From contig JAJRSW010000114.1 of assembly GCA_024278595.1 (NCBI GenBank), positions 1 through 64,000 of the forward strand: a stretch of DNA of 64,000 nucleotides. The letters are read 5' to 3'. Shown here in pieces: positions 1-64,000 of this stretch. Below the pieces are notes generated by a model, which searched no databases, was not told the DNA's origin, and was given only the letters and a program-made list of their open reading frames with translations. This stretch comes from Fidelibacterota bacterium (GTDB lineage Bacteria; Fidelibacterota; UBA8477; JABMPR01). A program made the position numbers and the translations under genes. The number at the start of each line of letters is the position of its first letter. Position 1 is the stretch's first letter.

Positions 1-131
1 GATTATTAAAGTTATGAACAAGGTCATTTTAAACAGAATTATTTGCATCTGTGAGTGATAATTTTTGCTAAGCATATATTTTTTAGAACTTTGTGCCTTC
101 GTGACTTAGTGGCTATGAATTATTCAGGTTA
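1..131. repeat. Dispersed repeat, copy A (cut by window edge)
   Basis: This stretch is nearly identical to copies at 9329-9491 and 50453-50630. The shared core runs from GATTATTAAAGTTATG through a right end reading CTTCGTGACTTAGTGGC and TATTCAGG. The window starts inside the element, so its left end is not visible. No coding capacity is seen. It is followed by the tandem repeat at 188-254, and the rest of 1-334 holds no gene. Confidence 0.85.
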
Positions 132-187
132 ATACCAGTCACACTCCCAAATTGGTCATAACTCCTGCATCTTTGGCACTTTTACTT

Positions 188-254
188 CACTGAGTTCATC
201 GAAGTGTGCCACACTGAGTTCATCGAAGTGTGCCACACTGAGTTCATCGAAGTG
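188..254. repeat. 24-bp tandem repeat, 2.8 copies
   Basis: The unit begins CACTGAGTTCATCGAAGTG followed by TGCCA and is repeated without mismatch. Each unit holds an imperfect palindrome (CACT ... AGTG). The same unit length and a related TTCGA/TGAG core recur at 25517-25596. It lies downstream of the U32 gene stop. Confidence 0.9.
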
Positions 255-334
255 CAGAAAAATAAGGAAAGATGAAGAAGTTGAAGGCCGTTTTGATGTT
301 TAATTGGCAGAGTTGGTATTAAACTTCGAGCTGG

Positions 335-1648
335 TCATTTTAGTATTTTGCGCATGACTGCAAAATCACCTGGATCATGATCAAAGGGGATGTACGCCAG
401 TCCGGTGCCACCATGCACCACATCCACAGGACGCTTGCGCGCATTTAACAAGCCTGCAACTTTGCTGGTAATCAACTGGTTGGGCGAGATGACCTCGATG
501 GTTTCCCCGACTCTGATCTGATTTTTAATCTCGAATTCCAATAATTGGGTTACTTCATCCCAGCCGATCACCATTCCAGCATTTTGATGCGTGAAATCCT
601 GAGAGGAAGGATCCACGTAGTTTTGTCCATATTCCTGGGGATTTTTAGTATAGAATCCTGAGATATAACCTCTATGCGCAATCCCGATCAGATCTTCCAG
701 GTTAGTTGAGTCAAATGGTTTGTCAGCTAGCATATCATCAATTGCCTTACGATAGGACCGGGCAACCATGGCAGCGTAATAAACAGATTTTGTGCGGCCT
801 TCTACTTTGTAGCTCACGATACCGGCCGCTCGCATTTGCTGCAGGAGTTCGATGGAGCACAGATCCTTGGCATTCATCATGTAAGTGCCATGTTCGTCTT
901 CCAACATGTTAAAATGTTGACCGGGACGTTTGGGCTCCTCCAGAAAGAAACCATCACCCGGGGACTGAAACTCCGGAGCCGCTTGGCTGATCTCTTCACT
1001 TTCCAATTCGAGTAGACTGGGGGTCTTTTGACCAAAGTTGTAGCCCCAGCGGCAGGAATTGGTACAGGTGCCCTGGTTGGCGTCCATGTTATTCATATAA
1101 TTCGTAATCAGGCAACGACCGGAGTAGGCAATACAAATAGCGCCATGGACAAAGGCTTCGAGTTCGATTTCTGGCACCTTTTCATGGATCTCAGCGATCT
1201 CTTTCAAGCTTAATTCCCGGGAAAGAATGATCCGGGAAACACCGATATCTCTCCAGAACGCTGCACTGGCCCAGTTGGTACAGTTGGCCTGGGTGGAAAG
1301 ATGAATATCCAATTCAGGGTATTCCCTGCGGGCCAGTTGAATTAAACCGGGATCAGACATGATCACCGCATCCGGGTTATACTGGAGCATCCGTTCTAAC
1401 TCAGTCATGAAGCCCTTGATCTTTGAGTTATGGGCATAAATATTCATGGTGAGGTAGATCTGTTTTCCCAAATCATGGGTATAGGCGATGGCTTCTACCA
1501 GTGATTCCTGGCGGAAATCATTTTCTCGCGTTCGCAGTGAATAGCGGGGAACACCAGCATAAACCGCATCGGCCCCGTAGGCAAAGGCATATTTCAGTTT
1601 CTCAAAATTTCCAGCAGGCAGTAATAGTTGGGCAGTTGTCTTGCTCAT
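335..1648 (-). CDS. trhP: U32 family protein, TrhP/YegQ-like (tRNA U34 hydroxylation)
   Basis: The 437-residue protein matches the U32 'peptidase' family. Studied members of this subgroup (TrhP/YegQ) are not known as peptidases but are needed to hydroxylate uridine 34 of tRNAs. The family signature is clear around residues 164-182, with Cys172 and Cys179 followed by Cys195 and Cys199. In the family these four cysteines hold an Fe-S cluster. The length is close to E. coli YegQ (about 450). The frame is open 36 codons further upstream, but that extension is unlike the family; the ATG at 1648 starts directly at the conserved SKTTAQLLLPAGN segment. The Shine-Dalgarno is weak. It stands alone, divergent from the TonB receptor. 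The TrhP assignment rather than another U32 subgroup is inferred. Confidence 0.88.
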   Translation of the reverse strand: MSKTTAQLLLPAGNFEKLKYAFAYGADAVYAGVPRYSLRTRENDFRQESLVEAIAYTHDLGKQIYLTMNIYAHNSKIKGFMTELERMLQYNPDAVIMSDPGLIQLARREYPELDIHLSTQANCTNWASAAFWRDIGVSRIILSRELSLKEIAEIHEKVPEIELEAFVHGAICIAYSGRCLITNYMNNMDANQGTCTNSCRWGYNFGQKTPSLLELESEEISQAAPEFQSPGDGFFLEEPKRPGQHFNMLEDEHGTYMMNAKDLCSIELLQQMRAAGIVSYKVEGRTKSVYYAAMVARSYRKAIDDMLADKPFDSTNLEDLIGIAHRGYISGFYTKNPQEYGQNYVDPSSQDFTHQNAGMVIGWDEVTQLLEFEIKNQIRVGETIEVISPNQLITSKVAGLLNARKRPVDVVHGGTGLAYIPFDHDPGDFAVMRKILK

Positions 1649-2093
1649 GATCCACTTTCGGTTTTCATCATTATCTAGCAATTGAATAAGGGTAAATGTG
1701 GGAGTGAAAGCAAATACTAATTTTAAGCGCGCGTTCAACCGAGAGAACAGATCCAATTCGCGCTATGATTTTCGACCCTTGATTCGGGTGAGGTGGCGTA
1801 CAGGATCAGGGGGGGGGGAGCTGAACAAGCACTTCAGCTCTATCGTAATAGCGCTTGCCCATGATTTGCTTGTGATATTTCGCACAGCACATACAGGGTG
1901 ATAATTTTCATAGACTTGGAGCTTTTGTTTCAAGTTCAAATTGGCTGATATTCTGTAATAAAACCAACCATCTGCATGTTAGAACACTAAAGCATATATA
2001 TACAATATATTGGGCCCGTATGTCTGACAACCCCTAACAGTTGTGCATGCTGAACATTCTATCACAGTATAACAGATTTCTAACAATCAATGG

Positions 2094-2122
2094 TTGACAG
2101 GCAAAATTCAGCAGTCTATCTT
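2094..2122 (+). promoter_or_regulatory. Predicted sigma70-type promoter of TonB receptor gene
   Basis: TTGACA (2094-2099), a 17-bp spacer and TATCTT (2117-2122) form a near-consensus promoter. The predicted start lies about 130 nt upstream of the receptor ATG, giving a long leader that contains the 2200-2215 palindrome. Confidence 0.6.
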
Positions 2123-2199
2123 GCGCCGCAATGGATGGAATAAACTAGGAAATCTATGGAGCTTATCTGGGAGCGTAATCCCACGGGTTCATATCTGTG

Positions 2200-2215
2200 T
2201 GTGATGTCTGTCACA
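2200..2215. promoter_or_regulatory. Crp/Fnr-type operator, perfect palindrome
   Basis: TGTGA-N6-TCACA is a perfect match to the Crp half-site pair. It lies downstream of the predicted promoter and 46 nt before the receptor ATG. That position fits repression better than class I/II activation from the 2094 promoter, unless a second promoter is used. No Crp-family gene is in the window. Confidence 0.5.
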
Positions 2216-2261
2216 GTCATTGCGAAATTGTATATCCAACAAAAAGGAGGAAGACAAGAAA

Positions 2262-5144
2262 ATGAGTAAACGTTACTTATTTACTGTATTGCTCATCGTT
2301 GTAATGGTTCCGGCAATGGCCCTGGCACAGGGTACCATCACCGGTACAGTTACTGATGGTAATACAGGCGACGCTCTACCTGGTGCCAATGTGGTCGTTG
2401 ATGGCCAGGCTTTTGGTGGCGCCAGTGATCTGAGTGGAAGTTATGTAATTGAAGGTATCCCTACCGGTAATTACACCGTGACTGCCACCATGATCGGCTA
2501 TGAGACTGTTTCCATGAGTGCCCAGGTTGCCACGGGCATTGCTACTACGCTGAATTTTGCACTGACCAGTCAAGCTCTTGAAATGAGTGCTCTGGAAGTG
2601 CTGGCTTCACGTGCTGATCGAAATACACCGGTTGCCTACACAAATATTTCCAAGGAAGAAATGGAAATTCGTTTAGGTTCTCAGGATATTCCCATGATCC
2701 TGAATACGACCCCTTCAGTTTATGCGACCAATCAGGGTGGCGGTGCTGGAGATGCCCGTATCAATGTCCGTGGTTTCAACCAGCGTAATGTTGCCGTAAT
2801 GATCAATGGTGTACCTCAGAATGATATGGAAAACGGCTGGGTCTACTGGTCAAACTGGGATGGTGTTGGAGATGCAACCTCCTCTATTCAGATGCAGCGT
2901 GGTCTGAGTGCCGTTAACCTGGCCACTCCCTCCATTGGTGGGACCATGAATATCATCACTGACCCCACAGCCCTTAAAGCAGGTGGAAGCTTCAAACAAG
3001 AAGCTGGATCAGGTGATTTCTTAAAATCCACTGTTAACTATAATACTGGACTAATAGGTGATAAAGTAGCCCTCAGTGGTACAATTGTTCGTAAAACAGG
3101 CTCAGGTATCATTGACAAAACCTGGACAGATTCATGGGCCTATTATTTTGGTGCAGCTTATGCCATCAGCTCAGACAATCGTTTTGAGTTATATGCTATT
3201 GGTGCTCCCCAGCGTCACGGTCAGAACCTCTATAAGCAGAATATCATGGCTTATGATCAGGAATTCGCTGCAGAAGTGGCCGATAAGGACGCCATGGATG
3301 CCGTTGATTCTGATGGTGATGGCGACAGCGATTGGACTGAATACAATGCCAAATTCACAAAAAATGATGGTACTGATGCCGGTCGTCTTTTCAACCAGAA
3401 CTGGGCTCCAATAAGCTCTGATTACAAAGGTGAACAGTACTGGTACATGTATGGTGATAAGACCATGGAAAGACATGACCCCAACTACTTGAATGAACGT
3501 GAAAACTTCTTTCATAAACCACTGGTCAACTTGAACCATTATTTGAACCTCACTGAAAAGATGAGATTATCTTCAGTTCTTTACTGGTCAGGTGGTTCCG
3601 GTGGTGGCACTGGTACGTATGGGAAAATTCCAACATTGGATGCAGATGGCAATCTTGGTGACGACGACTATAAATTTTATTATGGAAGTGGTCCCTGGAC
3701 CAGAGACTGGAATACACTTATCGCCATGAACTCGGGTTCTGAAGATACAGTCTATGTTGACAAGACTGCTTTAGTTCGTACACATGGTGATGGAAACAAC
3801 CAGTCTGTTGGTATCCTGCGAAACAGCATCAACCGTCAGAACACTATTGGTTTGATCTCCAAACTTAATTACGACATGAGTGATCTTCTAAAAGTGCAGG
3901 TTGGAATTGACTGGCGCACTGCAGGGATCGAACATGCTCGTGAAGTCCGCGATCTGCTCGGTGGTGATTACTATATGGATTATGCAGATGACAATTTTTC
4001 ATCGGGTAAAGAAGTCAAACTCGGGGATATAATTGCCTATCATAATGAAACCACGGTAGACTGGATTGGTTTCTTTGCTCAAGGTAATTATAGTGCTGGA
4101 GCTTTGAATGCTTATGGAATGGCTGGCTTTTCATCCATCAAATACTCATATCAGGATCACTTTACTGTAGCCAATGAGGTCATCAAATCAGACGCAATTA
4201 GTGCTATTCAGGTCAAGGGTGGTGGCATGTTCCATGTTTCAGAGAACTTAAATGTTTTTGGAAACTTCGGTTATGTTGAGAAGCCACCGATCATGGACAA
4301 TGTTATATATTTTGATGGGACAGTCGCTTCTGATCCTGCCAACGAGAAATTCGTCAGCTCTGAAGCCGGTGTAAATTTCAAATCTAAAATGTTCGCTGTT
4401 ACTGCAAATGTTTATAATACAGATTGGATAGACCGGAACTTGACAAAATCGGTTACTTCGGGACAAGGTTCCAGTGGTGATACTGATGTTATTTTCCTTA
4501 CTGGTGTTAACCAGAATCACAAAGGTCTTGAGATCGAGGCATCTGTACAACCGATAAATATGCTTCGTCTTGATGCCTCTTTGAGTTTTGGAGACTGGAC
4601 TTTTACCGGTGATGCAGATGGTAACTATCAAGAAGATGAATTCGACTCTACTGGTGTCGTCATTGGACAGATTGCAACTCCTTATTCTTATGCACTTAAG
4701 GATCTTAAAGTTGGCGATATGCCACAAACAGCATACGTCATTGGTGCAACCCTCACACCCATTCGGAGCCTGAGACTTCAGGCATTGTATAGTATTTACG
4801 ATAACAATTACTCTAACTGGAGTCCTGATAGTCGTGAATATGATGGTGATGACGCTAATGCCGATAGGGAACAGGTTTGGATAGCACCTGGGTATTCAAA
4901 GGTGGACTTCCATGGATCCTATGATCTACCGAAGATCGCAGGTATAAATGCTCAATTGTTTTTACACGTATTCAATGCTCTTGATAACACCTATGTTCAG
5001 GATGCAGTTGATCATAGTCAGTACAATGGCTTCAAGATCAAAGATGCTGACGGGAATACCATTAATGACCACACTGCTGCTAGAGCAGAGGTTTTCCTGG
5101 GAACCCCACGTTATATGAATTTTGGTTTGAAACTTCGTTTCTAA
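2262..5144 (+). CDS. TonB-dependent receptor with carboxypeptidase-regulatory-like domain
   Basis: The 960-residue outer-membrane receptor has a signal peptide ending near MALAQ (residue 22). A CarboxypepD_reg-like beta-sandwich follows (about 23-105, GTVTDGNTGDALPGANVVV). Next comes a plug domain (about 110-245, with INVRGFNQRNVAVMINGVPQ) and a long beta-barrel ending in GLKLRF with a terminal Phe. This layout is typical of FCB receptors that import ligands larger than porin cut-offs using TonB energy. No SusD partner lies next to it, so the substrate cannot be told. The start at 2262 is chosen over an upstream in-frame start because AAGGAGG sits 11 nt before it and the signal peptide begins there. 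A strong terminator follows, so it is monocistronic. Confidence 0.93.
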   Translation: MSKRYLFTVLLIVVMVPAMALAQGTITGTVTDGNTGDALPGANVVVDGQAFGGASDLSGSYVIEGIPTGNYTVTATMIGYETVSMSAQVATGIATTLNFALTSQALEMSALEVLASRADRNTPVAYTNISKEEMEIRLGSQDIPMILNTTPSVYATNQGGGAGDARINVRGFNQRNVAVMINGVPQNDMENGWVYWSNWDGVGDATSSIQMQRGLSAVNLATPSIGGTMNIITDPTALKAGGSFKQEAGSGDFLKSTVNYNTGLIGDKVALSGTIVRKTGSGIIDKTWTDSWAYYFGAAYAISSDNRFELYAIGAPQRHGQNLYKQNIMAYDQEFAAEVADKDAMDAVDSDGDGDSDWTEYNAKFTKNDGTDAGRLFNQNWAPISSDYKGEQYWYMYGDKTMERHDPNYLNERENFFHKPLVNLNHYLNLTEKMRLSSVLYWSGGSGGGTGTYGKIPTLDADGNLGDDDYKFYYGSGPWTRDWNTLIAMNSGSEDTVYVDKTALVRTHGDGNNQSVGILRNSINRQNTIGLISKLNYDMSDLLKVQVGIDWRTAGIEHAREVRDLLGGDYYMDYADDNFSSGKEVKLGDIIAYHNETTVDWIGFFAQGNYSAGALNAYGMAGFSSIKYSYQDHFTVANEVIKSDAISAIQVKGGGMFHVSENLNVFGNFGYVEKPPIMDNVIYFDGTVASDPANEKFVSSEAGVNFKSKMFAVTANVYNTDWIDRNLTKSVTSGQGSSGDTDVIFLTGVNQNHKGLEIEASVQPINMLRLDASLSFGDWTFTGDADGNYQEDEFDSTGVVIGQIATPYSYALKDLKVGDMPQTAYVIGATLTPIRSLRLQALYSIYDNNYSNWSPDSREYDGDDANADREQVWIAPGYSKVDFHGSYDLPKIAGINAQLFLHVFNALDNTYVQDAVDHSQYNGFKIKDADGNTINDHTAARAEVFLGTPRYMNFGLKLRF

Positions 5145-5169
5145 ACTCTGATTCGATGGTAGAAAAAAG

Positions 5170-5199
5170 GTCCCGGGCTACGGCTCGGGACTTTTTTTT
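5170..5199 (+). terminator. Rho-independent terminator of TonB receptor gene
   Basis: A 9-bp stem (GTCCCGGGC / GCTCGGGAC) with a UACG tetraloop closed by C-G is followed by eight T. It lies 25 nt after the receptor stop codon. Confidence 0.92.
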
Positions 5200-5294
5200 A
5201 TGCCAGGGGTTTGTTGCCGGGTTGTTTTATTGGTCTACCACTGTGGGGACGTGGCATGCTACGTTACCACTGCCAATTATAATTTTTTGTTTTG

Positions 5295-5717
5295 CTAAAG
5301 TTTTGATCGCACCAGATAGAACAACCCGGCTACCAAGCCGATCACAGCTCCGGCAGGTGCTATGAAAATGGCCCCCAGGAAACTGATCACAGACAGTCCC
5401 GTAAGGAGCTGGTTCAATACGGGAATGGTTCCAATATTTTGATTAATGCCATCAAAGATGTTATGCAGCAGGACCAGGACCGGAAAGCTGATCACAGACA
5501 CGGCGAAGAGAGTTCCAAACTGACCCGCCTCCGGCCAGTGGTGCACGCCGGCCAGGACGATGAGAATGAGCCCGCCGAAAGTGATAAGCATGCCTGGAGG
5601 GTTATCAGAGACACCGAAAATTACGCCCACGATGGTGATGGCTAGTCCTGACCCCAGAAGAGGCAGAGTTTTAGGACGTTTTAATTGTTCTTTAATAAAA
5701 GCACTGATCTGATCCAT
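5295..5717 (-). CDS. Small hydrophobic membrane protein, function unknown
   Basis: The 140-residue protein has about four predicted membrane segments (roughly 20-36, 43-58, 66-85 and 105-135) and almost no large soluble part. The middle loop reads HNIFDGINQNIGTIPVLNQ. I do not recognise the family. The start is supported by AGGAGA 8 nt upstream on the minus strand. It lies 93 nt downstream of lon in the same orientation. A hairpin (5733-5754) sits between the two, so it may be cotranscribed with lon or separate from it. No function is proposed. Confidence 0.7.
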   Translation of the reverse strand: MDQISAFIKEQLKRPKTLPLLGSGLAITIVGVIFGVSDNPPGMLITFGGLILIVLAGVHHWPEAGQFGTLFAVSVISFPVLVLLHNIFDGINQNIGTIPVLNQLLTGLSVISFLGAIFIAPAGAVIGLVAGLFYLVRSKL

Positions 5718-5732
5718 GCAGGTCTCCTGAAA

Positions 5733-5754
5733 GGCGCAGATTCAAATCTGCACC
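5733..5754 (-). other. Short hairpin before the 5295-5717 gene
   Basis: GGCGCAGAT and ATCTGCACC pair with one mismatch around a TCAA loop. No T run follows, so it is not a classic terminator. It sits just upstream of the Shine-Dalgarno of the downstream gene and could affect translation or mRNA ends; this is inference. Confidence 0.4.
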
Positions 5755-5810
5755 TGAATTGTCAATAATCGTTTTGCGTAAAAATTGACCTAAGTTTCTG
5801 ATAGTTACCC

Positions 5811-8171
5811 TTATTTTTTCTTTTTCGGGGAAGCTTTGGCAGGCTCCAGAGCCAGTTCAATAACATCGCAGATCTCTTCCACAAATTTGAATTCCATCTC
5901 TTTTTTCACTCGCTCGGGTAATTCAACCAGATCCCCCTCGTTTTTCTTGGGCAGGATAACGGTGGTTAAACCCGCACGATTGGCGGCCATGACCTTTTCG
6001 CGAATGCCCCCAATCGGTAATACAGCACCCCGCAGGGTGATCTCGCCGGTCATACCCAGATTGCTCTTCACCAAGCGTTCAGTAAGGAGCGAGATCATGG
6101 CGGTGAACAGTGTTATACCAGCAGACGGACCGTCTTTGGGAACCGCACCGGCCGGAATATGGACATGAATATCCAATTTCTTGTAAAAGTCAGGATCGAT
6201 CCCAAAGCGCTTGGCATTTGCCCGAATATAAGAATACACTGCCTGAGCCGATTCCTTCATGACATCACCCAGCTTACCGGTGAGTTTTAGCCCGCCCTTG
6301 CCTTCCATTTTCATGGCTTCAATAAACAGGATATCCCCACCAACAGCAGTATAGGCCAGGCCGATCACGATTCCAAAGTTGGCCATACGCTCGGCGATCT
6401 CACTGTGTCGCTTAGGCGGTCCAAGCAGTTTTACGATGCTGCCCTTGGTGATCCGGCGCGGTTTTTCATTACCCTCGGCCCGCTCTCGGGCTACTTTCCG
6501 ACAGACATTGGCGATCTGACGCTCCATGTTTCGGACACCGGCTTCGTAAGTATATCGACTAATGATCTCAGCAATAGCTGTATCCATGAAAGTGATCTTG
6601 TCTTCATCCAAAGCATGTTCAGCGATCTGTTTCGGGATGAGATAGGATTTAGCGATATGGATCTTCTCTTCTTCAATATATCCTGGAAAATCGATCATCT
6701 CCATCCGATCCCGCAGGGGGCCTGGAATAGGATCCAGCCAATTGGCAGTGGCAATAAACATGACCTTGGATAGATCGAATGCTACCTCCAGATAGTGATC
6801 ACTGAAGGAATGGTTCTGCTCCGGATCCAATACTTCCAGTAACGCCGAACTTGGATCTCCCCGGAAGTCAGTACCCAATTTATCAACCTCGTCCAGCATA
6901 AACACCGGGTTCCTGGTCTTGGCTTTTTTCAGGCCTTGAATAATGCGTCCGGGTAAAGCCCCAATATAGGTTCTGCGATGACCACGAATCTCGGCCTCAT
7001 CACGAACGCCACCCAGGGAAATTCTAATAAATTCGCGACCCAGAGAATCAGCAATTGATTTACCCATGGAGGTCTTACCGGTTCCAGGCGGACCCTGAAA
7101 ACAGAGAATGGGACCTTTGACGGGTGCCTCAGGATCCTGTTCCATCTTCAACTTGCGGACTGACAGGAATTCCAGGATCCGGTTCTTGACGCGCTTCAGT
7201 CCATAATGATCTCTATCCAGAATGGTGAGGGCTTCCTGCACATCAACCCGCTCCTGCGTTTCTTTACTCCAGGGTAGCTCAACCAACCAGTCCAGGTAGG
7301 TTCGGGAAACGGTGTACTCTGGTGACGATGGAGGAATGCGCTGGAGTCGGTCCAATTCTTTTTTGGCAACTTTAAATGCTTCTTCAGGCATCCCGGCCTG
7401 CTCGACCTTTTCCTCCAGCTCTTTGATCTCCAAGGTCTGATCATCTTCACCCAGTTCTTTTTTGATCGCTTTCATTTGCTCACGCAGAAAATATTCACGC
7501 TGGCTCTTTGAGATCTCTTCCTGAACTTCGGTCTGGATCTTTTCGCCAATCTCCTGGCGTTGAATCTCCCGATTGATCAGTACGGTGGCTTTTTTTAGAC
7601 GTTCATTTACATCCATCTCTTCCAGGATGTCCTGTTTCTCACTGTTGGAGAGCTGCATCATCGAAACAGCACGATCTACTAAACGGGCGGGGTGTTGAAT
7701 ATTAGACAGGAGCGAGATATGCTCCTGAGTGATATAGTCGGCTACCTTTGATAACTCGCGGAAGAGGGTGCGAATATTAGCTGACATGGCATCGGTTTCC
7801 AGATCAGCCTCATAAACCTCCTCAAGTCCCTGGATAGTCGCTTTATAGTAGGGGTCGGTCTGAGAATAATTTTTGATCAGGACCCGCTCACCCCCCTGAA
7901 CGATGGCACTCTGACTCCCGTCAGGCATATCAAGAATTTTCATGACGGAAGCGGTTGTACCTACGGTAAATAGATCAACAACCTCGGGGTCTTCCACAGA
8001 GCCTTCGCGCTGAGCCACGACAATGATGGTTTTTTTTCCGGCGGGGAGCTCACGTAATAGTTTTAAGGATCGTTTCCTGCCGATATAGAGGGGTATCACC
8101 TGCTGTGGAAAAAGTACCGTATTGCGCAATGGCATTACAGGTAGAGCGTTGGCGGGATGAGTATTTGACAT
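5811..8171 (-). CDS. lon: ATP-dependent Lon protease
   Basis: The 786-residue protein has all Lon parts. The N-terminal substrate domain begins LPVMPLRNTVLFPQQVIPLY. A coiled stretch lies around 190-260. The AAA+ module has Walker A GPPGTGKTS and Walker B PVFMLDEVDKL. The C-terminal protease domain has the catalytic dyad Ser683 (in KDGPSAG) and Lys726 (in GGIREKV), with the same 43-residue spacing as in E. coli Lon. It degrades damaged and regulatory proteins in the cytoplasm. The tail ends KASPKKKK, a short basic extension. CGGAGA supports the start. The upstream gene ends 29 nt before it, so the two may be cotranscribed. No HrcA/CIRCE element was noticed. Confidence 0.98.
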   Translation of the reverse strand: MSNTHPANALPVMPLRNTVLFPQQVIPLYIGRKRSLKLLRELPAGKKTIIVVAQREGSVEDPEVVDLFTVGTTASVMKILDMPDGSQSAIVQGGERVLIKNYSQTDPYYKATIQGLEEVYEADLETDAMSANIRTLFRELSKVADYITQEHISLLSNIQHPARLVDRAVSMMQLSNSEKQDILEEMDVNERLKKATVLINREIQRQEIGEKIQTEVQEEISKSQREYFLREQMKAIKKELGEDDQTLEIKELEEKVEQAGMPEEAFKVAKKELDRLQRIPPSSPEYTVSRTYLDWLVELPWSKETQERVDVQEALTILDRDHYGLKRVKNRILEFLSVRKLKMEQDPEAPVKGPILCFQGPPGTGKTSMGKSIADSLGREFIRISLGGVRDEAEIRGHRRTYIGALPGRIIQGLKKAKTRNPVFMLDEVDKLGTDFRGDPSSALLEVLDPEQNHSFSDHYLEVAFDLSKVMFIATANWLDPIPGPLRDRMEMIDFPGYIEEEKIHIAKSYLIPKQIAEHALDEDKITFMDTAIAEIISRYTYEAGVRNMERQIANVCRKVARERAEGNEKPRRITKGSIVKLLGPPKRHSEIAERMANFGIVIGLAYTAVGGDILFIEAMKMEGKGGLKLTGKLGDVMKESAQAVYSYIRANAKRFGIDPDFYKKLDIHVHIPAGAVPKDGPSAGITLFTAMISLLTERLVKSNLGMTGEITLRGAVLPIGGIREKVMAANRAGLTTVILPKKNEGDLVELPERVKKEMEFKFVEEICDVIELALEPAKASPKKKK

Positions 8172-8200
8172 AGAAGTCTCCGGAAATGTATCTGATTTAG

Positions 8201-9193
8201 TTAATTATATTGGTCATAATCAAGTGCCTCTTGAAGTCGGCGCCCCTGAAAATGTTTCATTACTTTTAGTACGCGGAGGGTGACATTATGATCACCTTGC
8301 CGGTCACGTCCTACGATGCTTGGCCACAATCCATTCTTCAATTGGATATCCATGAGCCAGTCCAGCAATTTTTCAGCCTTGCGATCTTTACGATCATCAG
8401 CATAGAGCTGAAGGGTCTCGAGATAGCGCAGTGAGCCACCGGTAATTGCGCTTAACCCACTGCTGCCGGTGATCAAGGTATCCCAGGTCTGCAGGCCCGG
8501 TAGTAAAAGAGATCGGTCGGCCATTAATAGATTCTCCCTGAGGTACCCCAGACCTTTTTGCAGAACCCGATTTCCGGGAAATTTTTCCGAATGTCCCATG
8601 GTCCATAAAAAGAACAGGGAACTCCAGATGCAGGATTGCTTGTCATCCGGCAGACTGGACCAGCCTCCATCAGCATTCTGTTCTGAGAGGATATCGCGGA
8701 TCAACTGTTTGATAATGGGACTGCCTTCAAGTTTAAAATGAATTGCCAGATAAATGGCCTGTGTGATAGGGTGGAGTCGCAGGCGCAAATCTTTCTCAGC
8801 CAGGTATCTGACCACTTCCCGCATGCCCAGCATTGCTTTTTCAGATTTTTCAGTGAGTAAAAGTTCTGACAGTTCATGTAAGGCTTCCACCTGGGCCAGA
8901 AACTGCATGGTCTGGATTTGCCTTCCATCCAGCCCCTTAACACTTCCGGCAATGGGCCAAAGTCCCTGGGAATTCTGCGCTGCTAATTTTTTGCGCCTGG
9001 GCTGATGTTTTCTTAGATTTTTTTGTAATGCTTCGAAATCCGGTGAGCTCGTATCCTCCAGGATATCCCTAAAAACCAGGTATCTGACCGGCAGCGGAGC
9101 CGCATCCAGGAGGATGGGAATCGCATTCTTTTTTAGCTGAACAACCCAGGGTAACTGAAAGCTGATTTTGTCATTGATTATCATTAGGAGCAA
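8201..9193 (-). CDS. Alpha/alpha-toroid protein with prenyltransferase/squalene-cyclase-like repeats
   Basis: The 330-residue protein is mostly helical and carries repeats such as LSEQNADGGWSSLPDD and DIQLKNGLWPSI. These resemble the QW-type repeats of terpene cyclases and protein prenyltransferases. The acidic DXDD motif of squalene/hopene cyclases is not seen, so enzyme activity is doubtful and a binding role is as likely. There is no signal peptide. The TTG at 9193 has an AAGG seven bases before it. An ATG three codons later (9184) is the alternative but has no well-placed ribosome site. It is 29 nt upstream of lon on the same strand. Family placement is moderate and function unknown. Confidence 0.65.
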   Translation of the reverse strand: MLLMIINDKISFQLPWVVQLKKNAIPILLDAAPLPVRYLVFRDILEDTSSPDFEALQKNLRKHQPRRKKLAAQNSQGLWPIAGSVKGLDGRQIQTMQFLAQVEALHELSELLLTEKSEKAMLGMREVVRYLAEKDLRLRLHPITQAIYLAIHFKLEGSPIIKQLIRDILSEQNADGGWSSLPDDKQSCIWSSLFFLWTMGHSEKFPGNRVLQKGLGYLRENLLMADRSLLLPGLQTWDTLITGSSGLSAITGGSLRYLETLQLYADDRKDRKAEKLLDWLMDIQLKNGLWPSIVGRDRQGDHNVTLRVLKVMKHFQGRRLQEALDYDQYN

Positions 9194-9328
9194 AATAAGA
9201 CCTTTTTATCGACTAACAAGTCTAACATTGCCCTCTAATGCATAATTCTGTGCAGTTAAAGTATATTTCCTGTCGGCTAAATTAAATTCTAACCAGTCTA
9301 ATCCATAACCAGGGCCAAACCATCCCCA

Positions 9329-9491
9329 CCTGCATTATTCATGAATTATTGCTACGAAGATTATTAAAGTTATGAACAAGGTCATTTTAAACAGAATTAT
9401 TTGCAGCTGTGAGTGATAATTTTTGATAAGCATCTATTTTTTAAACCTTGGTGTCTTCGTGACTTAGTGGCTATGAATTATTCAGGCTAAG
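9329..9491. repeat. Dispersed repeat, copy B
   Basis: This is a near-identical copy of the element at 50453-50630. It lacks about 16 bp of the left arm (the ACACTAAGCCACTA part). It begins CCTGCATTATTCATG and ends ATTCAGGCTAAG. The arms are imperfect inverted copies of each other. Confidence 0.88.
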
Positions 9492-9585
9492 TAAAATATT
9501 ACGCAGGCATGGGCCGGTTTAAGCGAAAGCTTGTCTGCGATATTAGGGCCTTAAACCTCACAGACAGTCTTTAGGCACAGGATTT

Positions 9586-9625
9586 AAACATGCGTTATAT
9601 TCCCCAAACATGCGTTATATTCCCC
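9586..9625. repeat. 20-bp direct repeat, two copies
   Basis: AAACATGCGTTATATTCCCC occurs twice head to tail with no mismatch, about 205 nt upstream of cluster 1. It could be a pair of regulator sites or a simple duplication. Confidence 0.85.
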
Positions 9626-9830
9626 ATTGCGCCTCATTATCAACCCCGGTTTCAATTGATCCACCGGCAAATGTTTTATGATTGTTCGCTTAAAACAGCG
9701 TGTGTTTTTTGTTAACGGATGACTGTAATGTGTGTATCAAGCAATCATTCTTACAAATAATAGTGAATGCCGGAAATCATAATTGAGCAATATCACGCAG
9801 TCAGGCATAGAACTTGCGATCAGAGTACGC

Positions 9831-10916
9831 ATGAAAACAAAAACCTATTTCATTCCGTATATTATTTTAGCTTCACTTTTACTGGCAAGTTGCACATTTT
9901 TTGGAATTTCGAGTCCCGAAGATGTCGAGGAACTGCAGCTATTCCCCCCCCCTCCAGCGGAACCCCGGATACAATATCTGGCTGCAATTAGTTCCTCTTC
10001 TGACATTAAGGAGTTTAATACGCTGGATCAGTTCTTGTTTGGCAGCAATCTACTGGCCCTGGAAACGGCAATTGAAAAGCCCTTTGGTGTGGCCCTGCAT
10101 AAGGGGAAAATTTACGTCTGCGACACTATGCTGCCCGGATTGATTATTATTGATTTGGAGGCTGGCACATTTCGACCTTTTCATCCTACCGGGCGGGGGT
10201 TATTGAGGAAACCGATCAATGTAGTTGTGGATGCTGAGGGTATGATTTACGTTTCTGACACCGAAAGATCCCAGGTCGTTGTATACACACCTGAATTACG
10301 TTTTTCCCATGCTATTTCCAATGGTTCATTAAAACCGTTGGACATGGCCATTAAAGGAGACTCGTTATTTATCGTTGATTATACAGATCGTAACCTGGAA
10401 GTATGGTCCCTGAAAAGACGGAAATATCTGGGCGATTTTCCACCACAGAATACCGACCTGCCCGACAGTGTGCGTTTGTTTGTCCCCTATGCGGTAGACA
10501 TCTCAGATGCCGGCCATATTTATATTACAGATTATGGTCAGTTTCACATTCAGGAGTTTGAACCAAACGGCAAATATGTCAAGAGCTACGGTGGTATTGG
10601 GCGTTCACTGGGCAAATTTGCCCGGCCAAAAGGTTTAGCGGTTGATCATATTGGCAATGTTTATGTAGTTGACGCTGCTTTTGAAAATGTTCAAATCTTT
10701 AATAACGAAGCTCAATTATTGATGTTCTTTGGAGGACCATACCAGCAACCAGGCGATTTATATCTCCCGGCTCAGGTAACCATTGATTATAATCACAATA
10801 AATATTTTGAAGATATGGTGATACCAGGTTTTGATCTGGATTATATCATTCTGGTCACCAACCAGTACGGACCCGAAAAACTTAATATCTACGGCCTGCT
10901 CAAGCCTGAAGAGTAG
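9831..10916 (+). CDS. NHL-repeat beta-propeller lipoprotein, first gene of cluster 1
   Basis: The 361-residue protein has a lipoprotein signal peptide with lipobox LASC and acylated Cys21. Six-bladed NHL-type repeats follow, recognised by IYVSDTERSQVVVY, IYITDYGQFHIQEF and VYVVDAAFENVQIF. The segment PPPPAEPRIQYLAAI before the propeller matches the RWPAAPQKARIEYVSQI segment of the 13627 protein. NHL propellers bind protein partners or structured ligands. Here it is the first gene of a tight series with multiheme cytochromes and a barrel, so a structural role in an outer-membrane electron conduit is inferred. A TTG start 16 codons upstream is possible, but ATG 9831 gives the proper signal peptide. 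No clear Shine-Dalgarno is seen. Confidence 0.85.
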   Translation: MKTKTYFIPYIILASLLLASCTFFGISSPEDVEELQLFPPPPAEPRIQYLAAISSSSDIKEFNTLDQFLFGSNLLALETAIEKPFGVALHKGKIYVCDTMLPGLIIIDLEAGTFRPFHPTGRGLLRKPINVVVDAEGMIYVSDTERSQVVVYTPELRFSHAISNGSLKPLDMAIKGDSLFIVDYTDRNLEVWSLKRRKYLGDFPPQNTDLPDSVRLFVPYAVDISDAGHIYITDYGQFHIQEFEPNGKYVKSYGGIGRSLGKFARPKGLAVDHIGNVYVVDAAFENVQIFNNEAQLLMFFGGPYQQPGDLYLPAQVTIDYNHNKYFEDMVIPGFDLDYIILVTNQYGPEKLNIYGLLKPEE

Positions 10917-10922
10917 TCATTC

Positions 10923-11678
10923 TTGCTTAGCTATCTCCAGCGTAAACCCTTGATTGCAATTCTACTACTTCTATTTATGAATTCAATCGAACTCATCCCC
11001 GAAGAGCATATTTCAGCCCATTTCACGCCCCTGCAGGATGATGGACAATATTTGACTCAGGATAGTGTGGGTGAGCCTGACTCAACAGCCCGGGATAAAC
11101 CCTTTATAGAAAACTGCTACGACTTTATTCGGTTTGACCGGTGGACGGAAGAACGAAAATATCATTTTCTATCGACTTTCTTGGATGGAGTTCCACTGCC
11201 CCAGTCAATGCAGCCGGTCGTGCTGGTTACAATTGATAGTGTTCCACCTACTCTTGACACAACAACTATTAAAAATCTTGTGACTCAAAAACCACTGGCA
11301 AATGCCCTGTTCTTACACGAGCCGTATGCTGAGAAAAGATGCTTCGAATGTCATGAAATGGATACTGGCAAGAAATTCGGTTCTGATATTGGGAGCCTGT
11401 GCTACACCTGTCATCAGGACTTTAGCAATCTTGATGGTTTTGTCCACGGGCCAGTGGCAGTTGGGTTATGCCAAGGATGCCACAACCCCCATTCAAGTAA
11501 ATATGAATTTCTGCTGGCAAGAACTGGAGATGACCTGTGTACTTTCTGTCATGATGTAATGAGCAGCAATTCACTGGAGCTCCACCAAATCGATTCTGAG
11601 AAAACCTGTCTGGAATGTCATGATCCACATAACTCAATAAATAGTGAATTTTTAGTGATGGAAAGCGATTCATTGTGA
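10923..11678 (+). CDS. Pentaheme c-type cytochrome (doubled-CXXCH type)
   Basis: The 251-residue secreted protein has an N-terminal hydrophobic stretch (residues 9-20). A region without heme motifs covers roughly 30-135, followed by five CXXCH motifs: CFECH, CYTCH, CQGCH, CTFCH and CLECH. The spacing and the CXXCHNPHSS pattern fit the doubled-CXXCH family. The segment VHGPVAVGLCQGCH is closely matched by VHGPVAVGACNVCH in the 15-heme protein of the same cluster. The start is a TTG 7 nt after the upstream stop; using the first ATG (codon 19) would destroy the signal sequence. It precedes the barrel gene, as small periplasmic cytochromes do in porin-cytochrome conduits. Confidence 0.85.
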   Translation: MLSYLQRKPLIAILLLLFMNSIELIPEEHISAHFTPLQDDGQYLTQDSVGEPDSTARDKPFIENCYDFIRFDRWTEERKYHFLSTFLDGVPLPQSMQPVVLVTIDSVPPTLDTTTIKNLVTQKPLANALFLHEPYAEKRCFECHEMDTGKKFGSDIGSLCYTCHQDFSNLDGFVHGPVAVGLCQGCHNPHSSKYEFLLARTGDDLCTFCHDVMSSNSLELHQIDSEKTCLECHDPHNSINSEFLVMESDSL

Positions 11679-11692
11679 CGTGGAGCTTGAAG

Positions 11693-13630
11693 ATGATGTT
11701 ACTCTGCCTCTTTCTTGTACCAGGGATCCTGGCTCAATCCATGAATATTAAATGGATCAAGTTTCAGCTGGATAAGTGGAAGGCTGAGTTGAACTCTGAA
11801 ACTGAATCGCGTCTGCGGGAGTTGTCCGGGGTTCGCTATACCGGAGAATCTCAGAGAAATGATTTTCAAGAGGAGTTTTCTTTAGCCGGCCAGGGCAGCA
11901 TATACCATCCGAATTTATTGGTTTTTTTTATTGATGCGACCATGGGTTTTCAACAAGGAACTTATGATATATCCAACAGCTCTTACCCTGGGACGCGTAA
12001 TGCCGGACTGCTAAGAAATTTTAATTTTCAAACCCGAATTTTACCTCAAAAACCGGTGTCATTCAGTACGAGTATCTACCGTAACAGTCAGTTGAAAGAA
12101 GACAGCTTCTTTGATAACAACAAAACCAGCTTAGCCCGCGAAACGATCCAGATAAACTGGAGCAATCTGGTATTTCCGCTGGCTTTTAACTACTCTCAGA
12201 ATGCTCAAAAAGAATTTCTGGGAGTACGGGAAATTCAAGAATCAAGGAATCAGGCAGATTTCAATGGTAATTTTGGGAAGCGGGATTTACTTAATGGGAA
12301 TTTTCGGATAACCAAAACAATTAAAACCCGCGAAGAAAAGGTGCTTGGCCGCCAAACTTATAACAACTTTAACCTGCAGACATACCTGAGTTATCCTTTG
12401 GAAAAGGCCTCCAAAAATCGAATCACAAATTCTGTGGGCTTTAATCGTATCTACAGTAAAGACAGTACCGCCCTGATCAAAATAAATACAAAATTTTCCT
12501 ATCGTCTGACGCCGACCCTTAATTCCAGATCATCATTTGTTAACACTACCCGAATCTACAACCGGAATTATTCAAGAAGCTACCAACTCATGACAAACTT
12601 TGAGCATATTCTTTTTTCCAGTTTGCAAAGTAGCTTAAGTGTGGAAGCTCTGCGGTTTACAGATCAGGCCTATCAGAAACAATATCTGGAATACAGTGCA
12701 TCAACCAGCTACCAGAAAAGTTTAAAGCAGGGTACGATCTTTATCGATCTCAGCCTGACCCCAAAATGGGAACAAGTGGAATCCGAATCGGGTCCCTTGA
12801 GAAACGGACAGGCAAACCTGCAACTACTGGGGTTCTCACCGACGTGGCTTCGGCAGAGCAGTATCCTGGCCGAATCGATTAAGGTCTTTGACCAGTTGAA
12901 CGAGATTCAATATGAAGAACAGTTTGATTATGCACTGTTGATCACCGACTCATTTCTGCAGATCCAGCGGGTTCCAGGTAGTGCAATCCCAGATTCTGCA
13001 CTGGTTCAGGTTTTCTATACATTTGCAGGAGAAGCTTCCTATGCAGCCGATCGTAAAGTCTACGGGTATGGGATCAGATACTCGTTCCAGGACTATTGGG
13101 GGATTGAAATCGGATATAACGCACAAACCACAAAATACCCGGGATATTCTGCCATAGGGAGGCAAAGCATTGATCCCTTTCATACCCATAAATGGTTTTT
13201 AATACTGGACTACCAACCCTTCAATGTGAATCTCGACTATGAGATGTCCACATCAACCATCACACCCTATAACCTGACTTCGTGCTCCATCGACGGATTG
13301 TCAGGTTCGTTCGCCAACCAGTACCTTTTAGGACGCGCTCAAATATCCAGACAAAATCTTTTGGCACAAATGGATCAGGTGGATCAGAAACAGCTGCACC
13401 TGGAGTATTTCAGACGGTTAAGCCGAAATATCCGGATTCAATTGATGTGGGGATATCGGGATGTGAGTGGGAACCTGAACGATTTGCGAGAAAGTAAATG
13501 GCATTTAACGCTGCAATACACCCAAAGAAAACTTAAAGCCAAGCTCATCCTTACTCAACTGACCACCAACCTGTATGATGATTCCGATACAAGCCGAAAG
13601 GGGGTCTTGCAATTTTCAATAAATTCATGA
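11693..13630 (+). CDS. Outer-membrane beta-barrel, putative electron-conduit porin (cluster 1)
   Basis: The 645-residue protein has a signal peptide ending GILAQS, then long alternating polar/hydrophobic beta strands with many aromatic girdle residues and no other recognisable domain. It has no CXXCH. Position between a pentaheme cytochrome and an NHL/13-heme pair suggests a porin that sheathes cytochromes through the outer membrane, as MtrB and Geobacter Omb/Ext barrels do. Sequence similarity to those was not tested. The frame opens at a GTG overlapping the upstream stop, but ATG 11693 has GGAG 7 nt before it and starts the signal peptide directly. The stop overlaps the next ATG (ATGA). A paralogous role is taken by 29495-31111 in cluster 2. 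Confidence 0.75.
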   Translation: MMLLCLFLVPGILAQSMNIKWIKFQLDKWKAELNSETESRLRELSGVRYTGESQRNDFQEEFSLAGQGSIYHPNLLVFFIDATMGFQQGTYDISNSSYPGTRNAGLLRNFNFQTRILPQKPVSFSTSIYRNSQLKEDSFFDNNKTSLARETIQINWSNLVFPLAFNYSQNAQKEFLGVREIQESRNQADFNGNFGKRDLLNGNFRITKTIKTREEKVLGRQTYNNFNLQTYLSYPLEKASKNRITNSVGFNRIYSKDSTALIKINTKFSYRLTPTLNSRSSFVNTTRIYNRNYSRSYQLMTNFEHILFSSLQSSLSVEALRFTDQAYQKQYLEYSASTSYQKSLKQGTIFIDLSLTPKWEQVESESGPLRNGQANLQLLGFSPTWLRQSSILAESIKVFDQLNEIQYEEQFDYALLITDSFLQIQRVPGSAIPDSALVQVFYTFAGEASYAADRKVYGYGIRYSFQDYWGIEIGYNAQTTKYPGYSAIGRQSIDPFHTHKWFLILDYQPFNVNLDYEMSTSTITPYNLTSCSIDGLSGSFANQYLLGRAQISRQNLLAQMDQVDQKQLHLEYFRRLSRNIRIQLMWGYRDVSGNLNDLRESKWHLTLQYTQRKLKAKLILTQLTTNLYDDSDTSRKGVLQFSINS

Positions 13631-14595
13631 ACATAATCATTCTATTACTTTTGGGATCTGCTTCAACCCAGGGCCAGGAACTGAGACGCTGGCCCGCAGC
13701 TCCGCAAAAAGCGCGCATTGAGTATGTCTCTCAAATACTCCAAATTGAGGATATTATTGACAAGCCCTCTCTGTTTAATCGAATTCTGGCCTACTTCTCT
13801 ACCCAGGAGCCACCAAAAATCCTCCGGCCCATGGGGCTGGATGCAACTGTTGACTATCTAGCCATAGCCGATCCTACGGCAGGTGGAGTCCACCTTTTTA
13901 ACTTGGCAAAAGCTCAATACATTTTTTTGACCAGCGGAGAGACCTTACCTGAAAGAGCCGCTTTGGATGTCGCACTCGCCCCGGAATACATTTTTGTCAG
14001 TTACCCGGAAAATCAATCAATTATTGCTTATGATTATCAAGGGAACCTGGTCGCACAGCACCGTTTCGAAGGGGGTATTGAACGTCCCACAGGTCTAGCC
14101 TATAAACATCCATACCTATATGCTGTTGATACAAAATCGCATCAGGCTTACCGGCTTAACTCTACTTTTAAGATTGTCACTCGCTATGGCAACCATGGAT
14201 CACTGGAAAGCATGCTAAATTACCCTACTTTTATTTGTGTAACTGCAAATGATACCGTCTACATCAGCGACACCATGAACTTTCGAGTGCAGAAATACAC
14301 CCAAACTGGTACATGGGTCAACAGTATCGGCGAGCATGGAACGGTTTCCGGTCAATTTAATCGTCTAAAGGGATTAGCTGTTGATCAAAAGAACCGAATT
14401 TATGCAGTAGACAATAGTTTTGACAACATTCAAATCTTTAATCAACAGGGACGCTTACTGATGTATTTTGGTGAGTCTGGACACGCTCCGGGTTCAATGA
14501 TGATGCCCACTGATATAGCCATTTCTGGTGATTTAATATATGTCAGCGACACCCTGAACAAACGAATTCAAATTTTCAGGATGCTGTATGATTAA
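13627..14595 (+). CDS. NHL-repeat beta-propeller, secreted (cluster 1)
   Basis: The 322-residue protein has a short signal peptide (to about residue 16) without a lipobox. RWPAAPQKARIEYVSQI comes next, then six-bladed NHL repeats such as VYISDTMNFRVQKY, IYAVDNSFDNIQIF and IYVSDTLNKRIQIF. The last three blades are strongly alike among this protein, 9831-10916 and 31104-32114. The ATG overlaps the barrel stop by 4 nt and its own stop lies inside the next gene by 8 nt, so translation is coupled across barrel, propeller and 13-heme cytochrome. A scaffold or docking role for the conduit is inferred; no enzyme motif is seen. Confidence 0.83.
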   Translation: MNIIILLLLGSASTQGQELRRWPAAPQKARIEYVSQILQIEDIIDKPSLFNRILAYFSTQEPPKILRPMGLDATVDYLAIADPTAGGVHLFNLAKAQYIFLTSGETLPERAALDVALAPEYIFVSYPENQSIIAYDYQGNLVAQHRFEGGIERPTGLAYKHPYLYAVDTKSHQAYRLNSTFKIVTRYGNHGSLESMLNYPTFICVTANDTVYISDTMNFRVQKYTQTGTWVNSIGEHGTVSGQFNRLKGLAVDQKNRIYAVDNSFDNIQIFNQQGRLLMYFGESGHAPGSMMMPTDIAISGDLIYVSDTLNKRIQIFRMLYD

Positions 14596-16222
14596 TCGTA
14601 GTCAATATTTGATCATGTTACTAGTGCTGGTAAAGCTGAGCTTTAGCCAGACAGGCAGCGTGTATAATTCGTTGCATAACCTTTCCGCTTCAGGCCCTGG
14701 ATCTATCAAAGCCCAAACTGAATCAGAGGTCTGTATATTTTGTCATGCAAGCCATGCCGGAAATTCACAGGCAGCCCTCTGGAATCGCTCTGATAACGCC
14801 ATCAATTACACCATCTATGGTAGTTCTACCATGGAGACAAATGCCCAACAACCAGGGTCGGCTTCCCGTCTTTGCTTAAGCTGTCATGACGGCACCATTG
14901 CGCTGGGATTGGTTTTAAATAGAAGTGATCAGATCTCATTTCCGGTTGGTTTTGATAAGATCCCCACCGACCACCGCAGTAACCTTTCTTCCGATCTTAG
15001 TGATGATCATCCGCTAAATCTGGATTCCCATCCCACCGGATTTAATTGCTCGGGCTGTCATAGCTCAAGCCCCATGACTTCTGATAAAATGGAATGTATA
15101 TCCTGCCATGATCCCCATGATGATACTCAAGGTTCTTTTCTTAAGGTGGATCCCATTAGCGGCGCACTCTGTTTGCGTTGTCACCAGGAGACAAACTGGC
15201 TCCAGAGTAGCCATAACACCTCGCTGGCTACCTGGGGTGGTAATGGTCCGGATCCGTGGCCTTACACAACCTGGAACTCTGTTACAGAAAACGCCTGCGC
15301 CAGTTGCCATACTTCACACGGGGGCGCTGGAAGCACCTGGCTGTTAAAGTCAAGTGCCGAAGAAGATAATTGCCTGGTTTGCCATAACGGGAATGTGGCG
15401 GCTTTGGATATTCAAAGTGAGCTAAACAAGACTTCTACGCATGCGGTGGCAAATTATTCTGGTATTCACACACCCTCTGAAACTGTGCCCCTGACGGCAC
15501 ATGTAGAATGTACGGATTGTCATAACCCCCATCAAACTTCGGCTACAACTGCTGTTGCACCTACTGCTCCAGGGTCGCTCGCGGGAGTTTCCGGTGTCGA
15601 TCAAGCAGGTCTAGCGGTATATCCAAGCCAGTATGCCTATGAAGTCTGTCTCAAATGCCACGAAACTGATATCAGTACTATTCCTACCTATATCCCCTGG
15701 TATAATAATACAACAATTCTGAATGAATTTAGCGAAAGCAATCCTTCCTTTCATCCGGTTTTTGGTCCAGGTATCAATCAGAACGTCCCCAGTTTGATCA
15801 GCCCATATTCAGAAACTTCAGTAATATATTGCACTGATTGTCATAATAACGACTCAAGCGGACCCGTCGGACCGCATGGATCTATGAATGCCCCCATATT
15901 AAAGAAACGACAGGTTTTTTCTGATTACAATCGGGAATCAACAACCATCTATGCATTATGTTATGACTGTCATAGTCGCTCATCTATTCTCAACGATGAA
16001 AGTTTTACCAAGCATCGTAAACATATCAAGAATGAAAAAACAGCCTGTACAACCTGCCATGATCCCCATGGCTCGATGGAAAACAGTCATTTAATTAATT
16101 TTAATACGGATTACGTCTTCCCCAATCAGGCCAACCGACTCGAATGGGTTGATTATGGTAACAACAGCGGTGCCTGTTACCTGCTCTGCCACGGCGAAGA
16201 TCACAATCCAGAGGATTATTAG
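14588..16222 (+). CDS. 13-heme c-type cytochrome (12 CXXCH + 1 CX3CH)
   Basis: The 544-residue secreted cytochrome has a signal peptide ending LSFSQT. Twelve CXXCH motifs are followed by one C-terminal CX3CH (CYLLCH), which is conserved in the 27885 paralog (CTLMCH). The first 190 residues, from CIFCHASH through LCLSCHDGT and DLSDDHPL to ALCLRCHQ, have the same order of motifs as the stand-alone small cytochromes at 21844 and 25884. The rest has CXXCH-x-PH type pairs, common in doubled-CXXCH proteins. It probably lies in the periplasm or at the cell surface and hands electrons through the barrel. It starts 8 nt inside the NHL gene. Confidence 0.88.
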   Translation: MINRSQYLIMLLVLVKLSFSQTGSVYNSLHNLSASGPGSIKAQTESEVCIFCHASHAGNSQAALWNRSDNAINYTIYGSSTMETNAQQPGSASRLCLSCHDGTIALGLVLNRSDQISFPVGFDKIPTDHRSNLSSDLSDDHPLNLDSHPTGFNCSGCHSSSPMTSDKMECISCHDPHDDTQGSFLKVDPISGALCLRCHQETNWLQSSHNTSLATWGGNGPDPWPYTTWNSVTENACASCHTSHGGAGSTWLLKSSAEEDNCLVCHNGNVAALDIQSELNKTSTHAVANYSGIHTPSETVPLTAHVECTDCHNPHQTSATTAVAPTAPGSLAGVSGVDQAGLAVYPSQYAYEVCLKCHETDISTIPTYIPWYNNTTILNEFSESNPSFHPVFGPGINQNVPSLISPYSETSVIYCTDCHNNDSSGPVGPHGSMNAPILKKRQVFSDYNRESTTIYALCYDCHSRSSILNDESFTKHRKHIKNEKTACTTCHDPHGSMENSHLINFNTDYVFPNQANRLEWVDYGNNSGACYLLCHGEDHNPEDY

Positions 16223-16224
16223 AT

Positions 16225-17514
16225 TTGAATTTTATTAAAACAACCGGAATTATTTCAGTACTGTGGGTAACTGCCATATTCCCCCAGTGTATTGAAAGCA
16301 ACTGTCACCAAGAATTACTGGAAAATAAATTTATCCATAACCCCATTGAGAAACAAGAGTGTCTTTCCTGCCATACCGGGAACAGTAAAAAGCATCCAGA
16401 TCGCCGGGGTAATGAGTTTGAATTAAAATATGCCCAAACCAGTGAAATGTGTCTTTCCTGTCATAAAACGGATATGAAGGCGATTGGTCTCCATACGCCG
16501 GTAAAAAAGGGGGAATGTCTCTCCTGTCATGATTCGCATAGCAGTCCTGTTCCGCCCATGCTGAAGGAGGCCTCGTCCGCCATCTTGTGCGCTGGCTGTC
16601 ATGAAGAACAATATGGCCAAAAAGAGTTCGTTCACGGCCCAGTAGCTGTGGGTGCCTGTAATGTGTGTCATAGCAGCCATGGAGACGAGTCCAATAATTT
16701 GCTAACAAGCCAGAACTTAAACCAGAAATGTTATTCCTGCCATGAGTTCAAGCAGGAGGATATTCAAGCCTTGGCATTTCAGCATAAACCAGTGACTGAA
16801 AGCTGTTCAAACTGCCACGACCCCCATGAATCGGATATCAATTATTTCCTGAAGGAACCAACGCCCGCCTTATGTGTAAACTGTCACAAAGAAATGAAGG
16901 CATATCTGGATTCAGCCAGTGTCCATACACCGCTAAAGACGGATCAATCTTGTCTGAACTGTCATAACTCACACGGCTCACAATACGAATCAGGACTAAA
17001 AAACGACTCCTATTCACTGTGTCTGAACTGCCACAATGAGCCCATGGAAATTGGCAATCAGATCATCCCCAACATGAAACGGCTCCTGGAGGATAGCAAG
17101 TATGTGCATGGACCTATTCGCGAAAAAGACTGTTCGGGTTGTCATAACCCCCACTATTCTGAAAATACCCGGCTGTTAAAATATCAGTATGCTAAATCAT
17201 TTTATGCTCCCTTTGATTTGAAGAATTATGACTTGTGCTTTCAATGTCATTCACCTGAAAATATTCTGGATGCGTTTTCTACTGAATTGACAAATTTTCG
17301 AGATGGCGATATCAATCTTCACTATCTGCATGTCAATCGTAAAAAAGGGCGAACCTGTCGATCGTGTCATCAGACACATGCTTCCCAAAACCCCAGCCAT
17401 ATCCGAGACTCAGTTCCTTTTGGTGGTTGGGAACTCCCTTTGAACTACCAGAAAACAGCTAACGGTGGCACCTGCTCCCCGGGATGCCACAAACCGAAAG
17501 CGTATAAACGATGA
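16225..17514 (+). CDS. 15-heme c-type cytochrome (13 CXXCH + CX3CH + CX4CH)
   Basis: The 429-residue protein starts at a TTG 2 nt after the previous stop. A hydrophobic signal sequence runs to about residue 19 and is followed at once by CIESNCH, a possible CX4CH heme site. Thirteen CXXCH motifs follow at an even spacing of about 28 residues, many as CXXCH-x-SH/PH (doubled-CXXCH family). The C-terminus has CSPGCH (CX3CH). Even spacing suggests a linear heme wire. VHGPVAVGACNVCH repeats a segment of the pentaheme protein 10923-11678. Its stop overlaps the next ATG. Whether the odd motifs bind heme is untested. Confidence 0.87.
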   Translation: MNFIKTTGIISVLWVTAIFPQCIESNCHQELLENKFIHNPIEKQECLSCHTGNSKKHPDRRGNEFELKYAQTSEMCLSCHKTDMKAIGLHTPVKKGECLSCHDSHSSPVPPMLKEASSAILCAGCHEEQYGQKEFVHGPVAVGACNVCHSSHGDESNNLLTSQNLNQKCYSCHEFKQEDIQALAFQHKPVTESCSNCHDPHESDINYFLKEPTPALCVNCHKEMKAYLDSASVHTPLKTDQSCLNCHNSHGSQYESGLKNDSYSLCLNCHNEPMEIGNQIIPNMKRLLEDSKYVHGPIREKDCSGCHNPHYSENTRLLKYQYAKSFYAPFDLKNYDLCFQCHSPENILDAFSTELTNFRDGDINLHYLHVNRKKGRTCRSCHQTHASQNPSHIRDSVPFGGWELPLNYQKTANGGTCSPGCHKPKAYKR

Positions 17515-18539
17515 ATACATCCAAGCAATTAAAGCGGTACCAACTGATCGTTCTGATGCGATCTTTATTATTTTATGTTACGATCACCAAGCTGTTTTTA
17601 AATCCTGTATTTGCCGGGGTAGCTATTAATGGAGAGGCCGGTCGGATATTACATCTGTTTGATCGTCTTTCACCAGACAGGATTGCATTGCTAAGCGATC
17701 AAATGGAGTTTACCGGGGATACAACCCACGTAGGGCTTATCTTTTTTTCCCGTTCAGGCCAGGATTATAGTCAAAAGATGCAGTCAGAAATCAGCGTTTT
17801 GCTTAATAAGGATACTGCTGAGAGGATCTGGGTCTGGGGCTTTTCCTTGGTGGATAAAACCACGGACTCTGCCGCGGTAATGAGCCCGGATAAACCACGT
17901 TGGATTCAGCAGGGACAAAATTCAAATACTATTTTCAACCTGTTTGGAATTAAAGTATTCCCCACAATTTTTGTGGTAAACTCAAACTTTGTCATCCAGG
18001 ACTACCTTGCCGGATTTCCAGCTAATACCCGACTGCACCTCTCTACCTATCTCACTTGGCCCAACCAGCCAGCAAACAAAGCCTTGGTTACCCACAAAAA
18101 GGAGCAAAAAAAGCGTAATCGACAGGAACACTTTGCTTTTGAATTGTATAAAACCGGAAATATTGACGGTGCCCTCAAGCAGCTCAACCGTACCACCCCC
18201 CTTTCAGTCAAAGCTCAACTGGTTAAAGTGTATTGTCTAATCCAGCTAGAGCGTTTTTCAGAGGCTTCGGAGTTATTGAAAGAACTCTCTGTACTTGATA
18301 CTGAGACCATTGCCTACACTCAGGCGCTCATTTTGTATTATCAGCAGTTGTATAATGATGCCTTGGAAAAACTTTCTGATCAGGGAGAGTCTGGTAAGCG
18401 TTACGAAATTCACTACCTAAGGAGCCTGCTACAACAGGAACTGGGTAAGCCTAAAAGTGGGAAAAAAGAATATCGTAAAGCCAAGCAAATAGTCGGACGG
18501 GATCTGCAGGCCGCTGATTTGCTGGATGTGCTGAGGTAA
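17511..18539 (+). CDS. Thioredoxin-like fold without CXXC, with TPR-like C-terminus
   Basis: The 342-residue protein has an N-terminal membrane segment or signal (about 12-36). A thioredoxin/TlpA-like domain covers about 55-190, ending in IKVFPTIFVVNSNFVIQDYLAGF with the cis-proline of that fold. The usual CXXC active site is absent, so it is unlikely to be a disulfide reductase. Residues about 200-335 are helical with TPR-like repeats (ELYKTGNIDGALKQL, LIQLERFSEASELL). It lies between the 15-heme cytochrome (4-nt overlap) and the kinase gene (4-nt gap). A chaperone or assembly role for cytochrome maturation or the conduit is inferred from context only. Confidence 0.68.
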   Translation: MNTSKQLKRYQLIVLMRSLLFYVTITKLFLNPVFAGVAINGEAGRILHLFDRLSPDRIALLSDQMEFTGDTTHVGLIFFSRSGQDYSQKMQSEISVLLNKDTAERIWVWGFSLVDKTTDSAAVMSPDKPRWIQQGQNSNTIFNLFGIKVFPTIFVVNSNFVIQDYLAGFPANTRLHLSTYLTWPNQPANKALVTHKKEQKKRNRQEHFAFELYKTGNIDGALKQLNRTTPLSVKAQLVKVYCLIQLERFSEASELLKELSVLDTETIAYTQALILYYQQLYNDALEKLSDQGESGKRYEIHYLRSLLQQELGKPKSGKKEYRKAKQIVGRDLQAADLLDVLR

Positions 18540-18543
18540 AAAA

Positions 18544-20013
18544 ATGAGAATGCGCACCAAGTTGGTAATAATCTCAATCGGTGTCATCTTGTTGACGGGG
18601 TCTGCAATCACCTATGGAATTCATACGATTCGGATGATCTTTTTTAAAGATTTGTTAGTCGATGCAACCCGACCCGTTGCCGAGTTACTGAACCGACAAA
18701 TTCAACATAACATGCTTCACCACAACCTTGACCACTTTCAGGCGTTCCTGGCTGAGAATCCTCAGAATATTGACTTTGCTCAAATCTCCATATCCGATTC
18801 GAATTTTATTATTCTAATGTCGTCCGACAGTTTAATTATTGGGGATACACTCCCACCGATTTTACCTGAGTCGATTACCAGCTCTCATCCCGATGACTTC
18901 TATTATTATGAACCCGTAGAATCCAATGGCACAGTACGAGTCATGTCAGCGATCCATAATACTAAGGGGTGTGGCAAGTGCCATGAAGGTGCCGGGAGTC
19001 ATCTCGGCTACCTGGAATTAAATATAGATGTCAGCTCAGAAGGTGACATTGCCCGTCTGCTACTATATTCGGACTTTTTTGGTTTGTTTATTGTACTGCT
19101 GCTGTTTGCTGCATCTGTGGTAGGTATTCACTCACATTTCTTCCAGGTTCCCCTGACAAAGCTAAAGCTGACTATTGAAAATATTAGAAACGGGCAGGTT
19201 GGAGATACTGTTGAGATTGATACTCCCGGTGAATTAAAATATCTGGCAGAGAATATCAACAGTATGTCCAAGGAGCTGAATAGCTCGAAACGTGAGATTG
19301 ATGTCCTGCATCAGAAAGAGATTGATCGCGCCGGGCAACTAGCTACAGTTGGTGAACTGGCTGCCAGTGTTGCCCATGAAATCAGAAATCCGATTGCCGG
19401 GATAAAGAGTGCCTTGGAAGTAATACTGCTTCAAAATGAAAATCTGCAGGACCGACCCGTTTACCGCGAAATGTTGACTCAGACAGAGCGAGTTACTCAA
19501 ACCATGTGGGCTCTTACAAGCTTTGCACTCCCCAAGGAATTGGATTTTAAGCCCTGTCACATTCACAATATCCTGGACAGATGTGTTCTGCTAAACGAGA
19601 AAGTTTTTGAGAATAAACGGGTCGTGTTAAAGCAAGATTATCAGGCTGATCCTGATTCTATATCCGGCGATCCGGAGCAATTAACTCAAGTATTCATCAA
19701 TATGCTTTTGAATGCATTTCAATCCTGCAAAAATCAATCACCCCCCAAAATTGAAATTCGCACGCAACGATTAACTGATTCCGGCACATTGCTTATCGAA
19801 ATAGAAGATAATGGAATTGGCATCAAAGAGGAAATCGTCAGCAATATTTACAAGCCATTTTTTACAACAAAGGCTAAAGGTACGGGACTAGGTTTATCAT
19901 TGTGTCACTCGGTTATCACCAAGCATGCCGGAAGGATTGAAGTGCGTCCTGCCGAGAAACGCGGGGTAATCTTTAGTATCTTTCTACCAAATGACGACGC
20001 AAATCAAGGGTAA
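18544..20013 (+). CDS. Membrane histidine kinase with c-type heme sensor motif
   Basis: The 489-residue kinase has a membrane segment at 7-27 and a periplasmic sensor domain (about 28-172) carrying CGKCH at 143-147. A second membrane segment (about 173-195) and a HAMP-like linker follow. A HisKA domain has phospho-acceptor His278 (VAHEIRNP), and a HATPase has DNGIGI and GTGLGL. CXXCH-bearing sensor kinases of this build, with a segment like HNTKGCGKCHEG before the second membrane helix, are known in several anaerobes and are thought to sense redox state or a ligand at the heme. Its partner is the response regulator 9 nt downstream. Its place at the end of cluster 1 suggests it controls electron-transfer genes. 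Confidence 0.9.
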   Translation: MRMRTKLVIISIGVILLTGSAITYGIHTIRMIFFKDLLVDATRPVAELLNRQIQHNMLHHNLDHFQAFLAENPQNIDFAQISISDSNFIILMSSDSLIIGDTLPPILPESITSSHPDDFYYYEPVESNGTVRVMSAIHNTKGCGKCHEGAGSHLGYLELNIDVSSEGDIARLLLYSDFFGLFIVLLLFAASVVGIHSHFFQVPLTKLKLTIENIRNGQVGDTVEIDTPGELKYLAENINSMSKELNSSKREIDVLHQKEIDRAGQLATVGELAASVAHEIRNPIAGIKSALEVILLQNENLQDRPVYREMLTQTERVTQTMWALTSFALPKELDFKPCHIHNILDRCVLLNEKVFENKRVVLKQDYQADPDSISGDPEQLTQVFINMLLNAFQSCKNQSPPKIEIRTQRLTDSGTLLIEIEDNGIGIKEEIVSNIYKPFFTTKAKGTGLGLSLCHSVITKHAGRIEVRPAEKRGVIFSIFLPNDDANQG

Positions 20014-20022
20014 GGATTCAAG

Positions 20023-21399
20023 ATGCAATTACGGGCCATAATCGTCGAGGATGAGAAGTTAGTTGCCTGGTCTTTGGGAGAGCGGCTGCGTCTCATGAAT
20101 ATTGAAAGTGTTATTTACGACAGTGGATTAAAAGCCATTGAAGCTGCACTAGAAGATCAGCCGGATATCGTATTTGTCGATTATAAATTGCCAGATTCAT
20201 CAGGTCTGGAGGTTTTAGAGAGCTTACAGAAGTATCGAGACAAAACCTTGTTCTTTTTCATGACCGCTTACGGTACATCCGAAATAGCTCACCGGGCGCT
20301 TGAGCTGGGGGCCACGCAATATCTAACCAAACCCCTTAATTTCGATGAACTAAATGTGCAACTGACCAAAGCGCTCAAACAACGTGAGCTCAATTTTGAA
20401 CTTGACCTGCTCAAACAGCAGGAGCAAAAGAGCTACCAACTAGGTTCATTTATCAGCCATTCCGAAACCATGAGCCGTATTGTGCAACAGATTGAAAAGC
20501 TGACTGAGCTGAGAAGCGGAAACATCCTCCTGCTGGGCGAAACGGGTACCGGTAAAGATACTGTTGCCCGTTTAATTCACGAACAGAGTCCGCGCGCAAA
20601 AAGCCCTTTTGTGATTGTGAACTGTGCATCCCTGTCTGAAAGCTTGCTCGAGAGTGAATTATTCGGGCACGAACGGGGGGCCTTTACAGATGCTAAAGTC
20701 AGGAAATTGGGACATGTTGAGATGGCCGACGGTGGAACGATTTTTCTGGATGAGATCGGAGAAGTTCCAATTGCCTTTCAAGCCAAACTCCTCCGTTTCT
20801 TAGAAACCCAGTCTTTTTACCGGGTAGGTGGAACCAAGGAACTAAGTGTTGACGTCAGGATTATAGCCGCAACCGACCGGAATCTTGAGGACGGAATAAA
20901 AACGGGACACTTCCGTGAAGATCTATATTATCGACTTAATGTTATCTCGCTGGAATTACCACCTCTCAGGGATCGCGCTGAAGATATAAAACCCCTGACT
21001 TACCGCTTTATTGAAATGTTTTGCAGTGAACTTAACCTATCTGTTGAAGGAATATCTGATGCTGCCTGTCTTTTGCTTGAAAATTATCAATGGCCAGGTA
21101 ATATAAGAGAGTTGAAAAATGTAATCGAACGCATATTTTTACTGGAACGTCCCCAATTAGTTGAACCCTGGCATCTACCTATATCTCTTAGAAATGCCAG
21201 TATGAACAGGTCTCCCCATGAGGTTTCCCTGGATGGGGCAGACTCATTCTTCGAAGGCCAAACCCTTGATGACATTGAAAAATATGCAATTGACCGGGCT
21301 TTGAACAAGGTTGGACGTAATCAATCCCAGGCGGCCAGGCTATTGGATATTTCCCGGGATCAAATCCGCTATAAAATGAAAAAGTATGCTCTGAAGTAA
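20023..21399 (+). CDS. Sigma54-dependent response regulator (NtrC/AtoC type)
   Basis: The 458-residue protein has a receiver domain (1-120) with phospho-acceptor Asp53, Thr81 and Lys103. The AAA+ domain has Walker A GETGTGKD (172-179) and Walker B FLDEIGE (241-247), and carries the sigma54-contact loop GAFTDA (219-224), a common variant of GAFTGA. A Fis-type HTH lies near 415-455 (NQSQAARLLDISRDQIRYKM). It drives open-complex formation at -24/-12 promoters once phosphorylated, presumably by the kinase encoded just upstream. Candidate target promoters are at 21752, 26593 and 40879. The stop is followed by 444 nt without a gene. Confidence 0.95.
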   Translation: MQLRAIIVEDEKLVAWSLGERLRLMNIESVIYDSGLKAIEAALEDQPDIVFVDYKLPDSSGLEVLESLQKYRDKTLFFFMTAYGTSEIAHRALELGATQYLTKPLNFDELNVQLTKALKQRELNFELDLLKQQEQKSYQLGSFISHSETMSRIVQQIEKLTELRSGNILLLGETGTGKDTVARLIHEQSPRAKSPFVIVNCASLSESLLESELFGHERGAFTDAKVRKLGHVEMADGGTIFLDEIGEVPIAFQAKLLRFLETQSFYRVGGTKELSVDVRIIAATDRNLEDGIKTGHFREDLYYRLNVISLELPPLRDRAEDIKPLTYRFIEMFCSELNLSVEGISDAACLLLENYQWPGNIRELKNVIERIFLLERPQLVEPWHLPISLRNASMNRSPHEVSLDGADSFFEGQTLDDIEKYAIDRALNKVGRNQSQAARLLDISRDQIRYKMKKYALK

Positions 21400-21843
21400 C
21401 TGCGTAATATACCCCACCCCACGGGTTTAATCACCCACATTAGCACCTGCAGTCGCATTTCTAATCACTCCAGTACAATGGATTTGTCAGAGTCCGATCA
21501 AAATGAAAATATTTTAATCTACTTAAACCTTCTTTCTCAAGTATCATTTCTCGCACCTTTTGCATTAGACTGAACCATCTTTTCAGTGTATCTGCTTGAT
21601 ATTATCCTGTTTATAAGTGGTCGCCTGACTGGCTATGCCGGTAGATACCATCAAGTAGGGAAGCTTATCCCGCTGCATTAAACCAGCATCGCCAGGTCCA
21701 GAGTTGCGATTTATCACATTTATTCGGTATTCTCAGATAATCAGCAATCTTTGGCCTGCCTTTTGTATTAATTCATGACGATGACAATTACTATTAATAG
21801 AAAACGCTTTCCGAAGAACCTAATAAATGGAGGAAATATAGAA
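21400..21843. other. Intergenic region before the tetraheme cytochrome gene
   Basis: No gene is supported over 444 nt. It holds a -24/-12-like sequence at 21752-21767. No clear terminator for cluster 1 was found near 21400. Confidence 0.55.
21752..21767 (+). promoter_or_regulatory. Candidate sigma54 promoter of tetraheme cytochrome
   Basis: TGGCCT-GCCTT-TTGTA keeps the GG and the 10-bp spacing of the -24/-12 consensus but has GT instead of GC at -12. The predicted start is about 65 nt before the ATG at 21844. It fits the sigma54 regulator encoded immediately upstream. Confidence 0.4.
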
Positions 21844-22425
21844 ATGAAAACGATGTTAAAAATTGCTCTGGTTATGATCTTTATCTCTGGTTTTGCTTTT
21901 GGGCAAATCGCAAATTCGGCTCATGATTTCAGCGGAGACACTTGGAACAGTGAGAGTGAACAGTGTAATGTATGCCATACACCTCACAATGCCTTAGCAG
22001 GTGTTTCACCGCTTTGGAATCATACCGTGACAGTCGCCAGTTTTACCCCCTATTCAAGTAGCTCACTGGATGCTACCGTAGCTGCCCCAGACGGCGCTTC
22101 CAAGCTATGTCTATCCTGTCATGATGGAACAGTGGCAATTGACAGTTATGGTGGTGCTACAGGATCAATTAATGTCTCTGGAAATGACCTGATTGGTAAT
22201 GATTTATCAAATGATCATCCCATCTCATTCACCTATGATGCTACCCTGGCCACTAATGACGGTGGATTGGTTGACCCAGCTAATGCCGGTGTTGCCGCGT
22301 TACTTACTGGTGGGAAAATGGAATGCTCCAGCTGTCATGATGTTCATAACGGCACTGGATTAACTAACTTACTGACTATAGACAACGCAGGAAGCGCACT
22401 CTGCTTGACTTGTCATAGTAAGTAG
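21844..22425 (+). CDS. Small secreted tetraheme cytochrome, OmcE-like candidate
   Basis: The 193-residue protein has a signal peptide ending AFGQ and four CXXCH motifs: CNVCHTPHN, CLSCHDGT, CSSCHDVHN and CLTCH near the C-terminus. Conserved blocks include PLWNH, SKLCLSCHDGTVAIDSYGG and DLSNDHPI. Size, heme number and the CHTPHN/CLSCHDG pattern recall Geobacter OmcE, a tetraheme cytochrome that polymerises into extracellular filaments. This likeness is from memory and needs a search. GGAGG 9 nt before ATG 21844 decides the start over an upstream in-frame ATG. It has its own strong terminator and candidate promoter, as expected of an abundant product. A pentaheme paralog lies at 25884-26507. 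Confidence 0.85.
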   Translation: MKTMLKIALVMIFISGFAFGQIANSAHDFSGDTWNSESEQCNVCHTPHNALAGVSPLWNHTVTVASFTPYSSSSLDATVAAPDGASKLCLSCHDGTVAIDSYGGATGSINVSGNDLIGNDLSNDHPISFTYDATLATNDGGLVDPANAGVAALLTGGKMECSSCHDVHNGTGLTNLLTIDNAGSALCLTCHSK

Positions 22426-22450
22426 TTTACGAAATCAGAAATATTTTTAA

Positions 22451-22482
22451 AAAAACCCCTGCTTTTCAGCAGGGGTTTTTTA
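22451..22482 (+). terminator. Strong rho-independent terminator after tetraheme gene
   Basis: A perfect 12-bp stem (AAAAACCCCTGC / GCAGGGGTTTTT) with a 6-nt loop and a T-rich end. It isolates the small cytochrome from the downstream NapC-like gene. Confidence 0.93.
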
Positions 22483-22545
22483 TGTTTATGGCAACGATAG
22501 CTACTAACATCCACTTTGTGTTTTTCAAATTATCAGGGAATTTTT

Positions 22546-24558
22546 GTGCAGCTAAAACTCAAGATTAAAAACAAGTACTTACGGTATGCTATCCTCCTCG
22601 GTGGTGCCGCAGCTTTACTCCTAGTCGTCCTCTTTGGAATGCTTGAAGTGACCTCCACCCCCACCTTTTGCTCAAGCTGTCACTATATGCAGCCCTATAT
22701 TGATGCCTGGGAACAATCATCTCATAGTGAGGTAACCTGTATTAAATGCCATTTCCCACCCGGATTGGTTTCAAAACTTGAAGGAAAGTTCACTGCTATT
22801 GCCATGGTGGCAAATTATATGACCGGTGTTTATAAACGGGGTAAGCCACATGCAGATATTCCTGATGAAAGTTGTTTGAGAAGTGGCTGTCATGAAAAGC
22901 AACTATTGAGTGATTCATTGCTCTATCAGGATAAAATCAAGTTTGCGCATCAACCTCACTTAACTGAACTACGACGGGGTAAGCAGCTGCGTTGCACCAG
23001 TTGCCATTCACAAATTGTCCAGGGAGAACATATTAAAGTCACCAAATCGACCTGCTTCCTGTGCCATTTTAAAGAGCCCCTCGATGAGCTCAAAATCAAT
23101 ACTTGTACTACCTGCCACACTCCGCCGGTAAAAGATGACACTCATCTAAACGTTGAATATGACCATTCGTCCATCCTTGAGCGGGACATTAGCTGTGAAA
23201 GTTGTCACGGGAACATGCATGTTGGGGATGGCAGTGTACCTATAGAACGCTGCAGCAACTGTCATGCAGAGCCCGAATTTATTGAAATCTATGACGACTC
23301 AAAGCAACTCCACCAGTTACACGTAACAGATCATAAAATCGAGTGCCAAAGCTGTCATCTGCCAATTCAGCATCAATCGGTTTCCCGGAGCCAGAACATT
23401 GTCCCTGAATGCGGTTCCTGCCACCAGAATACCCACAATGCTCAGCTTGATTTATTTACCGGCCAGGGGGCAATCGGTTTTGAAGCTGAACCTAACCCCA
23501 TGTTCGAAAGTGGTTTAAACTGTCAGGCCTGTCATGTTTATCATAGCGAATTGAACGGAATTGCTGATTTTGGGATTAATAAAACAGCCGATTTTAATTC
23601 CTGTGAAATCTGCCATGGTACGGGCTACAACCGTATTCTGGACCAATGGCAGGGACAAATGTCCAGCAAAATGAAATCAATTGAGAAATCATTTGCGCTG
23701 ATTGAACGCAATATGAATAACCCAAATCTGGATGAACGTAAAACAAAATCTGTGCAGGAGAAGATGAGACGCGCCAAGCATAACTTTGGCATGGTTAAAT
23801 CGGGGAACATTATTCATAATATCAGTTTTTATGATAAACTATTGTTCTCTGCTTACGAAGACTTGCAAGCAATCGCCGGATATCTGGGGCTTTCTAATCG
23901 TATTCCTGAATACTCACAGTATCATAATGAGCTCATTCCTTCCGACTGTAATAACTGTCACTATGGAATTGAAGAAGTCACCAGCAGCGTTTTCAACCTT
24001 ACTTTTAAACATAAACAGCACGTTGTTGAAGCAAAAATGGAATGTGCCCAATGCCACTCAAACCGATCCCAACATGGAACAATGATAATGGGTAAAGGTG
24101 AATGCCTCACCTGCCACCATGAGGATATTGAGCAAAGTTGTGAAAGCTGCCATCGGGTTCAGGCTGACTTACACTCCGGCAACATCGATCTGGGTGGGAA
24201 GATTACAGCCAAGTTTCTCCATTCTGAGAAAGTTAGTTGCCGAAACTGTCATGAGACCACCAGTGGCAGTATTTTAAGAACCAATCGACAAGCCTGTATT
24301 AAGTGCCATAGTGAGGTTTATCCTCAGTATATAGAAGAGTGGAAGACTGACACCAAGCGAGAGCTTAAACGCTTAAAAAGCATTCTGGCCCAGAAGTCAC
24401 AACTTGATCTGAGATCAAGTCAGCGTGATGTCTTGGATAATATTTCCAGAGGTCTTGATAAGTTGGAACGTGAAAATAGCTGGGGTGTGCACAACCCGAA
24501 GCTGACACGGGCTGCTATGGAATATTACAATAACAGATTAAACTATTTAAGGAATTAG
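22546..24558 (+). CDS. NapC/NirT-like membrane-anchored 18-heme cytochrome, putative quinol oxidase
   Basis: The 670-residue protein has one N-terminal membrane helix (about 12-32). NapC/NirT-type TPTFCSSCHYMQP follows, with WEQSSHSEVTCIKCHFPPG, the segment that in the family takes electrons from menaquinol. In total 17 CXXCH and one CX4CH (CLRSGCH) are present, far more than the 4-7 hemes of NapC, NrfH or ImcH, so extra heme domains seem to be fused on. Two helical stretches without hemes interrupt the wire (about 370-430 and 595-670). The start is GTG 22546 with AGGGA 6 nt before it; a TTG 10 codons upstream is less likely. It would move electrons from the inner membrane to periplasmic cytochromes. 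Confidence 0.87.
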   Translation: MQLKLKIKNKYLRYAILLGGAAALLLVVLFGMLEVTSTPTFCSSCHYMQPYIDAWEQSSHSEVTCIKCHFPPGLVSKLEGKFTAIAMVANYMTGVYKRGKPHADIPDESCLRSGCHEKQLLSDSLLYQDKIKFAHQPHLTELRRGKQLRCTSCHSQIVQGEHIKVTKSTCFLCHFKEPLDELKINTCTTCHTPPVKDDTHLNVEYDHSSILERDISCESCHGNMHVGDGSVPIERCSNCHAEPEFIEIYDDSKQLHQLHVTDHKIECQSCHLPIQHQSVSRSQNIVPECGSCHQNTHNAQLDLFTGQGAIGFEAEPNPMFESGLNCQACHVYHSELNGIADFGINKTADFNSCEICHGTGYNRILDQWQGQMSSKMKSIEKSFALIERNMNNPNLDERKTKSVQEKMRRAKHNFGMVKSGNIIHNISFYDKLLFSAYEDLQAIAGYLGLSNRIPEYSQYHNELIPSDCNNCHYGIEEVTSSVFNLTFKHKQHVVEAKMECAQCHSNRSQHGTMIMGKGECLTCHHEDIEQSCESCHRVQADLHSGNIDLGGKITAKFLHSEKVSCRNCHETTSGSILRTNRQACIKCHSEVYPQYIEEWKTDTKRELKRLKSILAQKSQLDLRSSQRDVLDNISRGLDKLERENSWGVHNPKLTRAAMEYYNNRLNYLRN

Positions 24559-24571
24559 GCGGGTTGCTTTA

Positions 24572-25237
24572 ATGAAGCTAAACAGATTCAAGCATTTCTT
24601 TATCGCTGGCTTATTCATACTTCCCCTGATGGAAACCGCCCGGAGCTTCACCGAGGATGAGCTACAGACCGGTACAATATTAGAGATCCTCGAATCCGGC
24701 GGTTACAGCTATTTTTATATCGATGGTCGGGACAGTACTTTTTGGATTGCTGTTCGTGAAACACCCGCCTACGTTGGAGCTAAAATCACATTCCAAGGCC
24801 AAATGTGGATGCCTGACTTTAACAGCTCGACCTTGGGAATGACCTTTCCAAATATTCTCTTTTCCGGGGATGCGTACATAGTAAAATCTGAGGATTCCAG
24901 TATGAGTCAGGTGGTTCAAAGTAATAGTGTCACACGCTTGCCCGGGACACTACCCATCATCGATGTTTATCGGAACAGCGAGAAGCTGGCCGGTGATTCG
25001 GTAATCGTGCAGGGAGAGGCCGTCAAGGTCATGCATAAGGTCATGGGAAAAACCTGGATCCATTTGCGTGATGACAGTGCTCCAGGAGATTCAGCAACAA
25101 TCATTATTACAACTCTGGATACTTCTATTAAAGTCGGCAATATCATTAGTGCCCAGGGTATACTCGCGATCGACAAGGATTTTGGTTTTGGTTACTTTTA
25201 TTCAGTAATCATGGAAGACGCGATTTTATACAAATAA
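24572..25237 (+). CDS. Periplasmic OB-fold protein, NrfJ-like (two repeats)
   Basis: The 221-residue protein has a signal peptide (to about residue 25) and two related beta-rich halves. The first has GTILEILESGGYSYFYID, then FWIAV and GAKITFQGQMWM. The second has VMGKTWIHLRDDS, then KVGNIISAQGIL. The GTILE..GGYSY pattern recalls NrfJ-related proteins that accompany multiheme nitrite reductases; their role is uncertain. It lies 13 nt after the NapC-like gene and is probably cotranscribed, so an accessory role for that cytochrome is inferred. No catalytic residues are evident. Confidence 0.65.
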   Translation: MKLNRFKHFFIAGLFILPLMETARSFTEDELQTGTILEILESGGYSYFYIDGRDSTFWIAVRETPAYVGAKITFQGQMWMPDFNSSTLGMTFPNILFSGDAYIVKSEDSSMSQVVQSNSVTRLPGTLPIIDVYRNSEKLAGDSVIVQGEAVKVMHKVMGKTWIHLRDDSAPGDSATIIITTLDTSIKVGNIISAQGILAIDKDFGFGYFYSVIMEDAILYK

Positions 25238-25516
25238 ATAATTTCTGGATAAAAGTAGTAGCTCTACCAATCACAACTCAAAACGGCACTAAACTACTTA
25301 ATTTTTTCCCAGCTCTTCTTCACTTCGACGCGCTCAACGTAACACACTTAATATTTTAATACCGTCACGCTTGCCGGTACTACGCCCAAAATATGAAGTT
25401 TGACGCCCTCTCACAAAAAGTATTTGGGAAAACACGGAATATGTTCTATGTATAATAAATACAGTTACTTATGATAAATACACCTAAACCTATAAATAAC
25501 AACACTCTGCGTCATT

Positions 25517-25596
25517 TCGAAGGGTGGTCCCTGAGCTCAGTCGAAGGGTGGTCCCTGAGCTCAGTCGAAGGGCGGTTCCTGAGCGCTGTCGAAGGA
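25517..25596. repeat. 24-bp palindromic tandem repeat, 3.3 copies
   Basis: Units start TCGAAGGGTGGTCCCTGAG and end CTCAG. Two are identical and the third has four changes. CCCTGAGCTCAGTCGAAGGG is an imperfect palindrome, a class of dispersed repeat seen in many environmental bacteria. It lies between the converging ends of cluster 1 and the 25884 gene. Confidence 0.9.
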
Positions 25597-25754
25597 CTCA
25601 ATGCAACGCTCTGCGCGAGAGGGACTTTCTGTGGGGGCGTCAAGTTTGATGAGCAGAAAAATGTTTTGACTCTACACCGGACATCTTGAACTGAAACTGG
25701 TATAATACCATATTCTCATGTTACGCGGGAATAGTGGTTACCATCATTCCGCAC

Positions 25755-25782
25755 CTGTGCCAATCCGTGTTGATCTGTGGCT
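25755..25782. repeat. Fragment of 'ACGGAT/ACAGAT' dispersed repeat
   Basis: CTGTGCCAATCCGTGTTG followed by ATCTGTGGCT is the complement-type partner of the segment at 43346-43379 (CCACGGATTCACACGGAT...). This type of intergenic repeat occurs in many unrelated bacteria. Confidence 0.6.
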
Positions 25783-25883
25783 AAAAAAAAATTCTCACTA
25801 TGGCTAAATTGGAACTGAAGCAGGTATAATTGGTATTAGAACTTGATTAGGTCAGGAGACCGAACAATCAGGTTTTGCTAGCG

Positions 25884-26507
25884 TTACTTCCCATGACAAT
25901 TCAAACAGAGCGCCGAACCTGCTATCCTGAGGAAGTGGTCATTATTACTCGCATTATGAGCATCGTGACAACTTGAACATTCGACCTTCCGATTAAAAAA
26001 AGGAAGCGGCATGGACCAGTGACAGTTTCCACAATCAAGCGATCCCCAGTCTGTATGATTCCAAGCGATGCCAATTGGATGATCATTGGATAAATCTGAG
26101 CCAAAGTTAGCATCTCCCGTCAGGTGATTGGATCCCGTTACCCCTCCATATGAGTCAAGTGCAACTGTCCCATCATGACAGGAAAGACAAAGTTTTGATT
26201 GAGATCCAGGCTGTTCAGTTATCCCTTCCAGACTATTACTTGTATATAAAGTATAGGTTGCCTCTGATAAAGTATGGTTCCACAATGGTGCATCAGGTGC
26301 GTTGATAGTATTGTGGGGAGCGTGACAAGAATTGCAGAGCTCACCATTCGACCATCCCAGCTCAGAAAAGTCATGTTTTGAACCTGATATTCCCTGAGCA
26401 AAACCCAGGTTGACGAATATGATAAATATCAACCCCATGGACAGTAAGGGCGATATTACCTTGCTTTCCAACAAAAAAGCTATTTGATGATAACTAGCTA
26501 AATTCAT
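25884..26507 (-). CDS. Small secreted pentaheme cytochrome, paralog of 21844
   Basis: The 207-residue product has a signal sequence ending GFAQG and five CXXCH motifs: CNSCHAPHN, CLSCHDGT, CGNCH, CSSCHDAHN and CLNCHGK. It shares SKLCLSCHDGTVALDSYGG and DLSNDHPI with the tetraheme protein 21844-22425 and adds the CGNCH site. The same five-heme order opens the 13-heme protein 14588. The start is uncertain. The frame opens at 26582, ATG 26507 gives a long signal sequence and ATG 26438 a shorter one; none has a clear ribosome site. A sigma54-like sequence at 26593-26608 puts the transcript start near 26582, which favours 26507. It is convergent with cluster 1. Confidence 0.82.
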   Translation of the reverse strand: MNLASYHQIAFLLESKVISPLLSMGLIFIIFVNLGFAQGISGSKHDFSELGWSNGELCNSCHAPHNTINAPDAPLWNHTLSEATYTLYTSNSLEGITEQPGSQSKLCLSCHDGTVALDSYGGVTGSNHLTGDANFGSDLSNDHPIGIAWNHTDWGSLDCGNCHWSMPLPFFNRKVECSSCHDAHNASNNDHFLRIAGSALCLNCHGK

Positions 26508-26592
26508 CTTGGGTGGCGCCTGTTGCTTGTGTCTGACGGCCCCCTGCTTACCTGATATTGCAGATTTGAAATTACTCATCAAATACTATATG

Positions 26593-26608
26593 TTCAAATA
26601 GCATGCCA
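26593..26608 (-). promoter_or_regulatory. Candidate sigma54 promoter of pentaheme cytochrome
   Basis: Read on the minus strand this is TGGCAT-GCTAT-TTGAA, with correct -24 GG and spacing but GA at -12. It is weaker than the 40879 site. The predicted transcript start is near 26582. Confidence 0.33.
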
Positions 26609-27011
26609 GTTTATCCCCTGCATGATCTCTGGCATATTCTATTTTAGCTAACTGTAACATGCTATTATTACAGGTGTTATAATTTATCCTGTTCCGTTAT
26701 TTTTTTCCTCAAAACACCGGCCGGTCACGACTTAGCTATCAATTGGGTGTCTTGACTCAGTTTTGCGGATTATCCCCCAGTGTAATTGATTAAAAATAAG
26801 AACTAGATCCCCAGGAGAAAACGTGAGTGGTATTCTCTGCTTCTTAGCCACGGGCTAAAAGTAGCCTACCCGGGGCATCTACATTTGGGTGTTATGTGGA
26901 GCTTTGTCAATTTTCCTGAGAGACAAACCCATGCCTCAACCTCGATGGTTCTCCAGCTTCGCTTCAGGAGCTACGCCGGGATTATTTTCACTGACATGTC
27001 GGTGTTTAGGA
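26609..27011. other. Intergenic region, nothing recognised
   Basis: About 400 nt between the pentaheme gene and the IscA-like gene terminator. A short stem (GGGCTA/TAGCC near 26853) and no open frame with a ribosome site worth calling were seen. Confidence 0.5.
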
Positions 27012-27045
27012 AAAATAAAAAACCCCGGTGATGAGCCGGGGTTTT
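27012..27045 (-). terminator. Rho-independent terminator of IscA-like gene
   Basis: On the minus strand a perfect 10-bp stem (AAAACCCCGG / CCGGGGTTTT) with a 7-nt loop runs into a T-rich tail. It begins 21 nt after the stop of the 27066-27392 gene. Confidence 0.92.
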
Positions 27046-27065
27046 GGTCGAGGAGAGTTGCGATG

Positions 27066-27392
27066 TTAGCTGTTACAGCTTCCACCACATTCACAATGAT
27101 TATGGTCGTGGGGTTTAGCAATGGTAAACCCCTGGTTATTTTCATCTTGATAATACTCAACGCTGACGCCCTCTAATTGACCAAAACTGGTCGGATCAAT
27201 GAGTACACGGACACCCCGTGAGAAAAATACATTGTCTTCAGGATGCTGTTTTTGTTCCAACGCCATTCCATAGGAACTATTTGAACAACAACCTGAATTA
27301 GCATAGATACGCAAACCGCCTTCATCAGAAAGAGACTGCTGAGCAATCAGAACTTTGATTTTCTCGGCTGCGGTTTCACTCAGTTGAATCAT
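27066..27392 (-). CDS. A-type iron-sulfur carrier-like protein (IscA/HesB family)
   Basis: The 108-residue protein fits the HesB/IscA family: MIQLSETAAEKIKVLI at the start, a first cysteine site at GCC (Cys35/36) and a C-terminal cluster Cys100, Cys102 and Cys106 (HCECGGSC). The classic site is C...CGC; here the order is C-x-C-x3-C after a His-rich stretch HDHNH. It would carry Fe-S clusters in the cytoplasm. The acidic/His tail and missing invariant spacing make it a divergent member. It is transcribed alone with its own terminator, between the two cytochrome clusters. The ribosome site is weak. Confidence 0.82.
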   Translation of the reverse strand: MIQLSETAAEKIKVLIAQQSLSDEGGLRIYANSGCCSNSSYGMALEQKQHPEDNVFFSRGVRVLIDPTSFGQLEGVSVEYYQDENNQGFTIAKPHDHNHCECGGSCNS

Positions 27393-27884
27393 ATATTAAG
27401 CCTGTCTTTAATATTCTCATTACTTGTTCAGCCTTAAGATGACTATTTATATCCCATATAGCAAGCATATTCTCTGTCCGGATATTGAAGACCTGTTTTT
27501 TATTCTGAGCTACCAAGCTGAATACCTGCTCCACCACCGACAGACCAACCCCGCCTCGTATGAGATGCGAACTCAAACGAACCGGTATTCGGTAGTAGAA
27601 CCTCATACTAATTAGTGTCTGTCCATAAACTCAAGCATAAAACCGTTGAAACGGTTGACAGGTTTAAGGGGGTATCAGAAACCCACGACTTAAGTTGTGG
27701 GTTTATATATATTTAGGAAAAACGTTAACCGTTTTAACGGTTTACTGGAGTGCCTGAAGCAAGTAGCTAAACAAATCGTAGCGGTTATTTTACCCGGGCG
27801 GAACCTCAAGAATGATCCTGGCTCAGATCCAGTCTTCTATTCTCGCCCTTACGCAGCTAGCTCGAGAAGGCGGACAAGAAATAA
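27393..27884. other. Intergenic region with triple palindrome
   Basis: It lies downstream of cluster 2 and upstream of the IscA-like gene. It holds three palindromes (27641-27742). A 76-codon open frame (27376-27606, minus) overlaps the IscA-like start and is not called, because it lacks a ribosome site and any recognisable domain. Confidence 0.6.
27641..27742. repeat. Composite of three palindromes (REP-like)
   Basis: AACCGTTGAAACGGTT (27641-27656) and AACCGTTTTAACGGTT (27727-27742) flank a longer palindrome at 27679-27704 with core CCCACGACTTAAGTTGTGGG. The outer two share the same 7-bp arms. It could act as the transcription end of cluster 2 or be a mobile REP-type element; no transposase is near. 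Confidence 0.75.
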
Positions 27885-29498
27885 TCAATAAGTCTGATTA
27901 GGGTGGACTTTATCATGACACATTAGGGTACAGTAACCATGACCCGGTTCAGTTTGAACCACCTCCAGAACCCCATTCAGGGGTTGAATAAAACTGGCGT
28001 TGAGATCCATGAGTCCCGGGTACTCGATACTCCCGTGGGGATCATGACAGGCTGAGCAGGCATATCCGGCATCCTGAATATGCAACTGGTGGAATTTAAA
28101 GCCGTTACTCTGAACAACCCGCTGTTCTTCGTGACACAGGAAACATAGCTGGTTTTCATCAGGACTGGCAAACGGAAAATCGGCATAGGTCGCCTTGAGG
28201 ATATGAGGGATATTTGATCCATGGGGGCCCTGGGCTTCCAGGGGGTCATCATTGCCGTGACAATCTGAACATCTCAGCATTGATTGTTCACTCCAATCTG
28301 CTTTGAGACTAGGTACAAAAGGATTGTTACCTGGAGCCTCTATTGGATGGAAGCTTTTATTGGTGCGCGCAAATAGCCAGCCCACCGCCTTGCCTGGTCC
28401 GGCATTTTGATTCATGCCATGGCATTTATAACAGGTTTCATATTCATAATCAGCCACAGATTTTGGGAAACCGTGACTATCGACCCCTTTAACATATACC
28501 TGAGATCCATCAATAAAGGGGTTTTGTGAGTGATCCGCTGCCGCGTGGGGATTGTGGCAGTCACTGCACTTGACCGATCGGGAATCCAGCATACCTGCAC
28601 TCCAAGTGTCAAAGCGGTCATCAGGGTTTCCCGGGTTTTCTTCCCACCAGATCGGATGAACAAAAGCTTTTTCAAAGACAGCTTCCAGATCGGTTTCACT
28701 GGCAATTTCCAAGTTGGTATCCTGAAGGCCATCGTGACAACTTAAACAAAGGGTATTCTCGTTTTCCAGCAACAAATTGGCTGTAGGTGGAACGGCATGA
28801 ACGTCATGACAACTTGCACAAGCCTGATTTTTCAATGGTGCGAACCTGGGGTCAACAGGATTCCCATGGGAAGCAAAATCCCAATTTGCCATTTTGTGAC
28901 AACTCAAGCACAGCTCTGATCCCTCGGTGCTATGCCTTAAGAAGTTCCCCTTTTCATTATTATGCGGATCATGACAGCTAATACACGTAACCTGTTCCGG
29001 TTGAGCTGTCGACAATGAGTCTCCAGACCTTGGTGCGATAGTCTCTGAACTGTTGGTCGGGAATTCAAAGAGATGAAGACTGTAGTTTTTGTCTAATGCT
29101 ACCTGATTGTCCAATTGATTCTGATGCCTCACAGACAACTGCGCGGGTGAAAATCCGGTTGCCATACTTCCATCATGACAGAATAGGCATCGACGGTTAT
29201 TGATATCCATGAAGTGGTTCCCATCAGCATCATTCTGGTTGGGATATTCAATGTCAAACGCTTTGATGTTGAGCGAGCGATCCCAGAGAGCTTCAACAGC
29301 TCTCATCTTTGAGGGTGTATGACACTGCCGGCAAAGTGTAAAATCCTGCACTGTTGAATCACTTCCAGCAAGGACACTGCTACCAACAAAATTATGTGGC
29401 GTAAATGCGATTTTGCTCTTGCTGCGTAAATCTTCTTCTTGCTGAGCAACCAAACTAAGCGCTAACATGGTCATGAATATGCTTCTTCTTGCGGTCAT
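27885..29498 (-). CDS. 12-heme c-type cytochrome (11 CXXCH + 1 CX3CH), last gene of cluster 2
   Basis: The 537-residue secreted protein has 11 CXXCH and a C-terminal CTLMCH (CX3CH). It parallels the 13-heme protein 14588 along its length, with matching CISCHDPHN, CLSCHDG, CSDCHNPH, CYKCH and CSACHDPHGS sites, the same end structure, and only one site missing (the CSGCH of 14588). The N-terminus has a signal sequence (MTARRSIFMTMLALSLVAQ). ATG 29498 overlaps the barrel stop by 4 nt and has GAGG 6 nt upstream, which decides the start over an in-frame codon at 29522. It should be the outer partner of the 29495 barrel. Confidence 0.88.
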   Translation of the reverse strand: MTARRSIFMTMLALSLVAQQEEDLRSKSKIAFTPHNFVGSSVLAGSDSTVQDFTLCRQCHTPSKMRAVEALWDRSLNIKAFDIEYPNQNDADGNHFMDINNRRCLFCHDGSMATGFSPAQLSVRHQNQLDNQVALDKNYSLHLFEFPTNSSETIAPRSGDSLSTAQPEQVTCISCHDPHNNEKGNFLRHSTEGSELCLSCHKMANWDFASHGNPVDPRFAPLKNQACASCHDVHAVPPTANLLLENENTLCLSCHDGLQDTNLEIASETDLEAVFEKAFVHPIWWEENPGNPDDRFDTWSAGMLDSRSVKCSDCHNPHAAADHSQNPFIDGSQVYVKGVDSHGFPKSVADYEYETCYKCHGMNQNAGPGKAVGWLFARTNKSFHPIEAPGNNPFVPSLKADWSEQSMLRCSDCHGNDDPLEAQGPHGSNIPHILKATYADFPFASPDENQLCFLCHEEQRVVQSNGFKFHQLHIQDAGYACSACHDPHGSIEYPGLMDLNASFIQPLNGVLEVVQTEPGHGYCTLMCHDKVHPNQTY

Positions 29499-31111
29499 AT
29501 TTGCCTCACAAAGCGCAGCCAAATGCGCGTATCTTGTTCAAATACAGTAGCCGGTGGACCAGCACTCTGCAATTCTAGCGCATAACTGAAAAAAGCAGTT
29601 TCAATTCTTAATCTGGCATCTAACCAAAGATAATCAGAATAATAGTTGGAGTTGAAGCGATACATACTTGATAAGCTGCAGGTGAGATTTGGAGTTAGCC
29701 GCCGAAAATACCTCGTGTTAAATGAGAACTGAAGATCATTATCTGCATCCTTTAAATCAAGGGCAGTCCGCAATAAGCAGGACAGCTGTTGTTTCTGATC
29801 AAAAGTTTTAAAGTAGATTTCATCGATAAAAGCGTTCCTCAACGTGTCTGGCGAAAAATCAAGATCAGACCCAAAGTGATTGTAAACTTTGAAATGATTC
29901 CCAAACTGAAAGCGTTTACCCGGCATAAATGCCGTAGTTAACCAAAACTTGTGACGGACATCGTATCTTGGATCACCTGACTGATCCAGCCGCTGAAAAA
30001 GCTCTGTGCTTAAATCATCACGTAGCTGCAGAGAGACCAGGCGAGTATACAGCAACTGTTTTGATGAACTCATTTGGAGCAGAACGTCTAGTCCTTTCCC
30101 GTACTGATAAGACTCTTTTAAGCCGGTATTTAATTGACCTCTAAAAAAACTTTTTCCTCCAAAACTCCAGTGTGTTCCAACTCCGTAAAAACGCCAGTGA
30201 AAGACATCAAACGAATCAGGAACACTAACCCGGTTTCCCTGGAACTTTAGATCCAACCCTAATTCCGGTTTCCAACGAAAACGATATCTCAGATCATAGT
30301 TGCTGCGCAGGAGTGTGCGGTTCCCATAGGCGAAATCGCCGCGGCTAAACAGCGCCCAGAGCTGCTGACGTTGAGACAATGTATAATTAAGACGATGTGA
30401 TGAGCGCCAGAAAAACTTATCGTCGTTCTGAAAAAAGGTATTGGTAGCAGTCCAGTGCATCTTGCGGGTCGGATTACCATACCAGCGCAGAGCGGTCATG
30501 CTGTTATCACGCTGGACCAGTGTATCCCGGCTCCACACATCACTTTCATTTGTAAGACGAAACTGCATCCCGGCCAGTCGTTGATCGACGTAGATCTGAA
30601 CAAACTGCTGGTTCGTTCGGATACTTGAACGGTGTTCGATCTGCTGGGATCTGATACCGGTTGCAATACTTAGGCGAGTACCCCTAAAGATTTGAGCGCC
30701 CAATCGTAAACCGTGAACCAGTTCATGGTATTCCAGAGAATCAGCTAGTATTTGAGTCGGATTGCGGAGGCGCAGGTATGAAAAAAGAGAAACATCGATT
30801 TTCTGCCATGGCTGCAGATTCGCCCGAACACCATATTCAGGAGCTATCTGTGTTTTGGCATACATCGTATTCCCCTGTAAAACGCCCCCCAGAGTCACCT
30901 TGTAGTCAAGCTTTATAAGCGAGCTGGAATGCCCCTCAAAACCCCAGGAAAGCCGTTCTTGATGGACCAAACTACTACCCGATTCATTCAGGGTATCAAG
31001 GTTGAATATTAAATTGCCCTCGATAAAACCGACTTGCCCCAATGGAGCACCAACGGCCATTGTTGAAAGGAATAAGTAAAGATATGTTCGCTGAATAATT
31101 GTATTAGTCAT
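29495..31111 (-). CDS. Outer-membrane beta-barrel, putative electron-conduit porin (cluster 2)
   Basis: The 538-residue protein has a signal peptide (MTNTIIQRTYLYLFLSTMA...) and then alternating beta strands with many Arg/Gln/Tyr, typical of a large barrel of perhaps 20 or more strands. It has no heme motif. ATG 31111 lies 8 nt inside the end of the NHL gene; the frame is open 62 codons further but that part is the other gene's region. The stop overlaps the next cytochrome's ATG. The gene order NHL-barrel-cytochrome corresponds to cluster 1, although the two barrels are not obviously alike at a glance. Confidence 0.75.
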   Translation of the reverse strand: MTNTIIQRTYLYLFLSTMAVGAPLGQVGFIEGNLIFNLDTLNESGSSLVHQERLSWGFEGHSSSLIKLDYKVTLGGVLQGNTMYAKTQIAPEYGVRANLQPWQKIDVSLFSYLRLRNPTQILADSLEYHELVHGLRLGAQIFRGTRLSIATGIRSQQIEHRSSIRTNQQFVQIYVDQRLAGMQFRLTNESDVWSRDTLVQRDNSMTALRWYGNPTRKMHWTATNTFFQNDDKFFWRSSHRLNYTLSQRQQLWALFSRGDFAYGNRTLLRSNYDLRYRFRWKPELGLDLKFQGNRVSVPDSFDVFHWRFYGVGTHWSFGGKSFFRGQLNTGLKESYQYGKGLDVLLQMSSSKQLLYTRLVSLQLRDDLSTELFQRLDQSGDPRYDVRHKFWLTTAFMPGKRFQFGNHFKVYNHFGSDLDFSPDTLRNAFIDEIYFKTFDQKQQLSCLLRTALDLKDADNDLQFSFNTRYFRRLTPNLTCSLSSMYRFNSNYYSDYLWLDARLRIETAFFSYALELQSAGPPATVFEQDTRIWLRFVRQI

Positions 31112-32114
31112 CTTGGGCCACATAACTAAAGATTTGTATTCTACTATTGTACTGGTCAGCCACATACAAATTATCCTGATTATCAAAAACAAGGGTGACA
31201 GGCAGCATGAACTCACCTGCAGCCATACCTGTTTGGCCCCAGAAATACAATAGTATACCGGTTTGATCAAATATTTGAATATTACCAAATGCTGCATCGC
31301 TGATAAAGATCAACCCATCCGATGAAATTGCCAGTCCCCTGGGGTAGGCAAAACTACCTGGAACCTGATCATATTTACCGAATCCATCCAAATACTGATA
31401 TGTCGGTGAGAAGAATTCAACCCGCCGACTAAGGCCATCCAGTATCACTAACCTGCCGTCAGGCGTGATATCAACTGCCACCGGATTCTTTAACAGGGGT
31501 TTCCCTCGGGAATCGTTACCAATACTTGCCTGCACAATTCCTAATGTATCAACTGCCAAAACCTGGTGACCGGGAGTGTCGACGATCAGCAATCTTCCAC
31601 TGGTGGCATTAAACTTAAGCTGGCCCGGCCTTACAAGGCCATCCACTGCAAGTGCGCCCAAAAACATATAATTACGACCAAACCGAACAATTTCGCCCCT
31701 GCCCAGGTCAGAAACGTAAATGACCCCTGCTATAATTTCAATTCCCCAGGGCGATATTAGATTTTCATTTCCGAAAGCTGTGATGCTGGTTAGCCTGTTT
31801 TCTTCATAATGGTAGTGGAGAATTTGTGCTTTATCAGCATCTACGATATATACATCACCCGATGTCTCAATTACAATTCCAGTCGGCCGGGTTAGAGCAG
31901 GTACGCCCTCGGTACCTGTAATGAGCTGTTTTAGTTTGTACATGAAGCTGTTTTCGGCACCACTGATTTCTCCCAGGGATCGACTTGCTGAAATAAATGA
32001 TTGTCCAGGGATCACCGGGTCAGGTATAACTTCCTGCTGCGAAAGGTCACCGGAACAGGCGATGATGATTACTATCATTAACCAGCAGACTGGAATTCTC
32101 AAGAGTTGGTCCAT
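31104..32114 (-). CDS. NHL-repeat beta-propeller lipoprotein (cluster 2)
   Basis: The 336-residue protein has a lipoprotein signal with lipobox IIAC (Cys20), then six-bladed NHL repeats: VYIVDADKAQILHY, IYVSDLGRGEIVRF, LIFISDAAFGNIQIF and LYVADQYNSRIQIF. The blade DAAFGNIQIF matches DAAFENVQIF of the 9831 protein. The ATG directly follows the stop of the 18-heme gene (TAAATG). Its stop lies inside the barrel gene, so the two are translationally coupled. An outer-membrane-bound scaffold for the conduit is inferred. Confidence 0.85.
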   Translation of the reverse strand: MDQLLRIPVCWLMIVIIIACSGDLSQQEVIPDPVIPGQSFISASRSLGEISGAENSFMYKLKQLITGTEGVPALTRPTGIVIETSGDVYIVDADKAQILHYHYEENRLTSITAFGNENLISPWGIEIIAGVIYVSDLGRGEIVRFGRNYMFLGALAVDGLVRPGQLKFNATSGRLLIVDTPGHQVLAVDTLGIVQASIGNDSRGKPLLKNPVAVDITPDGRLVILDGLSRRVEFFSPTYQYLDGFGKYDQVPGSFAYPRGLAISSDGLIFISDAAFGNIQIFDQTGILLYFWGQTGMAAGEFMLPVTLVFDNQDNLYVADQYNSRIQIFSYVAQDD

Positions 32115-34184
32115 TTAGTACCGCAGCCTCTTTTGAGGATCGTGATAGTATTTAAATTTCCACAGCGTATTTGGGCCATGACAGTCAGTACACAAGGTCT
32201 GTTTACTTGGATTTCTCAAAAACGATGTCATAAAATCACCTTCATCGTTGTCAGTATGCTGTTTAGCCAACAAATCATTATAAGACCATGTATGTGGATC
32301 ATGGCAGGTAAAACAATCGATGAAACCGACCGTTTTATTGGGTTTATCATGATCAAAAAGTGGAAAATCAATCCATTTGCCGCTACCGCGCAAGTTAGGT
32401 GTAATGGTTCGATACTTTTGTGGATGAGTCCAGGCTTCCGGGATCTTATCGGCGGCACGCCCTTCCAACTGATGGCAGGAAAAACAAAAGCTTTCATTAT
32501 ATGTATTACCCGCCGATTCATCCCAAACACTCAGGATGCCATATTGGCCTTGTGCTTTGTGAGCTGAATGACACACAGAACACGCATTCTGCTGATCATC
32601 ACCCAGATCATGATCCGTCATCATGATCGAGTTTTGATCCTCATGACAGGTTAAACATAATTGCGGTTCAGGCCAGTTGGCAATCCGCAAAAATGAATTT
32701 GCATCACTAGCTACCAAGTCCTTTGTCAAAGATGTATCCTGGACTGTTCCCCAGATATGAGGATCATGACAGGTGATACAGGTAAGTTGACCCCCGTTTG
32801 TCGGCAGCTGAAAATCAATTCCAAGATCCTCACCCAAAGGATGGTTGAATCCAGCCTGCGATGGATTCGATTTTGTGATCCCATGACATGATTCACATAA
32901 GGTTTTTGATAAGTCTGCTACTTCTGCGGCATTTTCCACCTTTAAATTCACGGCCGCATGGGTTTCGTGACAAACTGAACACTGCCCGCGTACTTGGCCG
33001 CTTTTGGCAAAATACTGTTCAAAACCAGCTCGAGTTGTACTGTGGTCTGACTGAATGATAGCTCGTTTATTATCATGACAGGCCGTACATAACTGACCCG
33101 TTTCATCATCAGGTAACCGGAGAAATGAAGTGAACTCTGTACCCTCCTCATTCGCAGAACTCAGTTGGTGACTTTGAGTTGAATCCCATTGATGGGGGTT
33201 ATGGCAGGTCGTACAGAGTATCCTGTCTCCGGCAGAAATCCCAAGGACGGGTATATCTTTGGCAAATTGCTCATCAGCAACGGGGTGCCCGGCGTGCTTG
33301 AAGGCTTTTTCCCGGCCTGAACCTTCCACACTATGACAACCGAGACAAACAGCATTACCTCCATCTGAAGGCTTAAGATCCATGGCCCAAATTGCCGGTC
33401 CTTTCCCCGCATGGCTTGAGTGGCAGGTAGCACAAACATCTTGATTTGTGCTCATTGAAAAGGGCAAACCCCCCTTTTTATTCTCAGCGACTAGCGGTAG
33501 GTCATGATCTGACAATTGGATGTTAAAATAGTCTGAGTGACAGGCTGAACACAACTCACTCCGGTCATTCCCCTCGACACCATAAGCTGCCTGTGTTCGG
33601 TGCAAGGGATGACACGTCAGGCACTCAACACTATTGTTATCACCAAAAAAAGCAGACTCTGGCAACTTGTGATTAGCGGGCTGCTTAACGTGAATGGGGT
33701 GGTTTTTGTGATCACCAGCTTGATTTGAGTGACAATCGAGGCAGAGAGTTGAGTTTGTAACCTGCTCTCTTAAAAATGGTGCTAAGCCACCTCGCTGATC
33801 AGGTTTCAAGGCATGTGGAGTATGACAGGTACCACAATAGATCTTGCCATCCTGCCCCAAAGGTAACCCCTGTATCTTGAGATGTGAAATATCCAGATCT
33901 CCCCGGTGATTAGCTGAATTAAAAACTTCACGAGAATCTAAAACATAGCCATCATGGCAGGACAGGCACATCTCTTCGTTGCTCACCATAGCCGGACGAC
34001 CATCCAGAAATATATTGGTCTCAATATCTGGGATTAGTTGATCCTCTTGAGTACGGTCCACATGCCATTGAGCGTGACAAATCACGCATTTTTTCTCTTT
34101 TTTATCACTCCTGATTTTTTGTCCCAGAGCTGGATTGAACAGGAGAGTACTGACTGCCAACATCAGCAAAGATCGCTTTATCAA
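32115..34184 (-). CDS. 18-heme c-type cytochrome
   Basis: The 689-residue secreted protein has a signal peptide ending PALGQ and 18 CXXCH motifs. The arrangement is repetitive: pairs of CXXCH-x-PH or CXXCHSSHA sites alternate with CLxCHxD sites about every 35-40 residues, suggesting several copies of one four-heme unit (for example around CLSCHDG/CGTCHTPH, CLGCH/CTTCHNPH and CESCH/CITCHDPH). It may be periplasmic or outer-surface. It overlaps the upstream NHL gene by 4 nt and abuts the downstream NHL lipoprotein gene. Confidence 0.9.
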   Translation of the reverse strand: MIKRSLLMLAVSTLLFNPALGQKIRSDKKEKKCVICHAQWHVDRTQEDQLIPDIETNIFLDGRPAMVSNEEMCLSCHDGYVLDSREVFNSANHRGDLDISHLKIQGLPLGQDGKIYCGTCHTPHALKPDQRGGLAPFLREQVTNSTLCLDCHSNQAGDHKNHPIHVKQPANHKLPESAFFGDNNSVECLTCHPLHRTQAAYGVEGNDRSELCSACHSDYFNIQLSDHDLPLVAENKKGGLPFSMSTNQDVCATCHSSHAGKGPAIWAMDLKPSDGGNAVCLGCHSVEGSGREKAFKHAGHPVADEQFAKDIPVLGISAGDRILCTTCHNPHQWDSTQSHQLSSANEEGTEFTSFLRLPDDETGQLCTACHDNKRAIIQSDHSTTRAGFEQYFAKSGQVRGQCSVCHETHAAVNLKVENAAEVADLSKTLCESCHGITKSNPSQAGFNHPLGEDLGIDFQLPTNGGQLTCITCHDPHIWGTVQDTSLTKDLVASDANSFLRIANWPEPQLCLTCHEDQNSIMMTDHDLGDDQQNACSVCHSAHKAQGQYGILSVWDESAGNTYNESFCFSCHQLEGRAADKIPEAWTHPQKYRTITPNLRGSGKWIDFPLFDHDKPNKTVGFIDCFTCHDPHTWSYNDLLAKQHTDNDEGDFMTSFLRNPSKQTLCTDCHGPNTLWKFKYYHDPQKRLRY

Positions 34185-35038
34185 TTTAGCTTGACTCCCA
34201 GAAGATCACCCGAACCACTTTCAACAACCCAGAGTATTCCATCATTCCCCCAAGCAACGCCCAGCGGATTTTTTAGTCGGATCAACTCATGCTCCCGGGT
34301 GCTTAGCAGCGCACCTTTACTGCTTTGACTTTGATAATAATGAATCACACCTGTGAAGCTATCTGTCACCACAAAAGCCCCATTTTCATTTACAGCCACA
34401 CCTTTTGGTCTGTACATACTTCCGGGAGTAATGCCCCATTTGGCTACTTGTCCGTAGTACGAACCATATTCGCTGAATAACTGAACTCGGCCATTCAGAA
34501 CATCCGTTATGAAAATCTGGCCCTTGCTATCCTGAGCAATTGAAGCTGGGTAATTAAAGGTCGGGCCACTACTTCCTTTGCGCCCAACTTCGCTTTCAAT
34601 ATTCCCCTGCCGGTCCATAATTAAAATCCGGTGACCATCATTATCAACCACCCAGAGCATATCGCCGCTGACGGGTAATACATCAGTGGCATCGACTACC
34701 TTCAGCAGTTGTATAATTGAATTAACCTTTAGTTTCCGATTCAAAAGTATTATAACATCTGCCTGAGTATCGGTAATAAGAAGACCTCCATTCAGGTCAG
34801 CAGCCAACCCCAGTGGTCTTTGCATGGCAGGAAAACGCAATTCTTTAAATTTTCCGCTTTTCTTGAACACCAACACTCTCCCGTTGACACCATCCGCTAC
34901 ACAAATCCGGCCATCCTGGAGTACGGCAATATCGGTAGGATAGTTCATTTGGCCCTTATTAAATCGATAAATAATTTCCGCAGCAGGTTGAGCTACAAGC
35001 GAAAAAACCAGGAACAATAATATCAGTAATATCTTCAT
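34181..35038 (-). CDS. NHL-repeat beta-propeller, secreted (cluster 2)
   Basis: The 285-residue protein has a signal peptide (to about LVAQ, residue 17) and NHL blades ICVADGVNGRVLVF, LLITDTQADVIILL, LWVVDNDGHRILIM, IFITDVLNGRVQLF and FVVTDSFTGVIHYY. It is the fourth propeller of the window and the smallest. It is coupled by a 4-nt overlap to the 18-heme cytochrome and lies 3 nt after the triheme gene. It has no lipobox. A partner-binding role for the 18-heme protein is inferred. Confidence 0.85.
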   Translation of the reverse strand: MKILLILLFLVFSLVAQPAAEIIYRFNKGQMNYPTDIAVLQDGRICVADGVNGRVLVFKKSGKFKELRFPAMQRPLGLAADLNGGLLITDTQADVIILLNRKLKVNSIIQLLKVVDATDVLPVSGDMLWVVDNDGHRILIMDRQGNIESEVGRKGSSGPTFNYPASIAQDSKGQIFITDVLNGRVQLFSEYGSYYGQVAKWGITPGSMYRPKGVAVNENGAFVVTDSFTGVIHYYQSQSSKGALLSTREHELIRLKNPLGVAWGNDGILWVVESGSGDLLGVKLN

Positions 35039-35041
35039 TAT

Positions 35042-35806
35042 TTAGAAGCTCGGGATATAAAACTCATCATATTTTTGATAAACAGATGGCGTGCTTAAGG
35101 TTGCCAGCTCCAGAGCTCGAGCATCAGTATACCCCAAACGGCCCCAATCAATACTAGCATTTTTACTCGTATGGCAGTTGTCACAGCTCAAAGTACTTTT
35201 CAGGTCATCTCGATAATTACTTTCACAAAGTTGATTTTTTAGCTCAAAACTACTTTGTACACTTTCAGTATATTTAGAGCTAAAAGATTGGTCAGACCTT
35301 CGCTCGAAATAAGCCTGATCCTGGTTAACTCCGACTAAAAGTATGGACATAACGGGTCTTTTCTCTGGTAAAATCGCTGCAAATGCTTTTCGCTCTACGT
35401 CATACCAGCGATACTCTGTGGCAGGTTTAACCCAGTGGCAGGTTTGACAAGCCACATATCCACCATGCATATTCAGAAAGGCACGCAGCTTCTCCTCACG
35501 ATTGTGAGGCAGGGGTGTATGACAGCCGAGACAACTCGAGCGAAATTTATTGTCGACAAATGCAACAGTCGGGTAATAATGGAAGTTTTTTAGCGATGCC
35601 TGAAGATCGTTCCCAACATTTTCGATCACGTAGGCAAAGTCCTCCTTGATATTTGTGGAATCAGAGAGGGCATTTTCAACCAAATCACTGGTTGTCAGTA
35701 TCGGCTTGGTTGCCAGGCGTTCAATGAAGGCAAAAATCATAATTAGACCGGTAACCGTAAGCAGGACAAAAAACAGATACCCCAGAGCAAAGAACCTTCT
35801 ACGCAT
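35042..35806 (-). CDS. Membrane-anchored triheme cytochrome
   Basis: The 254-residue protein has one N-terminal membrane helix (about 6-28) and three CXXCH motifs (CLGCH, CQTCH, CDNCH). A long stretch between hemes 2 and 3 has KPATEYRWYDVERKAFA. It is likely an inner-membrane-anchored periplasmic electron relay next to the cytochrome b gene, with which it overlaps by 8 nt. It could receive electrons from the cytochrome b/c module and pass them to the 18-heme protein. I do not recognise a named family. Confidence 0.78.
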   Translation of the reverse strand: MRRRFFALGYLFFVLLTVTGLIMIFAFIERLATKPILTTSDLVENALSDSTNIKEDFAYVIENVGNDLQASLKNFHYYPTVAFVDNKFRSSCLGCHTPLPHNREEKLRAFLNMHGGYVACQTCHWVKPATEYRWYDVERKAFAAILPEKRPVMSILLVGVNQDQAYFERRSDQSFSSKYTESVQSSFELKNQLCESNYRDDLKSTLSCDNCHTSKNASIDWGRLGYTDARALELATLSTPSVYQKYDEFYIPSF

Positions 35807-36335
35807 GGTATTCCTCCGTAAATTTATCTACATCCAGTCCATGTTCTTCTTCAATTTCGTGTTCAGAGATATACCCGGTGGCCCAGGCCCGGCTCATTGG
35901 AAATTTTCCCGGGCGCCAGTGGACCAGATAAAAATGCCAGACGATAATCGCCAGGACTGCCAGAATCGCTTCCAAAGAATGCACGAGACGGGCAACATCC
36001 ACCCAGAATTTAGGTCCTAACTGCTCAAACCAAAGGATGACTCCGGTAGCAGTCATGACCAGTGTGCCCCAGGCGAAAGCCAGATATTCCATTTTTTCAG
36101 CGTAATTAAAATAGGGCATTTTAGGCGGATCTTTTCTGAGGTTCAGCAAATAGCCGATGTTCTGGAAAATATTCACAGCATCAACCGGCTTGGGAATCAT
36201 CGCCATTAATAACTTACGCCCACGTTTTGTTAATACTGCGTACCCCATGTGGTAGAGGCTAGCCGCCGTTAGGACAATGGCAAAAAACCGATGTATCCAT
36301 TGTCGAAGTTCTCCCAGAAAGATCCAGTCAGGCAC
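35799..36335 (-). CDS. Cytochrome b membrane subunit (C-terminal part of an ORF broken by in-frame TAG)
   Basis: The 178-residue protein has three membrane helices with paired histidines: WIHRFFAIVLTAASLYHMGY, AWGTLVMTATGVILWF, and LVHSLEAILAVLAIIVWHFYLVHW. This is the core of a four/five-helix diheme cytochrome b of the b561/formate-dehydrogenase-gamma kind. The frame upstream is the same as that of 36363-37478, with only a TAG at 36363-36365 and 9 sense codons between, so both were probably one protein. If separate, it starts at GTG 36335, with AGGT about 7 nt upstream. It likely takes electrons from menaquinol. Confidence 0.78.
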   Translation of the reverse strand: MPDWIFLGELRQWIHRFFAIVLTAASLYHMGYAVLTKRGRKLLMAMIPKPVDAVNIFQNIGYLLNLRKDPPKMPYFNYAEKMEYLAFAWGTLVMTATGVILWFEQLGPKFWVDVARLVHSLEAILAVLAIIVWHFYLVHWRPGKFPMSRAWATGYISEHEIEEEHGLDVDKFTEEYHA

Positions 36336-36362
36336 CCAGGTAACCTGATTAATAGCTGGAAT

Positions 36363-36365
36363 CTA
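36363..36365 (-). other. In-frame TAG within a cytochrome b open reading frame
   Basis: The sense frame runs ...VTGALL-TAG-IPAINQVTWVPDWIFLGE..., with no frameshift. It could be a true gene split with reinitiation, a recent nonsense mutation, a readthrough site or a base-call error. One base change (for example from CAG) would restore a single 500-plus-residue protein. Confidence 0.8.
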
Positions 36366-37478
36366 TAACAGAGCACCAGTCACTGCCAGACCTGAAAACG
36401 ATACAAAAACGATAATATGCGAAATACGCTCTGCCCGGTTTAAACGCAGAAAAAATCGCTGCTCAGATGAAGGCGGAAGGGGATGCTTGATCAGCATCTT
36501 CCGAACCTTGAAAAAATCCAGAATATTATGGACGACCATAAATCCAATCACCCCGACAATTAACAAAATGTAAATATTCTTTAACCAGAAAAGAATTTCT
36601 GATTTCCAGCCGGTGTATCGCAGATGCATAGACCCTTCGATGAATGAATCACTAGCATCCTCATGGCAATCTACACCTCCACAAGTTTGCCCCAACTGCA
36701 GTGGATGAACCGAAGAACGTACATCAGTTTGAGCAAATACAGAATGGTGATTATGACAATCTGAGCAAACCGGTAGGCGATCATCACCAAATGTGAATCC
36801 AACTCCGTGGTAGGTCTCCATGAATGACGACACCATATTGTCTTTAAATAAATCGCCTACTAAAGTTGAATCCGTATGGCAACTGGCGCAGATCATCATC
36901 TTGCGTTCCTGAGTCCAAAATTCGTGACTATCACCGTGAAATTCCATGTGTTTGATCGCATAGGATAGTCCATTAGGCTGATGACACCTTTTACAGCTTC
37001 CACTTACTTCAGCAAAAACCCGACTCTCTGTTGAAATCTGCTGCGGATTTATATGACAATTCTTGCAATCAGGCTTGAACTCATCAACATCATCATTTTT
37101 CAATCCGTGGATTGAGGCATTAAGCTTTTCGGCGACACGCGTGTGATCGAATGGTGTTCCACTAAACGGATCTTCAATATGGCAGGCCTGGGTACAGTCA
37201 ACAATTTCCGGAGCAGGAGTATGCGGGATATTGGATACATCTGAGTGACAGGCAGTACACGCTAAACGACCATGAACCGAGTTCCGAAAAGCCGCTTCAT
37301 CAACAAAGAAATTATAAAACTCACCATTTGCTTCCATCCTGCCAAAAAGTGGATACCGGTGACAATTCAAACAGTTCTCTTCATCGGCTATCACCTGAGG
37401 TACACTCCACAGACTCAAACTTAAAAGAAGCAGTTTAAAAACTAGTTTACTACGCGTATATATTTGATCCACCCTCAT
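36363..37478 (-). CDS. 8-heme cytochrome c with first helices of cytochrome b domain (ends at in-frame TAG)
   Basis: The 371-residue protein has a signal sequence (to about VIAD), six CXXCH, one CX3CH (CTQACH) and one CX4CH (CGGVDCH). Two membrane helices follow: LLIVGVIGFMVVHNILDF and ISHIIVFVSFSGLAVTGALL, where the TAG falls. The second helix is the first half of a cytochrome b fold that continues in the same frame after the stop. Fusion of multiheme c and cytochrome b recalls Geobacter CbcL, an inner-membrane menaquinol oxidase. ATG 37478 with AAGGA 5 nt upstream is preferred to an in-frame ATG at 37505 inside the previous gene. Confidence 0.82.
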   Translation of the reverse strand: MRVDQIYTRSKLVFKLLLLSLSLWSVPQVIADEENCLNCHRYPLFGRMEANGEFYNFFVDEAAFRNSVHGRLACTACHSDVSNIPHTPAPEIVDCTQACHIEDPFSGTPFDHTRVAEKLNASIHGLKNDDVDEFKPDCKNCHINPQQISTESRVFAEVSGSCKRCHQPNGLSYAIKHMEFHGDSHEFWTQERKMMICASCHTDSTLVGDLFKDNMVSSFMETYHGVGFTFGDDRLPVCSDCHNHHSVFAQTDVRSSVHPLQLGQTCGGVDCHEDASDSFIEGSMHLRYTGWKSEILFWLKNIYILLIVGVIGFMVVHNILDFFKVRKMLIKHPLPPSSEQRFFLRLNRAERISHIIVFVSFSGLAVTGALL

Positions 37479-37485
37479 ACCTTCC

Positions 37486-38352
37486 TTAAAGACTATGACA
37501 TGCAAAACAGAGTTGTTTTCTGGGTAACCTGAGGAACCATTGATTATCGCCAGGTCCTGCCAGGATAACAGATTCCTGTTTTAAAACCCCACGCTGATGA
37601 GTATAATGACAAGTGTTACAGCGGATTTCCAAATTCTCAGATAGGGGGAATTTCATTTCAAATTGTTGCTCAATTTTTCTTAAGCGATCTTGAATCAGGT
37701 TCCCAGAAGTTACAATTGATCTTCCCAGATGCTGGTCTTCGTGCTCATGCAAAGCATGGCATTTATTGCAAGTGGGAGTCATTTCCAGATGCATTGTATT
37801 GTTGGTTGCAGCATCAGCTTTACTATCAGGCACCTGTGCGTGACAGTGCAGACAGGTCGATTCGTCCAGGCTTCCGTTCTCACGAATTTGCCGGTGTGGA
37901 TTGAACTGCTTATAGGCCTGTCGTTGATGGCAGGTGAAACAGAAGTCCAGATCACTGCTGTAGGGTCCGCCGCGTAAAAACTTTCTATTCGAGCGATCCG
38001 TTTTACAGGCCTCAGAATGACAGGTGCTACAGCTAAAGTTACCATTAGTGTCGGTTCTGATGAAATCCTGAGGAATAGCTATGCCATCAGTATGGATATC
38101 GATATTATTTAATTGATGGATATCACTATTTACTGATTCTCGTGAATGACAAGCATCGCAAGCAGCCGGATTAAAATTATCTCTGCCCGGCTTGCCCTGG
38201 TCAAAATGGCAGGCCAAACATTTATCGGTCCCGTGCGGATTTTCAACGTCAGGGTAGGTTAGCTGCCCAAAGCAGACAGCTAAAATGAGCAGGGATCCGA
38301 ATAAAATCCGGCCTCCCATTGTTACTATTATGACCAGATTATTCAAGATCAA
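37486..38352 (-). CDS. 8-heme c-type cytochrome, secreted
   Basis: The 288-residue protein has a hydrophobic leader and eight CXXCH motifs: CLACH, CDACH, CSTCH, CFTCH, CLHCH, CNKCH, CNTCH and CFACHSL at the very end. Spacing is about 30 residues. His-rich stretches (HALHEHEDQHLG) may supply distal ligands. The TTG at 38352 has AGGTG 8 nt upstream; an ATG 11 codons later (38319) gives a neater signal peptide but no ribosome site. It is followed 7 nt later by the cytochrome c/b gene and is probably its periplasmic partner. Confidence 0.83.
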   Translation of the reverse strand: MILNNLVIIVTMGGRILFGSLLILAVCFGQLTYPDVENPHGTDKCLACHFDQGKPGRDNFNPAACDACHSRESVNSDIHQLNNIDIHTDGIAIPQDFIRTDTNGNFSCSTCHSEACKTDRSNRKFLRGGPYSSDLDFCFTCHQRQAYKQFNPHRQIRENGSLDESTCLHCHAQVPDSKADAATNNTMHLEMTPTCNKCHALHEHEDQHLGRSIVTSGNLIQDRLRKIEQQFEMKFPLSENLEIRCNTCHYTHQRGVLKQESVILAGPGDNQWFLRLPRKQLCFACHSL

Positions 38353-38369
38353 AAGTTTTTCACCTAACC

Positions 38370-38798
38370 TTATCCTTCAACATGCATATAACCAGCTCCA
38401 CCGTGCCAGGTTGGTTTTTCGGCAGCAGGTCCAGCAGTCTGTCCCGCAACACAAACTACCAGATATCCACTAGGATCAGCAGCGTTTCCTTCAACAGCGG
38501 CCAGAAATCCACCAAACATAGTATTGATAGCTCCAGAAATGTGATCAAGAGCAAAATCACTGGCACTGCGAATATCCAGGGCAGTGTAATCAACAGCCAT
38601 GCCATCATTGGTATCAACAACAGAAGACGCAGGTGTTAGCCAATCTGCCAACAGGGCTGGAAGATTCAGTCCAGATTCGACCATGAAATCAGATGCATTA
38701 TCAAATGTGCCGACTGGTGTTACACTGTCATCATCACTTATGCATCCCAATATTAGCCCCAGTGACATCCCTAAAACTAATCCCCAATCAAGTTTCAT
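38370..38798 (-). CDS. Rhodanese-like lipoprotein, shortened C-terminus
   Basis: The 142-residue protein has a lipoprotein signal with lipobox ILGC (Cys19). A rhodanese-type domain follows: YTALDIRSASDFALDHISGAIN and active-site-like VVCVAGQTAG. The usual C-terminal part of a rhodanese (about 25 residues ending in GG-x-x-W) is missing; the protein ends KPTWHGGAGYMHVEG. Rhodanese-like lipoproteins occur beside outer-membrane electron conduits in Geobacter (I recall ExtH in extHIJKL), so a link to the conduit is plausible. It could bind persulfide or selenium/tellurium oxyanions, or be a scaffold; this is not shown. The upstream 12-heme gene ends 35 nt before it. Confidence 0.72.
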   Translation of the reverse strand: MKLDWGLVLGMSLGLILGCISDDDSVTPVGTFDNASDFMVESGLNLPALLADWLTPASSVVDTNDGMAVDYTALDIRSASDFALDHISGAINTMFGGFLAAVEGNAADPSGYLVVCVAGQTAGPAAEKPTWHGGAGYMHVEG

Positions 38799-38833
38799 TT
38801 TACCTGCTTGTGGTTTTCTTGAACTGCATACAG

Positions 38834-40390
38834 TTAGTTATTGTGACAAGCCGAGTAATAGCAGGTGCCATCCCCCAGACTTGTGTTAACATTTGCGTAT
38901 ATTTCAGCACTCAGGTCATCACCTGTGATGTCATTTCTTAAATTTTCATTGGTCAGATACAGATCCAGATTAACAATGGTGTGATCGTCATCTGAATCAT
39001 CATGCATGTGACAATTGTCTGAACAGGTAAGATCCGTATAGAGCTGGCCACTGGTTGCTGCCCAGGCTGGGTCAACCAGAGTTCGGTCAGTCCAGCGTTG
39101 AATGTTGTGCGGGCTGGTATATTTCCATGTTTCCATGTTACTGTAGTCAGTCATTTCGTTAATACCCCAGGGCTCGAATGCATCTGGAGATACCGGTATG
39201 TGTCTGACAGTGATCCATTCAGAATTTTCGTGAGGATGATCTGTGACACCATAATATGGATTACGCCCTAATTTGAATTGAGCATATACCCGATATGGAC
39301 TTTTATTGTCAGCCGTATATTCCTGGATCCACTCACCAGCATGACAGGTATTACAATTATTGTATTTCTGCGAATGACAGACGTAACACGCCAGGTCGGC
39401 ACCGTCGCTACGGTTCGAATTTGGCCAATGTTGATCATGGAAAGCATTATCATCCCGATCCACTTCATGGCAATCCACACATTTTGGCAGATCAGAAACT
39501 TGATAGCGCGATGTGTAATCTGCATCAGCAGCTCCACCACCGTGCAGATCTTCCTGATGACAATCCAAACAGCTATAACCAAAATCATTATGGACATCCC
39601 TTACATTTCCAGGCACCCGGTCCTGGTTGGCATTCCAGTCATCCCCTACTCGGGAGCCGTGACAGGCAGTACACACATTTGCTTCATCCGGAGTCGCTAT
39701 AAATTGATGGCTATAGCCAACAACCTGCTTCAGGAAGCCCCCACCAACAGCGTTAGGTCGACTGACGTGACATTGACCACAGGTGGTGTGACAACCGGAG
39801 CAATCGCTGGTAAACCCATCCTGTATTTCTGCGGGGCAATCGTCAAAGGATTCGTAGCCATTCCGCAAGGCGACATGCGCTTTTTCACCCCACAAATTAC
39901 TGTGCATACTGGTCTCATTTCGACGGACGATATCAGCATGACACAGACCCCCACTGCAACCATCCTCACCGATTACTGAAGGGTCCCGCTTCAGACCAAC
40001 ATGGGCTGCACGATAGGCTGCGGTAACATCTGCCGCCTCGATCGGGGAGAGTCCCCCATGGCACCCTGCGCAACCGATATTTGCGTGAGTGGGATCAATA
40101 TCAGAAAAGGATTCCACACCGCTGCTGGCATTTAATCTGATCCAAACTTTTTCCCATAATACCAACGGCACTACTTCGCCGCCGCAGCCAGGCACCGCAG
40201 GTCCATCATCAGGAGGATCAAGAACCAGCTCATCAATGATATCGATTAAGGCACCTTTGTTGGTGTGACAGCCCTCGCAGCTATAATCAGTGAGATCACC
40301 ATCATCCAGGGGGTTAATGGCATCACAACTCCAAAACAAGCTGCTAAAAGCCAGCAAGCTGACCACTAGGATTTTTTGGATTAGTCGCAT
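38834..40390 (-). CDS. 12-heme c-type cytochrome lipoprotein (9 CXXCH + CX3CH + 2 CX4CH)
   Basis: The 518-residue protein has a signal sequence ending LFWSC (Cys22), a likely though non-ideal lipobox. Nine CXXCH follow, plus CSGGLCH and CYYSACH (CX4CH) and CSDNCH (CX3CH). The two sites CSGCHTTCGQCH are unusually close (four residues apart). Regions 50-100 and 370-440 are long and heme-free, so it is not a simple wire and may hold a binding face. The last site lies three residues from the C-terminus. Its start overlaps the MerR gene by 10 nt. As a lipoprotein it is a candidate outer-surface terminal reductase. Confidence 0.84.
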   Translation of the reverse strand: MRLIQKILVVSLLAFSSLFWSCDAINPLDDGDLTDYSCEGCHTNKGALIDIIDELVLDPPDDGPAVPGCGGEVVPLVLWEKVWIRLNASSGVESFSDIDPTHANIGCAGCHGGLSPIEAADVTAAYRAAHVGLKRDPSVIGEDGCSGGLCHADIVRRNETSMHSNLWGEKAHVALRNGYESFDDCPAEIQDGFTSDCSGCHTTCGQCHVSRPNAVGGGFLKQVVGYSHQFIATPDEANVCTACHGSRVGDDWNANQDRVPGNVRDVHNDFGYSCLDCHQEDLHGGGAADADYTSRYQVSDLPKCVDCHEVDRDDNAFHDQHWPNSNRSDGADLACYVCHSQKYNNCNTCHAGEWIQEYTADNKSPYRVYAQFKLGRNPYYGVTDHPHENSEWITVRHIPVSPDAFEPWGINEMTDYSNMETWKYTSPHNIQRWTDRTLVDPAWAATSGQLYTDLTCSDNCHMHDDSDDDHTIVNLDLYLTNENLRNDITGDDLSAEIYANVNTSLGDGTCYYSACHNN

Positions 40391-40851
40391 TTAAATTTCA
40401 CCTGCAGTATTTTTTTTAGATTATCAACATTTAACACTTGCTGGTAGACCACACAGGTTCGGCAATTTTCACCTCTTTGCCGACAAGGTGTATTTTCAAA
40501 ATCCCAACAGGGTCGGCAACTTTTAGTGCCCGCCGGACAAGACTCTTTATCATCCAGATAACAAGGTTTCATTTCATAGCAGGGCAACAGTGACAGCAAA
40601 TATCTGATACCGGCAAAGTTGAGCTTGTTCTCATGGATCTGTCTTTGGATGCATTTGAACCAAGCTACATCCTCAGAGGTGAAGCGGCGGTGGCCGGAAG
40701 ATAATTTATAAGGCACGAAAAGCCCTTCGCGTTCATACAGTCGCAAAGTTTCAACCGAAACATTCAGCATCTGGGACACCTCTCGAGGCGAGTAGAATTC
40801 TTCGTCAGAAAGACCGTCGGGCTGGCTTTTGTTATGCTGCGAATTTTTCAT
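40381..40851 (-). CDS. MerR-family regulator with period-18 cysteine repeat
   Basis: The 156-residue protein has an N-terminal MerR winged helix (about 20-85: YSPREVSQMLNVSVETLRLYEREGL and SSGHRRFTSEDVAWF). A cysteine-rich C-terminus follows with Cys91, 97, 105, 112, 115, 123, 130 and 133. Cys97-105-112-115 and Cys115-123-130-133 have identical spacing (x7, x6, x2), giving an exact 18-residue period. This suggests binding of metal or an Fe-S cluster, resembling 'two-CW' cysteine motifs; the ligand is unknown. As first gene of cluster 2 it may sense redox or metal and control its own operon. The promoter candidate at 40879 is of sigma54 type, unusual for MerR action. Confidence 0.87.
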   Translation of the reverse strand: MKNSQHNKSQPDGLSDEEFYSPREVSQMLNVSVETLRLYEREGLFVPYKLSSGHRRFTSEDVAWFKCIQRQIHENKLNFAGIRYLLSLLPCYEMKPCYLDDKESCPAGTKSCRPCWDFENTPCRQRGENCRTCVVYQQVLNVDNLKKILQVKFKCD

Positions 40852-40878
40852 TTTTTCTGTATTCTAAAATACTGTATT

Positions 40879-40894
40879 AACAAAGTGTATGCCA
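40879..40894 (-). promoter_or_regulatory. Candidate sigma54 promoter of cluster 2
   Basis: On the minus strand TGGCAT-ACACT-TTGTT has the -24 GGCA, the exact spacing and GT at -12. The predicted transcript start is about 18 nt before the MerR ATG, a sensible leader length. It is the best of the three such candidates. Confidence 0.48.
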
Positions 40895-41109
40895 AAAGAT
40901 ACTTTAAAACCTGACCTGACAGGGAAATATATACTATGTAGAATGAATATAGTCTTTAATATTACCCAAAGACAAAATAAGTGTGTGCTGTTAACTGCAA
41001 GAACTGTCACTTTTTGTGATAAAGAGGCTCTCATAAGCAGATATCTGACTTTCGAGAAGTCATTCCCGCAAATGAGAGAGGGTTGACTCGCATTAATATT
41101 TATCATGAA

Positions 41110-41138
41110 TTGACAGAGCCGCAATGCCTTGCGATTAT
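41110..41138 (+). promoter_or_regulatory. Possible sigma70 promoter of dipeptidase gene
   Basis: TTGACA (41110-41115), 17 bp, then GATTAT. The -35 is perfect and the -10 is poor. It lies about 110 nt upstream of ATG 41249. Confidence 0.3.
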
Positions 41139-41248
41139 AGCAATCTCTCCTATCGATTCATCGATAACAATTTTACTAAATTTTGCACAAAAAATCCTCG
41201 TCGTGTTCGGAACTGGCAGAACGGGCAAGAATACACTATCTTCGCGCC

Positions 41249-41935
41249 ATGAAAATATACAACCCTATTCTTAGTACTGCAATCTGTCTCAGTCTGTTGG
41301 TCACCGGGTATGGTCAGATCCACAGAGATATCCAGAACCTGGAAACAAAGCTCAAAGCACAGGGATTAATCAATATCCACACCCTGACTCCCGACATCCT
41401 GGTGGAACTGAAATACTCCACCACTGATAATTTCCTGGGTGCTGATACCTACGGCGACCTTGAGAATTGTTACCTGCAGCCCAAGGCAGGCCGAATGCTC
41501 AGTGAAGCTCAAAGCTTCCTTAAGAAAACCCATCCTGAACTTACCCTGCTGGTTTACGATGGCGTTCGACCCCGCTCCATCCAACGCAAAATGTGGGCGC
41601 TTGTCGAAGGCACGCCTTCACAGGATTATGTGGCCAACCCGGAGCGAGGTTCAGTTCATAATTTTGGCTCGGCTATTGACCTTACTCTGGCCACCAATGC
41701 TGGTGTGCCGCTGGATATGGGCACTCCATTTGATTATTTTGGCGAGTTGGCTCAGCCTAGATTTGAAGACCGTTTTCGCAAAGCGGGGCTGCTTTCCTTA
41801 GATCAGGTAGCTAACCGGAAGCTGTTGAGAGATGTCATGACTAAAGCCGGTTTCCAGAGTATCTCAATTGAATGGTGGCACTTCAACGCCGTCCCGGTAA
41901 AAGTTGCTCGGTCCCAGTACAAAATTATTGAATAG
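41249..41935 (+). CDS. D-alanyl-D-alanine dipeptidase, VanX/DdpX family
   Basis: The 228-residue protein has a signal peptide (to about YGQ, residue 23) and the VanX zinc site: His137 and Asp144 in SVHNFGSAIDL, and Glu208 and His211 in IEWWHF. Arg107 in YDGVRPRS corresponds to the transition-state arginine region of VanX. The family cuts D-Ala-D-Ala. A secreted form without vanH/vanA neighbours fits peptidoglycan dipeptide recycling rather than vancomycin resistance. The frame is open 22 codons upstream, but ATG 41249 starts the signal peptide. It is paired 8 nt upstream of an M24 peptidase, so both may feed on cell-wall peptides. Confidence 0.9.
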   Translation: MKIYNPILSTAICLSLLVTGYGQIHRDIQNLETKLKAQGLINIHTLTPDILVELKYSTTDNFLGADTYGDLENCYLQPKAGRMLSEAQSFLKKTHPELTLLVYDGVRPRSIQRKMWALVEGTPSQDYVANPERGSVHNFGSAIDLTLATNAGVPLDMGTPFDYFGELAQPRFEDRFRKAGLLSLDQVANRKLLRDVMTKAGFQSISIEWWHFNAVPVKVARSQYKIIE

Positions 41936-41943
41936 GGTGGCAC

Positions 41944-43338
41944 ATGTCCAATAAAACCGTGGTACAACTGTTACTCCTGCTCATCGGGGTTAGTTTGGCA
42001 TTTGGGATGTCCAAAGCCGGTGATCTACCAGCAGATGAATTTGCCAGACGCCGAGCCATATTTCTAAACGAATTACGTGACCTGGACGCCTGTGCCATCA
42101 TCCACTCTGCGCCCTACTTTGAAAGAATTATTGCAACTGAATCTCCTTATAGACAGGATTCTGATTTTATTTACCTCACTGGCTGGCCTTTTGCCGAGGG
42201 AATTTTGGTGATCACGCCGAACCCAGCAGATTCAGAACAAGTGGAAGTCACCATGTTTGTTGCCGAACGAGACCCCAAAATGGAAATTTGGACCGGGCCA
42301 AAAGCCGGTTTGGCAGAAGCCGCTGCTCTTGAGGAGCTAGATCAGGCACAACCTTATGATAAATTTTTTGATCAGCTGGAGAAAATGATATCCGGCTATG
42401 ATCGTCTGGTTATCTCATACGGCAATGATGCGGAGTTCCAGATGGATCTCAGTGAAGCCCTCAAACATTCCAGCAGGCGTCCCACCCTCGTTCAAGAAGC
42501 AGCTGCTCTTTTGCGATCATACCGCCTGATCAAATCTGAGACCGAGATCAAAGCCTTGGAAAAAGCCATCAGGATCACAGGGGAATCCCTGGTAGATGCC
42601 TTTAAAATAATCCCTCGGCTTGGTTTCGAATATGAAGCTCAGGCTGAGATAGAATACGGTTTTAAAAAACGCGGAGTGGTTCGCCCAGGTTTCCCCTCCA
42701 TTGTGGGAGCTGGTAAAAATTCAACTTACCTGCATTACGAAGATAACCGGGGAGCATTGGTTGCTGGCGATCTTTTGCTCATGGATGTTGGGGCAGAGTG
42801 GGATTTTTATTCTGCTGATATCAGCCGTACGGTACCCATTAGCGGGATCTTTAGCCCTGAGCAAACATTGATCTATCAACTGGTTCTTGATGCTCAGCTG
42901 GCGGGGATCGAAAGCGTTAAACCAGGAGCGGCTTTCAGAGAACCACACAACCTGGCTGTCGAAGTGATCACCACCGGATTGGTTGATCTCGGTTTGCTGG
43001 AAGGCCAGGTTGACACCTTGATCTCCCAAAAGATCTACCGCAAATTCTTTATGCATGGCACCTCGCATTGGCTTGGTCTGGATGTTCATGACGTCGGAGG
43101 ATACCTCGCACCCGATGGGCAACCACACATCCTTAAAGCAGGCATGGTACTGACTGTTGAACCGGGGATTTATATTTCAGAAGCTGATGATGTTGACCCG
43201 CGGTGGTGGAATATTGGTGTCCGGATTGAGGATGATGTCCTGGTTACAACCAAAGGACACCGCGTTCTAAGTGCTGCGATCCCCAAAACGATTAAGGACA
43301 TTGAGACACTCATGCAACCATCAAATGTTAAGAAATAA
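41944..43338 (+). CDS. Secreted Xaa-Pro aminopeptidase (M24B family)
   Basis: The 464-residue protein has a signal peptide (to about FGMSKAG), an N-terminal creatinase-type domain (YRQDSDFIYLTGWPFAEG) and a pita-bread catalytic domain. Metal ligands are visible in LLMDVGAEWDFYSADISRT (two Asp), HGTSHWLGLDVHD (His), LTVEPGIYI (Glu) and VRIEDDVLV (Glu). It removes N-terminal residues before proline. PepP relatives are usually cytoplasmic, so export is notable. GGTGG precedes the ATG. Confidence 0.93.
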   Translation: MSNKTVVQLLLLLIGVSLAFGMSKAGDLPADEFARRRAIFLNELRDLDACAIIHSAPYFERIIATESPYRQDSDFIYLTGWPFAEGILVITPNPADSEQVEVTMFVAERDPKMEIWTGPKAGLAEAAALEELDQAQPYDKFFDQLEKMISGYDRLVISYGNDAEFQMDLSEALKHSSRRPTLVQEAAALLRSYRLIKSETEIKALEKAIRITGESLVDAFKIIPRLGFEYEAQAEIEYGFKKRGVVRPGFPSIVGAGKNSTYLHYEDNRGALVAGDLLLMDVGAEWDFYSADISRTVPISGIFSPEQTLIYQLVLDAQLAGIESVKPGAAFREPHNLAVEVITTGLVDLGLLEGQVDTLISQKIYRKFFMHGTSHWLGLDVHDVGGYLAPDGQPHILKAGMVLTVEPGIYISEADDVDPRWWNIGVRIEDDVLVTTKGHRVLSAAIPKTIKDIETLMQPSNVKK

Positions 43339-43345
43339 TTAGGTT

Positions 43346-43379
43346 TAGCCACGGATTCACACGGATGGACACAGATAAG
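43346..43379. repeat. Dispersed intergenic repeat fragment
   Basis: TAGCCACGGATTCACACGGA and TGGACACAGATAAG belong to a repeat type found between genes in many bacteria, often reported near GxxExxY-protein genes. No such gene is seen here. A related fragment is at 25755-25782. Confidence 0.65.
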
Positions 43380-43467
43380 GTTTTTGCCAGTCATAAATGA
43401 ATTTCAGCTTAACAGTATTAAACACAATAACTTATGCCAATATACGCTATTCTCTTTATTTTCAACA

Positions 43468-43497
43468 CTTTGCGACTCTGCGTGCTCTGCGAGAGGA
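43468..43497. repeat. Dispersed intergenic repeat fragment (CTCTGCG type)
   Basis: CTTTGCGACTCTGCGTGCTC followed by TGCGAGAGG; the opposite-strand kin CCGCAGAGAACACAG...AACGCAAAGAG is at 45317-45348, and CTCTGCGCGAGAGGGAC at about 25610. It is part of the same family of conserved intergenic repeats. Confidence 0.6.
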
Positions 43498-43521
43498 CTT
43501 TTATGCTCGGCCATCAAACGT

Positions 43522-43550
43522 TTGACATGCGAATAACTCCCGTCTATATT
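43522..43550 (+). promoter_or_regulatory. Strong sigma70-type promoter of the yceD-rpmF-plsX-fab block
   Basis: TTGACA (43522-43527), 17 bp, TATATT (43545-43550). It is near consensus. The predicted start is around 43557, only about 8 nt before the yceD ATG, so the transcript would be almost leaderless and no Shine-Dalgarno is seen. Confidence 0.7.
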
Positions 43551-43564
43551 GCGCGGCTTTGACA

Positions 43565-44047
43565 ATGAAGTTAAGTTTAAACACCGTGCCGAGAGGCAGA
43601 TCAGAGCAGATCTTTGACAGCATAGCACAACTGCAGCACGATGAAAGTATCGAGTGGGAACCAATCCACTTGGAACTGAAGTTGAGTATCGATCATCAGG
43701 ATCAGAATTTTCTTCTACAGGGTGTTTTCACCTGCACTGGGAGGTTTATTTGCCAAACCGGGATGGAAGAATTTGAAGCTACACTAAAAGGCAACTTTGA
43801 GATCATCCTGACCTACAATTCCAGACACCTGGATGACAACCGAAGCGAGGAGATCATGCTTCTGTCTGGATCTGATACAGAATTTGATCTTTACCCCCTG
43901 ATACATGATTCGATACTGCTGGCAATCCCCATTTCACATGTTTGTGGACCTGACTGTCAGGCCGGTAAGGCTTTGAAGGATATTCTACAAGTTGACCGGG
44001 AGCCAGATGAACGTTGGGCTAAGCTAAAAGACATGTTCAAGGAATAG
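43565..44047 (+). CDS. yceD: DUF177/YceD family protein (23S rRNA accumulation)
   Basis: The 160-residue protein has the YceD pattern: an N-terminal beta region, TCTGRFICQTGMEEFEATLKG in the middle, ISHVCGPDCQAG near 128-138, and an end DERWAKLKDMFKE. YceD is linked to 23S rRNA processing and is nearly always directly before rpmF, as here (13 nt gap). ATG 43565 is chosen over the TTG two codons upstream. The cysteine pair in HVCGPDC matches the family's C-terminal motif. Confidence 0.92.
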   Translation: MKLSLNTVPRGRSEQIFDSIAQLQHDESIEWEPIHLELKLSIDHQDQNFLLQGVFTCTGRFICQTGMEEFEATLKGNFEIILTYNSRHLDDNRSEEIMLLSGSDTEFDLYPLIHDSILLAIPISHVCGPDCQAGKALKDILQVDREPDERWAKLKDMFKE

Positions 44048-44060
44048 GAGATTTTAACTC

Positions 44061-44243
44061 GTGGCTGTACCAAAAAGAAAAACCTCACGGGCCCGCAGAG
44101 ACAGACGCCGGACACATTGGAAGATAACTCTAGCTGGTCTCATCACCTGCTCAAACTGCAGTGAACCAAAATTACCCCACCGTGTATGTTCACATTGTGG
44201 ATATTACAAAGGCAAACAGGTTATCATTCCTAAAGAAGTCTGA
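44061..44243 (+). CDS. rpmF: 50S ribosomal protein L32
   Basis: The 60-residue protein begins AVPKRKTSRARRDRRR, as L32 does, and has a zinc ribbon with CSNC and CSHC. The start is GTG, with AGGAG about 10 nt upstream. It sits between yceD and plsX, the normal order. Confidence 0.98.
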   Translation: MAVPKRKTSRARRDRRRTHWKITLAGLITCSNCSEPKLPHRVCSHCGYYKGKQVIIPKEV

Positions 44244-44250
44244 TCCCTAA

Positions 44251-45291
44251 ATGAAAATCGTGGTTGATGCTATGGGGGGCGATAACGCCCCTTTTATCAA
44301 TATTGAAGGTGCAATTCAATACTTGGCTGACCCCAAAAGTGTTGGTGAGATCATTCTGGTTGGCCGGGAAGAGCTGATTCAGGAAGAACTTCGATCACGA
44401 TCATTTAACAGCTCCCGACTCCATATTCAGCATGCTTCGCAGGTCGTGGAAATGAATGATTCACCCACACGATCATATAAAGAGAAAAAAGATTCTTCCA
44501 TGCGGGTGGGCATTGAGTTGGTCAAAACCGGTCAGGGGGATGCCTTCATCTCTGCTGGAAATACCGGAGCCACCATGGCCTATTCACTGCTGAGCCTGGG
44601 TCGTATCCCCGGTGTGGATCGTCCCGCTGTGGGTGCATTCATGCCCCATGAAGAGGGCACCACCCTCCTGTTGGACGTGGGTGCTGTTGCTCAGGCCAAG
44701 CCCAAGAATCTGCTTCAATTTGGCATCATGGGCAGTATCGTCTACCGCAAGATCACAAAATCTGAAACAGCGCGTGTGGCACTCATGAGTATTGGTGAAG
44801 AAGCTGAGAAAGGCACACCGCTGGTCAAAGAGGCCAAACGCTTGCTGGAGGCTGCTGATATTGACTTCCTGGGTTATGCTGAAGGGCGTGATATCTTTAA
44901 CAATAAATTTGATGTGATCGTAACTGACGGTTTCACTGGAAACGTATCCCTGAAACTGGCTGAGAGTACATTTGAAACACTATTCACCATGATCAAGAGT
45001 CGCTTGGATCGACCCAGTCGCCTCATCGGTGCTCGTCTCATCAAGCCTGTCTTTACTGAGTTGGTTGGTATTTTTGATCCCAATAACTATGGCGGCTCGC
45101 CCCTGTTAGGTATTAGGGGTATCTCACTTATTGCTCATGGGAGCTCCAATGAAAAAGCCATTAAAAACGCCCTGCTTGAAGCCCAGCGACTGATTAATTC
45201 CAACTTGATCGAAGCCATCGAACAGGAAATCACTGCTTCCTTATCCGATATCACTTATACAGAGCTGGACGAACAAATCATACATCACTGA
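44251..45291 (+). CDS. plsX: Phosphate acyltransferase PlsX
   Basis: The 346-residue enzyme begins MKIVVDAMGGDNAP, the PlsX signature, and contains DAFISAGNTGATMAYS, GVDRPAVGAFMP and VIVTDGFTGNVSLKLAES. It makes acyl-phosphate from acyl-ACP for phospholipid synthesis. It lies 7 nt after rpmF and 130 nt before fabH. The length is normal. Both neighbours belong to the same lipid-synthesis block. Confidence 0.98.
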   Translation: MKIVVDAMGGDNAPFINIEGAIQYLADPKSVGEIILVGREELIQEELRSRSFNSSRLHIQHASQVVEMNDSPTRSYKEKKDSSMRVGIELVKTGQGDAFISAGNTGATMAYSLLSLGRIPGVDRPAVGAFMPHEEGTTLLLDVGAVAQAKPKNLLQFGIMGSIVYRKITKSETARVALMSIGEEAEKGTPLVKEAKRLLEAADIDFLGYAEGRDIFNNKFDVIVTDGFTGNVSLKLAESTFETLFTMIKSRLDRPSRLIGARLIKPVFTELVGIFDPNNYGGSPLLGIRGISLIAHGSSNEKAIKNALLEAQRLINSNLIEAIEQEITASLSDITYTELDEQIIHH

Positions 45292-45316
45292 TCAACGTTT
45301 AAAAAATGAAAAGACT

Positions 45317-45348
45317 AACCGCAGAGAACACAGTGAACGCAAAGAGTA
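45317..45348. repeat. Dispersed intergenic repeat fragment (GCAGAG type)
   Basis: AACCGCAGAGAACACAGTGA and ACGCAAAGAGTA match the opposite strand of the 43468-43497 fragment type. It sits in the 130-nt gap between plsX and fabH and splits an otherwise tight block. Confidence 0.6.
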
Positions 45349-45421
45349 TTGTAATAAATGACTCTATTTATCCTCTTTCGCCGCTCTCCATCAACAATTA
45401 TTCAATCACAGGAAATATTTT

Positions 45422-46420
45422 ATGACCAGAGCTGCCATAACTGGAGTTGCCTCCTATGTACCAGAAAAAGTGTTAACCAATTTTGATCTGGAGAAAATGG
45501 TTGATACCAATAATGAGTGGATCATCTCTCGCACGGGAATTAAAGAACGGCATATTGTCGCCGAGGGCGAGGCCAGCTCAGATATGAGTGTCAAAGCGAT
45601 CGAGAAACTACTCAAACAAACCGGGGTACGCGCTGATGAGATCGATGCCATCATTGTAGCCACGGTCACGCCAGACATGTTATTCCCTTCAACCGCCGCC
45701 TTGATACAAAATAAAATCGGCGCCACCAAAGCCTGGGGATACGATCTCTCAGGAGCCTGTTCTGGTTTTCTGTTTGCCCTTAAATCCGGAGGTTCACTGG
45801 TCCAGACCGGCCACAAAAAAGTTATTGTCGTAGGTGTAGATACCATGAGTTCCATCATGGATTATACGGATCGCAACACCTGTATCCTTTTTGGTGACGG
45901 CGCCGGAGCTGTCCTGCTTGAACCCACAGAAGATGAAAAATTCGGGATCATCGATGATATCCTTTATCTTGACGGATCCGGTGGAGATGCACTTTACATG
46001 ACGGCTGGCGGTAGCCGAAAACCGGCCTCACAAGCGACCCTGGATGCCGGGGATCATTATCTTAAACAGGATGGTCGCAGTGTCTTCAAAAGAGCCTCAA
46101 AGGACATGGCTCAGGTCAGTGTGGATATTTTGAATCAGAACAATTTTAAAGCTGAAGATGTTGCCATATTTATTCCTCATCAAGCCAACAAACGTATCAT
46201 AGACGTGGCTGCCAGTAGAGCTGGCTTTACCGATGAACAGGTCCTGATCAATATTGATAAATACGGCAATACAACTGCCGGAACCTTGCCCTTAGGGTTA
46301 GATGAAGTGGTGCGGGAAAACAGGATTCAAGATGGCAGCCTGGTATTATTGGCCGCTTTTGGTGCCGGTTATACCTGGGGTAGCACCCTGCTGCGTTACG
46401 GACCATCCAGGAAAGCATAG
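45422..46420 (+). CDS. fabH: 3-oxoacyl-ACP synthase III (FabH)
   Basis: The 332-residue protein carries catalytic Cys113 (DLSGACSGFLFAL), His in FIPHQANKRI and Asn in YGNTTAGTLPL, the complete FabH triad. It begins fatty-acid synthesis by joining acetyl-CoA to malonyl-ACP. The N-terminus TGVASYVPEKVLTN and DTNNEWIISRTGIKERH are typical. Length is normal. The stop is 2 nt before the fabD start. Confidence 0.98.
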   Translation: MTRAAITGVASYVPEKVLTNFDLEKMVDTNNEWIISRTGIKERHIVAEGEASSDMSVKAIEKLLKQTGVRADEIDAIIVATVTPDMLFPSTAALIQNKIGATKAWGYDLSGACSGFLFALKSGGSLVQTGHKKVIVVGVDTMSSIMDYTDRNTCILFGDGAGAVLLEPTEDEKFGIIDDILYLDGSGGDALYMTAGGSRKPASQATLDAGDHYLKQDGRSVFKRASKDMAQVSVDILNQNNFKAEDVAIFIPHQANKRIIDVAASRAGFTDEQVLINIDKYGNTTAGTLPLGLDEVVRENRIQDGSLVLLAAFGAGYTWGSTLLRYGPSRKA

Positions 46421-46422
46421 TG

Positions 46423-47337
46423 ATGAACCGCGCCTTGGTTTTTCCCGGACAGGCCTCCCAATTCGTGGGAATGGGTCAGGATATTTTTGATAAACATGAA
46501 TCCATCCGAGACATGTACTCCACTGCTGAAGCTATTTTGGGTATTGATATTGCAGACATTACTTTTAACGGCCCTCTGGCGGCCTTAACCGAGACCAAAG
46601 TCACCCAACCGGCCCTGTTTATCGCATCGGCAGCCTTTTTCTCACTGCTGCCAGCGTCTTTCACGTTTCAGATGGTAGCCGGTCATAGCCTGGGAGAATA
46701 TTCAGCATTATATGCCGCAGGAGTGCTTAGTTTTGCAGATGCGATCAGCATTGTGAAAGCCAGAGCTGAAGGGATGCAGACCGCTGGAGAAGCCCAATCC
46801 GGTACCATGGCCGCTATCCTGAATATGTCCAGAGAAGATGTGGAGCAGGTCTGTCTGCATGCTTCCCAACAGGGTATTGTACAGGCTGCTAACTTCAACT
46901 CGACTGGACAGATCGTGATCTCAGGTGAAACAGAAGCCGTTCACCATGCCATGGAGATCGCCAAGAATCTCGGGGCACGCAAGGTGGTAGCACTGAACGT
47001 GAGTGGTGCTTTCCATTCTCCGCTCATGGCTCCTGCCGTAGAGGGCCTGACCGCAGCTATTGAAAAAGCGAATTTTGCCACTGCAAAAGTGCCTGTGATC
47101 GCCAATGTTGATGCCAGACCAACCACCGATCCGCATAAAATTAAAGCTAATCTTGTCCAACAGCTGGAGAACCCGGTGTTGTGGGAAGATAGTGTTCAAA
47201 CGATGCTTAAAGAGGGCGTCGACGAATTCGTTGAAATTGGTCCCGGAAGAGTACTGCAGGGGTTGATCCGCAGGATCGAACGCAGCACCACTGTTACCGG
47301 TATCGGGACTCAGGAACAATTGGAGGGATTATCATGA
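46423..47337 (+). CDS. fabD: Malonyl-CoA:ACP transacylase (FabD)
   Basis: The 304-residue protein begins MNRALVFPGQASQFVGMG and has catalytic Ser89 in AGHSLGEYSAL. His is expected in the GAFHSPLM segment, which is present. It loads malonyl groups on ACP. The ATG at 46423 follows the fabH stop by 2 nt and has AGGA 9 nt upstream; a GTG one codon earlier is possible. Its end overlaps fabG (ATGA). Confidence 0.97.
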   Translation: MNRALVFPGQASQFVGMGQDIFDKHESIRDMYSTAEAILGIDIADITFNGPLAALTETKVTQPALFIASAAFFSLLPASFTFQMVAGHSLGEYSALYAAGVLSFADAISIVKARAEGMQTAGEAQSGTMAAILNMSREDVEQVCLHASQQGIVQAANFNSTGQIVISGETEAVHHAMEIAKNLGARKVVALNVSGAFHSPLMAPAVEGLTAAIEKANFATAKVPVIANVDARPTTDPHKIKANLVQQLENPVLWEDSVQTMLKEGVDEFVEIGPGRVLQGLIRRIERSTTVTGIGTQEQLEGLS

Positions 47338-48083
47338 TCGACTATGAGGGGAAAATAGCACTTGTCACCGGATCAACCCGCGGAATTGGGTATCAGATCG
47401 CCTTAAACCTGGCAAAGTTGGGTGCCAAGGTAGTCATCAGCAGTCGCAACGCTGAGGATTGTCAGCAGGTCCAGAAAGAATTTGAATCAAATGGCTATAC
47501 CTGTTTGGGTGTGGCGGCTGATGTCTCTGACCCGGAAGCATGTAAAATGCTGGCTAATGCGGCCATAGAAGCTTTTGGTCCGGTGGATATCCTGGTGAAT
47601 AATGCCGGGATCACCAAGGATAATCTGATTATGCGCATGAAGGAAGATCAATGGGATGATATCATGAATGTTAACCTGAAAAGCGTTTTTAATATGTCTC
47701 AGGCACTGCTCCGTAATTTCCTGAAATTAAGGGGCGGTCGAATTATAAATATTACTTCAGTAGTTGGGCAAATGGGAAATGCTGGACAAGCCAACTACGC
47801 TGCTTCCAAGGCTGGTATTATTGGATTTACCAAGTCTTTGGCCAAGGAAGTTGGCTCCCGAGGAATCACTGTGAATGCTGTTGCACCTGGTTATATTGCC
47901 ACCGATATGACGGATGCGATCACGGATGATGCCCGAGATAAATTGTTTGCACAGATCCCCCTGGGTCGTATTGGAGCGGCAGCTGATGTTGCCAATTTGG
48001 TGGCGTTTCTTGGGTCTGAACAAGCCGGATATATCACAGGTCAGGTCTTCAATGTTGATGGCGGCCTGGTCATGCAAGGTTAG
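47334..48083 (+). CDS. fabG: 3-oxoacyl-ACP reductase (FabG)
   Basis: The 249-residue short-chain dehydrogenase has the NADP-binding [30 protein letters not shown], Ser in [11 protein letters not shown], and YAASKAG (Tyr and Lys). The end [17 protein letters not shown] is diagnostic of FabG. It reduces 3-oxoacyl-ACP. It is translationally coupled to fabD by a 4-nt overlap and followed by acpP after 26 nt. Confidence 0.98.
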
Positions 48084-48109
48084 AACTGAAAGTTAGGAGA
48101 AAGAACAAC

Positions 48110-48343
48110 ATGTCAACTTTCGAAAAAGTACGCGATGTAATTGTTGAGAAATTAGGTGTAGATGCCGCCAAGATCACTGAAGATGCTTCATTTATTGATG
48201 ATCTGGGCGCCGATTCGCTGGACACCGTAGAATTGATCATGCAGTTTGAAGAAGTTTTTGATATTGAAATTCCCGATGAAGATGCTGAAAGTATCACCAC
48301 TGTTGGAAAATCCGTTCAATACATTGACAGTAAGCTCGGATAA
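48110..48343 (+). CDS. acpP: Acyl carrier protein
   Basis: The 77-residue acidic protein has the phosphopantetheine site Ser36 in [18 protein letters not shown] precedes the ATG. It carries growing acyl chains for all Fab enzymes in this block. The perfect inverted repeat that follows (48368-48427) may end or dampen transcription after it. Confidence 0.98.
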
Positions 48344-48367
48344 GCTTTAGTCTTCAAGTTTTCAATG

Positions 48368-48427
48368 AAAACTGGGTTCACTGAAACGTCCGGCTGTTAA
48401 GTCCGACCTAAAGGTGAACCCAGTTTT
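48368..48427 (+). terminator. Perfect 14-bp inverted repeat between acpP and fabF (partial terminator?)
   Basis: AAAACTGGGTTCAC and GTGAACCCAGTTTT pair fully around a 32-nt loop and are followed by a short T run. The next gene, fabF, is in the same pathway and begins 15 nt later. It therefore may act as an attenuator giving more acpP than fabF mRNA, or as a processing site. Confidence 0.65.
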
Positions 48428-48441
48428 TTATTAGGAGTAAC

Positions 48442-49683
48442 ATGAAAAAGCGTGTTGTGATCACTGGCATTGGGATTGTCTCACCATTAGGAAATGTGCT
48501 GGACACCTTCTGGAACAATCTGGTAGCTGGAAATAATGGAATCACTACTCAGGATTGGCTGGTAGAACAAAAGTACAATGCCACGGTAGCAGCTGTTGTT
48601 AAAGATGATCTGAGTATCGATGACATTGTTGACTTTAAAGAAGCACGCCGCATGGACCCCTTTACCCGCTATTCTGTGCATTCAGCCAAAGCTGCCATTG
48701 GGCAGAGTGGTCTGGATCTAAATAATGAAGACCCCACTCGCATTGGTGTCATTATAGGTAGTGGAGTTGGGGGATTGTACACTTTTGAAGAACAGCATGC
48801 CATGTTGGTCAAACGGGGTCACCGAAGAGTAAGTCCGTTCTTTATACCCATGATGATCCCTGATATTGCAGCTGGGTTTGTTTCCATCATCTGGGGTTTG
48901 AAAGGACCAAACTTTTCGGTCAATTCAGCTTGTGCCACAGCAGCTCATGCCGTCGGCCTGGGGCTGCGAGCCATCCGCTACGGTGATGCTGACGTCATGG
49001 TCTGTGGCGGGGCAGATGCCGCTTTGACCCAGATGGGATTTGCCGGTTTTGCCAACATGAAGGCGCTTAGTTTTAATCCGGATCCTGATTCGGCCAGTCG
49101 CCCCTTCGATAAAGCTCGCGATGGATTCGTCATGGGTGAAGGTGGCGGGGTCTTTGTTTTAGAGAGCTTGGAACATGCTCAGGCACGGGGTGCTACCATT
49201 CTGGCTGAGCTCGCTGGTTTTGGGATGTCTGCCGATGCCCACCATATCACCAGCCCGGCCCCTGAAGGTGAAGGAGCCAAACGTGCTATGAAAATGGCTC
49301 TGGCAGATGGTGATCTCAAGCCCACAGATATCGACTATATCAATGCCCATGGAACCTCAACTCCGGCCAATGATAAAAATGAATCCCTGGCAATTAAAAA
49401 CGTCTTTGGAGAGCACGCCTATGATCTGGCCATCAGCTCCACCAAATCCATGACCGGCCATCTCCTGGGAGCCTCAGGGGGTATTGAACTGGCAGCTCTG
49501 GTGAAGTCGATTCAAACCAACATCATTGCGCCCACTATCCACCACGAAAATCCCTGTGATGAATGCGATCTGAATTATACTCCAAATGTTTCGGTCCAAC
49601 GTGAGGTGAAAGCTGGTATTAGCAATTCCTTCGGTTTCGGCGGTCACAATGCTGTTCTGGCAGTCAAGGAATTCGAAGACTGA
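48442..49683 (+). CDS. fabF: 3-oxoacyl-ACP synthase II (FabF)
   Basis: The 413-residue condensing enzyme has Cys in VNSACATAAHAVGLG, His in YINAHGTSTPANDKNES and His in KSMTGHLLGASG, the Cys-His-His set of FabF. It elongates acyl-ACP. AGGAG stands before the ATG. Length is normal for the family (about 412). It is followed by rnc after 10 nt. Confidence 0.98.
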   Translation: MKKRVVITGIGIVSPLGNVLDTFWNNLVAGNNGITTQDWLVEQKYNATVAAVVKDDLSIDDIVDFKEARRMDPFTRYSVHSAKAAIGQSGLDLNNEDPTRIGVIIGSGVGGLYTFEEQHAMLVKRGHRRVSPFFIPMMIPDIAAGFVSIIWGLKGPNFSVNSACATAAHAVGLGLRAIRYGDADVMVCGGADAALTQMGFAGFANMKALSFNPDPDSASRPFDKARDGFVMGEGGGVFVLESLEHAQARGATILAELAGFGMSADAHHITSPAPEGEGAKRAMKMALADGDLKPTDIDYINAHGTSTPANDKNESLAIKNVFGEHAYDLAISSTKSMTGHLLGASGGIELAALVKSIQTNIIAPTIHHENPCDECDLNYTPNVSVQREVKAGISNSFGFGGHNAVLAVKEFED

Positions 49684-49693
49684 TCGGAGCATT

Positions 49694-50452
49694 ATGATAT
49701 TTCTGGGGAAGATCTTTCGCAAAACAAAGCCGACCCTACCGGTTTCTGAGGCTTTTGCTCATAATCTGAGAAGTATCGAAAAGACACTGGGCTATACTTT
49801 CAACGAACCGCACCTCTTGGAACGAGCCTTGACCCACAGCTCTTTCGCCAGCCAAAACAACATTAAATACTCCTACGAACGCCTGGAATTCCTGGGCGAT
49901 GCCGTTCTACAGCTTGTGGTCTCGGATTATCTTTTCAAAACACATCTTCACTTAAACGAGGGAACCCTTACTAAATACCGTACCATTCTGGTGAATGGCA
50001 GTTATTTGGCTGAGTGTGCCACACGCCTGGATCTGGGTCGTTGGATTCTGCTAAGCGAATCAAGTCGGCGAAGTGGGCAACGCGATAATGATTCAATTAT
50101 GGCTGATGTGACAGAATCGCTCATCGCTGCCATCTATATAGATGGCGGGTACGAGTCCGCTGCAAATTGGGTGAAAATTCACGTAATCGCTGGCAAACCA
50201 AATTATGCAGCTGAATTACAATCGTTTAATCACAAAGGGCAGCTGGCTGAGAAATGTCAACGTCTAAAGCTGGGCACCCCTCATTATGAAGTGACCAAAA
50301 CCACTGGCCCTGACCATGACCCCCTCTACATGATCGAGGTTTCTGTTGATGGAACGGTGGTGGGATTTGGAGAGGGCCGCAACAAAAAAGAGGCCAGCCA
50401 ACATGCCTCTGAAGACACCTTAAAGAACTGGGATATCCACTTTTCCAGCTAA
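49694..50452 (+). CDS. rnc: Ribonuclease III
   Basis: The 252-residue enzyme has the RNase III signature ERLEFLGDAVLQLVVSDYLF near 62-81 and DVTESLIAAIYIDGG. A C-terminal double-stranded RNA-binding domain follows (about 180-250: NHKGQLAEKCQRLKLGTPHYEV and KKEASQHASEDTL). It processes rRNA and other duplex RNA. ATG 49694 follows GGAGC; the frame is open 15 codons upstream inside fabF, which is not favoured. The dispersed repeat copy C begins at the base after its stop codon. Confidence 0.97.
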   Translation: MIFLGKIFRKTKPTLPVSEAFAHNLRSIEKTLGYTFNEPHLLERALTHSSFASQNNIKYSYERLEFLGDAVLQLVVSDYLFKTHLHLNEGTLTKYRTILVNGSYLAECATRLDLGRWILLSESSRRSGQRDNDSIMADVTESLIAAIYIDGGYESAANWVKIHVIAGKPNYAAELQSFNHKGQLAEKCQRLKLGTPHYEVTKTTGPDHDPLYMIEVSVDGTVVGFGEGRNKKEASQHASEDTLKNWDIHFSS

Positions 50453-50630
50453 CCTGCATTATTCATGAATTATTGCCACGAATACACTAAGCCACTAAGA
50501 TTATTAAAGTTATGAACAAGGTCATTTTAAACAGAATTATTTGCATCTGTGAGGGATAATTTTTGCTAAGATAAATTTTTTAAAACTTTGTGCCTTCGTG
50601 ACTTCGTGGCTATGGATTATTCAGGCTAAG
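50453..50630. repeat. Dispersed repeat, copy C (most complete, 178 bp)
   Basis: The left arm reads TGAATTATTGCCACGAA..ACTAAGCCACTAAG. The right arm, complemented, reads TGAATAATCC..GCCACGAAGTCACGAAG. The ends are therefore imperfect inverted repeats around a core of about 90 bp. The core is nearly identical in copies A (1-131) and B (9329-9491). No coding capacity is seen. The element begins directly after the rnc TAA. Confidence 0.88.
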
Positions 50631-50814
50631 TCAATCTCCTGTATTCACCTATTCATTGATCTACCCCATTATGAATCAAAGCCCTATCTCTTTGTTGCAG
50701 GTTAACCGATTTACACTATATTTTCCAATACGTTTAGTAATGACAACTAGTTTGCTCTCACGGCAACGATGCGAGCAAATCTTTAATAGGATATTGGCTA
50801 AAAACGATCATTTG

Positions 50815-53800
50815 ATGTTTCACTCTATTAAATTGCTGCTCTTCCCTCTCATCATGGTATCCAGTGCTATCTGTGAGGACATCTTTCCCTATCAATTTGA
50901 GACCATTGATATCACTCAGGGACTTCCTCTTAATAGTGTCAAGGCCATTGTTAAAGATAAATATGGCTTTATGTGGTTTGGTACAGAAGACGGCTTGAAC
51001 CGTTATGATGGTATATCCTTTAAAACCTACCGACATGATCCCCTAGACTCGGGTTCATTGAACTCCAGCTCAGTTTATTCGATCATAAAAGATATTCATG
51101 GAGACCTGTGGATAGGAACTTATGCATCAGGCTTGAATAAGTACGTCTACGAAACAGACAGCTTTATCGTGTACCCCCATGACCCGCTTGATAGTCTTAG
51201 CATAGGATCCGGAACGGCATATACTCTTCACGAAGATCATCAGGGCTATATCTGGGTTGGAACTACTGAATCTGGTCTTTTTCGTTTTGATCAGCAAACC
51301 AGTGAAGCTATTCCTGTCGATCAACTGGTGAGCAACGAGCAAACTCTCTCTGATTCCATCATTTTTGGCCTCTTTGAAGACCATGAGCACAAGTTATGGA
51401 TCTCAACTCTGCGCGGATTAAACGTTCTTGACCTCCAAAGTTATGAATTACAAATATACACGCATGATCCAGATGACCCCAGCAGCCTTTTTGACAACAA
51501 TTTGACCCACGTTTTTGAGACCTTTGATGGTCAGGACTATCGGATATGGGTCGGGACAAATTGGGGTGGTTTCGATCAGTATGACCTGGGAAGTGATTCC
51601 TTTATTCATCACGGCTTTACTTCTGCTATTAATCCAAATTATCCGGAAACCAGCGTGACCTGGATGGTTCAGGAAAGCCAGGATCGATTTTGGGTCGGGA
51701 CAGATTCCAAGGGCATACTACTCATGGATATGCAGGGGCGGTTACTGGAGATCATCGGCAGAAAGGTGTATGATGATACTGCGTTGAATGATGATGTTAT
51801 CGAAGGCTTTTACGATGATGGAAATATCATCTGGGTTGCCACCTCTGGCGGCGGTGTGGGTAAATATATCAGAGATCGTAAAAAGTTTTATAGTTTTACC
51901 TATGACCCCCTTGACCCCGCCGGCCTGCATGATGAACGTATTTTACAGATCCGCGATGACAGTAAAGGTAATCTATGGATCGCCACCTGGACCGAAGGCC
52001 TGTCCTACTATGATACCCAGCAAAAATCATTCAGGGTCTATATGCATGACCCGCAGGATTCCGGCAGTTTAAGTGACAATGGGATCATGGATATTCTGGT
52101 TGATCGCAATGATAATCTCTGGGTTATTTCAGCCAGTACAACACTTGATCTGCTCAGGAATGGCGCCAGCTCATTTGAGCATATAGAAGCGAATATTGGC
52201 GATTCCCTGGCGCTTCAAAGTGAGTACTTGACTACCATGCTTGAAGATGGCGAGGGGAACATTTGGCTGGGTAGCCGGGCTAATGGATTATTCAAACTTG
52301 ATCCACTTACCCTGGAGTTCCAGACCTTTCGCGAACCTGGGGTGAATAATGTAAATCTGGGAAACATCTCCTATTATTCAATGTTTGAGGACTCGCGCGG
52401 TATGCTGTGGTTGGGGGCTGAGAGTGAAGGGCTCATCGCCTTTGACCGTGAGAAGCAAAGCCTCATACAATTCAAATCCATCCCCGGTGACCCCCAGGCC
52501 CTACCCAATGATGATGTTATGTGTTTTCATGAAGACAATGATGGATACATCTGGCTGGGAACCTACGGCGGTGGGTTAACTAAGTTTGATCCACTCAACC
52601 AAACATTTGAGAATTTTGGTATTGAGCATGGCCTTTTAAGTGAAACCATTTATAAAATATTTGAGGATAAAAAAGGGTATCTGTGGGTCAGTACGAATAA
52701 TGGACTTGCTCGTTTTGACAAAATCCGGAAATCGTTTAAGACCTATTCCATAGCGGATGGTGTCCGGAGCAAGGAGTTTAACCCTGCCGGCTGTATCGAT
52801 GAACATGGTTGGCTGTATTTTGGTGGTGTTAGGGGAATTACATATTTTGACCCGGATCAGATCAAAGACAATCAGTATATTCCCCCGATTCAGTTTACTT
52901 CCCTATCGATCATGAATCATGATATTCAAGTGAATGAATTATATAATGATCGAATCGTTCTGAACCTGAGCATAGTTGAACGACCTCAGATAACATTATT
53001 CCCCGAGGATCTTTTCTTCAGCATTAGCTTCGCAAGTCTGGATTATTACCATTCTCCCAGCAATGAATACGCCTACCTCATGGAAGGCTTGGCAGATACC
53101 TGGCATAACATCGGCACTCAGGGAAATATCACTTTTACGAATCTCAAACCAGGTGACTACACGCTGCATGTCAAGGGCAGTAATAATGATGGCTTGTGGA
53201 ACGAGGAAGGCAATTCGCTGAGGATCCTGGTTCTTCCAGAATTTTATGAAACATGGTGGTTTATCAGTGGCGCTGTTTTGTTTCTGGGGCTGGGTATATT
53301 TCAAATTTCACGGATGCGTACTGCATTTCTGGTACGCCATGCTGAAGAACTCAAACAACACAATATTGAACTGAACGCCCAGATAGCATCAAGGCGAAAA
53401 GCCCATCGCCGGGCTCGCGAGCGAGCTGATTATTTCAGGGCTGTGATATCGCGGTCACCTATTCCCATGGCCATCCATAATATTGATGGGAATATCACCT
53501 TTCTGAATCAGGGCTGGGTCGATCTGTGGAAATCCGGTACTGCGGAAGATATTATTCGGGATTACCAGGTTGATCTTGATCCACTATCCCAACAGCTTGG
53601 GCTTGGGAAAAGTTTTCATAAGGCTTTGGATGGAAACATCCTGGAACATCCGGAGGTAACCTTTACAGCCGCTGATGGAGCGGCCAGAATGGTGCATATT
53701 CTACTTTACCCTTTAAAGGAAGAGGCTGGATCCACCAATCAGATCATGATTTCCATGGAGGATGTTACCGAGATCGTAAGTCACCGCAATCTGATTGAAA

Positions 53801-54441
53801 AATCGCTTCTCGAAAAAGAACTCCTGCTGAAAGAAGTTCACCATCGCGTTAAGAATAACCTGCAGATCATTACCAGTCTCCTGGGTCTGCAAAAAGCCGG
53901 GATCAAGGATGATCAGGCCAGCCAAACTCTGGATGAATTCCGTAACCGCGTCAACTCCATGGCTCTGGTACATGATACTTTATATCGGTCGCCAGATTTT
54001 GACAATGTAGATATTGCAACTTACATCACTGGCCTGGTCAATGAGTTGCATGTGGCTTTTCAGTTAGCCGAAACTTCGGTGCAACTGGTGACTGACATTC
54101 CCCAGATCAATATCTCTGTGGATGTTGCAATCCCCTGTGGTCTGATCATCAACGAGTTGGTCACCAATGCGTTGAAATACGCCTTCCCAAACTCGGAAAA
54201 TGGGACTAACCAGATCATTATTAAATTTACCAATCTTGAAGATCATCACTTGCGAGTTGAAGTAAGCGATAACGGTGTTGGATTTAAAAAACCGCCTGTT
54301 TGGGATTCAGTTCAATCTCTGGGACTATATCTGGTGAAAATATTAAGCGAACAGCAGTTAATGGGTTCCGTTGTGCTGGATAGTGATTCAGGGTCGCATT
54401 TTACGATTGAATTTCCCTTGTACCCAAATTATGATGATTGA
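50815..54441 (+). CDS. Two-component propeller histidine kinase with PAS and HisKA_2 domains
   Basis: The product is about 1208 residues. After a signal peptide (to about SSAICED) come some 12-14 propeller blades with WFGTEDGLNRYD, WIGTYASGLNKY and WVGTTESGLFRFD motifs. A Y_Y_Y domain (ASLDYYHSPSNEYAY... GDYTLHVKGSNNDGLW) follows, then one membrane helix (GAVLFLGLGIF), a coiled linker and a PAS domain (VISRSPIPMAIHNIDGN). The HisKA_2 type site has His in LKEVHHRVKNNLQ, and a HATPase has INELVTNALKYAF and SDNGVGF. It senses a periplasmic signal. No response regulator or AraC domain is attached or adjacent, unlike the classic hybrid sensors of Bacteroides. The start is uncertain; an in-frame ATG exists at 50674 and others lie between. 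Confidence 0.88.
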   Translation: MFHSIKLLLFPLIMVSSAICEDIFPYQFETIDITQGLPLNSVKAIVKDKYGFMWFGTEDGLNRYDGISFKTYRHDPLDSGSLNSSSVYSIIKDIHGDLWIGTYASGLNKYVYETDSFIVYPHDPLDSLSIGSGTAYTLHEDHQGYIWVGTTESGLFRFDQQTSEAIPVDQLVSNEQTLSDSIIFGLFEDHEHKLWISTLRGLNVLDLQSYELQIYTHDPDDPSSLFDNNLTHVFETFDGQDYRIWVGTNWGGFDQYDLGSDSFIHHGFTSAINPNYPETSVTWMVQESQDRFWVGTDSKGILLMDMQGRLLEIIGRKVYDDTALNDDVIEGFYDDGNIIWVATSGGGVGKYIRDRKKFYSFTYDPLDPAGLHDERILQIRDDSKGNLWIATWTEGLSYYDTQQKSFRVYMHDPQDSGSLSDNGIMDILVDRNDNLWVISASTTLDLLRNGASSFEHIEANIGDSLALQSEYLTTMLEDGEGNIWLGSRANGLFKLDPLTLEFQTFREPGVNNVNLGNISYYSMFEDSRGMLWLGAESEGLIAFDREKQSLIQFKSIPGDPQALPNDDVMCFHEDNDGYIWLGTYGGGLTKFDPLNQTFENFGIEHGLLSETIYKIFEDKKGYLWVSTNNGLARFDKIRKSFKTYSIADGVRSKEFNPAGCIDEHGWLYFGGVRGITYFDPDQIKDNQYIPPIQFTSLSIMNHDIQVNELYNDRIVLNLSIVERPQITLFPEDLFFSISFASLDYYHSPSNEYAYLMEGLADTWHNIGTQGNITFTNLKPGDYTLHVKGSNNDGLWNEEGNSLRILVLPEFYETWWFISGAVLFLGLGIFQISRMRTAFLVRHAEELKQHNIELNAQIASRRKAHRRARERADYFRAVISRSPIPMAIHNIDGNITFLNQGWVDLWKSGTAEDIIRDYQVDLDPLSQQLGLGKSFHKALDGNILEHPEVTFTAADGAARMVHILLYPLKEEAGSTNQIMISMEDVTEIVSHRNLIEKSLLEKELLLKEVHHRVKNNLQIITSLLGLQKAGIKDDQASQTLDEFRNRVNSMALVHDTLYRSPDFDNVDIATYITGLVNELHVAFQLAETSVQLVTDIPQINISVDVAIPCGLIINELVTNALKYAFPNSENGTNQIIIKFTNLEDHHLRVEVSDNGVGFKKPPVWDSVQSLGLYLVKILSEQQLMGSVVLDSDSGSHFTIEFPLYPNYDD

Positions 54442-54443
54442 AT

Positions 54444-54502
54444 AAGTCGAAAGTCGAAAGTCGAAAGTCGAAAGTCGAAAGTCGAAAGTCGAAAGTCGAA
54501 AG
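54444..54502. repeat. Heptamer tandem repeat, 8.4 copies
   Basis: AAGTCGA is repeated eight full times plus AAG with no mismatch, starting 3 nt after the kinase stop codon. Perfect short tandem arrays slip during replication, so copy number may vary between strains. It is outside the coding frame. Confidence 0.97.
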
Positions 54503-54561
54503 AATTTTACGCCAGTCTATCCACTCAACTAGTTTTTAGTGTATTCAATATGAAACAGCTC

Positions 54562-55518
54562 TCAATTTGGAGTGAAGGACCAGAGCACTGGACGATGGTC
54601 TGAAACCACAGAATTGTAATCGCTGAAAACCTCATCAAGGCGTAGCGCTCGAACCTCTGAACCGATATATTCATCGAAAAGAGAACGACTAATCAGGATA
54701 TTATCAATAAAACTGGGGTAGCTTGGATATGAGGCATTCTGAGCTGAGCCAGAGGCAGCCAGATCGTCAGTCACATAGTAAAAGTTATCAGGGTCGGTCA
54801 GAAAAGCTGCAAAACTATATTCCCCTGACTGATCTGCATCGTAAATGTCATCATTCCAATCACCGGGAATGACAAAATTGCTATCTCCAGTTGCCATCTT
54901 CGTTGTTAAATAGTCCTGCAGCATGGCTGATGCTTGATGTCTGCGTTCAATACCATCATTGCAGCACTTCATATGCACATTGATCAGATTCAAGACCTGT
55001 TCAACCCCATCCTGTTCATATAAAAAACTCACCAGCAGGGGTGGCCGTCCAGCAAAATTATAGTCGTTATTCTCAAACAAGTTCTCAGTGAATACGGGCA
55101 GGAAGAAGTCCTGTTTATACACAGTGGCCAGATGCATGTATGAGGTCTCATCAGAGATGATCACAGAATATTGCGGCAGATCATCCACAATGGTTTCCAG
55201 GGCACTTTTATCCTGAATTTCCTGGAGACAGTAAAAATCTGCGTCCAGTGAGTCCATAATTAATCCAACTCGATCAATCGTCCTGCTGCCTAACTGCGGA
55301 AAATTTTCAATATTCCAGGTGACGATACTGATGCGGGCACTATCATCTATGGATGGGATCTGAGGACCAGCTGGGATCTGAGACTCAACGGGTTCGGCAC
55401 ACTGCGAAAAGAGTAAGCTCAAACTGACCACCAGGCCCACAATGAAAACTGGCGTCCTCCCAGAAGTCAGGTCGGGATTCAAATCGTGACTTGGAGTGGC
55501 CCGAAAAAAGAGACGCAT
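54562..55518 (-). CDS. Secreted endonuclease/exonuclease/phosphatase family protein
   Basis: The 318-residue protein has an N-terminal hydrophobic export signal (about 24-40, ending FSQC; not a clean lipobox) and a complete EEP catalytic set. This is Asn in VTWNIENFP, Glu in YCLQEIQDK, His in NVHMKCC, Asp/Asn in PGDWNDDI, Asp in SFIDNILIS and Asp-His in VSDHRPVLW. It is the family of DNase I and extracellular nucleases. It is a clear paralog of the C-terminal half of 55572-57536 (shared DYNFAGRPPL, LKCC/MKCC, ASYPS). GGGAG before ATG 55518 favours that start over 55539. Substrate could be DNA, RNA or phospholipid; the context favours nucleic acid. Confidence 0.88.
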   Translation of the reverse strand: MRLFFRATPSHDLNPDLTSGRTPVFIVGLVVSLSLLFSQCAEPVESQIPAGPQIPSIDDSARISIVTWNIENFPQLGSRTIDRVGLIMDSLDADFYCLQEIQDKSALETIVDDLPQYSVIISDETSYMHLATVYKQDFFLPVFTENLFENNDYNFAGRPPLLVSFLYEQDGVEQVLNLINVHMKCCNDGIERRHQASAMLQDYLTTKMATGDSNFVIPGDWNDDIYDADQSGEYSFAAFLTDPDNFYYVTDDLAASGSAQNASYPSYPSFIDNILISRSLFDEYIGSEVRALRLDEVFSDYNSVVSDHRPVLWSFTPN

Positions 55519-55571
55519 AACTGCGGACTCCCACATCATCTTTAGCCAATTGATGATTCGTTAGTCTCCGG

Positions 55572-57536
55572 CTATTTCGCCATGTTGAGCTGCATGAGAA
55601 CAGGGCGGTGATCAGAGATGATCAGTTCGTAATTCTCCCAACCGCCCAACCAATCTGCCACTGGCAGGGTTTGAATCGTGCTGCCATGCTTAAATTCATC
55701 AAAAAATCCTTTCCCGATCAATATATGATCCAGAAAACTGGGCCAGCTTGGGTAGGAAGCTTGCTCTACATCTCCGGCAATTTCGGTTGTCGCATAGTAA
55801 AAATTTTCAGCATCATCCAGAAAAGCCCCAAAACTCTGGGTTACTCCCACATCATCCAACTGATCGTTCCAATCACCCAGAACGATTATATTTTCTTCGC
55901 CCCACTCCAGACCAAGACTGAGATATTCATGTAGTTCATCCATGGACTTTTTCCGTCGCTCCAGACCATTGCCACAACATTTGAGGTGCAGATTTATAAC
56001 GGAAACCGGCTCGATCTGGTCTCCATTCTGCCAGAGAAAATCAGCTCGCAGTGGGGGGCGTCCAGCAAAATTATAATCCGCCTGGGCAAAGGGCTCTTCT
56101 CTACCCACAAAGGTGAGCACGCTTTTTTTATAGATGATGGCCTGATCAAAAAATGAGGATTGTCGGGTAACCTGATAATCATAGGCCGGCAGCAGATCCA
56201 TCATGGCGGCAAATTGCTGGAGGCTACCGATCTCCTGAACTGCGTAAATATCTGCATTACCCTTCTGCATGATCTCAGCCACAGCAGTAATGGTACTATC
56301 ATTTGATTTCGGGAACCACTCCATATTCCAGGTAACGACTTCCAGGAAACCATCCTGATCAAAATCCGGGACCTCAAACCCCCACCAGTTTAATTCGGGT
56401 GACTGAAAATCAGTATACGCTCCCGGACTGATCCTGGGAAAATCTCGTTTTTTAGCCTGGCTCCGCTCATATTCCAGTGTAGTGAGTTGTTTTGCCATGG
56501 CTTTATCAGGTTGAATATCATCTGTACTCAAGGTCAACAACACGCCTCTTGAAAACGGTTGGCGATATCCAGCCAAGCTACCCGACTCCCGATGAATATA
56601 TAAGATGATATGGCCAATATTGCTGGCCCCCCCATAGCCTTGAACGATCATGGTATGGGTTTGAGGGTCTTCCCAGGGTGAATTGTAACCGGCGTTCGTT
56701 CCTCCAGAAACGATGAGATCGACTCCCTGCACCAGGTGGGCCAGTTCAAGATTAGTGATCACCCGATCCGTAAAATCACTCTCATCTTCATAGGTATCCA
56801 CAAATTCAGCAAACTCATCCTCACGTTGATACGGTACCCCCAGATGAAACAAGCCCAGAACGAAATTAACGCTCTGTTCCTTAAGTGACTTCACCTGGTT
56901 TTTGACAACGGGTATCTCACGGCTGAATGTGACACCTGAAGTTTGCTCGGGCAGAAGTTTATTGGGAGTGTTGGAAGTCGTTAGTCCGATAATACCGATC
57001 TTAACACCCTGAAAGGTTTTGACCAACTGATCCTGGGGATCATAGCCCGGTGAATTCACATTAGCACTCAAGAGGGGGAAATCAGCCGCTCGATCCAAGG
57101 CTGCAATATTATCTATCCCAAACATGAATTCCTGGAGACCGATCACAGATGCATCATACTGCATCTCATTCATCCAATCAATCATTGCCCGACCAGAATC
57201 AGCCATCCCCAGGGGCGTTCCCTGAAAGATATTCCCCCCATCGAGGAGCAACACTTCAGCTCCTTCAGCCGCCGCCTCAGCCCGAATCTCATTGACGTAA
57301 GTAAACATTGAAGCACCTCCCCCCAGATCCGGCGGAAACTCAGGGTTCATGAACCAGGCTTTGGAAGGCGCAATCCCCCCATGCAAATCATTGGTGAAGA
57401 GTAAGTGAATTTTGAGATACTCTGGAGAATCGAACTTTTTATTGTAGGTGGCGGTCTGAGCATCCACAAAACCTGGCTGTATCAGAACCAGAATTAAGCC
57501 AAAAACGACAAGACCTACTATGCGTAGCTGTTTCAC
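55572..57536 (-). CDS. 5'-nucleotidase-like (degenerate) fused to EEP nuclease domain, secreted
   Basis: The 654-residue protein has a signal peptide (to about FVDAQ). The N-terminal half (about 42-340) has the layout of UshA-type metallophosphatases: FTNDLHGG (Asp50, His52) and LLDGGNIFQGTPLG (Asp99). However, the usual GNHE is GLQE (133-136) and the usual GGHSH is GGTNA (278-282), so key metal ligands are lost. The C-terminal half (about 396-654) is an intact EEP domain: VTWNMEWFP, AVQEIGS, INLHLKCC, LGDWNDQL, FLDHILIG and ISDHRPVL. The nuclease part is therefore likely active and the first half a dead or binding domain. Its ATG region overlaps the end of the next-upstream gene by 4 nt. Confidence 0.87.
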   Translation of the reverse strand: MKQLRIVGLVVFGLILVLIQPGFVDAQTATYNKKFDSPEYLKIHLLFTNDLHGGIAPSKAWFMNPEFPPDLGGGASMFTYVNEIRAEAAAEGAEVLLLDGGNIFQGTPLGMADSGRAMIDWMNEMQYDASVIGLQEFMFGIDNIAALDRAADFPLLSANVNSPGYDPQDQLVKTFQGVKIGIIGLTTSNTPNKLLPEQTSGVTFSREIPVVKNQVKSLKEQSVNFVLGLFHLGVPYQREDEFAEFVDTYEDESDFTDRVITNLELAHLVQGVDLIVSGGTNAGYNSPWEDPQTHTMIVQGYGGASNIGHIILYIHRESGSLAGYRQPFSRGVLLTLSTDDIQPDKAMAKQLTTLEYERSQAKKRDFPRISPGAYTDFQSPELNWWGFEVPDFDQDGFLEVVTWNMEWFPKSNDSTITAVAEIMQKGNADIYAVQEIGSLQQFAAMMDLLPAYDYQVTRQSSFFDQAIIYKKSVLTFVGREEPFAQADYNFAGRPPLRADFLWQNGDQIEPVSVINLHLKCCGNGLERRKKSMDELHEYLSLGLEWGEENIIVLGDWNDQLDDVGVTQSFGAFLDDAENFYYATTEIAGDVEQASYPSWPSFLDHILIGKGFFDEFKHGSTIQTLPVADWLGGWENYELIISDHRPVLMQLNMAK

Positions 57537-58915
57537 AGGCTATAACTCACTGAGATTGAATAGTTGGTTTTTGATTCCCGCACATTTTCATAGGCATTGG
57601 GCGCCATATCCACGGGTACAAATATATCAATATATCGATACCCTACCGATGAGAGCTGCACCGCCACATCGAATTGCAGGGGTCCACTTTTCCAACCTGA
57701 ACCGCCGCTGATGATGGCCTGGGAGAGGTCACGATCAATGGGTGACTCAGCCCAGGTGAAACCAGCTCTAAAGGGTACATTTTCGTTCACCCAGTGTTCA
57801 ACACCGCCACTTAAAGTGAAAGCTTCCTGCATGGCATTGTCAAATGGGAAGCTCGCATTGAGGAGTGAGTCCCCATAAGTGACCTCATATTGAGTCCAAT
57901 CCTGGTAAGCCAGGGAGACATACACCGAAGTGGGAAGCGAGTTGGATGGTTTCATTCTAAGACCCAGCTCAAGACGGGCGGGAATATTGATAGTCGATTT
58001 TACGCTGTCAGAGACCCAGGTCACAAATGGTAGCGCAAGCGTGTTGCTATATAACGGCAAAGCGCTCCGCCTGGTTGATTCAATTGAATAGGCAGTCTGA
58101 TAACTCCCACTAATCCTCCAGTGCAGGCCAAAATCTTTGATTACACCCATATTGACGAGAAGCGGCGAATTGTCTAATCCCCAACTCTCAGTTTCTAAAA
58201 GGCTTGACCCAGCAGCCAGGGCAGAAACATCTGCACTATCCAGAACCGAAATGCCATACTCATTTTCCAAACCAACACCATGGAGCGCACGCACACCAAG
58301 ACCAAGGGACCAGGATCCGAAAGAGCTCCCAAAACTGGCACCACTGGCTTGTATTACCCCAGCTTGATTCATATAATGATAACCAACCAGGGGATCTCTG
58401 TTGATATTTGGAGAGTAAAGACTGCCTCTGATCTCTTCTTTAAATGTAAAAGCCGGGGTCAGAAAGGGTGTTGAAGCCAGGGAGATAGAAAGTGGCCCAC
58501 GACCCCAGGTTGCGCCGCCTGAAAAGGTGTTTTGCAGGCCCTTGGAAACCACGTAGATATTATTGGCAACCACATCCCCAAATTGATCAATGGCAGGAAA
58601 GGAGCGGTTCTCATTGGTGGTGATCGCACCAAAAGAGCCACTCAGCTTGAGGCCAGCAAACCCAGCCTGATTAGCAGGGTTGCTGAAAGTATTCATGGCC
58701 GTACTATAATCGGAGGAATTGGCCCCTGATAGCGCCACATCTCGACTATGCGACAGACCCAATTGATTCATCAACAGTGGATTAAAGTAGCTCTGCGCAT
58801 AAAGTGTCGAGCTTAGTAATAGTAGCATAACCATGCTGAAAATTCGGGTAGGTCTCATAGTATCCATGGATGTCTTCTTATCGTTCATTTTATGTATATT
58901 TATCATATTCATCAC
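57533..58915 (-). CDS. Outer-membrane transport/porin-like protein (FadL/PorV-like)
   Basis: The protein has about 440-460 residues, with a signal peptide ending LLLLSSTLYAQ and then SYFNPLLMNQLGLSHSRDVALSGAN and STAMNTFSNPANQAG. That opening, naming missing 'normal' residues before a barrel, resembles FadL/UPF0164 proteins. The rest is antiparallel beta strand. The exact start is unclear: GTG 58915 and ATG 58912 follow the upstream stop directly, while ATG 58867 or 58858 give a shorter leader. It is coupled at both ends in the nuclease/HhH gene series. It might form the pore for products released outside; this is inference. Confidence 0.7.
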   Translation of the reverse strand: MMNMINIHKMNDKKTSMDTMRPTRIFSMVMLLLLSSTLYAQSYFNPLLMNQLGLSHSRDVALSGANSSDYSTAMNTFSNPANQAGFAGLKLSGSFGAITTNENRSFPAIDQFGDVVANNIYVVSKGLQNTFSGGATWGRGPLSISLASTPFLTPAFTFKEEIRGSLYSPNINRDPLVGYHYMNQAGVIQASGASFGSSFGSWSLGLGVRALHGVGLENEYGISVLDSADVSALAAGSSLLETESWGLDNSPLLVNMGVIKDFGLHWRISGSYQTAYSIESTRRSALPLYSNTLALPFVTWVSDSVKSTINIPARLELGLRMKPSNSLPTSVYVSLAYQDWTQYEVTYGDSLLNASFPFDNAMQEAFTLSGGVEHWVNENVPFRAGFTWAESPIDRDLSQAIISGGSGWKSGPLQFDVAVQLSSVGYRYIDIFVPVDMAPNAYENVRESKTNYSISVSYSL

Positions 58916-61393
58916 CTAGAATGCATAGTCCAGCTGAATTCGAAAGTCGGTGGCCTCAGCATAATAATTTAAGCCCGTCTGAACTGACCTGCTGGAGGCT
59001 GAAGGTGCTCCAAAAGCATAATTGGAAATAGCTGAGCCCTCATCCCAGGTGAGTTTGGCTCTCACCGCCCAATGATTTCCCAGGCGGGAGAAGGCCGTCA
59101 CATACCAGCGAATTGCACCGTTGGGTGAATCAAATACCTGGAAATCAGTATCCTCAAAGCTCCAGAAGAAACCCTTATAATAGGTAATATGCCCAATGAG
59201 TTTAAAACTCGTTGTATAGTTGTGTGTAACAGTAAAGCCCAGCGCATCTCCCGGACTGTAGGCCTGTCCAACTGCAGAGTTGTTATTTGCGCCGGTAGCC
59301 AGATCAATGGTTAATCGACGACGCGGATCAAACTGGGTTCCAGAGTTTGAGTAAGTTACCTGGAGTTGATCAAAGCCTGATAAACGCATTCTGGCGGTCA
59401 GGATGGTTTCCCGGTTTTCATAGCCGGTGGGTGCGAAGATATTGAACCTTCCACGAGCCTGCCATTTTTGCCTTACCCGAAATCGATAATTAAAAGTAGG
59501 TCGGTACTCCAATGTAGCCACGGTTCGGAAATATCTTGATCCATCTGCCACCCGGGTCCAAGTATCGAAATTGGTCGTCAATAACCAGGCGCGATGCATC
59601 TGGTAACGACTGCTGACATAAACACCCCGCTCAGCCTGAGGTTGTGATGCGCCATTGTACAGGTAGGCAAAGGCCGGATTCTTCAAGTAGTACCAATCTT
59701 CAAAAATGCTACTCTTGTAGCGCTGATAATTTGAGAAACTGCGCTGATAGGGATTGTCAAAACCCAGATCATAGTACCGATAAAGCACCATAAAATTGAA
59801 GTTGTCAAATTGCAGATAAGCGTTAGCCACTAGGGCTCGTGGATCATTTTTCACAGACATGATCCTGCTGTCCTTATCCAGGACAGCCCATTCCAGCTGT
59901 AAAGCCAGGTTACTGATGACGGTGCTGAACTCCAGCCCCTGTACGCGACGATTGGATCGGGCTGCATCCCACAGTGATGAAGCGGCTGATGAGGCGTGCA
60001 GGGCGGCCACTTCAGTATCAGCACCATTCCCTGAGGAATTCAGGAATAAACCGGTGTTGGCTGGGAGAATGAGTGTGAGCAAGGGATCTGGGCGTAATTC
60101 CTTGTCATAAAGACTTTCATAACTGGAAAAACCCACAAAAGTGCCCGGGGTGAATTCGTAACGAACATTTCCTCCATAGGTGACTTCCACAACCGCATTC
60201 AACATATCCAGTGTGTCCTGAACGAAATAATTATAGTCATCCCGTGGATACATTGTGATCAGGGCAGTGAAAGATTCTCCATCGGTATTGAGTACAGCAT
60301 CCCGGTCATTTTTTGAAGCAAATGCCATGAGCTTGAGCTTATCAAAAATGGAACCCTGAACCCCTGCGCCTCTGAGAGCGTACTGCTGGGTTCTCGATAA
60401 ATCAGAATAGATACCATTCACGCGCTTATTCCAGCCATATCCGGAATACCGGGGTGACCGAAAATCGGTGGACTGCATGACCAAACCCTGGGCAATGGTC
60501 GCAGAGAAATTTCCTAGAACCAGGCGATCAAGATGCAGGGGTCCCAGGTCAAAGTCTGCCAGGGTAAAGGAGAGTTTCACCTCGGGAATGTTACCAGCAT
60601 TAAAATAGCGGTGTGCTTCTCCCAGGTGTCGATTGTATGACATACCGGCCTTCCAGTGGCGGCTGTTGCTGACAGAAAATTTATGCAGAATATCCGGAGG
60701 ATTTTTCCGGACGAAAAGTTGATTGGCATCCTCCTCAGTCGAGTTGGTGGAAGGAATGGTCTTCATCACCATATTGTACCAAACATGCCATTGACCACCC
60801 ACGGGCTCGCTATAGGTTACAAATTCCCGTAGATTACGATAGCCATAGTACGAGAGACCGATGGCATTTCTGAGCCATCTTGCAGATCCAATGGAGTCAA
60901 CTTCAGCACGTAGCTTTAACACTGCGACTGCATCGATCTGGCTCACATTCTGAAAAGAAACCAGATCATCGTAGCTGGCTGTATTCACATTGATGGGTTC
61001 TGCCAGACGTTCCAGCCAGAGTTCCATTAAGCCTTCGCTGGCGCCCTCGGTGGATGTCCAATTTTCCACCTTCCTGTATTGATCCTGGAGTCGGGTATTT
61101 GTTGAGGCATTTTCATCTGGTTTTAAAATGAGACGAGGTTTTAGTGCTTCAATATCGCTGTGTTCCAGCTCGGGTATGTTGACCAATTCGTAAATGCTCT
61201 CAAGGGGGCCATGGTATTGCACGTACTCATAAACGGCACGCGTTTGGCCTTCAGTGAGCGGCAGATCCTGCAAATCTGAGAGCGAGGCATTATTGATATC
61301 CACAGGGTTTGCCCATGTCAGCGTCAGCATTAATACACTGATCAGGACTATGTGCCCCACCCTCTTAAATATCATTGAAGTTTGATTAATCAT
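58916..61393 (-). CDS. Outer-membrane barrel with two N-terminal ComEA-type helix-hairpin-helix domains
   Basis: The 825-residue protein has a signal peptide (to about TWANP) and two helix-hairpin-helix modules, VDINNASLSDLQDLP (31-88) and INVNTASYDDLVSFQ (134-192). A long barrel follows (about 200-825) with repeated Tyr/Arg-rich strands, ending LDYAF. The VDINNAS / INVNTAS signatures are those of ComEA, which binds double-stranded DNA in the periplasm. Fusion to a barrel puts the DNA-binding part at the inner face of the outer membrane. Similar proteins of unknown role are known in FCB genomes. It lies among secreted nucleases, so a role in DNA capture is inferred. Confidence 0.83.
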   Translation of the reverse strand: MINQTSMIFKRVGHIVLISVLMLTLTWANPVDINNASLSDLQDLPLTEGQTRAVYEYVQYHGPLESIYELVNIPELEHSDIEALKPRLILKPDENASTNTRLQDQYRKVENWTSTEGASEGLMELWLERLAEPINVNTASYDDLVSFQNVSQIDAVAVLKLRAEVDSIGSARWLRNAIGLSYYGYRNLREFVTYSEPVGGQWHVWYNMVMKTIPSTNSTEEDANQLFVRKNPPDILHKFSVSNSRHWKAGMSYNRHLGEAHRYFNAGNIPEVKLSFTLADFDLGPLHLDRLVLGNFSATIAQGLVMQSTDFRSPRYSGYGWNKRVNGIYSDLSRTQQYALRGAGVQGSIFDKLKLMAFASKNDRDAVLNTDGESFTALITMYPRDDYNYFVQDTLDMLNAVVEVTYGGNVRYEFTPGTFVGFSSYESLYDKELRPDPLLTLILPANTGLFLNSSGNGADTEVAALHASSAASSLWDAARSNRRVQGLEFSTVISNLALQLEWAVLDKDSRIMSVKNDPRALVANAYLQFDNFNFMVLYRYYDLGFDNPYQRSFSNYQRYKSSIFEDWYYLKNPAFAYLYNGASQPQAERGVYVSSRYQMHRAWLLTTNFDTWTRVADGSRYFRTVATLEYRPTFNYRFRVRQKWQARGRFNIFAPTGYENRETILTARMRLSGFDQLQVTYSNSGTQFDPRRRLTIDLATGANNNSAVGQAYSPGDALGFTVTHNYTTSFKLIGHITYYKGFFWSFEDTDFQVFDSPNGAIRWYVTAFSRLGNHWAVRAKLTWDEGSAISNYAFGAPSASSRSVQTGLNYYAEATDFRIQLDYAF

Positions 61394-61402
61394 TGCTTAG
61401 CT

Positions 61403-62314
61403 CTAGAAAGGATCTACAAAGTCATAGGCCAGCGATATTTGATGCGTTGCCGGCAGAACTGGATGGGTTAACAGGGCATAATCCAGAGCGATTCCCTTGG
61501 CCTTGAAACTGAAACCAGTCCCAAAGCGGTTGGGCTGAGATTGAATACCTGCTCGTAGCGTAAAAAAGGTGTTCAGGCTGTATTCCAGACCAGCATGTAA
61601 TTCTGTCTCAAAACCAGGACTACTCACCAACATAAAGCTGGTTACGACCTGCCGGGTTGGTGCATAGGAAAACCCAGCCTGAATGTCACGCTGAAGATTA
61701 AAAGCGGCACTTCCAGAACCGATCATGGGACGATTAATATTGTGGGCGACCACGCCCAGCCAGTGTCTTTTTGAGAGGGTCGCTTGAAACCCCAGATCAA
61801 CAGCAAATGCTGTAGCACTACCCAGATCCATTCCATCAGATCCATCACCGGTGACACCCGCCGATTGACCATAGTCAACGGACAGATATTTGAGTGTGTA
61901 ACCCATATTTAAACTCGAGATCCGGTCCTCTCGGAGATTAAACGCATGGGATACTCCCAGAGCAGTCTCACCACTCAGGGTTTGATGCTGGTAAGAGACT
62001 GACATGGATTCAAAGCTTAATCCAAGTTTCCCAAGACCGCTTGGTAGGTCAAGAGTGGCTGCCAGGATACTGTGCGGTAAATAGGACTGATTATAGATGC
62101 GCTGGGTACTGGCCAGAACCGTTCCATTCTCAATATTAGGCATGGTTGCAGGATTCAGAAGCAGGCTGCTTCCATCAACGGAATAGGCAATATTGCTCCC
62201 CATCAAAGCCCCCATGGCGGCTGATTTGTAGGGCGTATCCGTTGTTACCTGACCAAAAGACAAGCTTATTAGCAGGCTGAATGTAAGCATTCGCAGCATA
62301 TTTATATATTTCAT
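61403..62314 (-). CDS. PorV/UPF0164-like outer-membrane protein
   Basis: The 303-residue protein has a signal peptide (to about LSFGQ) and the opening SAAMGALMGSNIAYSVDGSSLLLNPATM, typical of PorV/PorQ/UPF0164 barrels (alternating small residues, N-P-A near residue 50). A 14-strand FadL-like barrel follows, ending YDFVDPF with a terminal Phe. In type IX secretion PorV shuttles cargo at the surface; other T9SS parts are not in the window. The ATG lies 1 nt after the stop of the upstream gene, with GGGAG 8 nt before it; an in-frame GTG/ATG upstream is not favoured. Confidence 0.8.
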   Translation of the reverse strand: MKYINMLRMLTFSLLISLSFGQVTTDTPYKSAAMGALMGSNIAYSVDGSSLLLNPATMPNIENGTVLASTQRIYNQSYLPHSILAATLDLPSGLGKLGLSFESMSVSYQHQTLSGETALGVSHAFNLREDRISSLNMGYTLKYLSVDYGQSAGVTGDGSDGMDLGSATAFAVDLGFQATLSKRHWLGVVAHNINRPMIGSGSAAFNLQRDIQAGFSYAPTRQVVTSFMLVSSPGFETELHAGLEYSLNTFFTLRAGIQSQPNRFGTGFSFKAKGIALDYALLTHPVLPATHQISLAYDFVDPF

Positions 62315-62315
62315 G

Positions 62316-64000
62316 TTATCTACTCCCAATGACTACCGGAGCCATATCTGTCAAAATCTCACCCGTCGAGCGGTTCACTGTTTCCAAATGCATGATGTAG
62401 GTCCCCGGGGCCACGACCTGATAGATTTCATTGCGACCATTCCAGGTTCTGGTCACTTCAAGTGCCAGGCTGCGATAATCCTCGAAAAGCGTAGTAACAA
62501 TGTGCCCGGACATATCAAAGATTCTAAGGGTGACGCGTGAGTTTGCCGGAAATTTATAGGTGTATTGAATTTTCTCAGCCAATTGAGGTACAAAGGGATA
62601 GGGGGCAACTGAGAGACTGGTTCCACCGTCGCTATCCTCCCCCTCCTGGTAAGGCTGTATATCGCTGGCATAAGCGGCCAGGAGTTGACCATCACCATTG
62701 TACTCGCTGGCAATTCCAAATACCTGTACCAGATTTCCAACTTGGAGTAAACTATCGGCAGTTAAATCGTCCAGTAAATGGGTGGTATCCCAAATTCTAA
62801 TGGTAAGCAGACCATCAGCATCTTCCAGACCTATATTAGAGCCACCGCCGACACCATCACTTCTCGACTGAACAGCACCCCAGACTCTGACAAAGCTACC
62901 TTGATTCTCATCAGCAGCCAGTTCAGCGCTGGTGATCGTTCTGATACCAGGTACCGGACTGCCCGAGGCAAGCTGAGTACTTGAAAAATTAATGATTTGC
63001 TTGGTACCATTGTATTCAGAAACCTCCCCCAGCAGGTTAATGGAGTCACCCTGAACCAGAGCAGGATTCAGCAACCCTGTGGCCGAGAGCACAATACCAT
63101 ATCCAGACTCATCCTGGACATAGGCTTCGGTTCGATCAAGCCGCGTAATGCCTGATCCGATGGCTACTACCACATTCAAATTCACTGTGGTTCCCGTGAA
63201 AGTGGAAAAATTTTCTCGAATAGTTTGAATGGTCACTGGTGGAGGTGGATCTGCGATGGTAACTCCTCCAATGGGGCTGGTCTCCGATAAACCACTGGTG
63301 TTCATGGCTGTGATATAATAAGCCAGAGTACCTTCTGCCTGGGTGGCAGGAATCGTGGCGGTGTAGCTGTCACCACCGGCAGATGCCATGGCAAGATCAG
63401 TTGGCGTACCCGTATCTGATGGAAAGGTGTAGGTCAATGTAACTGAGCTTATTCCAGCTACATCGGTGATATCAGCAGAGATGACAATATCTTCTGTTGT
63501 TTCAGGGTCTGAGGGTGTGGCAGTCACATTGCTAATTTCAGGTTTGACGATGGTTAAATCGACAACTGACCAGGTGTCAGCCAGGTTTTCACTGGTTTCA
63601 TCATGACCGGTGATCCCGTTGCCGCCTGAATTGGTCTCAGTACCTTCCTCACCATTTCTAATCAGCTTGGAACCGTCGAGATGGGTCGTCATATAGCTTT
63701 GGTTCTCTACAGGTGTATCAGCTGCATAACCTGCCACCAGGCTTTTATCCAGCATGTAGGCAGAAGCTGTGGTGCTATCTGTCCCCCACACCAGGTATTC
63801 TACATCTTCAACAGTAGTCGAAACGCCATCCCAATGGAACAGAATAAGAGACTCAGCCGTATTGTCTAATTTGACATTGGGCGAGCCGCCGATGGTGCTT
63901 GAACCATCCACAGCATTCAGCATATTGTCTTTGAGAGCGAGATTTGGACTGGATCCATAGGTCGTTTCATAATCGCTATTACGAGCCATACTCAGAATGA
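62316..64000 (-). CDS. Lamin-tail / OB-fold extracellular protein with FlgD-like C-terminus (5' end outside window)
   Basis: The frame stays open to the window edge, so the N-terminus is missing. Visible parts, in order, are as follows. The end of a lamin-tail domain (ARNSDYETTYGSSPNLAL... AESLILFHWDG) covers about the first 110 residues. An Ig-like domain comes next (ISNVTATPSDPETTEDIVISA). One or two OB-fold segments follow (VNLNVVVAIGSGITRLD, YVQDESGYGIVL, FVRVWGAVQ). The C-terminus is FlgD-like/sorting (SRVTLRIFDMSGHIVTTLFE, APGTYIMHLE). Lamin-tail plus OB-fold precede the EEP nuclease in ExeM-type extracellular nucleases; here the nuclease is on separate genes in the same series. Confidence 0.78.
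   Translation of the reverse strand, partial: ILSMARNSDYETTYGSSPNLALKDNMLNAVDGSSTIGGSPNVKLDNTAESLILFHWDGVSTTVEDVEYLVWGTDSTTASAYMLDKSLVAGYAADTPVENQSYMTTHLDGSKLIRNGEEGTETNSGGNGITGHDETSENLADTWSVVDLTIVKPEISNVTATPSDPETTEDIVISADITDVAGISSVTLTYTFPSDTGTPTDLAMASAGGDSYTATIPATQAEGTLAYYITAMNTSGLSETSPIGGVTIADPPPPVTIQTIRENFSTFTGTTVNLNVVVAIGSGITRLDRTEAYVQDESGYGIVLSATGLLNPALVQGDSINLLGEVSEYNGTKQIINFSSTQLASGSPVPGIRTITSAELAADENQGSFVRVWGAVQSRSDGVGGGSNIGLEDADGLLTIRIWDTTHLLDDLTADSLLQVGNLVQVFGIASEYNGDGQLLAAYASDIQPYQEGEDSDGGTSLSVAPYPFVPQLAEKIQYTYKFPANSRVTLRIFDMSGHIVTTLFEDYRSLALEVTRTWNGRNEIYQVVAPGTYIMHLETVNRSTGEILTDMAPVVIGSR

Follow-up and report, generated by a model that had tools for sequence, protein, structure and literature searches.

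Our results support the membership of P1 and P2, two small cytochromes encoded in the window (the whole stretch of 64,000 nucleotides analysed here), in the family of OmcE, the filament cytochrome of Geobacter sulfurreducens (GSU0618; PDB 7tfs). With a probability of roughly 0.7, we favour a joint reading in which P1 is a wire subunit, P2 a variant subunit, the adjoining conduit their source of electrons, and the large cytochrome F544 their socket. P1 would most likely be secreted and form a heme wire outside the cell by head-to-tail polymerisation, each subunit donating one histidine that completes heme 2 of the following one. P2, a five-heme version of the OmcE fold, would probably join or decorate these wires, with its fifth heme pointing sideways. 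Electrons would reach the wire from an MtrA-like cytochrome, a five-heme cytochrome, a probable beta-barrel, two NHL propellers and F544 (Table 1). We propose that the first P1 subunit docks on the N-terminal OmcE-like domain of F544, which would thus form a surface socket that nucleates the wire.

Table 1. Features of the window discussed in the text, in order of position.
Feature	Position	Strand	Remarks
NHL beta-propeller NHLa	9783..10916	+	homologue in 39/40 long related loci
Five-CXXCH periplasmic-type cytochrome	10923..11678	+	doubled CXXCH
Probable outer-membrane beta-barrel	11675..13630	+	651 aa; inferred from position and homologues; no Pfam match
NHL beta-propeller NHLb	13627..14595	+	directly upstream of F544
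F544, surface-type cytochrome, proposed wire socket	14588..16222	+	544 aa; 12 CXXCH and 1 CX3CH; UetJ-like
MtrA-like 13-CXXCH cytochrome	16225..17514	+	best PDB match 6r2q_A (MtrA of the MtrCAB complex)
Thioredoxin-like/TPR protein	17511..18539	+	weak Pfam matches
Histidine kinase	18544..20013	+	one CXXCH in sensor part
Sigma-54 response regulator	20023..21399	+	immediately upstream of P1; same arrangement in related loci
Weak sigma-54-like site, tentative	21752..21767	+	TGGCCTGCCTTTTGTA; upstream of P1; slightly above shuffles
P1, putatively secreted tetraheme cytochrome of OmcE type, candidate wire subunit	21844..22425	+	193 aa; 4 CXXCH; 4 distal His
Intrinsic terminator after P1	22450..22481	+	14-pair hairpin and T tract
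P2, pentaheme cytochrome of OmcE type, candidate variant subunit of the wire	25884..26507	-	207 aa; 5 CXXCH; start codon uncertain
Inserted fifth heme site of P2	26019..26057	-	HTDWGSLDCGNCH: His, then extra CXXCH; conserved in pentaheme branch
F545, F544 paralogue in second conduit	27885..29522	-	N-terminal domain without CXXCHxxH ligand (CHTPS)

The positions and strands of both reading frames were given correctly in an earlier note on this DNA, which had also suggested a likeness to OmcE. In line with that suggestion, a sequence search of the PDB matched P1 and P2 to OmcE at E-values of 1.8e-20 and 1.2e-20, respectively. The only other significant relative in the PDB was entry 9yuq, a 'Putative multiheme cytochrome c' of 16 chains, which was the best match of P1 (E 2.1e-25); both relatives span the whole mature chain. 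The AlphaFold2 model of P1, for which 97 natural sequences served as input, was of high quality (pLDDT 91.5, pTM 0.83). A Foldseek search of the PDB returned OmcE as the sole match of this model (E 3.6e-8, TM 0.62/0.59), at a moderate TM-score of 0.6 and an rmsd of 4.7 Å. The earlier note had named the lack of any such match to filament cytochromes as grounds for dropping its idea, and this objection does not apply to P1. Hence, the family assignment is supported by full-length homology, by the fold match of P1 and by the retention of the ligand histidines. The N-termini of P1 and P2 look signal-like when judged by eye, and the P1 model has a helix at residues 2–15, both of which are consistent with secretion.

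It might be argued that this likeness merely reflects composition, such that any protein with doubled CXXCH motifs would match OmcE, given that all of them carry the Pfam domain Paired_CXXCH_1. However, two other multiheme proteins of the window, with 13 and 18 hemes, matched OmcE only at non-significant E-values of 0.026 and 0.73, respectively. Furthermore, the real alignments scored 12 to 18 standard deviations higher than shuffles in which all residues except C and H were permuted. These two controls refute a compositional artefact, which we consider extremely improbable.

The four CXXCH histidines and the four distal histidines align across P1, P2, OmcE and 9yuq, and 9yuq has the same ligand set as P1. 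The distal histidines of P1 (H27, H48, H125 and H168), with which all hemes would be bis-His ligated, are each kept in 94–97 of 97 free-standing homologues. Among these homologues, seven of the eight ligand histidines of OmcE are invariant, while the remaining one, the last histidine of CXXCHxxH, is present in 94. Its counterpart in OmcS is H16, which in the work of Wang et al. in 2019 was reportedly the residue that crosses the subunit interface. We infer that the CXXCHxxH histidine likewise crosses the interface in OmcE-type proteins. In OmcE, a ligand histidine of heme 2 is supplied by the neighbouring subunit (PMC12203936).

A ninth histidine, H60, occurs in P1 and in 90 of the 97 homologues. 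It lies in the motif LWNH of P1, in contrast to OmcE and 9yuq, which have an arginine at this position (LWNR). H60 could act as a ligand of heme 2 inside a single chain, in which case polymerisation would be unnecessary. P1 and P2 might then work outside the cell as soluble electron shuttles or as terminal reductases that share the OmcE fold without forming filaments. Such a role would fit with the wide distribution of OmcE paralogues, of which only OmcE and presumably 9yuq have been seen as assemblies, and with the similar heme arrangements of non-filamentous cytochromes (PMC12954529). Yet, all eight ligand positions of OmcE, including the CXXCHxxH histidine, are kept across many phyla. Moreover, 9yuq, with its 16 chains, falls among the free-standing proteins in the tree (support 82), albeit on a long branch. 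We therefore regard a shuttle or reductase role as unlikely and polymerisation of P1 as the preferred reading. The importance of OmcE filaments for electron transfer is disputed even in Geobacter (PMC11077965, PMC13194489).

P1 and P2 are 51% identical overall, and share the strings SKLCLSCHDGTVA(I/L)DSYGG and DLSNDHPI that had been pointed out in the earlier note. Counts of their CXXCH motifs bear out the labels tetraheme and pentaheme. P2 has the same four CXXCH motifs as the OmcE family plus one that is inserted, and hence is a variant of this family; OmcE itself lacks this fifth heme. The pentaheme proteins form a separate branch in the tree (7 rows, SH-aLRT 99), which had gone unnoticed in the earlier note. 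P2 is a member of this branch, which occurs in several phyla. In 7 of 7 pentahemes the fifth heme comes with its own distal histidine, and it is probably located at the periphery, because the insertion replaces a loop. Pentahemes and tetrahemes share loci in Calditrichota, Nitrospirota and Desulfobacterota.

An alternative explanation might be that P2, rather than being a wire subunit, works with P1 wires in a specialised role, as a cap, a branch point or an adaptor with exposed heme. The separate branch and its co-occurrence with tetrahemes would suit such a specialist, as would a peripheral heme with its own ligand and the presence of the same insertion in F544. Conversely, all ligands for ordinary polymerisation are kept in P2, and one related locus contains three pentaheme genes in tandem, which resemble genes of structural subunits. 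A cap or adaptor is conceivable but somewhat doubtful, and we retain P2 as a probable variant subunit.

The earlier note suggested that the wires would be fed by conduits nearby, and this suggestion is supported by a gene neighbourhood that is kept across phyla. In at least 7 phyla, a free OmcE-like gene and a large-cytochrome gene are at most 6 kb apart. Both genes occur at this distance in 40 of 79 related loci, many of which are on contigs that end early. Among the carriers of the module is the cultured Carboxylicivirga marina. The large cytochrome of these loci has 11 CXXCH motifs, 12 conserved heme sites and a ligand-complete OmcE-like N-terminal domain, and the gene pair is accompanied by NHL propellers and a probable beta-barrel. 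Among 40 long related loci, 35 contain a homologue of F544 and 39 a homologue of NHLa. In another genome of the same genus, a P1-type gene was present while an F544-type gene was not found. The genome from which the window comes encodes ATPases of the type IV pilus/type II secretion kind and has genes for cytochrome c assembly. ResB-type cytochrome assembly was considered, but none was found in the genome, which has Cytochrom_C_asm proteins instead.

Residues of about 7–200 of F544 constitute an OmcE-like domain, pentaheme like P2, which was absent from the earlier note. By sequence, the N-terminus of F544 matched OmcE at an E-value of 3.6e-25, and all eight ligands are kept. In the AlphaFold2 model of F544 this domain came out poorly, with pLDDT values under 50 for most of residues 54–166, and the best Foldseek match of the model was again OmcE, at an E-value of only 0.034. 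The OmcE fold that we assign to the domain hence rests on its sequence.

Possibly, the OmcE-like domain of F544 reflects no more than common descent. F544 would then end the conduit as its terminal cytochrome, and either the free OmcE-like genes would stem from a duplication of its domain or the domain from a free gene, with no docking between the two. This would be consistent with the tree, in which fused and free OmcE-like domains form separate groups. However, every ligand is kept in fused domains that are encoded beside a free OmcE-like gene, whereas nearly all copies in the F545 clade, which mostly come from genomes without such a gene, have lost the CXXCHxxH histidine. As the loss concerns one clade, it counts as one contrast and does not amount to an independent test. 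Shared ancestry without docking and its opposite seem about evenly balanced. More tentatively, the conserved module in many phyla might represent an OmcE-type wire together with a socket that bears a covalently attached subunit, to which pentahemes add leaky side hemes.

In agreement with the strong terminator reported in the earlier note, the hairpin and its T tract lie downstream of P1. Separate transcription of P1 and P2 is plausible, in view of the wide gaps, the terminator and the location of P2 on the opposite strand. Promoter-like matches were no commoner than in shuffled sequences (15 versus 12.2). The best sigma-54 sites upstream of P1 and its homologues scored 10.8 (9.5 in shuffles) when the locus contained a regulator; upstream of homologues without a regulator in the locus they scored 10.2 (9.7 in shuffles). 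With scores that exceed the shuffles only modestly, a sigma-54 promoter in front of these genes is no more than hinted at.

If these readings are correct, OmcE-type wires would occur in some eighteen phyla, mostly represented by uncultured organisms, and the gene neighbourhood could mark such wires in metagenomes. For OmcS, sequence by itself is regarded as unreliable in such data (PMC12977616). A wire of this module would grow from, and be electrically continuous with, the outer-membrane conduit, while the exposed side hemes of pentaheme subunits would allow electrons to leak along its length. A 2025 review regards the anchoring of nanowires and their electrical coupling to the outer membrane as unresolved (PMC12307469). 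If the F544 domain is a socket, anchoring would become a question of the binding and structure of two proteins.

By gene content, compared from its published description, the window and the related loci resemble the Uet (undecaheme electron transfer) cluster of Tenderiales and Gallionella (PMC10734462). All combine an undecaheme cytochrome (UetJ), an extracellular tetraheme (UetA), two NHL proteins (UetHI) and a beta-barrel (UetC), the latter inferred in our case. The PPIase UetB and the triheme UetDEG were not recognised among the scanned cluster genes of the window, which adds an MtrA-like 13-heme protein, the pentaheme P2 and regulators. The 13-heme protein also links the window to the MtrCAB conduit (6r2q; E 5.7e-29). 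F544 would take the place of MtrC, yet it is not MtrC, and the barrel lacks a Pfam match to MtrB. An identity with PCC3 was rejected, since the extracellular and periplasmic multiheme cytochromes of the latter have medians of 34 and 21 hemes, as opposed to 5, 12–13 and 13 in the conduit cytochromes here. Finally, OmcS has no sequence similarity to OmcE. It is nevertheless likewise a wire subunit, whose gene is accompanied by genes for folding and secretion (osc), as described in Shen et al. (2025; cited in PMC13194489), and its wire relies on histidine ligation between subunits, as we propose for P1.

P1 and P2, the tetraheme and pentaheme cytochromes, had been likened to Geobacter OmcE in the earlier note. 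Both reading frames lie where that note placed them, with four and five CXXCH motifs in their translations and 51% identity between them, and a terminator, which the note claimed for one of the two, is present after P1. Searched against all PDB chains, each protein had exactly two significant matches spanning the entire mature chain: the OmcE filament 7tfs (E = 1.8e-20 for P1, 1.2e-20 for P2) and 9yuq (2.1e-25 and 7.8e-17), an entry in which an OmcE-like chain is present 16 times. Shared heme-motif composition was ruled out as the source of this likeness, because Cys/His-fixed shuffles scored 12–18 standard deviations below the real alignments and the window's proteins with 13 and 18 hemes matched OmcE poorly (E = 0.026 and 0.73); the likeness therefore reflects homology. 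An AlphaFold2 model of P1, built with 97 natural homologues as input (pLDDT 91.5), matched 7tfs alone in the PDB (E = 3.6e-8, TM 0.62/0.59), so that the proposed likeness holds for both sequences and for the predicted fold of P1. By every testable feature P1 belongs to the OmcE family, P2 is a pentaheme variant of it, and filament formation is likely. The four matches of P1 in its own genome all fall within the window: P1 itself, P2, and stretches at the N-termini of two cytochromes of about 545 aa, F544 and F545 (27885-29522).

Features of the window and of related loci
Feature	Position	Strand	Description
F544	14588-16222	+	544 aa; 12 CXXCH and one CX3CH
Histidine kinase	18544-20013		single CXXCH (CGKCH, c-type heme motif) in sensor part
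P1	21844-22425	+	193 aa; CNVCH, CLSCH, CSSCH, CLTCH
Terminator 3' of P1	22450-22481		14-pair hairpin
Anchored cytochrome	22516-24558		680 aa; 17 CXXCH; N-terminal NapC/NirT-type membrane anchor
Secreted-type protein	24572-25237		221 aa; no Pfam match
Tandem repeat	25530-25595		24 bp; core CCTGAGCNNNGTCGAAGG
P2	25884-26507	-	207 aa; CNSCH, CLSCH, CGNCH, CSSCH, CLNCH
Second electron-transfer island	27885-40390	-	F545, probable barrel, two NHL proteins, 18-CXXCH cytochrome, cytochrome b561-like protein, several further multiheme proteins
Second OmcE-like copies without CXXCHxxH His, adjoining copies with it	L034:14285-14890; L058:8805-9416; L066:15410-16000
Desulfarculales locus	L061:4238-8603		three pentaheme genes 5' of one tetraheme OmcE-like gene, all same strand

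The four bis-His hemes of OmcE require eight His, all of which align across P1, P2, OmcE and 9yuq. Seven of them show no variation among 97 free-standing homologues, and the remaining one, the CXXCHxxH His (H48 of P1), is present in 94. Its OmcS equivalent, in the first CXXCHxxH, is H16, which reportedly crosses the subunit interface. In OmcE wires the adjacent subunit supplies a His to heme 2 (PMC12203936), and in OmcE and OmcS wires a stacked heme pair spans the interface (PMC9473688). Because of the H16 equivalence and this shared stacking, H48 would be the interface-crossing ligand to the neighbour's heme 2. The three homologues lacking it each share a locus, as the second copy, with a homologue that has it; a subunit of this sort could receive the bond between subunits without providing one in turn, and might act as a wire cap. 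An extra His (H60, LWNH) occurs in 90 of the 97 homologues, including P1 and P2, at a position that is Arg in OmcE and 9yuq. Its role may be that expected of the Arg, contact with a propionate, or it may ligate heme 2 within the monomer.

P2 falls in a seven-member pentaheme branch with Calditrichota, Nitrospirota and Desulfobacterota proteins (SH-aLRT 99 in a quick tree). Between the DHP motif and heme 3, all seven members have an inserted CXXCH with a His of a W-x-H-like motif ahead of it. Since the four-heme core is unaltered, the fifth heme is probably lateral; a lateral exposed heme of this kind makes OmcZ a 'leaky' wire (PMC12954529). Pentaheme genes also occur in series in a Desulfarculales locus (see table).

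The N-terminus of F544 matches OmcE (E = 3.6e-25), and in its family the eight OmcE ligands are all conserved, with eight more conserved heme sites after them. In contrast, F545, the F544 paralogue in the second conduit, carries Ser in place of the CXXCHxxH His, and nearly all F545 orthologues in the genus and order have Ser, Asn or Arg there (G010 excepted), most of them coming from genomes that lack a free OmcE-like gene; this contrast is suggestive, the losses all lying in one clade. The 13-heme protein best matches MtrA of 6r2q in the PDB (E = 5.7e-29). Together with a barrel it would carry electrons across the outer membrane to F544, positioned outside like MtrC, whose OmcE-like domain would provide the ligand for the first wire subunit. 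The importance of OmcE-type wires to the cell is contested in Geobacter (PMC11077965, PMC13194489). How wires are anchored is an open question (PMC12307469), and the conserved pairing of a free gene with a fused OmcE-like domain turns that question into a concrete experiment; it is therefore the part most worth following. The 17-CXXCH cytochrome is a possible carrier of electrons from quinol to periplasm.

Directly 5' of P1, as in many related loci, lie the heme-motif histidine kinase and a sigma-54 response regulator. Single-CXXCH kinase homologues occur in L036, L037, L042, L064, L066, L080, L088 and L101, and in G009 regulator and P1 are still neighbours, although the remaining cluster genes are absent. 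A switch that senses redox state and controls wire production can reasonably be inferred; promoter evidence for P1 regulation is weak. The CCTGAGCNNNGTCGAAGG repeat occurs 93 times genome-wide and its reversed pattern not at all; copies are often grouped in small arrays, and several lie close to contig ends. It is a dispersed REP-like element.

Free OmcE-like loci span about 18 phyla. A fused F544-type gene lies within 6 kb of the free gene in 40 of 79 loci, even though many of the contigs are short. Among the 40 loci of more than 14 kb, homologues were present of the NHL proteins NHLa (39) and NHLb (29), F544 (35), the five-heme protein (28) and the 13-heme protein (28); the 221-aa secreted-type protein has homologues near wire genes in eight of them and in L119. 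The window shares the order NHLb-F544-13-heme-Trx/TPR-HK-RR-P1 with L042 (Ca. Marinimicrobia, Fidelibacterota), whose F544 counterpart reaches 60% identity, far more than at the remaining loci, and this makes it probable that the genome is of that phylum. A divergent set is present in a further genome of the genus, G002: tetraheme, barrel-like protein, NHL and a fused cytochrome 28% identical to F544. Sets similar to the second island directly adjoin the tetraheme gene in Desulfobacterota loci L048, L071 and L112.

The Uet cluster of Tenderiales and Gallionella comprises the undecaheme UetJ, the extracellular tetraheme UetA, the NHL proteins UetHI and the barrel UetC (PMC10734462). Judged by this published description, the window cluster, with its probable barrel, is by gene content a Uet cluster.
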